From Methylophilaceae bacterium (GTDB taxonomy: Bacteria > Pseudomonadota > Gammaproteobacteria > Burkholderiales > Methylophilaceae): a stretch of DNA of 36,793 bases. Under the pieces are notes generated by a model. That model saw nothing but the letters and a program-made list of their open reading frames with translations. It searched no databases and was not told the DNA's origin. Location of the stretch: positions 1 to 36,793 of the forward strand of contig JACMMS010000105.1 in the NCBI GenBank assembly GCA_014378915.1. Reading direction: 5' to 3'. How positions within the stretch are numbered: the first letter of the stretch is position 1; each line of letters opens with the position of its first letter. A program made the position numbers and the translations under genes. Below are positions 1 to 36,793 of this stretch, one piece after another.

Positions 1-374
1 GTAGGTAAAAGCAGGGGAACGGAATGAAATCGTTTTGTTATTGGCATAAGTTTGCCAAAAAAGACGAGGTTTTAAGAGAAAACCACTCAGGAATGAGTGA
101 GATTTAAATTAAAAAATGGAAATTGACCTAAGCACGGGGGGGGTTGACTGGCTCGTGCAAAGGTCTCAATATAGTACTCATTAATTAATGGTACATGTAA
201 CGCAAAAAACACTTGATACGACAATGTAAATACTCAGCCACTTAATGAAAGTTAGTATTATTTATCCTCAAGAACCTAAGTTTGCCTATCAATCTGGCAA
301 TCGTTTTTTAAAGTCGCCGCGGAACGATGCGCCGATTTGCTCACCTAAATACCTAATGAACGCTGTTCAGTCTT
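1..374. other. AT-rich flank with no recognisable gene
   Basis: No supported gene here. A 52-codon plus-strand frame from 245 to 403 (starting MKVSIIYPQEPKF) overlaps the mocR end and has no ribosome binding site. A run of eight G at 136-143 is unusual for the base composition. Confidence 0.5.
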
Positions 375-1862
375 TTAGCTTAGAGATTCGAGATGCTCAT
401 TAATTAATTTCGCCAATTTAGTAGCTGCCGCCGCAATTTCTTCTAACGGCAAATAACCGTAGCCAGCCACTACGCCACGTTTGATAGGAGGCGCAATAAA
501 ATAGGCAGATAACGGACGAATATCAATTTGTTGTAAGCGAGCCAGATGCATGAGTTGCACATCATCGCAATCATCAGGCAGGTGCACCACGAAATGCAAG
601 CCTGCATCAACGTTAGATAAAAAAGCCTGCGGCTATAATTGATGCTGTAAGGCGTACTGCAACAAACCACGACTTTGCTCATAGCGCGAGCGCACACTGA
701 GGATGTGCCTAGCAAAGTGACCTTGTTGAACAAGGTCGGCCAATGCAGCTTGAACTGCCATTTGAACAGGACGATGAATATCTGCTAGCCCTGTACGAAA
801 TGGTGTAATTAAATCTTTAGGCAAAACTACATAAGCAATGCGGATGCGTAGGTACAGTAATTTGAAATGTACCACAATAAATTACACGCTCATGGCGATC
901 TGAACCCTGCAATGAAGCGATTGGGCGGCCTTTGTAGCGAAACTCGCTTTCGTAATCATCTTCTAAAATCCATACACCTACACTTGCCGCAAACTCAATT
1001 AATAAGCGCCTGCGCGTTAAACTTATCATTACATCACTGGGATATTGATGTGAAGGCGTTAAATAGATCAAGCGCGGATTGCTTTGTAAGTCACCAAGAC
1101 TAAGTGAAATACCATCTTTATCAACCTCAATGGGGCGTAATGCTAAATTATTAGCTTCAAATATACACCGTGCACCCCAATAATCTGGATTTTCCATCCA
1201 CACCATATGATCACTATCGGCTAGCAAACGCGCACATAAATCAAGCGACTTTTGCGTGCCAGCAGTAATTAAAATTTGGTCTGCCTCACAGCGTACGGAA
1301 CGAGAAACACGTAAATATTCCGCAAGTACTTCGCGTAAACGTTGGTATCCGCCCAACCGTGCATAATCCATAAAAGCTGGCAGTGGTTCACGCCAATATT
1401 TATTTTGTAATTTTTGCCAAGTCTTATATGGAAATACCGAAAAATCGTTGGCCCCTGCAATAAACTCCAGAATTTCATGATGCTGGCTAGAATGTGCTTG
1501 TGTTAATTGATCACCACGCTTAGAAAGTTTACGTGGCATCACATTGATGGTTTTATTTTTTGGTTGCTCATAGTTATCTAACGAAAACTGGGCAAAGTAT
1601 CAGCCACTGCAGAACCACTTCCAATGCGCGCCTCTACATAACCCTCAGCCAACAACTGCTCATAAGCTGCAATCACTATATTACGCGAACAACCAATTTC
1701 AAGCGCTAAATTTCGAGAGGAAGGTAATCTACTGCCACCTTTAAGCTGATGATTTAAAATTGCGGAGCGAATAAGCTCAAAAACTCGTCGATGAGTTGGT
1801 AAATCAGCATTGAGTGTGGAACCCAGTGAGGTTAGGACAAGCTCTGCAAGTAGGATTTTCAT
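375..1862 (-). pseudogene. MocR/PdxR-type GntR regulator, broken
   Basis: This was a MocR-family transcription factor: a GntR winged-helix domain followed by a domain resembling fold-type I aminotransferases. The first about 95 codons (1862-1578) hold the winged helix, with SRLPSSRNLALEIGCSR as the recognition region. The rest carries ITAGTQKSLDLCARLL, NPDYWGAR, LTPSHQYPSDVMI and ILEDDYESEFRYKG, all typical of MocR aminotransferase-like domains. Three lesions are visible: a frameshift near 1583, a frameshift near 870 inside the GTFSK-type PLP-lysine motif, and an in-frame TAG at 633-635; the frame then reads cleanly to 375. Restored length is about 495 residues, normal for the family. It points away from the dad and puu genes and may once have controlled one of them; that link is inference. 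Confidence 0.85.
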
Positions 1863-1946
1863 TAATATACTTTTTTAAGCATGGCTGTTAAGCCATGTAA
1901 TTGGTCCTAATCATAAGATAAAAATAGATATTTCTCTAGTACCAAG

Positions 1947-2448
1947 TCACTCAACGCCGAGTCCTTCTAGCGGCAAAACGAAACCCTCTTTCACTTCCTC
2001 CATCACTACATAACTTCTAGACTCCTGTGCACTTGGCAAGGTAAGTAATATGTCACCTAATAATGTACGGTAATCTGACATTTGTGCAATTCGCGCTTTA
2101 ATTAAATAATCAAAATCACCCGAAACAAAATGGCACTCTAGTACGCTTGGTAACTTCAAAATTTCTTGTTTAAATTTATTAAAAATGGCTCCCGACTTGG
2201 TGGATAGCTTTAGTTCCACAAATACCAGCAACGCAAGTGACAATGTCTGAGGGTCTAGTTTTGCGTGATAGCCTAAAATAATGCCCTCTTTTTCCAAACG
2301 TTTGATGCGCTCACCGCAAGGCGTGACAGATAAGCCGACTTTTTCTGCTAACTCTGTAATAGGAATGCGCGCATTTTTTTTGCAAAATTGATAATATTTT
2401 TATATCAATGCGGTCTAGTTCACGTGTGGCATGAGTGCGAATTCGCAT
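1947..2448 (-). pseudogene. dadR: Lrp/AsnC-family regulator (DadR-like), frameshifted
   Basis: An Lrp/AsnC-type regulator transcribed divergently from dadA, the arrangement of dadR-dadAX in proteobacteria, where DadR senses alanine and activates D-alanine catabolism. The start ATG (2446-2448, minus) has an AAGGTGA ribosome binding site. The helix-turn-helix part (ITELAEKVGLSVTPCGERIK) and the effector domain (VLECHFVSGDFDYLIKARI) are both present but in different frames. The switch lies in a run of eight A (coding strand) near codon 25; seven A would restore one open frame. Total length is 502 nt, one more than a multiple of three, so a single inserted A explains the break. The run could also permit transcriptional slippage, so some full-length protein might still be made. 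The symbol rests on context as well as sequence. Confidence 0.8.
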
Positions 2449-2624
2449 AATTTCACCTTAAAATAAACGTAATAACTAAAAGATAGGCTATTTTAGAAAT
2501 AAAACTTATATTCAAATAAAATTTAGTTGATTTAGTTGATTTAAATTGAATATATAGAGAATTCGCTAAGCCAATAATCACTAAGCTAACTACATTAATG
2601 GTTGAACGAGATGGGTAAAGCATC

Positions 2625-3976
2625 ATGCGTGTTTTAATATTAGGTTCAGGTGTTGTTGGTGTAAGCAGTGCATGTTATTTAGCTAAACAAGGATTTGATG
2701 TCACGATGATAGACCGTCTACCCTCTCCTGGTTTAGAAACTAGTTTTGCCAACGCAGGGCAAATTTCACCTTGATACTCAGCGCCATGGGCTGGGCCAGG
2801 CGTCCCATTTAAAGCGGTGAAATGGATGTTTCAACAGCACGCGCCTTTGCACATTAAACCCGATGGCAGTCTATGGCAATTGCAATGGATGCTAAAAATG
2901 TTGCAAAACTGCAACACTAAAAGTGATGAAGTCAATAAGTCGCGCATGGTGCGATTGGCGGAATATAGTCGTGATTGCTTAGAGCAGTTACGTGACGATA
3001 TTGGCATTCAATATCAGTCACGCACCAACGGGACATTACAGGTCTTTCGCACAAAAAAACAGCTAGCGGCTGCACAAAAAGACATGACTGTGATAGAGCG
3101 TTGCGGAGTTGAGTTTAGCTTACTAGACAATCATGGTTGCACAACAGTTGAAAACCTGCACTGGCTTTAATTAAAGACAAGCTAGTTTGTGGTTTACACT
3201 TGCCTGGAGATGAAACGGGTGACTGCCAGTTATTTACTACTAGTTTAGCGGAAGAAGCAAGCAAGCTTGGTGTGCAATTTAGACAAAATATTGTTATTAA
3301 GCAATTTTTAACTTCAAATGACAAATTGAGGGGTGTTGAGATTCAATCAAGCAGCCAAACTGAAATTTTGCAGGCAGACCAATATGTGGTGGCATTAGGT
3401 AGTTACTCAGGCGCTTTGATGCAATCGCTCAATATAGAAATACCTGTTTATCCAGTTAAAGGCTATTCACTCACTATTCCTATTGTTAGCACCGCGGCTT
3501 CACCCATCTCTACAGTCATGGACGAAACTTATAAAGTGGCCATTACACGTCTTGATAATCGCATTCGCGTGGGTGGTATGGCTGAATTAGCAGGCTTTGA
3601 TTTAAGCTTAAACCCTAAACGACGCGCCACGTTAGAAATGGTCACTCAAAGTTTATTCCCACATGCTGGCGATTTATCAAATGTTAGCTTTTGGACAGGC
3701 TTGCGCCCAATGACATCCGATGGCACACCAATTATTGGACGTGTATCAAACTATGCACAGCATGAAAACCTATGGCTCAATACTGGCCATGGTACTTTAG
3801 GTTGGACAATGGCTTGTGGCTCAGGGCAGGTCTTAGCTGATTTATTAGCTGACATAAAACCAGCCATTAAAGTCGATGACTTCAGTTTAAATCGCTACGA
3901 TAGCGGCCAAAACCAAATGATTAAAGAAGCTATTAAGCCAGCACACCCAGTTAAATTAAATCAATCAGCATCATGA
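2625..3976 (+). pseudogene. dadA: D-amino-acid dehydrogenase small subunit, broken
   Basis: DadA is a membrane-associated FAD enzyme that deaminates D-alanine to pyruvate and passes electrons to the respiratory chain. The N-terminus has the Rossmann fingerprint [20 protein letters not shown] and then [12 protein letters not shown]. Codon 50, a glycine in DadA proteins, is TGA at 2772-2774. The frame stays open after it ([20 protein letters not shown]) until a one-base deletion in the A run near 3145, after which the correct frame resumes ([20 protein letters not shown], then [17 protein letters not shown]). The C-terminal FAD part ([21 protein letters not shown]) is intact. Length is 1352 nt, one short of whole codons, matching the single deletion. 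The end overlaps the racemase start by four bases (ATGA), so the two genes were an operon. Confidence 0.92.
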
Positions 3977-5094
3977 GTCGTCCAGCTGTTGCGACCATTA
4001 ATTTAGATGCTTTTAGACATAATTATCGCGTAGCAAAGCAATTATATGGCGGCAGAGCAATGCCAGTTGTCAAATCAAATGCTTATGGTCATGGCGCGGT
4101 GCAATGTGCGAAAACTATCGATAATGAGGCCGATGGCTTTGCCGTTGCTTGTATTGAAGAAGTGCTGACACTTAGGCAAGCAGGTGTTCAATCACCCATT
4201 CTATTGTTAGAAGGTTTTTTTAAAGCGCGTGAGCTCGAAGAAATTGTACATCATCAACTTTGGATTGTGATTCATTATCGCTGGTAAGTAGGTGCTCTAC
4301 TAGCAAAAAAACTCAAAGCACCTGTTCATGTTTGGCTAAAAATGGATACGGGCATGCATCGTGTTAAGCTTGAGCCTAGTGAGTATTTAAGCACATTACA
4401 GCAACTTAATCAGCATGAGAATATTGCTACTATGAATGCCATGAGTCATTTTGCCAATGCAGATAATCTAGAGAGCGCACAGACACTAAAGCAACTCGCG
4501 TTATTTGAGACGATATTAAAGTCAGCGTCAAATTACGGGAAACTACAATGCATTAGTTTAGCAAATTCAGCCGCTATTCTAGGTTGGCAAGCTAGCCATC
4601 ATATAATCAATCAGCCATCTTGGGCTCGTCCAGGCATTATTTTATATGGTGCAGATCCACTTTTTAATCAAACACACCCTAAAGTAAACTTACTTAGCGT
4701 GATGCGGCTTTCATCAAGCATCATCTCTACACGCCAGGTTAAAAAAGGTGAATCCATAGGTTACGGCAGCAAATTCACTGCATACAGAGATACTTTAGTT
4801 GGGGTTGTTGCTTGTGGCTATGCAGATGGCTATCCAAGATCTACAAACTGCAGTTTACCAGTAGCGGTAAATGGTCACATGACGCATTTAATTGGCCGCG
4901 TATCAATGGATATGCTGTTTGTTGATCTCTCTGATTTACCTCTAACAGAAATCGGTAGCTAAGTAGAGTTATGGGGAGAGCAAGTTTCTGTCAATCAAGT
5001 GGCAAATGCAGCTGGAACAATCGCTTATGAATTATTTTGCAATGTAAAGCGTGTTGCTTTTCGTTATAACGATCTTGCTATGAAAAGAAATTAA
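3973..5094 (+). pseudogene. dadX: Catabolic alanine racemase with two in-frame stops
   Basis: A PLP-dependent alanine racemase that would convert L-alanine to D-alanine for DadA. The PLP-lysine motif [11 protein letters not shown] places the lysine at residue 34; the catalytic-tyrosine region IGYGSKF and the C-terminal RVSMDMLFVDLSDLP are present. Two TAA codons interrupt a single unbroken frame: one at 4285-4287 (after IHYRW) and one at 4960-4962 (after LTEIGS). Reading through both gives a normal family length of about 373 residues. No frameshift is needed. Since dadA upstream is also dead, I call this the dad-operon copy; a housekeeping alr elsewhere in the genome must be assumed, because D-alanine is needed for peptidoglycan. 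Confidence 0.9.
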
Positions 5095-5123
5095 TGAGTA
5101 AACTTAAGTGTATGGTTCTATCT

Positions 5124-5144
5124 AAAAGCCAAAAGTGGCTTTTT
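5124..5144 (+). terminator. Intrinsic terminator after dadX
   Basis: The stem AAAAGCCA / TGGCTTTT has eight perfect pairs around a four-base loop and ends in five T. It lies 30 bases past the dadX stop and would insulate the puu genes from dad transcription. It is intact although both genes it served are dead. Confidence 0.75.
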
Positions 5145-5188
5145 AATTAGAGCCAAAGTCCAGCTATAGTATTTCTATAGTCTGAAAA

Positions 5189-5228
5189 TATAATATTAAA
5201 TTTAGTGGATACCTTTAGACACTAAATT
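5189..5228 (+). promoter_or_regulatory. Candidate promoter -10 and operator upstream of puuD
   Basis: TATAAT at 5189-5194 is a perfect -10 hexamer, though no good -35 is visible at the usual spacing. Just downstream a perfect 9-bp inverted repeat, AATTTAGTG (5199-5207) and CACTAAATT (5220-5228), brackets 12 bases. It would lie at about the transcription start, a fitting place for a repressor operator or a 5' leader hairpin controlling the puu genes. No regulator is assigned. Confidence 0.4.
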
Positions 5229-5239
5229 ACAAGGCAACC

Positions 5240-5272
5240 ATGATTCAAGATTACATGAAATCAAATGAATAA
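5240..5272 (+). CDS. Possible 10-codon leader peptide overlapping puuD start
   Basis: ATG at 5240 is preceded by AAGG at 5231-5234, a better ribosome binding site than the one in front of puuD. The frame encodes MIQDYMKSNE and stops at 5270-5272, a few bases inside puuD, whose ATG is at 5265. Such an overlap would allow translational coupling. It may equally be chance in AT-rich sequence. Confidence 0.25.
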   Translation: MIQDYMKSNE

Positions 5273-6077
5273 AAGACGCCCAATTATTGGAATACCAGCC
5301 TGCATTAAAATGATAGGCGATCACCCTTTTCATGCAGCAGGAGCAAAATATATTAGCGCAGTAGTGAGTGCAGCTAACTGTATTCCCCTAGTATTACCAG
5401 CCATTGGCGATGAACAAGATTTAGACACTATTTTAGAATTAGTTGATGGTTTATTACTCACTGGCTCAGCTTCTAATATAGAACCTAGCCGCTATAACAC
5501 TCCCCTATTTAATGCTGATATGTTAATGGATACAGCAAGAGATGCCACCACTTTTCCTTTGATTGAAGCGGCTATTGCTGCTGGCATCCCTATTTTAGGC
5601 ATATGTCGCGGTTTTCAAGAAATGAATGTGGCATTTGGCGGTACATTGCACCAAGAAGTTCATACACGGCATCACCTGATGGATCATCGAGAAAAGTCTG
5701 GTACATTAGATGTGCAGTACGGTCCGTCACACCCTGTACAAATTACTGAAGGCAGTTTTTTACAGCACCTATTAAATGGCGCAGATGAGATCATGGTGAA
5801 TTCCATTCACGGACAAGGTATTGATCATCTTGGTTACAATTTATCAGCAGAAGCGCTAGCTCCAGATGGCCTGGTTGAAGCAATTCGAGTTACTAACGCA
5901 AAAACATTTGCATTAGCAGTGCAATGGCATCCAGAGTGGAAAGTGACTGAAAACTCCCAGTCATTGGCTATTTTCACTGCATTTGGCGATGCTTGTAAAG
6001 CGCATTTTGCAAGTAGAAGTTTAGTTCTAACTAAGGTTTTAGAAAGTCAGCGTTTTAAAGTTAAAGATTCATCATAA
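5265..6077 (+). CDS. puuD: Gamma-glutamyl-GABA hydrolase
   Basis: A class I glutamine-amidotransferase-like hydrolase that splits gamma-glutamyl-GABA into glutamate and GABA, the last step of the glutamylated putrescine pathway. The nucleophile Cys114 sits in ILGICRGFQEMNVAFGG and the rest of the triad, His222 and Glu224, in AVQWHPEW. The family feature of an N-terminal IGIPAC with a following HAAGAKYI is present. At 270 residues it is slightly longer than the E. coli enzyme (254). The start is set by an in-frame TGA at 5256-5258; the ribosome binding site is weak and translation may depend on the leader ORF that overlaps it. It is followed 18 bases later by puuA. The reading frame is intact. 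Confidence 0.93.
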   Translation: MNKRRPIIGIPACIKMIGDHPFHAAGAKYISAVVSAANCIPLVLPAIGDEQDLDTILELVDGLLLTGSASNIEPSRYNTPLFNADMLMDTARDATTFPLIEAAIAAGIPILGICRGFQEMNVAFGGTLHQEVHTRHHLMDHREKSGTLDVQYGPSHPVQITEGSFLQHLLNGADEIMVNSIHGQGIDHLGYNLSAEALAPDGLVEAIRVTNAKTFALAVQWHPEWKVTENSQSLAIFTAFGDACKAHFASRSLVLTKVLESQRFKVKDSS

Positions 6078-6095
6078 ATATAATAAGGTCATAGT

Positions 6096-7496
6096 ATGAA
6101 TAGAAAACATATAGCAAATGGTAAGCGAATAGCAGAGCGGGATAACGCAGGCTTTAATAAAATGGACGATTGGCTGAATAAGCATGGCGTTACCGAAGTT
6201 GAATGTTTAGTACCAGATATGACAGGGATTCCACGTGGGAAAATTTTACCGCGCGCCAAGTTTAACGAAGATAGAGGCATGCGCCTGCCAGAAGGTGTTT
6301 TGGGAATGACTGTTACGGGTGAATACCCTGAAGATGAGGCGTTTAATAAAGTCATACACGAAAGTGATCGTGATATGGTGCTCAAACCCGATCCTGATAC
6401 GGTGCGTATTGTGCCGTGGGCCGCTGACCCTACCGCACAAGTGATTCATGACTGCTTTACGTTTGATGATAATTTAGTAGAGCATGCGCCGCGCTCTGTT
6501 TTGCGTAAAGTGTTGGCGCTTTATGCAGAACAAGGCTGGAAACCAGTGGTTGCTCCAGAGTTAGAATTTTATATCGTGGCTCGCAACACCGATCCAGATT
6601 TGCCACTTCAACCCCCTATTGGCCGTAGCGGCCGCGCAGAATCTGGCCGTCAAGCTTACAGTATTGATGCAGTCAATGAATTCGATCCATTATTTGAAGA
6701 TATTTATGATTACTGTGAAAAGATGGAGTTAGAAATTGATACCCTCATTCATGAAGTCGGCACAGGGCAAATGGAAATCAACTTTCTACATGGTGACCCA
6801 TTGGAGTTGGCTGATAGCGTTTTCCTATTTAAGCGAACGGTAAGAGAAGCTGCTTATAGGCATGAAATGTATGCCACATTTATGGCAAAGCCAATGGCAG
6901 ATCAACCGGGTTCGGCGATGCACATTCATTTAAGTGTACAAGATGCAAAAACAGGTAAGAATATATTTTCACTTGATGATGGCAGCGATTCAGAACTATT
7001 TAGCCACGCCATTGGTGGCTTACAAAAATATTTACCAGCATCCATGGCGCTTTTAGCGCCATTTGTTAATTCATACCGCCGTTTGGTGCGTAACACCGCA
7101 GCGCCAATTAATGTGCAATGGGGTAGAGATAATCGCACCGTGGGCATCCGTGTTCCAGAATCAACTAAAGCAGCACGCCGCTTAGAAAACCGTGTTGCAG
7201 GTGTTGATGCAAACCCCTACATTGCCATGGCAACTACCCTAGCATGTTGTTATTTAGGCATGATGAACAACATTAACCCGACTCAAGAACTAGCAGGTAA
7301 TGGCTACAATCATGAGTATGAATTACCGCGCAGCCTCAATGCGGCCATCGATTTATTGCGCGCAACACCTGTTCTACACGAAATATTAGGTGAAAGCTTT
7401 ATTACGCTTTATCTCTCCGTAAAAGAGCTGGAATATGAAGAGTTTATGAAAGTGATTAGCCCGTGGGAACGTCGTCACTTGTTATTACATGTTTAA
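6096..7496 (+). CDS. puuA: Gamma-glutamylputrescine synthetase (glutamine synthetase-like)
   Basis: An ATP-dependent ligase of the glutamine synthetase fold that joins glutamate to putrescine (or another polyamine) as the first step of the Puu pathway. It has the N-terminal beta-grasp region (VECLVPDMTGIPRGKILP) and the catalytic domain with APELEFYIV, the metal/glutamate region HEVGTGQMEINF, the ATP-site signature KPMADQPGSAMHIHLS, and arginines in NRTVGIRVP and RRLENRVAG. Length 466 is close to E. coli PuuA (472). GlnA proper is excluded by the long N-terminal spacing and absence of the adenylylation-loop context. It lies between puuD and spuC in the same direction. Glutamylspermidine or other amine specificity cannot be excluded from sequence alone. 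Confidence 0.92.
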   Translation: MNRKHIANGKRIAERDNAGFNKMDDWLNKHGVTEVECLVPDMTGIPRGKILPRAKFNEDRGMRLPEGVLGMTVTGEYPEDEAFNKVIHESDRDMVLKPDPDTVRIVPWAADPTAQVIHDCFTFDDNLVEHAPRSVLRKVLALYAEQGWKPVVAPELEFYIVARNTDPDLPLQPPIGRSGRAESGRQAYSIDAVNEFDPLFEDIYDYCEKMELEIDTLIHEVGTGQMEINFLHGDPLELADSVFLFKRTVREAAYRHEMYATFMAKPMADQPGSAMHIHLSVQDAKTGKNIFSLDDGSDSELFSHAIGGLQKYLPASMALLAPFVNSYRRLVRNTAAPINVQWGRDNRTVGIRVPESTKAARRLENRVAGVDANPYIAMATTLACCYLGMMNNINPTQELAGNGYNHEYELPRSLNAAIDLLRATPVLHEILGESFITLYLSVKELEYEEFMKVISPWERRHLLLHV

Positions 7497-7537
7497 TTAA
7501 ATACCAACTAAAAATTAACAAAACGAAAGCTTGATCC

Positions 7538-8923
7538 ATGTCTGAGCAAAGTATATTTGACACGCCTAACTTAAAACAACGCGATAGTGCGCATTATCTC
7601 CATCCATTTACAGATACTAAAGATTTATCTACCACTGGCGCACGAATCATCACGCGTGGACAAGGTGTTTATATTTGGGATTCTGATGGTAATAAAATAC
7701 TAGATGGCATGTCTGGTTTATGGTGTGTGAATGTAGGCTACGGTCGTCAACAGTTGGTCGATGCTGCAACCCAACAAATGACAGAACTGCCTTACTACAA
7801 CAGCTTTTTTAATACATCAGTGATCCCAGCCATTGAGTTGGCAGAAGTAATGACAGCGATTACACCGCCTCAGTTTAATCACTTTTTCTTTACTAACTCA
7901 GGTTCTGAGGGTAATGACACTATTTTAAGGATGGTTCGTCGCTATTGGGATATCAAGGGTCAGCATCAGAAAAAGACCTTCATCGCTCGTAAAAATGCTT
8001 ATCACGGCAGTACAGTTGCTGGGGCCTCACTCAGCGGCATGACTTATATGCACGAACAAGGCGATTTACCCATTCCAGGTATTGTTCATATTGAACAGCC
8101 CTACTATTTTGAGCATAGTCAAGGTTTGTCACCAGAAGCATTTGGTTTAAAAGCAGCAGGTTGGTTAGAAGAGAAAATTTTAGAACTTGGTGCAGATAAA
8201 GTTGCAGCATTTATTGGTGAGCCAGTGCAAGGTGCTGGCGGTGTGATTATTCCACCACCAGGCTATTGGCAGGAAATTGAGCGTATTTGCAATAAATATG
8301 ATGTGCTATTAGTTTCAGATGAGGTCATTACAGGCTTTGGTCGTTTAGGCAAATGGTTTGGCTGTGAGTACTTCGGTATAAAGCCTGACTTAATGACCTT
8401 TGCTAAAGGCATCACCTCTGGTTATATTCCATTAGGCGGCGTTGCTGTGGGTGACCGAGTTGCAAATATGCTCATTGAAAGCGGTGGTGATTTTAACCAT
8501 GGCTTTACTTATTCAGGCCATCCTGTCGCATGCGCGGTGGCTTTAGCCAATATCAAATTACTACAAGATGAATCTATTGTGGAGCGCGTAGGTGATGACA
8601 CTGCACCATATTTGCACAAAAGCTTTATGGAGCTAGCTGATCACCCATTAGTTGGCCTCACAGAAACTTGCGGGCTAATGGCGGGTTTAGTGTTAGTTAA
8701 AGACAAAAATAAGCACAACCTATTCGATGCAGAACATGGGGTTGGCATGATTTGTCGCAGCCATTGTTTTGCTAACGGCGTGATTATGCGCGCTGTGGGT
8801 GACAGAATGATTATTGCACCACCATTAGTGATTACGCATGAAGAAATCGACCAATTGATATCTCTCATCGAGCTATCATTGGATCAGACACTCGTTGATT
8901 TAAAAAAATTAAACTTGATTTAA
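7538..8923 (+). CDS. spuC: Putrescine-pyruvate aminotransferase, SpuC type
   Basis: A class III PLP aminotransferase of the SpuC group, which moves an amino group from putrescine (or cadaverine, spermidine) to pyruvate, giving 4-aminobutyraldehyde and alanine. Visible motifs are DGMSGLWCVNVGYG, FFTNSGSEGNDT, the YHGSTVAGASLSG phosphate-cup segment, GEPVQGAGG, VSDEVITGFGR, and the Schiff-base lysine 290 in MTFAKGITSGY. Length 461 matches P. aeruginosa SpuC. It begins 41 bases after puuA. It is of interest here because alanine produced by it would once have fed the dead dad operon upstream, and because its aldehyde product would need an aldehyde dehydrogenase: patD is dead in this window, leaving puuC. 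Substrate range is inferred from family. Confidence 0.9.
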   Translation: MSEQSIFDTPNLKQRDSAHYLHPFTDTKDLSTTGARIITRGQGVYIWDSDGNKILDGMSGLWCVNVGYGRQQLVDAATQQMTELPYYNSFFNTSVIPAIELAEVMTAITPPQFNHFFFTNSGSEGNDTILRMVRRYWDIKGQHQKKTFIARKNAYHGSTVAGASLSGMTYMHEQGDLPIPGIVHIEQPYYFEHSQGLSPEAFGLKAAGWLEEKILELGADKVAAFIGEPVQGAGGVIIPPPGYWQEIERICNKYDVLLVSDEVITGFGRLGKWFGCEYFGIKPDLMTFAKGITSGYIPLGGVAVGDRVANMLIESGGDFNHGFTYSGHPVACAVALANIKLLQDESIVERVGDDTAPYLHKSFMELADHPLVGLTETCGLMAGLVLVKDKNKHNLFDAEHGVGMICRSHCFANGVIMRAVGDRMIIAPPLVITHEEIDQLISLIELSLDQTLVDLKKLNLI

Positions 8924-8929
8924 TAATTT

Positions 8930-9160
8930 TTGACACTACAAAACGTGCATTTAGTCATTTATTTAAGTTTAAAAAACGGCTAAGTTTTATTGTTGTACTA
9001 TTAAAAACATCATGTAATATTTAGTGATAGTAATAATGTCATTGAAATGGCCACACAAAGCCTGCATAGGTGTTTGGCATGATGCAAGGCATATTTAATG
9101 CTTAATTTACTTATTTTTTAAAGTCTTTAAACTTATCTAACTTAATTAGGGAAAATATAA
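8930..9160 (+). promoter_or_regulatory. Likely promoter region of potF operon
   Basis: A 238-bp AT-rich gap separates spuC from potF, much larger than gaps elsewhere in the block, so a separate promoter is likely. A TTGACA -35-like hexamer starts at 8930, but no convincing -10 follows at 16-18 bases. I looked for a sigma-54 site around TTGGCATGATGCAAGG (about 9073) and the GG-GC spacing does not fit. The potF ribosome binding site AGGGAAAA is just before the start. Confidence 0.35.
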
Positions 9161-9161
9161 A

Positions 9162-10313
9162 ATGAGATTACTAAACAAAAGTTTCACGAAAAAATATTTA
9201 GCCACCCTGCTTGCTGGCTTGACGATTATTAGCTTGGCTTCATGCGGCAAAAAAACTGAAGAAAAGCAAAAAGTAGTAGAAGAAGAAAAAGTATTGAACA
9301 TCTATAATTGGTCAGATTACATTGCACCAGATACCATTGCAAACTTTGAAAAAGAAACTGGCATTAAAGTGCGTTATGATAATTTTGACAACAATGAAAT
9401 TTTGCATGCAAAATTAATGGCAAAAAACACAGGTTACGACATTGTTGTGCCGAGTTCTAACTGGGCAAAATTACAAATGGAAGGTGGTTTGTTTCAAAAA
9501 CTAGATAAATCAAAATTAACTAATTATGGCAATTTAGACACAAGTATTTTAAAACAAATGTCTGTACTTGACCCAGGTAATGAATACTTGGTTGACTGGT
9601 TGTGGAGCTATAACACCGTTGGCATTAATGAAGATAAAGTCAAAGCAGCCCTTGGTGATACACCAATGCCGGATAATGCTTGGGATTTAGTATTCGACCC
9701 GAAATACACCAATAAATTAAAATCATGCGGCATCACTTTCTTAGATACGCCTACGGATGTGTTCCAAGCGGCTTTGCATTATTTAGGCAAACATGTAGTC
9801 AATGGTCCAGTTGAAGATTACCAACAAGCTTTTGATATGCTCATGAAAGTACGCCCTGATATCAAGCGCTTTTCATCAGGTGGTCAAATTGATGATTTAG
9901 CCAGCGGCAATGTATGCGTAGCCTATGGCTGGGCTGGTGACTTTAACTTAGCACGCAAACGCTCAATTGAAAATAAATCAGAGCAAAAAATTGTTGCTTT
10001 AGTACCAAAAACTGGTGGGTTAATGTTTATGGATACCATGGCGATTCCTGCTGATGCGCCACACCCTGACAATGCGCATAAGTTTATTAACTACGTGTTA
10101 CAACCCAAAGTAATTGCGGCGATTACTAATACTGTTACTTACGCTAACCCTAATAAAGCTGCAACAGAATTTCTTGATCCTGAGATCAAAGCTAATAAAT
10201 CTATCTTTTTAAGTGGTGAAGATGTTGCCAAATTAGTGCCTCCAAGTGTTGAAGACAGTAAAACAAAACGTATCATCACACGTTTATTTACTCAGTTTAA
10301 AACGGGTACTTAA
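9162..10313 (+). CDS. potF: Putrescine ABC transporter binding protein, lipoprotein form
   Basis: The substrate-binding component of a polyamine ABC importer, PotF/SpuD type. It has NIYNWSDYI near the N-terminus, PSSNW, YGWAGD and FMDTMAIPADA, which carry the Ser-Asp, Trp-Asp and Asp residues that contact putrescine in E. coli PotF. Overall length is 383 against about 370. Unlike E. coli PotF, the signal peptide ends in a lipobox, LASC with Cys28, followed by a highly charged linker (about residues 30-44), so it is predicted to be lipid-anchored rather than free in the periplasm. It heads the potF-potG-potH-potI operon in the same order as E. coli potFGHI. Putrescine rather than spermidine preference is inferred. 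Confidence 0.92.
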   Translation: MRLLNKSFTKKYLATLLAGLTIISLASCGKKTEEKQKVVEEEKVLNIYNWSDYIAPDTIANFEKETGIKVRYDNFDNNEILHAKLMAKNTGYDIVVPSSNWAKLQMEGGLFQKLDKSKLTNYGNLDTSILKQMSVLDPGNEYLVDWLWSYNTVGINEDKVKAALGDTPMPDNAWDLVFDPKYTNKLKSCGITFLDTPTDVFQAALHYLGKHVVNGPVEDYQQAFDMLMKVRPDIKRFSSGGQIDDLASGNVCVAYGWAGDFNLARKRSIENKSEQKIVALVPKTGGLMFMDTMAIPADAPHPDNAHKFINYVLQPKVIAAITNTVTYANPNKAATEFLDPEIKANKSIFLSGEDVAKLVPPSVEDSKTKRIITRLFTQFKTGT

Positions 10314-10423
10314 CGCCAAGCGCTTCACTTGATTGACTGTATTAGGCCTGCTTGGTTTTGAAAAAACTAAGCCGGCGCTTTGCAGCCCACTTAAATTTAG
10401 GATTCATTTTATTCAAGGTCAAC

Positions 10424-11548
10424 ATGGCGACAGCACCAAACGATGAAAAGCAATCGGCACCAAAAGAAGTGTTATTACGTGTTGATAGTTTAAGTAAAAT
10501 TTATGATGGTGCAGTAAAGGCTGTGGATGATGTATCCCTCACTGTAAACCGAGGCGAAATATTTGGCTTGCTTGGTGGATCTGGTTGTGGAAAATCTACA
10601 CTACTACGTATGCTAGCTGGGTTTGAAACACCAACTAAAGGTAAAATATTTCTCGAAGGGCAAGATATCACTAATCTGCCGCCCCACCAGCGCCCTATTA
10701 ATATGATGTTTCAATCTTACGCGCTTTTTCCACATTTAAGCGTATGGGAAAACATTGCTTTTGGCTTAAAACGCGACGGAATGCCAAAAGACGAAATCGC
10801 TGAGCGTGTAGATAAAATGTTGAGTTTGGTGCAACTAGGCAAATACCCTAAGCGTAAACCGCATCAACTATCAGGTGGTCAACAACAGCGAGTGGCGCTA
10901 GCACGCAGCTTAGCGAAACGTCCTAAATTATTGTTACTCGATGAGCCACTTGGCGCATTGGATAAAAAACTCCGTGAAACCACTCAATTAGAGCTGGTGA
11001 ATATCATTGAAGAAGTGGGCGTGACTTGCGTGCTAGTGACTCATGATCAAGAAGAGGCTATGACCATGGCCAGCCGCATTGCGGTGATGTCAGAAGGTTA
11101 CTTTTTACAAGTGGGCTTTCCAGAGGAAGTGTATGAAATACCTAATAGCCGTCAAGTAGCTGATTTTATTGGCAATGTAAATATGTTTGAAGGTGTCATT
11201 GATGAAGATGAACCAGATCATGTGACGGTAAACTGTGAAGACTGCATACAATATGTGGGTCATGGAATTAGTTGTAGCCCTGGTCAATTGGTGAGTGTTG
11301 CAATACGCCCAGAAAAAATCTTGTTATCACAAACAAAACCAGATGATAAATATAACTGGGTAGAAGGTGAAATTATTGAAATCGTCTACTTTGGTGCTAA
11401 CTCGACATACCATTTGAAATTAACTAGCGGCAAAGTCATTAAGGTTCAAGAGATTAATACCACACGAGAATTAACCTGCTGGCGTACATGGGGCGCTAAA
11501 GCCTATGCTCATTGGAACGACATGGCTATGATTGTTTTAACGCAATAA
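10424..11548 (+). CDS. potG: Polyamine ABC transporter ATP-binding protein
   Basis: The ATPase of the PotFGHI importer. Domain order: nucleotide-binding domain with Walker A GGSGCGKST, Q-loop MMFQSYALFPH, signature LSGGQQQRVALARSL, Walker B LLLLDEPLGALD and switch histidine VTHDQEEAM, then a C-terminal TOBE-like regulatory domain. I place the start at ATG 10424, preceded by AAGGT, giving 374 residues, close to E. coli PotG (377). The open frame extends upstream to a TTG at 10352, but that extension is not family-like and has no good ribosome binding site. It is 15 bases from potH. Confidence 0.93.
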   Translation: MATAPNDEKQSAPKEVLLRVDSLSKIYDGAVKAVDDVSLTVNRGEIFGLLGGSGCGKSTLLRMLAGFETPTKGKIFLEGQDITNLPPHQRPINMMFQSYALFPHLSVWENIAFGLKRDGMPKDEIAERVDKMLSLVQLGKYPKRKPHQLSGGQQQRVALARSLAKRPKLLLLDEPLGALDKKLRETTQLELVNIIEEVGVTCVLVTHDQEEAMTMASRIAVMSEGYFLQVGFPEEVYEIPNSRQVADFIGNVNMFEGVIDEDEPDHVTVNCEDCIQYVGHGISCSPGQLVSVAIRPEKILLSQTKPDDKYNWVEGEIIEIVYFGANSTYHLKLTSGKVIKVQEINTTRELTCWRTWGAKAYAHWNDMAMIVLTQ

Positions 11549-11563
11549 AAAAGGAGCTATAAA

Positions 11564-12469
11564 ATGAACGAATCAAGTAGCTATGTGCGTCATTTTAATT
11601 GGGGCAAGCTAGGCGTTATTTCAGTGCCTTATTTTTGGTTCGTTATGTTGGCACTTATTCCTATTTTGATTGTGCTTAAAATTAGCATGTCTGAAATGGA
11701 GCTCACCTCTGTTTCAAACATGGTTGATTGGTCAAACGGATGGCCAACCGTTAAGCTTAATTTCTCTAGCTATCTTTTTATCGGCGGCGATGCACTCTAT
11801 ATCAAAACCTATTTGTCTTCGATCAAATACGCTTTCATTACCACACTACTTTGTTTAGCTATTGGCTACCCTTTTGCCTATTTCATGGCACGTTCACCTA
11901 AGCATCTGCAACCGATGTTATTGATGCTCATTATGTTGCCCTTTTGGACATCCTTCTTATTACGTATTTATGCGTGGAAAACACTATTAGTCAGCAACGG
12001 TGTAATTAATAATATATTGATAAGCTTGCATATTATTGACACACCATTACTCATGATGAATAACTCATTCTCGTTGATTATTGGCATGGTGTACTCTTAC
12101 TTACCCTTTATGATTTTGCCTTTGTATGCCAATTTATCAAAGTTGGATATGCGCTATTTAGAAGCAGCGGCAGATTTGGGTACTAGCCCGTTTAAAGCGT
12201 TTTGGCTCATTACAGTGCCTTTATCTAAAGCAGGTATTATTGCTGGCTCTATGTTGGTATTTATTCCTGCCGTGGGTGAATACGTGATTCCAGAGTTGCT
12301 TGGTGGCCCAAGCACGCTCATGATAGGCCGCGTATTGTGGGATGAGTTTTTTAGTAATAACGATTGGCCTATGGCCTCTGCCGTTGCTGTAGTCATGATA
12401 TTGCTGATTTTAGTACCTATGGCGATACTCAACAAATATCAAGCCGAACAAGCGGGGAGCAAATCATGA
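11564..12469 (+). CDS. potH: Polyamine ABC transporter permease PotH
   Basis: One of two inner-membrane permeases of the putrescine importer. Six hydrophobic segments are evident, beginning with VPYFWFVMLALIPILIVLKI, and the EAA loop for docking on the ATPase is present as YLEAAADLGTSPFKAFWLIT. Length 301 fits (E. coli 317). A strong ribosome binding site AAGGAG lies seven bases before the start. Its stop overlaps the next ATG as ATGA, so translation is coupled to potI. Confidence 0.93.
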   Translation: MNESSSYVRHFNWGKLGVISVPYFWFVMLALIPILIVLKISMSEMELTSVSNMVDWSNGWPTVKLNFSSYLFIGGDALYIKTYLSSIKYAFITTLLCLAIGYPFAYFMARSPKHLQPMLLMLIMLPFWTSFLLRIYAWKTLLVSNGVINNILISLHIIDTPLLMMNNSFSLIIGMVYSYLPFMILPLYANLSKLDMRYLEAAADLGTSPFKAFWLITVPLSKAGIIAGSMLVFIPAVGEYVIPELLGGPSTLMIGRVLWDEFFSNNDWPMASAVAVVMILLILVPMAILNKYQAEQAGSKS

Positions 12470-13311
12470 GTCAAGTGAGCAATAGGGTCTTTGCAAAAAG
12501 CTGGATGATTGGAGTGTATGCCTTTCTGTATTTGCCCATTATCACATTGATTTTTTTTTCATTTAACGACTCAAGGTTAGTCACAGTTTGGTCACATGCA
12601 AGTCTACGCTGGTATGGCGCGTTAGTGAATGATAGTGATTTAATATCTGCTGTTCTGCTATCGCTTGAAATTGCTTTTTTATCTGCACTGATGTCGGTGT
12701 TTTTTGGTACTTTCTCCGCGTTTGCACTACATCGTTACACTCGATTTAAAGGCCGTACCCTACTCTCCTCTATGGCAAGCACACCTTTAGTTATGCCAGA
12801 TGTCATTGTGGGCTTATCTCTATTATTAATGCTGGTCTCTATTCAACATTGGTTGGGGTTTCCGCAACGTGGATTATTTACCATATTGCTTGGTCACGCA
12901 CTATTAGGTACAGCTTACGCCAATGTGGTTGTCACTTCGCGCTTGCGTGAAATGGATATCCGATTAGAAGAAGCCGCTATGGATTTAGGTTGCAAGCCAT
13001 TTCAAGTATTTAAACTTGTTACCTTTCCACTGTTAATTCCAGCGTTAGTATCCGCATTTTTACTCACCTTTACGCTTTCATTTGATGATGTCGTATTGTC
13101 GTCCTTCTTGTCTGGCCCTGGCTACTCCACTATGCCGATGGTGATTTTTTCTCGCGCCAGACTTGGGCTGAATCCAACCATTAATGCTGTTGCAACAGTA
13201 ACAATTGTTGTAGTTAGTGCTGCAGTTATTGCATCAAGCTTGTACCAATCACACCAAGAGCGTAAGCGCAAACGTGAAATGGCGCTAGCTTATAGTAATA
13301 AAAACAGTTAA
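12466..13311 (+). CDS. potI: Polyamine ABC transporter permease PotI
   Basis: The second permease of the PotFGHI importer. The start is ATG 12466, overlapping the potH stop by four bases; the frame is open upstream but that part lies inside potH. The protein has 281 residues (E. coli 281), with membrane segments starting at MIGVYAFLYLPIITLIFFSF and an EAA loop RLEEAAMDLGCKPFQVFKLV. The C-terminal tail is basic (QERKRKREM), as expected for the cytoplasmic side. The gap to puuC is 39 bases with no strong terminator, so puuC may be cotranscribed. Confidence 0.93.
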   Translation: MSQVSNRVFAKSWMIGVYAFLYLPIITLIFFSFNDSRLVTVWSHASLRWYGALVNDSDLISAVLLSLEIAFLSALMSVFFGTFSAFALHRYTRFKGRTLLSSMASTPLVMPDVIVGLSLLLMLVSIQHWLGFPQRGLFTILLGHALLGTAYANVVVTSRLREMDIRLEEAAMDLGCKPFQVFKLVTFPLLIPALVSAFLLTFTLSFDDVVLSSFLSGPGYSTMPMVIFSRARLGLNPTINAVATVTIVVVSAAVIASSLYQSHQERKRKREMALAYSNKNS

Positions 13312-13350
13312 TCAAAGAGCCTAATTAAAGGCTTAAACTAGAGATACAAC

Positions 13351-14841
13351 ATGAGCGAAAAAACCACTCCAAATTGGCAAGTCTTAAGCAAACAGATCAA
13401 ACTTGATGGACGTGCTTTTATTAATGGAAATCGCGTTTCTGCTTTAAGTGGTGAGTTTTTTGATTGCATTTCACCAATCGATGGAAAAAAAATTGCTGAG
13501 ATTTCTCGCTGCAATGGTGATGATATTAATGCGGCTGTGATTGCAGCACGTGCGTCTTTTGAGGATGGCCGCTGGGCGCATAAAACACCACGTGAGCGTA
13601 AAAATATCATGTGCCGTTTTAGTGAGCTCGTCACGCAAAATGCAGAGACACTAGCATTGACGGAAACGCTAGATATGGGCAAACCAGTTAACTACAGCCT
13701 TAATGTAGACGTGAACTCTGCGGCTAATAATCTACGTTGGTTTGGTGAGGCCATAGATAAAATTTATGATGAAATTGCCCCAACCCCACGCACTGCATTA
13801 GCGCTTATTACCCGCGAACCAGTCGGCGTTGTTGGCGCCATCGTACCTTGGAACTACCCTATGCTCATGGCTTGCTGGAAAATTGCACCATCGCTTGCAG
13901 CAGGTAATAGCCTAGTATTAAAACCATCAGAAAAATCATCGCTCACTGCACTTAAATTAGCCGAAATTGCTTTAGAAGCGGGCATTCCAGCAGGTGTATT
14001 TAATGTTGTGCCTGGCTTTGGGCATGAAGCAGGCAGTGCCCTAGCCTTGCATATGGATGTCGATTGCATTGCGTTTACGGGTTCTACTAATGTTGGCAAA
14101 ATAATTATGCAATATGCAGGTCAGTCTAACCTTAAACGCGCTTGGACTGAACTTGGCGGGAAATCACCATTTATCGTATTTGCTGACGCGGATATAGATG
14201 CTGCCGCTGAAAGCTGTATTTCCTCCATATTCTTTAATCAAGGTGAAAGCTGCAATGCGCCCTCTCGTTTGATTATTGACGCCTCTGTGCAAGAACGTTT
14301 TTTAGCAAAAGCGTTGGGATTAATACCTCAATATCAACCAGCAGATCCTTTAGCGGCTGATACCGTAATGGGTGCACTAGTTGATGAAACGCAGCTTAAC
14401 ACGGTAATGCGCTATATCAATGCTGGTTTAGCTGAAGGTGCTCACTGTATTACAGGTGGTAAGCAAGTCATGACTGAAACTGGTGGCTACTATGTGACGC
14501 CCACTATTTTCACTGGTGTGAATAACAACATGAAAATCGCACGAGAAGAAATTTTTGGCCCCGTACTCTCTGTACTGAGTTTTACTGATGCGATAGAAGC
14601 AATTCGTATAGCCAATGACACGCCTTATGGTTTAGCTGCATCAGTATGGTCACGTGACATTAGCCGTGCACATATTGCTGCGCAAGCCTTGCGCGCTGGC
14701 ACCATCCACGTTAATTGCTATGATGAAGATGATGTCACCGTACCTTTTGGCGGCTTTAAGCAATCTGGAAATGGCCGCGATAAATCTCTGCATGCCTTTG
14801 ATAAATATACAGAACTCAAAACAACTTGGATTAAACTGTAG
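13351..14841 (+). CDS. puuC: Gamma-glutamyl-gamma-aminobutyraldehyde dehydrogenase
   Basis: An NAD(P)-dependent aldehyde dehydrogenase, third step of the Puu pathway. The catalytic residues are Glu267 in ELGGKSPF and Cys301 in NQGESCNAPSR; the cofactor region AFTGSTNVGK and the C-terminal VPFGGFKQSGNGRDKS are typical of PuuC. Length 496 equals E. coli PuuC (495) within one residue. In E. coli PuuC is known to accept several aldehydes, including 4-aminobutyraldehyde, which matters here because the dedicated enzyme patD is broken at the other end of this block. The ribosome binding site is weak; puuB follows after 36 bases. Confidence 0.92.
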   Translation: MSEKTTPNWQVLSKQIKLDGRAFINGNRVSALSGEFFDCISPIDGKKIAEISRCNGDDINAAVIAARASFEDGRWAHKTPRERKNIMCRFSELVTQNAETLALTETLDMGKPVNYSLNVDVNSAANNLRWFGEAIDKIYDEIAPTPRTALALITREPVGVVGAIVPWNYPMLMACWKIAPSLAAGNSLVLKPSEKSSLTALKLAEIALEAGIPAGVFNVVPGFGHEAGSALALHMDVDCIAFTGSTNVGKIIMQYAGQSNLKRAWTELGGKSPFIVFADADIDAAAESCISSIFFNQGESCNAPSRLIIDASVQERFLAKALGLIPQYQPADPLAADTVMGALVDETQLNTVMRYINAGLAEGAHCITGGKQVMTETGGYYVTPTIFTGVNNNMKIAREEIFGPVLSVLSFTDAIEAIRIANDTPYGLAASVWSRDISRAHIAAQALRAGTIHVNCYDEDDVTVPFGGFKQSGNGRDKSLHAFDKYTELKTTWIKL

Positions 14842-14877
14842 AGTAGGCAAGAAGTTGCCACCCCCTGCTAACAATTA

Positions 14878-16176
14878 ATGACTACCTTAGCCCAAAGATA
14901 TTACGAAGCCTCATTACTAGAGCCGCGCAGTGTTTATCCGTCATTTCATGGCAATATTGATTATGATATATGTATTGTCGGTGGTGGCTTCATGGGCTTG
15001 CACACTGCGTTAAATCTACAAGAGCGTGGTTTAAAAGTAGTATTACTAGAAGCGCAGCGCATAGGTTATTGTGCATCTGGACGTAATGGTGGGCATGTCA
15101 TTCTGGAATTTGGTGGCAGTCAACGTAATTTTGAAACGCATTTAGATTTAGCTAGCGCCCAGCAAGTTTTGCGTTTGGTGCATGATGCGGCAGAACACTT
15201 AAGTGAGCGAATTGCACGCTACAACATAGACTGTGATTACAAGCAAGGACATATTGTAGCCGCTATTACACCGAAACATGTCGCAGATTTAAGTGCATGG
15301 CAAGCGCATCTAGCGCAAAATTATGGTTATCAAAACCAATGGATTACACAAGATGAAATACCTCAATACATAGGCTCAGCGCGTTATTTAGTTGGTGCAT
15401 TAGATAAAAATGGCGGCCATTTACATCCAATAAAATTAGCCTTAGGTTTAGCGAAAGCTATTGCAGAAGGGGCTGGAGAAGTTTACGAAAATTCACCAGC
15501 AACAAAATGGAACAATGAAGGCAATAAAGTCCGTGTTAGTAGCCAAAATGGCGCAGTGATTTGTAATCAGCTTATGCTAAGCTGCAACGTGGGCATGGAA
15601 AACATGCATGCAAAACTCGCGCAAATGCTTGCCAAACGCATCTTACCAGTTGGCTCTTGGGTCATTGCATCAGCGCCTCTGGCAGATGAGTGAGCCCAGC
15701 AATTATTACATAGCAACTCCGCCGTTGTGGATATGCGTTTTATTTTAGACTACTACCGCTTATCCGCTGATAATCGCTTGATATTTGGTGGTGGCTGCAG
15801 CTACACAGGACAAGATTCACCACCCAATTTAATACAAGTGATGCGCGACAAAATGCTCAAAGTATTTCCGCACTTAAGTGAAACAAAAATAGAGTTTAGC
15901 TGGGGCGGATTGAGTGATATTTTAATGAATCGAATGGCAGACTTTGGGTATGCAGATGATTGTAAGCGTGTGTTATACGCTCAAGGTTTTTCAGTTTCTG
16001 GCATTGTCGCAACAACAGCTGCTGCCAAAGTAATCGCTGAAGCAGCAATTGGCGATAGAGCTAATTTGGCTATGTTTCAGCGTATACAACATACTTCTTT
16101 TCCTGGTGGAAAATGGCTGCGTGGACCAGTTACCGTGGCAGGCATGCTTTATCACCGCATGCTGGATTTAGTATAA
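14878..16176 (+). pseudogene. puuB: Gamma-glutamylputrescine oxidase with one in-frame TGA
   Basis: PuuB is an FAD amine oxidase of the DAO family that converts gamma-glutamylputrescine to the aldehyde used by PuuC. The FAD fingerprint IVGGGFMGLHTALNL and the family motif YCASGRNGGH are present, as is the C-terminal GGLSDILMNRMADFGY and the final FAD segment AQGFSVSGIVATTAAAK. A single TGA at 15691-15693 (codon 272, after APLADE) interrupts an otherwise open 432-codon frame; the sequence resumes at once as AQQLLHSNSAVV. Relatives commonly have leucine or arginine near here, so TTA or CGA to TGA is a one-base explanation. Without readthrough the product lacks the substrate-lid and C-terminal FAD parts and should be inactive. 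A sequencing error is possible for a single substitution. Confidence 0.88.
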
Positions 16177-16198
16177 ATTTATGTATTGTTTTAATGGT

Positions 16199-16318
16199 AT
16201 AGGAGCGACGCTCCGTCCAAAGGCAATATTCGTAGACTAAAATTATGGTCAGTAGTCACTCAACATTGTTCGGCACGGGACGTGCCTTCTACAAACCATT
16301 TAGCTGACAGAACAATGT
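16199..16318. repeat. REP/REPIN-like inverted repeat pair
   Basis: Two GC-rich perfect hairpins lie in inverted orientation in the puuB-gabD gap: GGAGCGACGCTCC at 16202-16214 and GGCACGGGACGTGCC at 16272-16286. Reading the second on the minus strand gives GTAGAAGGCACG, with the GTAG tetranucleotide (CTAC at 16289-16292) that marks bacterial REP sequences; the first is preceded by TATAG. An additional pair, ACATTGTT (16263-16270) and AACAATGT (16311-16318), brackets the right unit. The two-unit layout resembles a REPIN mobilised by a RAYT transposase elsewhere. It could also act as an mRNA stability or termination element between the two genes. Confidence 0.6.
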
Positions 16319-16343
16319 AAAAAATTACAAAAATGAGAAATCA

Positions 16344-17813
16344 ATGATAGCAACAATAGATTTAAAAGATACTTCCTTACTCCGCCAACAATGCTTTATT
16401 GATGGTGAATGGTGTAACGCTGAAAGTGGTCAAACAGATTCCGTATCAAATCCTGCCACTGGTGAAAATATTGCCACTGTCCCTAATATGGGCAGCGCTG
16501 AAACGCGTATTGCAATATCAGCCGCACAAGTGGCACAGCCATTATGGCGTGCAAAAGCAGCGGTTGAACGCTCGCGTATATTGCGCAAATGGTTTGAGTT
16601 AATCATGGCCAATCAAGAAGATTTAGCTCTACTCATGACCTGTGAACAAGGCAAACCATTAGCTGAAGCTAGAGGTGAAATCGCATATGCAGCCTCATTT
16701 ATTGAGTGGTTTTCTGAAGAAGCTAAACGTGTTTATGGCGATGTAATTCCCGCACCACAAAATGATAAACGTATTATTGTGATCAAAGAACCTATAGGTG
16801 TTTGTGCAGCGATTACACCTTGGAATTTTCCAACCGCAATGATTACTCGTAAAGCTGGCCCAGCGCTAGCGGCTGGTTGTGCCATGATCCTTAAACCTGA
16901 TATGCGTACACCCTTATCGGCACTGGCACTAGTTGAGCTAGCCAATCGTGCTGGCATACCAAAAGGTATTTTTTCTGTGGTTACTGGCGATGCAATCCCT
17001 ATCGGCATGGAAATGACCAGTAACCCGATTGTGCGCAAAATCTCATTTACGGGCTCTACTGGCGTTGGTAGCAAACTCATGGCGCAATCCGCACCCAGCA
17101 TCAAAAAACTTTCATTAGAGCTTGGGGGTAACGCACCTTTTATTGTATTTGATGATGCAGATATTGATGCAGCTGTGCAAGGGGCTTTAGCCTCCAAATA
17201 TCGCAATGCGGGGCAAACCTGTGTATGTACCAATCGTTTTCTTGTGCAAGATAGCGTTTATGACGAATTTTCCACCAAACTTGCAAGCGCGGTTGCTACA
17301 TTAAAAGTAGGCAATGGTTTGGAAGCGGGTGTTACGCAAGGACCTTTGATAGATGAAGCGGCGGTAAAAAAAGTAGAGTTATTTATTGATGATGCACAAA
17401 AAAAAGGTGCAAAAATTCTCACTGGAGGCAAGCGCCATGCACTAGGGAAAACTTATTTTGAGCCAACGATTATCACCGAGGTAACCACTGACATGCGTAT
17501 GGCTAAAGAAGAGATTTTTGGCCCTGTTGCGCCTTTATTCAGATTTAAATATGAGCAAGATGCTATACAAATGGCAAACGACACTGAATTCGGCTTAGCT
17601 GCTTATTTTTATGCACGAGATATGTCACGTGTATGGCGTGTTTCAGAAGCTTTGGAATACGGTATGGTTGGGGTTAATACAGGAATGATCTCAAATGAAG
17701 TCGCGCCATTTGGTGGAATGAAATCATCTGGCTTGGGGCGTGAAGGGTCTAAATATGGTGTTGAAGATTATCTAGAAATTAAATATGTGTGTATGGGTGT
17801 TGCTGCAGCATAA
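16344..17813 (+). CDS. gabD: Succinate-semialdehyde dehydrogenase (NADP+)
   Basis: An aldehyde dehydrogenase of the GabD group that oxidises succinate semialdehyde to succinate, delivering carbon to the TCA cycle. Catalytic Glu259 is in LELGGNAPFIVFDDAD and Cys293 in NAGQTCVCTNR; the second cysteine two residues on is typical of GabD, as is the APFGGMKSSGLGREGS end motif. Length 489 (E. coli 482). It is followed 47 bases later by gabT, the enzyme that supplies its substrate. The frame is clean. Confidence 0.93.
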   Translation: MIATIDLKDTSLLRQQCFIDGEWCNAESGQTDSVSNPATGENIATVPNMGSAETRIAISAAQVAQPLWRAKAAVERSRILRKWFELIMANQEDLALLMTCEQGKPLAEARGEIAYAASFIEWFSEEAKRVYGDVIPAPQNDKRIIVIKEPIGVCAAITPWNFPTAMITRKAGPALAAGCAMILKPDMRTPLSALALVELANRAGIPKGIFSVVTGDAIPIGMEMTSNPIVRKISFTGSTGVGSKLMAQSAPSIKKLSLELGGNAPFIVFDDADIDAAVQGALASKYRNAGQTCVCTNRFLVQDSVYDEFSTKLASAVATLKVGNGLEAGVTQGPLIDEAAVKKVELFIDDAQKKGAKILTGGKRHALGKTYFEPTIITEVTTDMRMAKEEIFGPVAPLFRFKYEQDAIQMANDTEFGLAAYFYARDMSRVWRVSEALEYGMVGVNTGMISNEVAPFGGMKSSGLGREGSKYGVEDYLEIKYVCMGVAAA

Positions 17814-17860
17814 CCATGAAAAAACAGTAAGGCTATTAGTAAGATTGGAAGAAAAATAAA

Positions 17861-19264
17861 ATGGATATGAAGACCAAAAGAAACGCTGATTTAATGGCTA
17901 GACGTACCGCTGCAATTCCACGTGGTATAGGCAATGCCCACGCTATTTTTGCTGATCGTGCACTCAATAGTGAAATTTGGGATGTAGAAGGTAAACGCTA
18001 TATCGATTTTTGCGCGGGCATCGCGGTAGTGAATACTGGTCATTGTCACCCCAAAGTAGTTGATGCAGTTAAAAAGCAATTAGATCAATTTGTGCATACC
18101 TGTTTTCAAGTAGTGGCTTACGAGCCTTATATAGCACTTGCAGAGAGACTCAATAAGCTAGCACCTGGCACTACACCTAAAAAAACATTTTTCATGAATA
18201 CAGGAGCTGAAGCAGTAGAAAATGCGGTAAAAATTGCACGTGTAGCCACAGGTCGCTCAGGGATTATTGCATTTAATGGTAGTTTTCATGGGCGTACGAT
18301 GTTTTCGGTCGCAATGACCGGCAAAATAGACCCTTACAAAAAGGGCTTTGGTCCATTTCCACCAGAGATATACCACATACCTTTTCCACATCCGTTACAT
18401 GGTATTAGTGATGATGATGCAATTAACGCTCTGCATACTCTGTTTAAATATGACATTGAACCCAACCGAGTAGCGGCAATTTTTGTAGAACCCGTGCAAG
18501 GCGAAGGTGGCTATATTCCCGCATCTAACTGTTTTTTGTGTCAATTGCGCAAGCTATGTAACGAGCATGGCATTTTGCTAGTCATGGACGAAGTGCAAAC
18601 AGGTATTGGGCGTTGTGGCAAAATGTTCGCGCACGAGCATGGTCGAGTTGAGGCCGACATTATTACACTGGCAAAAGGGCTAGGCGGCGGTTTCACGCTG
18701 GCTGCAGTTATCGGTAAAACTTCGATTATGGATGCCGCATCGCCTGGTGGCTTGGGTAGCACCTATGCTGGCAACCCGATTACTATCGCCGCTGCACATG
18801 CAGTGTTAGATGTAATGGAGGAAGAGCAGCTCTGTGAACGCTCCATGCTGATTGGAGAACGATTACGCGGCAGATTTACGCAAATGCAAGCAAAGTTTAA
18901 CTTTATTACAGAAGTCCGCGGTTTAGGCGCAATGACAGGCGTAGAGTTTTGCCACAATAATGACCCGCATAAACCCGCATCCGATATTGCCAACACCCTC
19001 AAAACAGAATGCGCTAAACGTGGTTTATTAATTTTAAGTTGCGGTGTTTATGGCAATGTGCTGCGCGTTATGGTGCCACTCACCATAAGCGATGCTCTAT
19101 TGGATGAAGGCTTACAGATTATTGAAGACATATTAAGTGACATAGCTGGGAATACAACGCAAAGCTTAAGTAAAGCAGACCAAACATTATTTAAAACAAG
19201 TAATGCCATTAACGATAAAAATGTATGCGCTACTCGAGCGCACTGCATTCTAGAAAAAGATTAA
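17861..19264 (+). CDS. gabT: 4-aminobutyrate aminotransferase
   Basis: A class III PLP aminotransferase that converts GABA and 2-oxoglutarate to succinate semialdehyde and glutamate. Motifs: IDFCAGIAVVNTGHCHP, FFMNTGAEAVENAVKIAR, FNGSFHGRTMFSVAMTG, EPVQGEGGY, MDEVQTGIGRCGKMFA, and lysine 272 in TLAKGLGGGF. The usual Ser-Ile-Ala after this lysine is Gly-Leu-Gly here, a mild deviation. At 467 residues it is some 40 longer than typical GabT (about 425); the extra part is a polar, low-complexity C-terminal tail after EGLQIIEDIL that has no obvious fold and may be a read-on into former non-coding DNA. PuuE is an equally suitable name in this context. Confidence 0.92.
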   Translation: MDMKTKRNADLMARRTAAIPRGIGNAHAIFADRALNSEIWDVEGKRYIDFCAGIAVVNTGHCHPKVVDAVKKQLDQFVHTCFQVVAYEPYIALAERLNKLAPGTTPKKTFFMNTGAEAVENAVKIARVATGRSGIIAFNGSFHGRTMFSVAMTGKIDPYKKGFGPFPPEIYHIPFPHPLHGISDDDAINALHTLFKYDIEPNRVAAIFVEPVQGEGGYIPASNCFLCQLRKLCNEHGILLVMDEVQTGIGRCGKMFAHEHGRVEADIITLAKGLGGGFTLAAVIGKTSIMDAASPGGLGSTYAGNPITIAAAHAVLDVMEEEQLCERSMLIGERLRGRFTQMQAKFNFITEVRGLGAMTGVEFCHNNDPHKPASDIANTLKTECAKRGLLILSCGVYGNVLRVMVPLTISDALLDEGLQIIEDILSDIAGNTTQSLSKADQTLFKTSNAINDKNVCATRAHCILEKD

Positions 19265-19273
19265 ACTAGTGAC

Positions 19274-19297
19274 TTAGTTTGAGTGCTTAAACTAAGC
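19274..19297 (+). terminator. Possible weak terminator after gabT
   Basis: CTTAGTTT and AAACTAAG form an eight-pair stem over an eight-base loop just past the gabT stop. It is AT-rich and lacks a T run, so it is at best a weak terminator. Confidence 0.3.
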
Positions 19298-19439
19298 TCT
19301 TAACAATTAGCTCTAAATGCTAAGCTTTTGATTGGTTACGAGTAACTAACGACGTATCACTAACAAAGGCTGAGGGTTTGGGGTTTGGCTTAGTGTATTA
19401 ATCGATTAGTAAGTTAAGTGTCAATATTTCATACCTCGT

Positions 19440-19513
19440 CATTCTCGCGAATGAGGGAATCTATTTTAAATTATTTTTAAAACCTAACATGGATTCCTGA
19501 ATACGCGAGAATG
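19440..19513. repeat. Imperfect inverted repeat of the CATTCTCGCG type
   Basis: CATTCTCGCG at 19440-19449 pairs perfectly with CGCGAGAATG at 19504-19513, and GGAATC (19456-19461) with GATTCC (19492-19497), around an AT-rich centre. This is the layout of the dispersed CATTCYCGCG...GGAATC repeats (MITE- or REP-like) seen in many proteobacterial genomes. The left and right arms have drifted, so it is probably old. Apart from this element and the tandem repeat that follows, I see no gene in 19265-19599. Confidence 0.6.
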
Positions 19514-19530
19514 TCGAAGTTGATTGGAAT

Positions 19531-19590
19531 ATATCAAGTGTTATCAAGGGTTATTATGGGTTATCAAGGGTTATTAAGGGTTATTAAGGG
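19531..19590 (+). repeat. Six tandem 10-bp repeats, TTATCAAGGG type
   Basis: Six consecutive decamers occupy this stretch; the last five start with TTAT and end in GGG, with variants TTATCAAGGG, TTATTATGGG and TTATTAAGGG, and the first, ATATCAAGTG, is a diverged copy. The 10-bp period puts every copy on one face of the helix. The array ends 9 bases before the ATG of the glutamine synthetase stub, and the GGG units could also serve as ribosome binding sites. It may be a slippage product or a former operator array. Confidence 0.75.
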
Positions 19591-19599
19591 CAACAAAGC

Positions 19600-19713
19600 A
19601 TGTCAGAAAATAAATTAAAAAAAGTTGTAAATTTCATAAAATCAAACAACATTAACGAAGTGGAGTGTGTGTTTCCAACTATTAAGGGCAATTTGCGCGG
19701 TCTATGGGTTTAG
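19600..19713 (+). pseudogene. 5' stub of a PuuA-like glutamine synthetase
   Basis: The 37-codon frame matches the N-terminal beta-grasp of PuuA-type glutamine synthetases: NNINEVECVFPTIKGNLRG corresponds to the EVECLVPDMTGIPRG segment of the intact puuA at 6096. It ends at TAG 19711-19713, and no further glutamine synthetase sequence follows; the next recognisable residues belong to the end of an aminotransferase. About 400 codons are therefore missing, most simply by one deletion that fused two adjacent genes. This would be a second, non-identical synthetase, not a duplication of puuA. Confidence 0.75.
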
Positions 19714-19719
19714 CGAAGC

Positions 19720-20169
19720 ACTTGCAAATGCGCGGCTGTAGCTGCTAAAACTAATGCCCCCTCTGGGCATTATGGCATAAGCTCTACCTTAACAGCCAAT
19801 ATGCTGGCCATTGATGCCATGCGTGCTACTTTAAGCGAAGTGATGACTGAACCCCTTACGCACTAATGTTTAAATTAGCCAATGGTTTACGCAATGCTAT
19901 TAACCTGGATAATTTAACTTGGTGTGTGACACAAGTGGGCGCCCGCACAGAATTTCTATTTACTAAAATTCCATCTAAAAATGGCTTAGAAGCCTCATTA
20001 ATGTTGGATTCTGAATTAGAGCAAACTATTCATTTATACCTGATTAATCGCGGTGTGCTTATCAACCCCATTTCACAATATGTTATTGGTTTGCCCCGAT
20101 ACTACTGGGAATGATGTTGAGCATTTACTCAGTGCATTTTCTGCATGCTTAGCCGAGCTGACTCATTAA
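19720..20169 (+). pseudogene. 3' remnant of a class III aminotransferase
   Basis: The last third of a glutamate-semialdehyde-aminomutase-like class III aminotransferase. Recognisable parts are SGHYGISSTLTANMLAIDAM, then after a frameshift near 19855 MFKLANGLRNAI, TWCVTQVGARTEFLF and DSELEQTIHLYLINRGVL, and after another near 20083 LVCPDTTGNDVEHLLSAFSA to a TAA at 20167-20169. The N-terminal two thirds, including the PLP lysine, are absent. Aminotransferases of this kind are found next to PuuA-like synthetases and amino-acid permeases in polyamine loci, and here the synthetase stub and the permease wreck flank it. The deletion junction lies between about 19700 and 19728. Confidence 0.8.
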
Positions 20170-20188
20170 CCTATATTAGATTAATTAT

Positions 20189-20219
20189 GGCGTGATTAAG
20201 CTGAATAACGGCGTGATTA
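20189..20219 (+). repeat. GGCGTGATTA direct repeat, 21-bp spacing
   Basis: GGCGTGATTA occurs at 20189-20198 and 20210-20219, a start-to-start distance of 21, two helical turns, in the gap between the aminotransferase remnant and the permease pseudogene. It could be a binding-site pair or chance. Confidence 0.35.
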
Positions 20220-20420
20220 GACTAAAAATACGATCATGTAGTGATTTGAAGTTGAGTTAACAATAAGTAGCTGTTGATTAAATAGAGTTAAACGCTAATA
20301 AATTTAATTGAATGTAAGTAAATCTAATGGCAATATAGTCATTGTAAGTGTGTTGGTTAATTGCAGGACATTGGTTTTAATAGCTATTTATAAAAACCAA
20401 TGTTGTAAAGTTAAAATTTC

Positions 20421-20452
20421 AAAGCATCCAAAGCATCCAAAGCATCCAAAGC
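20421..20452 (+). repeat. Tandem 9-bp repeat AAAGCATCC
   Basis: AAAGCATCC is repeated exactly three times, followed by a partial fourth AAAGC. It lies 53 bases before the permease start and next to purine-rich AT sequence. A 9-bp period leaves reading frames unaffected. Otherwise 20170-20504 shows no gene. Confidence 0.8.
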
Positions 20453-20504
20453 AAAAAAAGAGAAAGAGAAACACAACCATCAGTTCAATTTAAAGGGATA
20501 ATTT

Positions 20505-21982
20505 ATGAGTAACCAGCAAAACCTTGCAGCCGACGCGGATGCACAAAATCTAAAGAGTATGGGTTATGAACAAGAGCTGCACCGACATATGGGCGGCTTT
20601 TCAAATTTGCTATTTCTTTCTCAATTATTTGTATTTTGGCAGGTGGCATTAGTGCTTTTAATCAAGGTTTAGGTGCTGGTGCATCCCTCGTTATAGGCAG
20701 GCCTGTTGGTGGATTATTTGCTCTGATTGTTGCGATGGCAATGGCGCAAATAGCCTCCTCATACCAACTGCGGATGGCTTATATCATTTGAGCTCTACGT
20801 TAGGTGGCAAAGGTTACGGTTGGTCAACCGCATGGTTTAACTTACTAGGCTTAATTTTTGTTGCAGCTTCTGTCAATTTTGGCGTGTTTGACCCATTCTT
20901 TAAAACACTGATTGCACTAATATTAGGTATTGCACCAGAAGCAATGGGGGAAGCTTTTCAAATCGGATCCATTGCCTTAATTACAATCTCACAATAGGTT
21001 CTAAATGCTTATTTTCCCAAACTGACCGCTAAATTAACTGATATTTCAGGTTATCTTATTTTTATAATTGCTGTATCTCTCATCATTTCACTATTAGCCT
21101 ACAGCACAACACCACTTCATATTTCTAAGCTATTTACTTTTACCAACTTCACGGGTACTGAAGGTAATGTATGGTTCAAACGAGAAGGTATGTTATTACT
21201 ATTTTTGAGTGGACTACTACTCGTATGCTAAACCATTATAGGTTTTGATGCCTCAGCTCATACCCCAGAAGAAACGCATGATGCAGCAAACACGGTCCCA
21301 CGCGGCATTGCGAATGCAGTAATATATTCTGTCATTTTTGGCTTTGTTATGGTCGCGACTTTTGTTTTAGTGATGCCAGATTTAAGTGAAGGCGTTAAAT
21401 AAGGTTATACCTTTTTTGATGCCCTGTTACATCAATTACCAGATGGCTTACGCATCATTTTATCTATCGGTATTTTTGTTGTAAACTGTCTCTGTTGCCT
21501 CGCTTGCTTAACCTCATGTTCACGCATGATGTTTGCGTTCTCGCGCGATGGAGGCTTACCTGGCTATAGTATGTTGCGTGCAATTCACCCCCACATTAAA
21601 AACACCATTAATCGCTACTTGGGTTTCAGCAATACTAGCCGTTGCTGCTACATTATACGAGGATGTATTTTTAGTATTGGCCACAGGTAGTACCGTCTTT
21701 TTAAATATTTCTTATGTGATGCCAGTTGCCGCTGGACTATTTGCCGAAGGTAAAACTTGGACACACAAAGGACTATTTAACTTAAAAGGTTTATCTGAAC
21801 CTATTGCTATTTTGGCGGTATTAGGCGGCTCATTTTTAGCCTATTTAGGCATGCAACCACCCAAGGAAAAAGTGTTTTATTTAACTTTAATTATGTTGGT
21901 AGTGATGGCAGTATTCTGGTTTGTCTTTGGTAAGAAGAGACGCTTTACTGGCCCACCAAAAACGGATAAAACTATGCTTTAA
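20505..21982 (+). pseudogene. APC-family amino acid/polyamine permease, broken
   Basis: A 12-helix APC-superfamily permease (amino acid/choline transporter group). ATG 20505 has AAAGGG upstream. N-terminal MGYEQELHRHMGGFSN is typical. A one-base loss near 20601 shifts the frame (then ISAFNQGLGAGASLVIG), another near 20763 shifts it again (then LSSTLGGKGYGWSTAWFNLL). Further in-frame stops are TAG after ALITISQ (20995-20997), TAA in place of the tyrosine of the conserved TIxGFDASAHTPEET motif (about 21230), and TAA after LSEGVK (about 21400). The C-terminal part from FSRDGGLPGYSML is open to 21982. No functional protein is expected. With PotFGHI intact, this would have been a second importer for the same or a related substrate. 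Confidence 0.9.
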
Positions 21983-22002
21983 TAAAAATTTTAAGGCTTT
22001 GT

Positions 22003-22049
22003 TGCAATCAATTAGGAGGGGTGCAAATGCACCCTCCTAATTGATTGCA
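22003..22049. repeat. 22-bp near-perfect hairpin between convergent pseudogenes
   Basis: The arms TGCAATCAATTAGGAGGG... (22003-22025) and ...CCCTCCTAATTGATTGCA (22028-22049) pair over 22 bp with one bulged G and a two-base loop. It sits between the ends of the converging permease and patD pseudogenes. The position fits a bidirectional terminator, but there is no flanking T run on either side, and the length is unusual for one. It could be a fossil transposon end pair or a structured RNA. Confidence 0.6.
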
Positions 22050-22101
22050 GTTAACCTGCAATTGCTCAAATAAGACCTCTGTCTAAGAAAAAAATCATCG
22101 A

Positions 22102-23552
22102 TTAATGTTTGATCATGACATGTCTCACTACTGTGTAATCTTCTAAACTATAGCCAGATAAATTTTTACCATATCCCGATTGTTTCATACCACCATGTGG
22201 CATCTCAGAAACCAGCATAAAATGCGTGTTGACCCATGTACAGCCATACTGCTGCTAAGCAGAGAGCGCATTGCTTTGCTGATATCTTGCGTCCATACTG
22301 AAGATGACAAGCCGTAGTCTGAATCATTGGCTAGCGCAATCGATTCATCTATGCCCTCAAAGCTTGTAATAGTTACAACTGGCCCAGATACTTCACGAGC
22401 AACTATCTCGTCTAATTGAAATGCGCCAGCCATGACTGTGGGTGCATAAAAGAAACCAGCAGAATCGAGTATTTTTCCCCCAACGGTTACTTCTACGTGT
22501 TTTTCAGCTGCAGCATGCTCAACAAAGCCAGCCACGCGCTCTAACTGCCTAGTACTCCTTAGAGAGCCTATTTCCACGCCGTCTTCTTTTTGTGTGCCCA
22601 CTTTAATCGCAGCAACTGCAGCTGAATAATCTGCAACAAATTGTTCATAAATTTTATCTTCAACATACAAGCGGCAAGTGGCTGTGCAATCTTGCCCTGC
22701 GTTGTAAAATCCAAATGCACACAATCCCTCAATTGCAGCCTGAATATCTGCATCGTTAAATACAATTACAGGCGCTTTACTATCTAGCTCTAAATGCGTG
22801 CGCTTAATACCATTTGCAGCATTTTCAAGCACTCGCTTACCTGTACCAACATCACCAATAATTGAAGTAATGCGCACTTGTGGTTGCGCAATCAGTGGTG
22901 CACCTACTGTTTGTCCGCGTCCAAGTACAATATTGACTATGCCTTAAGGGAAAAAAATTTTAGTAATTAGTTCAGCTAATTTCAAGGTGGTTAACGGCGT
23001 CATTTCAGATGGCTTCAACACACAGTTATTACCCACTGCTAGGGCCGGGGCTAACTTCCAAGCAGCCATCATTAATGGGTAATTCCATGGCGCTATAGAA
23101 GCTACTACGCCTACAGGGTCACGACGTATCATACTAGTGTGACCAGCCAAATACTCCCCCGCAGCGCTACCACTCATACTGCGGGCAGCACCAGCAAAAT
23201 AACGGAATACATCAGCAACAGCCGGCAACTCATCATTGAGTACTGCTAAATATGGCTTACCACGGTTGAGAGACTCTAACTCTGCAAAGATCTCTGCATT
23301 TGCATCAATACTATTAGCCAGCGTTAAAAGTAATGCCGTCCTATCTTTAGGCACTGTTTTACTCTAAGCTGGAAAAGCATTCGCGGCGGCTTGAGTCACA
23401 ATCTCAACCTGCTCGATTGAGGCTTCTTTAATTTGAGCGATTATTTGACCACTGGCAGGATTTACAATAGCTTCATCCGGCTCTTGTCCTGTAACAAATT
23501 CAACATTGATTAATAGTTTATTTAATTGGGTATGTTGTTGAGTTTATTCCAT
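22102..23552 (-). pseudogene. patD: 4-aminobutyraldehyde dehydrogenase, broken
   Basis: An aldehyde dehydrogenase of the PatD/YdcW group, which oxidises 4-aminobutyraldehyde from putrescine transamination to GABA. The strongest identifier is the C-terminus WVNTHFMLVSEMPHGGMKQ and LEDYTVVRHVMIKH; NAGQDCTATCR keeps the catalytic cysteine. Lesions: TAA as codon 3 (start ATG 23550-23552), TAG near 23367, TAA at 22944-22946, and a frameshift near 22260. The conserved ELGGKAP has become ELDSKAP, so missense decay is also under way. Restored length about 483. It converges on the permease pseudogene, and its partner reaction, SpuC, is intact 14 kb away. Confidence 0.9.
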
Positions 23553-23575
23553 GCTATTCCCCAAATGTAACGCAT

Positions 23576-23602
23576 AAAAAAGGGCGCATAAGCACCCTTT
23601 TT
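23576..23602 (-). terminator. Intrinsic terminator of porin gene
   Basis: On the minus strand GGGTGC-TTAT-GCGCCC with flanking A and T tracts forms a hairpin followed by six T, 23 bases past the porin stop. The T/A symmetry lets it work in both directions. Confidence 0.8.
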
Positions 23603-23624
23603 ATTAAACAATTATACTAAGCTA

Positions 23625-24518
23625 TTACCAAGTACGTTTAACGTAGAACCATAACTTTGCTTCATTTATATCTCTTAAATCATTAGAAACCCAAAAGTTC
23701 TGATTCTTTACAGAAAATGTATCAGTGTAGTATGCACCAGCATTAAAGCCAGTAATTGGTTTACCACCAGAAGGTAGGCTAAAATCTCTGTTCAAACCAA
23801 TTGCAAAGTCACCTTGATCAGCGCCATGTGATCCATATAAGTCTTTATCAATATCCGGAGCTTTTTGATAACCAACTTTAGCCATAAAGTTTATGTCACC
23901 TAATGGTAATTTGTAATTCACTTTTAACTCATGATATTGAGTGTTTTTTGTGTCACCACCGCCATTAGGGCCACTTATTTTTCTTAAGCCGTAATAATTA
24001 CTTAATAGATTATAGTAAGTGTAAGTAAAATATTTATATGTTAGTGCAGCAGAAACCTCAAAAGAGTCTTGTTTATGACCGTCAAGAGAGTTATGGCCTT
24101 CAAAGTATTTATAATAGTTTCCTAAAAAGTTAACACCAAAACCATTATCAAAGCTGTGAGCATAACCACCATAAAAGTCTGTTTCAATATGGTTACCCTT
24201 TGAAAGGCCATCAACTTTTCCGTATGCATAAGGATCTAAATTTGAAAACCATGTTCCTAAGTAAAAACCACTGCTATGCGCCCAATCAATACCACCTTGC
24301 ACAGCTGGGCCATCGCTATAATCAACACCGCGGAACATGTAATTACTATACAAACCGAGGTTATAAGTAAGTGTATACGGTGGTGCTGGTTCTGCAGGTG
24401 CCGCAGCTTCAGTAGCTGCAGGAACTGGCATTTCATCAGCTTGAGCAAAACCCATATTTAAAAATAATGGCGCTGCACAAAGTGCTGCTAGTGCATGTTT
24501 ACTTAACACTTTATTCAT
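23625..24518 (-). CDS. TorF/gcw_chp family putative outer-membrane porin
   Basis: A predicted outer-membrane beta-barrel of the gcw_chp family (TIGR02001, also called TorF putative porin). The signal peptide covers residues 1-27 with a cleavage after AQA, followed by an Ala/Pro/Glu-rich linker to about residue 46. The barrel starts with the family hallmark LGLYSNYMFRGVDYSDGPAVQGG and shows alternating aromatic strands to the end at KLWFYVKRTW, an aromatic C-terminus as outer-membrane assembly requires. In betaproteobacteria such genes often sit by glnK-amtB; that pair is not here. Start ATG 24516-24518 has AAAGGG upstream. The substrate is unknown; a nitrogenous solute would fit the neighbourhood but is inference. 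Confidence 0.85.
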   Translation of the reverse strand: MNKVLSKHALAALCAAPLFLNMGFAQADEMPVPAATEAAAPAEPAPPYTLTYNLGLYSNYMFRGVDYSDGPAVQGGIDWAHSSGFYLGTWFSNLDPYAYGKVDGLSKGNHIETDFYGGYAHSFDNGFGVNFLGNYYKYFEGHNSLDGHKQDSFEVSAALTYKYFTYTYYNLLSNYYGLRKISGPNGGGDTKNTQYHELKVNYKLPLGDINFMAKVGYQKAPDIDKDLYGSHGADQGDFAIGLNRDFSLPSGGKPITGFNAGAYYTDTFSVKNQNFWVSNDLRDINEAKLWFYVKRTW

Positions 24519-24849
24519 ATCTTTACCCTTTTCTTTGAAAAATTGTCTTTTTAGTTAATTTGCTAATGATGCTTTAAATTTATTGTGCTTCTTCACTCAA
24601 TGCCTTATGTTTTATCATTGGACATTTGAGTAAAAAAAATTATTAACATTGTTAACACAACTTAATTTAACCCTATTAATCATCACAGGTCTAGGACCAA
24701 CTTCATCAATAGCGACACTAACCTTAGTAATTGCGACTTTTATGCAAAATATATATTAGCACGTTGTAAATTTGCAACAAATATAGGTTTTCAGTAGTTG
24801 ATTTGCTACAAAGGTAAGTTAAATAACCTGTTCAATTAGCTTAATTGGA
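24519..24849 (-). promoter_or_regulatory. Upstream region of porin gene with palindromes
   Basis: This 331-bp gap lies between the porin start and the end of rep, both on the minus strand. It holds a perfect 13-bp palindrome TTAACATTGTTAA (24643-24655) about 125 bases upstream of the porin, and GGTCTAGGACC (24688-24698). Either could bind a regulator. No gene is visible. A rep terminator is not obvious. Confidence 0.4.
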
Positions 24850-26883
24850 CTATTTACCCAACATCGCTTTAATCTGCGCCATACGTTCCTTGCCCAAAGC
24901 TTTGCTCGCTTCAGGGTCTTGGTTAAATGGATTACCAAAGTGACGCACATCTGCGGTAGGTAACTCTGCAATAAAGCGGCTAGGCTCACAGGCAGTGTTT
25001 TCACCGCCGCGTCTGCGCTTTTTACACCAAGAAATATTGAGTGATTTTTGTGCACGTGTAATGCCTACATACATAAGCCGGCGCTCTTCTTCAATCTGCT
25101 CTCCGTCAATCGAAACTTGATGGGGCAATATGCCTTCTTCGACGCCAATTAAAAATACGTGACCAAACTCCAAGCCTTTAGCAGCGTGCAATGTAGATAG
25201 CTTCACTGCATCTGGCTCATGATCTTCGCGACCTTCTAACATACTCATTAAACTGACCATTTGCGTGAGTTCTAGCAGGTTTTTTCCATCTGACTCATTC
25301 CCAAACTCTGTGCTGCCCTCAGACTTTTTGCTCAGCCAGCCAATAAAGTCTATTACATTTTTCCATTTACCTTCAGCGGTACGCGGCTCTTCACTGTCAT
25401 ATAAAAACGCTTCATATTGAATTGCCGCCATCATATCGTTTAGCACTTCACCAGCCGGGTCGCGTGCAGCACGATCTTGCAACTTGTTGATATATTGGCA
25501 GAAAGTGAGTAAATCATTAAGCTGTTTTTCACCAATATCGCGTTGAAAACCACCTTCAAATGCTGCTGAAAATAGCGATATTTTATGATCACTAGCATAT
25601 TCCCCTAAGCGCTCAAGCGTAGTGCTACCGATACCTTTCTTAGGTGTAGTAGCTGCACGAATAAACGCGGGGTCATCATCTTCATTGGCAATTAAGCGCA
25701 GATAACTGATTAAATCTTTAATCTCAGCTTTATCAAAAAATGATTGCCCACCAGAAATAGTGTAAGGGATTTTGTTATTACGTAATTGTTGCTCCAATAT
25801 CCGTGCTTGATGATTACCACGATAAAGAATGGCGTAATCTTTGTAAAACGTACGATTTTCAAACTTATGCGCCAAAATCTTCATCACCACGCTTTCAGCT
25901 TCATGATCCTCATCTTTTGCAGCAGTGACTTGCAGCAATTCGCCCGTGCCTAAATCGCTCCACAATTTTTTATCGAATAGTTTAGGATTATTCGAAATGA
26001 CTTGGTTTGCAGCACGCAGAATTCGTACCGTAGAACGATAATTTTGTTCTAGCTTAATCACTTTTAAGCGGCTAAAGTCTTCGGTGAGTTGGTGTAAATT
26101 TTCTACATCAGCCCCACGCCAGCCATAAATAGCTTGGTCATCATCACCAACCGCAGTAAATTGACCAGTCACGCCTGTGAGCATTTTCACCAGTTTATAT
26201 TGGCAAGCATTAGTATCTTGGTATTCATCAATCAGTAAGTATTTAAGTTTGCGTTGCCACTTTTCTAGCGCCTCACGGTGTGTTTCAAAAAGCTCTACAG
26301 GCAGTTTAATTAAGTCATCAAAATCTACTGCTTGATACGCTTTAAGCGTTTGTTGATAAATTTTGTACACTTTAGCCGCCGCAACAGTCAGCTCTTCATC
26401 AGCCATTGCTTTGGCTTGATCTGGATTAATAAACGCGTTTTTCCAGCTAGAAATTTGCCACTGGGTTTTTTTAAATAACTGCTTATCTGTAGTGGCTAAG
26501 ATATCAGCCAAAATCTTAAAGCTATCAGAGGAATCTAAAATTGAAAACTGCGGTTTATATCCTAACAGAGTAGCTTCTTGGCGAAGCAGTTGTAAACCCA
26601 GTGAGTGAAAAGTCGCGATAGTTAACCCTTTGTTTGGTTTACCTTTTAACGCTACATTGTCGCGCATTAAATCACCCACACGTTCTTGCATCTCACGGGC
26701 GGCTTTATTAGTAAAGGTAATGGCAGCAATTTCCTTTGGCGCATAACCGCAATTTTCAATGAGATGCACAATTTTTTGCGTAATCACACGTGTTTTGCCG
26801 CTACCTGCGCCAGCTAACACCAGCAAAGGACCATCGAGATATTTTACAGCTTCGCGCTGTGGCGCATTGAGGGTATTTAACAT
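24850..26883 (-). CDS. rep: ATP-dependent DNA helicase Rep
   Basis: A superfamily 1A 3'-5' helicase that helps replication forks past bound proteins. Seen in order: motif I LAGAGSGKT, motif Ia ITFTNKAAREM, TFHSLGLQLLR, motif II LLIDEYQDTN, motif III VGDDDQAIYGWRGA, motif IV QNYRST, motif V LSTLHAAKGLEF and motif VI EERRLMYVGITRAQ. Length 677 is close to E. coli Rep (673), and the IPYTISGGQSFFD segment favours Rep over UvrD. It is a chromosomal housekeeping gene, so the catabolic block is placed next to core genome. Divergent from kdpF. Confidence 0.93.
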   Translation of the reverse strand: MLNTLNAPQREAVKYLDGPLLVLAGAGSGKTRVITQKIVHLIENCGYAPKEIAAITFTNKAAREMQERVGDLMRDNVALKGKPNKGLTIATFHSLGLQLLRQEATLLGYKPQFSILDSSDSFKILADILATTDKQLFKKTQWQISSWKNAFINPDQAKAMADEELTVAAAKVYKIYQQTLKAYQAVDFDDLIKLPVELFETHREALEKWQRKLKYLLIDEYQDTNACQYKLVKMLTGVTGQFTAVGDDDQAIYGWRGADVENLHQLTEDFSRLKVIKLEQNYRSTVRILRAANQVISNNPKLFDKKLWSDLGTGELLQVTAAKDEDHEAESVVMKILAHKFENRTFYKDYAILYRGNHQARILEQQLRNNKIPYTISGGQSFFDKAEIKDLISYLRLIANEDDDPAFIRAATTPKKGIGSTTLERLGEYASDHKISLFSAAFEGGFQRDIGEKQLNDLLTFCQYINKLQDRAARDPAGEVLNDMMAAIQYEAFLYDSEEPRTAEGKWKNVIDFIGWLSKKSEGSTEFGNESDGKNLLELTQMVSLMSMLEGREDHEPDAVKLSTLHAAKGLEFGHVFLIGVEEGILPHQVSIDGEQIEEERRLMYVGITRAQKSLNISWCKKRRRGGENTACEPSRFIAELPTADVRHFGNPFNQDPEASKALGKERMAQIKAMLGK

Positions 26884-26997
26884 GAATCACTAATCAAAAA
26901 GAACGCGGCTAAAACAGTCCAATAGAACTGCCTTCATGGAGTTGAGCGCGGCTTATAAAACGAATATTACTGCTAATGCTATTTTAGCGGTTAAGTA

Positions 26998-27022
26998 CGT
27001 AACTAGCTATTGATTAGTTACG
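26998..27022. promoter_or_regulatory. Dyad CGTAACTA-N9-TAGTTACG upstream of kdp
   Basis: A perfect 8-bp inverted repeat, CGTAACTA (26998-27005) and TAGTTACG (27015-27022), lies between rep and kdpF. Spacing suits a dimeric regulator. It may belong to either gene. Confidence 0.45.
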
Positions 27023-27047
27023 CTGATTGATGAAATCAGACTTGCCA

Positions 27048-27114
27048 TTTTTACTAAATTTTTACACATATGTGCCAACTCATTACACATTATTTACTTT
27101 ACCCTCTGTATTCT
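27048..27114 (+). promoter_or_regulatory. Candidate kdp promoter with KdpE-like box
   Basis: The T-rich pair TTTTTACTAAATTTTTACAC at 27048-27067 resembles the E. coli KdpE target (TTTATAC followed by TTTTTTACA). A -10-like TATTCT at 27109-27114 would give a start near 27121 and place the box at about -73 to -54, the distance known for E. coli kdp. No good -35 is present, as expected for an activator-dependent promoter. Confidence 0.45.
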
Positions 27115-27152
27115 AGAAGCTACGTAATTTAGCTAAATATTGGAGCGAAATA

Positions 27153-27242
27153 ATGAGTTGGTTAACCATCTTAAGCGGCATCACAAGTGTGTTGCTATTA
27201 ATTTATTTATTGTATGCATTAATTAAACCGGAGAATTTTTAA
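27153..27242 (+). CDS. kdpF: KdpF small subunit of K+-transporting ATPase
   Basis: A 29-residue single-helix protein, [20 protein letters not shown] followed by YALIKPENF, which matches KdpF in length, hydrophobicity and the YALI-x-PE-F ending. KdpF stabilises the KdpABC complex in the inner membrane. GGAG at 27142-27145 is the ribosome binding site. The stop TAA overlaps the kdpA ATG by one base, so translation is coupled. Confidence 0.88.
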
Positions 27243-29062
27243 TGAACGCGAACATGCTCATTCAATACGGTTTATATTTTGCCGTTATTTTATTGCTCAT
27301 TAAGCCAATGGGAGTATTCATTGCAAGCGTTATGGAAGGTAATACGCCTTTACTTAACAAAATTGGCGGCCCCGTTGAACGGTTACTTTATAAATTAGGT
27401 GGTGTTAACGCAAAAGTAGAAATGGATTGGAAAGCTTATGCCATCGCACTTTTAGTGTTTAACACACTAGGCATTTTAGTGTTGTTTTTACTTCAACGCT
27501 TACAGCTTTCATTACCTTTAAACCCGCAACAATTTTCTAATGTGAGTGTTGATTCATCATTGGATACCGCAGTGAGTTTTATAACCAATACCAATTGGCA
27601 AGGTTATGCGGGCGAAAGTACGATGAGCTACTTTACGCAGATGGTGGGACTAACAGTACAAAACTTCTTATCTGCAGCTACTGGTATTGCGGTGGTGATT
27701 GCCATGATTCGCGGATTTGCTAGGCATTCGGCTAAAACCATTGGTAATTTCTGGGTTGATCTCACGCGCTCTACTTTGTACATTTTATTACCTTTCTCTC
27801 TGCTTTTTGCAGTGATATTTATGAGCCAAGGCGTAATACAAAATTTTAGTAGCTATCAAAACGTGATTACGCTTGAGACTACTAGTTACCAACAACCAAA
27901 ACTTGACAACACAGGTAACCCGTTAAAAGATGCAAAAGGTGATGCCGTTTTAGAAAACTTAACAACTAAAACGCAAACCCTAGCCATGGGTCCTGTAGCC
28001 TCACAAGAAGCCATCAAAATGCTAGGTACTAACGGTGGGGGCTTCTTTAATGCTAATTCAGCACACCCTTATGAGAATCCCACGCCACTTACTAACTTTT
28101 TGCAAATGGTACTGATTTTCTTAATACCTGCTGGGTTTTGCTACGCATTTGGCATGATGGTAGGTGATACACGTCAAGGTTGGGCGGTATTCGCGGCAAT
28201 GGGATTAATTTTTATAGTAATGGCAACGGTGCTTGTTTCAGCAGAACAAGCAGGCAACCCTGCATTTACAGCAGCCAGTTTGAATTCAGCAGGCGTAGAT
28301 CAAACTAGTAGCGCTCTGCAAGCTGGTGGCAACATGGAAGGTAAAGAAACCCGGTTTGGTATTGTGGCTTCATCATTATTTGCCACCATAACCACAGCAG
28401 CCTCTTGTGGCGCAGTCAACGCCATGCATGATTCACTCACTCCTATTGGCGGGCTTGTATCGCTGTGGTTGATTCAGTTAGGTGAAGTGGTGTTTGGCGG
28501 TGTAGGTTCTGGGCTTTATACCATGTTGATTTACGCGATTTTAGCTGTATTTGTTTCAGGTTTAATGATAGGTCGTACGCCAGAATATTTAGGTAAAAAA
28601 ATTGAGATTTTTGAGATGAAAATGTCATCTATCATTATTTTGGTCACGCCAATATTAGTGCTAATAGGGACTGCAATTGCGGTGATGGTCGAACCAGGTA
28701 AAGCTGGCATTGCCAACCCAGGCGCACATGGCTTTAGTGAGGTGCTATACGCGGTTTCGTCTGCAGCTAATAACAACGGCAGTGCATTTGCTGGCATCTC
28801 TGCCAACACGCCTTTTTATAATTACTTATTAGCAATTGCCATGTGGTTTGGCCGGTTCGGTATCATCATTCCAGTATTAGCGATTGCTGGTGCACTGGCA
28901 GCTAAAAAACGTATTCAGCCTGGGCTTGGTACTTTGCCAACGCATGGTCCATTGTTTGTGATTTTATTGATAGGCGTGGTGATTTTAGTGGGTGCCCTCA
29001 CTTATGTACCAGCCTTGGCGCTAGGGCCAATCGTTGAGCATTTAATGATGCTAGCTAAATGA
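27242..29062 (+). CDS. kdpA: Potassium-transporting ATPase subunit KdpA
   Basis: The channel-like K+-binding subunit of the high-affinity Kdp ATPase in the inner membrane, evolutionarily related to the Trk/Ktr group. Ten or more hydrophobic segments can be seen. Selectivity-filter-type sequences include [20 protein letters not shown] and [11 protein letters not shown], and [20 protein letters not shown] is a conserved family stretch. At 606 residues it exceeds E. coli KdpA (557), mainly through an added polar loop around residues 200-250, as in other beta-proteobacterial KdpA. Followed 55 bases later by kdpB. Confidence 0.95.
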
Positions 29063-29117
29063 CGATAGTTAGCCATTATAACCAAATCTGCCAGCCAAAA
29101 AAATTAAAGGATTAATT

Positions 29118-31214
29118 ATGTCTACAGAAGCAATTTATCAAGAAACATTGCCTAAAGAAAAAATGTCGATGTTTGACAAAAAGTTACTAACACCTGCGAT
29201 TATAGATTCGTTTAAAAAACTAAGTCCACAAACTCAATGGCGCAACCCTGTGATGTTTGTTGTGTATTTAGGTAGTATTTTAACCACACTATTGTTCTTA
29301 CAAGCTTTATTTGGCAAGGGTGAAGCATCAGCAGGCTTTATTCTGCTAGTGTCAATTTGGTTGTGGTTCACTGTGTTATTTTCTAACTTTGCCGAAGCCC
29401 TGGCTGAAGGTCGTAGTAAAGAGCAAGCGGCTGCATTAAGGCAATCTAAAAAGAACGTGGTTGCCAAAAAGTTAGCTAATACAAAGCATGATTCTGCAGT
29501 AACTTTGACCGATAGTGCCAGCTTACGTAAAGGCGATATCATTTTAGTAGAGGCTGGCGACACCATTCCAGCTGATGGTGAAGTGGTAGAAGGTATTGCA
29601 TCTGTAAATGAGTCCGCCATTACGGGTGAATCTGCACCAGTTATTCGTGAGTCTGGTGGGGATTTCAGTGCAGTAACAGGCGGTACACTGGTGCTATCAG
29701 ATTGGATTGTAGTATGCGTGACCGTGAACCCAGGTGAGGCCTTTTTAGACCGTATGATTGCGATGGTAGAGGGTGCAAAACGCCAAAAAACGCCCAATGA
29801 AATCGCATTAACTATTCTTTTAGTAGCACTAACCATCGTGTTTTTATTAGCAACAGTGACCTTGTTACCCTTCTCATTATTTAGCGTACAAGTCGCGGGT
29901 GCTGGCCACCCAGCCACTATTACCGTATTAGTTTCATTGCTAGTTTGTTTGATTCCTACCACCATTGCAGGTTTGCTTTCTGCGATTGGTGTGGCAGGCA
30001 TGAGCCGCATGATGCAAGCCAATGTAATAGCCACTTCTGGCCGTGCGGTAGAGGCAGCTGGGGATGTTGACGTATTGCTACTTGATAAAACCGGCACCAT
30101 TACTTTGGGAAATCGCCAAGCTTCGGCCTTTGTAGCAGCGGCTGGTATTAGTGAAAGTGAATTGGCAGAAGTAGCACAACTCGCTTCACTTGCTGATGAA
30201 ACACCAGAAGGTCGTAGTATTGTCGTATTAGCCAAAAATAAGTTTGATTTACGAGAACGCAATATGGCGACTTTAAACGCCACCTTTGTACCCTTTACTG
30301 CCCAAACCCGTATGAGCGGCATTAACGTTGGTGAACGAGCTATTCGTAAAGGTGCAGCCAGCGCAATTAAGCTTTATGTTGAATCACTAGGCGGCACGTT
30401 TGCTGTGGAAGTCACTACAAAAGTAGATGATATTTCACGCCGAGGTAGCACACCTTTAGTCGTGGCTGATGGTGCAAAAGTAGTCGGTGTAGTTGAGCTT
30501 AAAGACATTGTAAAAGGCGGCATTAAAGAGCGTTTTGCAGAACTACGCGCAATGGGTATTAAAACCATCATGATTACAGGTGATAATCGTTTAACAGCAG
30601 CCTCAATCGCTGCAGAAGCAGGTGTTGATGACTTTTTAGCCGAAGCCACACCAGAAGCTAAATTAGCATTGATTCGCGAACACCAATCACAAGGCAAGCT
30701 GGTTGCCATGACGGGTGATGGCACAAATGATGCGCCAGCACTTGCTCAAGCCGATGTTGCTGTAGCAATGAATACTGGTACGCAAGCCGCAAAAGAAGCG
30801 GGCAATATGGTAGATTTAGATTCCAACCCTACCAAACTGATTGAGATTGTAGAAATTGGTAAGCAAATGTTGATGACACGTGGCTCGCTGACCACATTTA
30901 GTATTGCTAACGATATTGCCAAATATTTCGCGATTATTCCTGCGGCATTCGCGACGACTTACCCTGCTTTAAATACCCTGAATGTCATGCACTTAACCAG
31001 CCCAAACTCAGCGATTTTATCAGCCGTTATTTTTAACGCACTGATTATTATGTTCTTAATCCCGTTAGCGTTAAAAGGTGTGCCTTATCATGCAGTTGGC
31101 GCAGCAACTTTATTGCGTAATAATCTACTGATATACGGTTTAGGCGGCATCATTGTGCCATTCATAGGAATCAAAATTATTGACATTTTATTGACTGTTC
31201 TAGGTTTAGTTTAA
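29118..31214 (+). CDS. kdpB: Potassium-transporting ATPase ATP-binding subunit KdpB
   Basis: The P-type ATPase subunit that energises K+ uptake through KdpA. Phosphorylated Asp323 is in [14 protein letters not shown]; the A-domain motif SAITGESAP holds the serine whose phosphorylation switches off E. coli KdpB; the hinge motif is [20 protein letters not shown] and [17 protein letters not shown] is also present. Length 698 (E. coli 682). The ribosome binding site is AAAGGAT. Frame intact and codon use as in its neighbours. Confidence 0.96.
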
Positions 31215-31248
31215 GCAAGTAATATTTTAGTCAATCAAAGGAAAAATC

Positions 31249-31836
31249 ATGAAAGAAACTTTACGCCCAGCGATTAGTTTGTTCTTAGGCCTTACCATTA
31301 TTACTGGGGCGGTTTATCCCCTAATAACTACTGGCATTGGCAAAACGCTCTTCCCTAGCCAAGTAGCGGGTAGCTTAGTTAAACAAGGTGATGTAGTGGT
31401 TGGCTCAACATTAATCGGCCAAAGCTTTACCCATGCCAAATACTTTTGGGGCAGACCATCTGCTACTGGGCCCTACCCCAATAATGCTGCGGCTTCTTCT
31501 GGCTCAAATCTTGGGCCATTAAACCCAGCTTTAACAGAAACGATTAAAGGTCGTATAGCTGAGTTAAAACAGGTTGATCCTGATAATACTTTGCCAATAC
31601 CTGTTGATTTAGTGACGGCCTCTGCAAGTGGTTTAGACCCTGAAATTAGCCCCGCTGCTGCCAATTACCAAGTTAACCGTGTGGCAAAAGCACGTGGTTT
31701 ACAAGCTGACCAAGTAATTGAATTAGTACAAAAAAATACACAAGCTAGGCAACTTGGCGTACTGGGTGAGGCGCGTGTAAACGTATTGGCGCTTAATATG
31801 GCATTAGATGCATCTATCACTAAGGAGGCGAAATAA
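31249..31836 (+). CDS. kdpC: Potassium-transporting ATPase subunit KdpC
   Basis: A single-span inner-membrane subunit with a periplasmic domain that aids K+ affinity of KdpABC. The N-terminal helix runs about residues 7-25 ([20 protein letters not shown]). Family motifs [51 protein letters not shown] and [11 protein letters not shown] are present. Length 195 (E. coli 190). AAGGAGG lies at its 3' end, 14 bases before the next ORF, and may serve it. Confidence 0.95.
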
Positions 31837-31842
31837 ATCGTC

Positions 31843-32100
31843 ATGAATGCCTCTCAACCTTTTAATATTAGGCCCTATTTGAATAAAAAAATTGAGAAAA
31901 AAATGATTATTCGAGTAATAGTTGATGAGCAATATGCTGAACTCTTAAAAAGAACCGTCATCAGCACTTTTGGCAGTTGCATTGATTTTATTAAAGTGCA
32001 GCCTTTAGCGTATACCCACTCTGTAAAAATGTGGTTTGATGTCACATTATCCGTTATGGAGCGTGTGATGAATACCATCATGCGTGTTTTCCAGCGTTGA
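31843..32100 (+). CDS. Unknown small protein between kdpC and kdpD
   Basis: An 85-residue ORF of no family I recognise, starting 6 bases after kdpC with AAGGAGG 14 bases upstream; an internal ATG at 31903 would give 65 residues. From residue 21 the sequence (MIIRVIVDEQYAELLKRTVI, then SCIDFIKVQPLAYTHSVKMWFDV, split here, and VMNTIMRVF) has a beta-alpha-beta-beta-alpha pattern like a ferredoxin-like or ACT/PII fold; that is a guess from hydrophobic pattern alone. The position inside the kdp locus and tight spacing favour a role with KdpABC or KdpD. The reverse strand frame across it is likely a shadow. Confidence 0.6.
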   Translation: MNASQPFNIRPYLNKKIEKKMIIRVIVDEQYAELLKRTVISTFGSCIDFIKVQPLAYTHSVKMWFDVTLSVMERVMNTIMRVFQR

Positions 32101-32189
32101 CTATCAATGAGCGTAAACATCATTAACAATCATTTATTTGAGCGCGCTTTATATTAATTCTATGCAGTTAAACCTATGAAGTTAAAGCT

Positions 32190-32437
32190 ATGAATGATTT
32201 TTCTCAAGAATTTTAATAATTTTAAAAAACGGTTCATTTCAAACTGACTTACAAAAGCAGCTTTCGGATTACTTTCCACACTTTTGCCCAGTTTGTGGTA
32301 AACATCATATGGTCAAAGACGTAAGACATGAAATATCTTACGGTAAGGCTTGTACCTGTAGTTTTGATTGTGAAACCATACGTAGAAAAAACTGGTGGCA
32401 TTTTTCTGTTAGGGCGAATGTGCACACTGAGTGTTAA
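32190..32437 (+). pseudogene. Cys-rich zinc-ribbon-like ORF lacking an intact start
   Basis: A frame open from 32198 to TAA 32435-32437 encodes SDYFPHFCPVCGKHHMVKDV, then RHEISYGKACTCSFDCETIR and RKNWWHFSVRANVHTEC. The CPVC, CTC and DCE cysteines and paired histidines suggest a zinc-binding module. There is no ATG upstream in this frame; ATG 32190 opens another frame (MNDFSQEF) that stops at once, and a small frameshift near 32215 would join the two. Either the gene is broken or it uses a non-standard start. It lies between the unknown ORF and kdpD in the same direction. I do not know a function. Confidence 0.45.
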
Positions 32438-32497
32438 TAACTATGCTTTTTTAGAAACTAATCATTCAACCTTTTAAATCTCTATACTAATAATACG

Positions 32498-35269
32498 ATG
32501 ATTACACGTCCAGACCCTGATCAATTACTAGAAAAAATTCAGCTAGATGACGCTAAACAAAAGCGCGGCCGGCTAAAAATATTTTTTGGTGGCTGTGCAG
32601 GCGTTGGTAAAACTTTTGCCATGCTTTCAGCGGCTAAAATTATTTACAGGGAAAACATTGATGTTATCGTTGGTATCATTGAAACCCATGGTCGGGCAGA
32701 TACTGAGCGCCAATTAGAGGGTTTACCCTTGTTACCCCGTAAAACCATGTTATACCGTGGGCGTGACCTCACTGAGTTTGATATCGATGCAGCCCTAATA
32801 CGTAAGCCTGCCTTGATCCTTATAGATGAGCTAGCGCATTCTAATGTCGAAGGCTCACGCCATCCTAAACGCTGGCAAGATGTTGAGGAGCTGCTGGCAG
32901 CAGGTATTGATGTTTACAGCACGCTTAATGTGCAACATCTGGAAAGCTTAAACGATGTGGTTGGACAAATCACTGGCGTGCGTGTGGCAGAAACTTTGCC
33001 GGATAAAGTATTTAATTTAGCAGATGAAGTGACGCTAGTAGATTTATCGCCAGAGGAGCTTTTGCGCCGTCTGCAAGATGGTAAAGTGTATATTCCGCAA
33101 CAGGCAGAGCAAGCGAAAAAGAACTTCTTTCGTAAAGGTAATTTAATCGCTCTACGGGAAATGGCGCTGCGCAGAACCGCTGACCGAGTCGATGCGCAAA
33201 TGCGTGAATATCGTGCGGATCAATCCATTAAGCCAATTTGGCAGGCACATGATCGTATTTTAGTAGCGGTAGGTTCAGGGAATGAAGCTGAGCAATTGGT
33301 CCGCGCTACAGCACGTTTGGCCGCCAGTTTAAAAGCTGATTGGTTAGCAGTTTATGTAGAAACGCCCGCTTTACAAAAGCTCACTGACGCTGCGCGTGAT
33401 GCCATTTTAAAAACTATGCGTTTAGCACAAGATTTAGGAGCAGAAACTGCCACTCTAAGTGGCACCGAAATCAGCACCGTGCTACTGGATTATGCGCGTA
33501 GCCGAAATGTGTCTAAATTGGTCGTGGGTAAACCTTCACGTTCGCTTATTTCACGATTTTTTAGCCCAAGCGTGACTGACTTATTGGCACGCGATGCCAT
33601 TGATGTTGATATCCATATTGTCGTGCGGCAAGACGAAACAAAAAAAGAATACCAACCCAACATTGCGATTAGAACTGCGTTCGGTTTAAGTAATGAACAA
33701 GCGAGTCAAATAAAAAAACGTGGCTATATTTGGGCGTTAGTTGCCAGTATTGTTGCATCAATACTCTCTAATTTATTGCTGCATTTCTTTGAGCTGTCTA
33801 ATCTCATCATGCTTTATTTACTGGGTGTGATGCTTATTTCAGCCAAATTTGGTCGCGGACCTGGGCTGTTCGCTTCTGTGTTGAGCGTATCCGCATTTGA
33901 TTTCTTTTTGGTGCCTCCACGCTTCTCTTTTTCAATTGCTGACACCCAGTATTTGCTGACTTTTGTGGTGATGTTCTCGGTTTCGCTCGTGATTAGTAAT
34001 CTCACCTCAAATTTACGTTACCAGGCGGTTGTAGCCAATTATCGCGAAAGACGTAGCCGTGTTTTATATGATTTAGGTAAACAACTAGCTTCTGCACTCA
34101 CTTCCAGCCATATTGTAGAAATCAGCACACACCATTTAGCGGGTATTTTTCAATCTAAAATAGCCATCGTATTACCCAATAGCCATGATAAGTTGCAAGA
34201 ACAACAAGCTGATTTAGCAAACAGTAAAATCGCAACAGTAGATACTGGTATATCGCAATGGGTGTACGACCATCAAGAAGAAGCAGGTTTAGGTACCAAT
34301 ACCCTGCCTTCTAGCGCAAAACTTTACTTGCCGCTAAAAGCCCCTATGCGCACACGCGGTGTCTTGGCGATTGAACCCGAAACAATTAGCGAGATTTTTT
34401 TACCTGAACAGCGACAATTGCTAGATACATTCGCCGCGCAAATTGGTTTAGCATTGGAGCGCGTACATTATGTAGAAGTAGCCCGTGATGCTTTGATTAA
34501 TATGGAATCTGAACGCTTACGCAACTCATTATTAAGCGCTATTTCACATGATTTACGCACACCGCTCACGTCTATTTTAGGCATCAGTGGCATTTTAAAA
34601 GCACAGGCTGATGCTAGTAATACAGACTTTAATGACAATCAAGTAAGCATGATTAATGCGCTGTATGAGCAAACTTTCCGTATGCAACAATTAGTCATTA
34701 ACTTACTAGATATGGCTCGCATACAATCGGGCAAGGTGCAGCTAAATCGGCAATGGCAAATGCTAGAAGAAGTGGTCGGGACGTCCATTCGTATGATGCG
34801 CCCAACACTCGTTAAGCATCAGATTAATGTAAGTATCCCAGTAGATTTGCCGCTGTTGCAGTTTGATGCAGTGATGATTGAGCGTGTACTATGCAATCTA
34901 TTGGATAATGCTTGTAAATACACGCCAGAAAATTCAGTGGTTAACATTACAGCAATAAAAAACGGTACTGATGTTTGGGTATCTGTCGCAGACAATGGTC
35001 CTGGTTTACCACCAGACCGTGAATTACAAATATTTGATAAATTTACCCGCGGTGAAAAAGAATCAGCCAAACCAGGTGTTGGGCTAGGCTTATCTATTGG
35101 CCAAGCCATTATTCAAGCGCATGATGGTAAAATTTGGGCCGAAACACAAATACCACATGGCGCACTCTTTATATTTTCCTTACCAATAGGCACGCCACCC
35201 ACCATGCCAGCGCTAGAAGAGATTTCAGCAGAAATTTCAGCGGAAACTTCGGAGCAAGTAAAAGAATAG
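32498..35269 (+). CDS. kdpD: Osmosensitive K+ channel histidine kinase KdpD
   Basis: The membrane sensor kinase that turns on kdpFABC at low K+ or high osmolarity through KdpE. Domains in order: N-terminal KdpD domain (about 1-215) with Walker A GGCAGVGKT (Lys38) and IDELAHSN; a universal-stress-protein domain (about 245-375); four close transmembrane segments (about 405-500, starting WALVASIVASILSNLLLHF); a GAF domain (about 525-665); HisKA with His684 in LSAISHDLRTPLTSILG; and HATPase with DNACKYTPENS and VADNGPGLP. Length 923 (E. coli 894). No ribosome binding site of note precedes the ATG. The C-terminus is extended by a Glu/Ser-rich tail. Confidence 0.95.
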   Translation: MITRPDPDQLLEKIQLDDAKQKRGRLKIFFGGCAGVGKTFAMLSAAKIIYRENIDVIVGIIETHGRADTERQLEGLPLLPRKTMLYRGRDLTEFDIDAALIRKPALILIDELAHSNVEGSRHPKRWQDVEELLAAGIDVYSTLNVQHLESLNDVVGQITGVRVAETLPDKVFNLADEVTLVDLSPEELLRRLQDGKVYIPQQAEQAKKNFFRKGNLIALREMALRRTADRVDAQMREYRADQSIKPIWQAHDRILVAVGSGNEAEQLVRATARLAASLKADWLAVYVETPALQKLTDAARDAILKTMRLAQDLGAETATLSGTEISTVLLDYARSRNVSKLVVGKPSRSLISRFFSPSVTDLLARDAIDVDIHIVVRQDETKKEYQPNIAIRTAFGLSNEQASQIKKRGYIWALVASIVASILSNLLLHFFELSNLIMLYLLGVMLISAKFGRGPGLFASVLSVSAFDFFLVPPRFSFSIADTQYLLTFVVMFSVSLVISNLTSNLRYQAVVANYRERRSRVLYDLGKQLASALTSSHIVEISTHHLAGIFQSKIAIVLPNSHDKLQEQQADLANSKIATVDTGISQWVYDHQEEAGLGTNTLPSSAKLYLPLKAPMRTRGVLAIEPETISEIFLPEQRQLLDTFAAQIGLALERVHYVEVARDALINMESERLRNSLLSAISHDLRTPLTSILGISGILKAQADASNTDFNDNQVSMINALYEQTFRMQQLVINLLDMARIQSGKVQLNRQWQMLEEVVGTSIRMMRPTLVKHQINVSIPVDLPLLQFDAVMIERVLCNLLDNACKYTPENSVVNITAIKNGTDVWVSVADNGPGLPPDRELQIFDKFTRGEKESAKPGVGLGLSIGQAIIQAHDGKIWAETQIPHGALFIFSLPIGTPPTMPALEEISAEISAETSEQVKE

Positions 35270-35272
35270 TAA

Positions 35273-35417
35273 AGGGAATCTCTATAAATTTATAGTTTCT
35301 AAGTCAAATAAGGCGCAATTAAAAAATAATGACGCCGCATAAATTTGATATGGAAGGAATTATTTTTTTATGAGTAACGCAGTGTGACTACGAAAGTTGA
35401 ATTTATAGAGGTACCCT
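35273..35417. mobile_element. Candidate 145-bp MITE between kdpD and kdpE
   Basis: The segment begins AGGGAATCTCTATAAATT (35273-35290) and ends AATTTATAGAGGTACCCT (35400-35417); these are inverted repeats matching at 16 of 18 positions. The left end also contains the 14-bp palindrome CTATAAATTTATAG. No ORF of note lies inside. kdpD and kdpE normally touch or overlap, so a 153-bp gap filled by one terminally repeated segment suggests insertion of a small non-autonomous element. No clear target duplication is visible. A long-range hairpin controlling kdpE is the alternative. Confidence 0.5.
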
Positions 35418-35422
35418 AAAAG

Positions 35423-36121
35423 ATGACAGAACACACTAATACAATTATTGTGATTGAAGATGAGCGGCAGATACGCCGCTTTATCATCGCGTCATTAGAA
35501 AATGCTGGCTTGCAGGTATATAGTGCAGAAACTGGCCAGCAAGGCTTAATTGAAGTTGGCACACGCAAACCAGATACTGTGGTGCTTGATCTTGGCTTGC
35601 CAGACATGGAAGGTGTTGAGGTCATCATGCAAATCCGCAGCTGGAGCACAGTACCCATTATTGTATTATCTGCAAGGACAGATGAAGCCGAAAAAGTTAA
35701 AGTACTAGATGCTGGTGCAGACGATTACTTAATCAAACCATTTGGTAGCGCGGAACTGCTAGCAAGAATTCGTGCACAACTGCGCCGCCGTAGCTTGGCT
35801 ACTGAAGGTAATAGCAATAATGGCTTATTTATGTTTGGCGAGATTACAGTCGATTTGACCAGACGACTCGTAAGCAAAGGCGCAGAGCCAGTGCATCTCA
35901 CCCCCATTGAATTCAGGTTGCTAACCGTGCTGATTAGAAATACAGGTCGCGTCGTAACACAACGCCAACTACTCAAAGATGTATGGGGGCCTAGCTTTGT
36001 AGAAAGCAGTCATTATTTAAGAATTTACATGGGACATTTACGGCAAAAACTTGAAGCGGATGCGACACAACCTAAATATTTGATGACTGAAACTGGTGTA
36101 GGCTATAGGTTGGTTAATTAA
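35423..36121 (+). CDS. kdpE: KdpE response regulator
   Basis: An OmpR/PhoB-type response regulator that binds the kdp promoter. Receiver domain: acidic pair EDE near the start (residues 11-13), phosphoacceptor Asp56 in VVLDLGLPDMEG, conserved Ser in IIVLSARTDEAEK and Lys in DYLIKPFG. C-terminal winged helix: HLTPIEFRLLTVLIRNTGRV and SHYLRIYMGHLRQKLE. Length 232 (E. coli 225). Separated from kdpD by a putative 145-bp element that ends five bases before the ATG and leaves only a weak ribosome binding site (GAGGTACCC). Confidence 0.95.
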   Translation: MTEHTNTIIVIEDERQIRRFIIASLENAGLQVYSAETGQQGLIEVGTRKPDTVVLDLGLPDMEGVEVIMQIRSWSTVPIIVLSARTDEAEKVKVLDAGADDYLIKPFGSAELLARIRAQLRRRSLATEGNSNNGLFMFGEITVDLTRRLVSKGAEPVHLTPIEFRLLTVLIRNTGRVVTQRQLLKDVWGPSFVESSHYLRIYMGHLRQKLEADATQPKYLMTETGVGYRLVN

Positions 36122-36245
36122 TGACTTCCCGCTAGATTTTTCAATTTAGTATGTATTAGCTAAACTGTTTATTATTAACTTATATAGCCAACTTTTATTT
36201 TAATCGTTCACCGCTACTCTTGCAGACCACATTAGGGGGAATTCT

Positions 36246-36296
36246 ATGTTAACCACTTTTGTAGTCACATGGCTTTCTGTTGTTATTGAATTCTAA
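36246..36296 (+). CDS. Possible 16-residue hydrophobic peptide
   Basis: AGGGGGA ends about six bases before ATG 36246, one of the best ribosome binding sites in the window, yet the frame encodes only MLTTFVVTWLSVVIEF. The peptide would span part of a membrane, in the size range of KdpF-like small proteins. It may also be the remnant of a longer gene or pure chance. Confidence 0.25.
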   Translation: MLTTFVVTWLSVVIEF

Positions 36297-36341
36297 TGGT
36301 GAAATCGCCTTGTCTTTTTCTACAGGCTGTATCTGATTTAA

Positions 36342-36469
36342 TTGGGGGCTTTCCCCGATTATCTTGTAAATAACTGACCACTTTAGTTATTTTCATATAA
36401 AGCATAAGTTGCGTCTCCCAAAATAGCATTAATATAGGCTTTATGAATAGTTGTAATATTACTCTCCTT
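36342..36469 (-). pseudogene. Short remnant of a gene 5' end
   Basis: On the minus strand AAGGAG (36464-36469) is followed six bases later by ATT and then the frame TTIHKAYINAILGDATYAL, YENN, stop, SGQLFTR, stop. The string resembles the N-termini of large RTX-type or lipase-like proteins (AYINALLADATYV pattern, from memory). A lost ATG (ATG to ATT) and in-frame stops indicate a dead fragment. It may have been cut off by events linked to the nearby insertion sequence. The identity is weakly supported. Confidence 0.3.
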
Positions 36470-36518
36470 AAGGTTTTTAAATAACAGTTACATTTAAGTG
36501 TTTTATAAGTTGCACAAC

Positions 36519-36793
<275 letters not shown>

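Follow-up and report, generated by a model that had tools for sequence, protein, structure and literature searches.

The stimulus to which the Kdp pump and its sensor kinase respond is still debated, and an extra gene inside a kdp locus raises the question of whether its product belongs to that system. Such a gene lies in a 36,793-nucleotide stretch of a Methylophilaceae genome (contig JACMMS010000105.1, assembly GCA_014378915.1), hereafter the window. The original prediction placed an open reading frame of 85 (or 65) residues 6 bases past kdpC, and these coordinates are confirmed: the frame opens at its first ATG at 31843, past the kdpC TAA that ends at 31836, and closes with a TGA after 85 codons. 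A second ATG, at 31903, would leave 65 codons and coincides with the onset of the conserved family core. The possible ribosome-binding site is 14 bases from the first ATG, a rather long spacing. One copy of the small frame is present in the window's own genome. The TorF porin lies ~2.7 kb upstream of kdpA with a helicase-like frame in between. The features are as follows.

23628..24554, minus strand: TorF-family putative porin (TIGR02001; NCBIfam match)
27242..29062, plus strand: kdpA (open reading frame; reference, matched by kdpA of other loci)
29118..31214, plus strand: kdpB (open reading frame; reference in the locus comparison)
31249..31836, plus strand: kdpC (Pfam KdpC, E 1.3e-72)
31822..31828, plus strand: AAGGAGG, possible ribosome-binding site of the small frame, within the end of kdpC (read directly)
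31843..32100, plus strand: small ferredoxin-like, probably PII-like protein, 85 residues (65 from 31903; homology and model)
32198..32437, plus strand: zinc-ribbon open frame (CPVC...TCSxxCE), between the small frame and kdpD
32498..35269, plus strand: kdpD (open reading frame; reference in the locus comparison)
35423..36121, plus strand: kdpE (open reading frame; reference in the locus comparison)

Used alone in a search of 61 genomes, the 85-residue protein matched a sequence in a genome of another family (G043; E 5.6e-7) that shares 87-99% identity with six Collimonas loci. At E 0.01, a two-row profile gave matches in 8 of the order's 399 genomes and in 7 of the 187 genomes of the window's family, some of them false. 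Excluded were the order-scan match in G339 (31 residues within a longer unrelated frame) and, from the family scan, those in G516 (29 residues of a 200-residue frame) and in G437 and G451 (both with internal stops); KdpC was not found in the last three genomes. A ten-row profile, with at most 14 candidates scored per genome, matched at least 12 of the 399 genomes, of which rows G323 and G351 were excluded as pieces broken by internal stops. The small frame goes beyond a chance opening, since it alone matched G043 and a two-sequence profile then found further relatives. From codon 21 to codon 85 it stays open and matches the family profile, which includes the window sequence, at E 2.9e-23. The family core measures ~74 residues, and its common C-terminal motif, LPxAE[FI]GRI, corresponds to strand β4.

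With only the window protein as query, the first scan of the named genomes gave no match. The second used the C-terminal motif as its pattern, so that copies without the motif could not show up, and returned 18 loci: six Collimonas, two contigs of one Oxalobacteraceae MAG, Agitococcus, Fluviicoccus, Sulfuriferula, a Burkholderia, a Burkholderiales MAG, two Gallionella, a Janthinobacterium and two Gallionellaceae. Two contigs are common to both sample sets (L127 is G227, and L135 is G187). At the limits used, neither the window protein nor the Collimonas one showed a relative on plasmids.

Consistent with the earlier remark that the product has no name in the standard kdpFABC-DE set, no curated family was found for it: Pfam, searched to E 10, gave a sub-threshold STAT_int match alone, NCBIfam gave nothing, and PHROGs gave one weak match of unknown function (two such matches overall). 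Sub-threshold matches alone were obtained when 21 family members were compared with Pfam. DUF7767, the most frequent of these, was set aside (sub-threshold in 4 of 21 members, best E 0.0023), as were DUF5576 (sub-threshold in three of 21) and four more Pfam families seen in one member each. Among open-licence papers on kdp together with a small protein, DHDPS, TorF, a PII-like protein or a hypothetical protein, none on the gene was found. Judged from its homologues, the open frame is a member of a real family that is absent from the protein-family catalogues searched; the small protein is new to them as a family and ordinary in size.

Relatives of the window frame are under purifying selection, with dN/dS of ~0.1 by the Nei-Gojobori method on the family core. 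Values ranged from 0.04 to 0.16 across 15 Collimonas pairs; the Sulfuriferula pair gave 0.109 and two Gallionella-group pairs 0.129 and 0.089, and another Gallionella-group pair was saturated at silent sites (pN/pS 0.20). For genus g19, the dapA-linked copy gave 0.072 and the copy in the kdpC-kdpD gap 0.29, the latter resting on very few changes. The excess of synonymous change, whose absence had been named as telling against the prediction, was therefore found; the figures come from relatives, as the window copy itself has no near relative among the sequences found.

Predicted fold and likeness to PII proteins

The ferredoxin-like hydrophobic pattern on which the original prediction drew agrees with the predicted models. 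The model of the window frame runs strand-helix-strand-strand-helix and then ends, without the last strand (mean pLDDT 86.1), and the AlphaFold model of the intact Sulfuriferula protein (L127; pLDDT 86.9) forms a full β-α-β-β-α-β unit (E14-22 H23-40 E41-48 E54-62 H63-76 E81-87) with a five-residue turn between β2 and β3. In comparisons with Foldseek and VIA-align, the intact model matched EF-2-type chains first (1n0v, Z 11.4, rmsd 1.5, 74 residues), through what we take to be EF-G domain V; shell proteins ranked after them, and PII-like 5d4o stood at rank 43 with a TM of 0.62. With Foldseek, the window model gave no match under E 0.001, and among its rows above that value were regulatory chains of threonine deaminase and acetohydroxyacid synthase. 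Matches to spliceosome/EF-2 chains, KH domains, V-ATPase subunit a and shell proteins were set aside as reflecting a common fold alone. Because EF-G domain V gave no sequence signal, we read the structural matches as shared fold only; the ferredoxin-like fold is common and says nothing on function.

In two profile searches of all PDB sequences, PII proteins made up 11 of the 13 rows of one and 8 of the 10 of the other; these rows represent one family and are not independent, and none is significant (best E 0.12). The alignment spans β3 to the loop before β4; a further N-terminal piece keeps the PII register with ~17 residues, the T-loop, absent, and scores only −0.9 bits. Carrier genomes yielded 35 PII sequences, and twelve of these made up a PII profile; hhalign aligned the family to it with P 7.3e-4 over 65 columns in one comparison and 3.3e-4 over 36 in another, at its own probability of 26% and 38% (26-43% across all comparisons). 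On core-trimmed columns, none of 200 column shuffles reached either PII score, and reversed profiles dropped to noise. By comparison, the real score was reached by 29-34 of 200 shuffles for EF-G domain V (profile of twelve of 29 sequences found; hhalign P 0.21) and by 11-13 of 200 for the zinc ribbon. Further hhalign controls used one EF-G sequence and part of kdpC. EFG_C (PF00679) showed no sequence profile similarity above shuffles. None of the 21 members matched Pfam P-II (PF00543) or Pfam ACT at E up to 1, and ACT proteins were absent from the PDB profile searches up to E 10. These profiles suggest that a remote kinship to PII, not membership, is probable. The likening of the protein to signal-binding domains is thus upheld in part: the PII-like profile and its shuffle test speak for it, and the database E value falls short of significance.

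PII proteins are marked by a T-loop, a B-loop motif and a C-terminal tail; Gram-positive bacteria have PstA/DarA, a PII-like receptor for c-di-AMP. With PII and PII-like proteins (GlnB/GlnK, SbtB, CPII, PstA/DarA) the family has in common its size, its ferredoxin-like fold and its best profile match. Unlike PII, it has no T-loop, being ~17 residues shorter between β2 and β3, carries LPxAE[FI]GRI in place of the B-loop motif, and lacks the C-terminal tail. ACT and ACT-like domains belong to the same fold class but, as described above, are missing from the Pfam and PDB profile results. EF-G domain V, the closest structural match without sequence signal, is part of a large GTPase, whereas the family member is a small protein. 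EIIA-Ntr (PtsN) is a phosphoprotein of an unrelated family, and its fold is unrelated to the one predicted for the small protein.

Links between PII proteins and transporters are documented. In PMC10710835, PII proteins act on transporters, the amtB-glnK linkage is recorded, and the regulation of ammonium and bicarbonate transporters by PII-type proteins constitutes the textbook cases. The family gene is likewise linked to transporter genes, as glnK is to amtB (PMC10710835), yet the linkage is to potassium loci and not to ammonium or bicarbonate transport. In the open-licence literature, no PII-type regulator of Kdp itself was found. EIIA-Ntr is a known accessory regulator or partner of KdpD outside KdpFABC-DE (PMC9239096), which makes an accessory regulator in such a kdp locus not outlandish. 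PtsN-like genes occur in four related kdp loci, and the one tested scored above the Pfam EIIA cut-off and below the NCBI PtsN cut-off. KdpF resembles the small protein in being a small extra product of the kdp operon, but it is a 30-residue membrane peptide (PMC3618439), whereas the small protein has a predicted globular fold.

Company of kdp and dapA-type genes

The small gene lies between kdpC and kdpD in six genomes, two of them by a weak match. The clear gap copies are those of the window, G461, G192 and G227 (the Sulfuriferula genome, L127); G471 and G477 have a divergent copy in the gap (E 0.02) and carry a second, clear copy beside a dapA-like gene just past kdpE. Among the 187 genomes of the window's family, the small gene occupies the gap at 4 of 22 KdpC regions (two at E 0.02) and was not seen, in the stretches read, at the other 18. 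The Sulfuriferula locus and G192, which has the same genus label, are arranged as kdpA-kdpB-kdpC-small gene-TorF porin-zinc ribbon-kdpD-kdpE. Seven of the 18 named loci (L126, L127, L128, L132, L134, L135 and L136) also have kdp genes in view, and together with the gap copies they bear out a recurring position beside kdp.

Most relatives, however, have another neighbor. In every named locus but that of Sulfuriferula (17 of 18), a dapA-type gene immediately follows a copy on the same strand; of the three copies in the Janthinobacterium MAG locus, one is so placed. The dapA pair is near kdp, Kup or cation-exchanger genes in 12 of the 17 named loci that have it. Kup is in view in L129 and L127, and a cation-exchanger gene labelled ChaA in five Collimonas loci (the one tested is Pfam Na_Ca_ex). 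No kdp was found in the DNA examined from the six Collimonas loci, an absence that says little because several contigs are short. All four dapA-type copies tested match Pfam DHDPS; one Collimonas copy scored 257.8 against a cut-off of 206.15 as a DapA equivalog, and the paired copies of G171 and G285 fell just below the equivalog cut-off. Genomes with the pair of small gene and dapA (G043, G187, G171, G190, G471, G477 and G285) hold at least two DapA-family genes, and the gap-only genomes (the window genome G000, G461, G192 and G227) one each. Because most relatives adjoin a dapA-type gene and not the kdpC-kdpD gap, Kdp may not be the direct partner of the family. The original view of the product as a candidate Kdp accessory factor therefore holds as far as its recurrence beside kdp goes, and is weakened by the dapA neighbors of most relatives and by the truncation of the window copy.

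Several further observations concern these loci. A dapA-type gene stands directly beside the small gene in L119-L126, L128-L136, L034, L035 and L041-L043, and in several cases the two belong to a kdp locus. In genomes whose DapA-family genes were counted, it is a second one; a potassium-linked DHDPS has no obvious explanation. The three small-gene copies of the Janthinobacterium MAG locus near kdp are at L134:3345-3668, 6065-6406 and 9526-9849. A large protein is encoded between dapA and kdpD at L041:2870-4657 (the same contig as L135:2870-4657) and L136:10099-11838; that of L041, the one tested, ends in a CorA-like membrane region (Pfam CorA, 2e-9). In two genomes of the window's family, a divergent P-II homologue and the better-scoring dapA are ~2 kb apart (G471:C1:677093-680380 and G477:C1:293970-297248).

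KdpC was present in all 13 credible carriers tested, or in 14 of 15 if G323, which has KdpC, and G351, which has none, are retained. Within the window's family, the gene occurs in 4 of 22 KdpC genomes versus 0 of 165 without KdpC (Fisher p 1.5e-4), the zero excluding three weak rows judged false, with which 3 of the 165 KdpC-less genomes would be carriers. Outside that family, KdpC was found in 9 of 9 carriers versus 6 of 23 non-carriers sampled from same-order genomes other than G043 (p 1.8e-4); both p values ignore shared ancestry.

The original prediction overlooked the zinc-ribbon frame (32198-32437) before kdpD and the fact that the small frame ends ahead of the C-terminal family motif. 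In the window the zinc ribbon comes after the small gene; in G461 it and the small protein are fused, and in Sulfuriferula it is a separate gene with a membrane-like segment. Across the 399 genomes, it adjoins kdpD or lies one gene off in all ten strong matches (E below 1e-8), that of G092 among them. Related kdp loci also hold PtsN-like, CorA and TorF genes, and in some relatives a TorF-family gene adjoins both kdp and the small gene. In kdp loci, a minus-strand open frame just ahead of the zinc ribbon encodes a protein of 124-142 residues that follows the PtsN-like gene where this is in view; the one tested matched no Pfam or NCBIfam family.

L094:1643-2062, L095:1621-1995, L096:1640-2011, L097:1618-2043 and L098:1618-2043, minus strand: the 124-142-residue protein

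State of the window copy

Whether the window copy still works is a separate question from the function of the family. The window frame stops (32098-32100) just short of the C-terminal motif, strand β4, and because of this truncation the copy may no longer be functional. With β4 missing and the zinc ribbon lacking a usual start codon (no ATG, GTG or TTG precedes its first Cys pair), the copy is either decaying or spoiled by contig errors.

Decay, in which the frame, once part of a fused or two-gene arrangement, would have lost β4 and the zinc-ribbon start and be a functionless remnant, is in our estimate about as likely to be right as wrong. The position of the stop, the several stops that interrupt each of the three frames over 32098-32223, the missing zinc-ribbon start and the interruption of at least four other genes on the contig all point this way. 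Wear of a zinc-ribbon gene has also occurred elsewhere: between kdpC and kdpD of G092 there is a 50-codon zinc-ribbon-like frame (L099:1492-1641) that has lost its first Cys pair. Against decay, codons 21-85 remain open with the strong profile match given above, to which the window sequence itself contributed, and the surrounding kdp genes are whole. We think it rather unlikely that the truncation and split are instead assembly errors and that the organism has an intact protein. Several other contig genes are broken by stops or frame changes, as such errors would produce, and the codons of the next frame past the break, SSVDYQ and then a stop, bear only a loose likeness to the motif; however, several stops per frame in 32098-32223 are more than one slip explains.

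Four frames elsewhere in the window, at 3955-4959, 14872-16173, 22188-23363 and 20300-22100, are broken by in-frame stops or frame changes; named by eye, they are alanine racemase-like, FAD oxidase-like, aldehyde dehydrogenase-like and permease-like.

Possible roles of the family

Based on the profile likeness and the gene neighborhoods, we propose that this uncatalogued family of small proteins, which keeps company with potassium loci, is a putative minimal PII-like regulatory partner, a proposal to which we give an even chance. The small protein would be a cytoplasmic subunit, probably an oligomer, working like a minimal PII: sensing either a metabolite or its partner's state, it would switch a neighboring protein of the potassium locus. 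In the kdpC-kdpD gap, the switched partner might be KdpD or the Kdp pump, and beside dapA it might be the extra DHDPS. The zinc-ribbon protein, next to kdpD and fused in one genome, could be the adaptor of the small protein.

A less probable account makes the small protein a regulatory or assembly partner of the neighboring DHDPS. Its location at kdp would then be second-hand, reflecting the membership of the pair as a whole in a set of potassium-limitation genes, and dapA would have been lost from the gap copies. The directly upstream, same-strand position in 17 of 18 named loci fits this account, as do the DapA-family counts, at least two in pair genomes and one in gap-only genomes. Set against it, gap copies persist without a second dapA, the G461 copy is fused to the KdpD-adjacent zinc ribbon, and the Sulfuriferula pair is conserved (dN/dS 0.11); because of this persistence, fusion and conservation, a role without a second dapA seems likely.

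More speculatively, and with little confidence, the T-loop-less PII-like protein might be a potassium-status switch common to two branches of potassium limitation, Kdp and the extra DHDPS. The gap copy would tune the Kdp sensor or pump via the zinc-ribbon adaptor, and on the dapA side the protein would release or drive the extra DHDPS, such that lysine, a cation, replaces the missing potassium. In PMC5573677, lysine and other cationic amino acids rescue potassium-starved Bacillus subtilis. That the frame is a chance opening without a product is scarcely credible: it is short, has no curated family and gave no match in the first named-genome scan, but its homology, the selection in its relatives and its recurring position all contradict this.

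We return to the PII-like regulatory partner. In potassium loci the family is probably just that, its function, partner and ligand being what we infer. The extended kdp island is found in Burkholderiales-type genomes, and the dapA pair also in two MAGs labelled Agitococcus and Fluviicoccus; the island gains concrete neighbors in the zinc ribbon, the TorF porin, the PtsN-like protein, CorA and the extra dapA. Should the small protein prove to be a PII-like partner, whether of Kdp or of a DHDPS linked to potassium, the pump and its sensor kinase would gain a direct input, and potassium supply would be tied to lysine synthesis.
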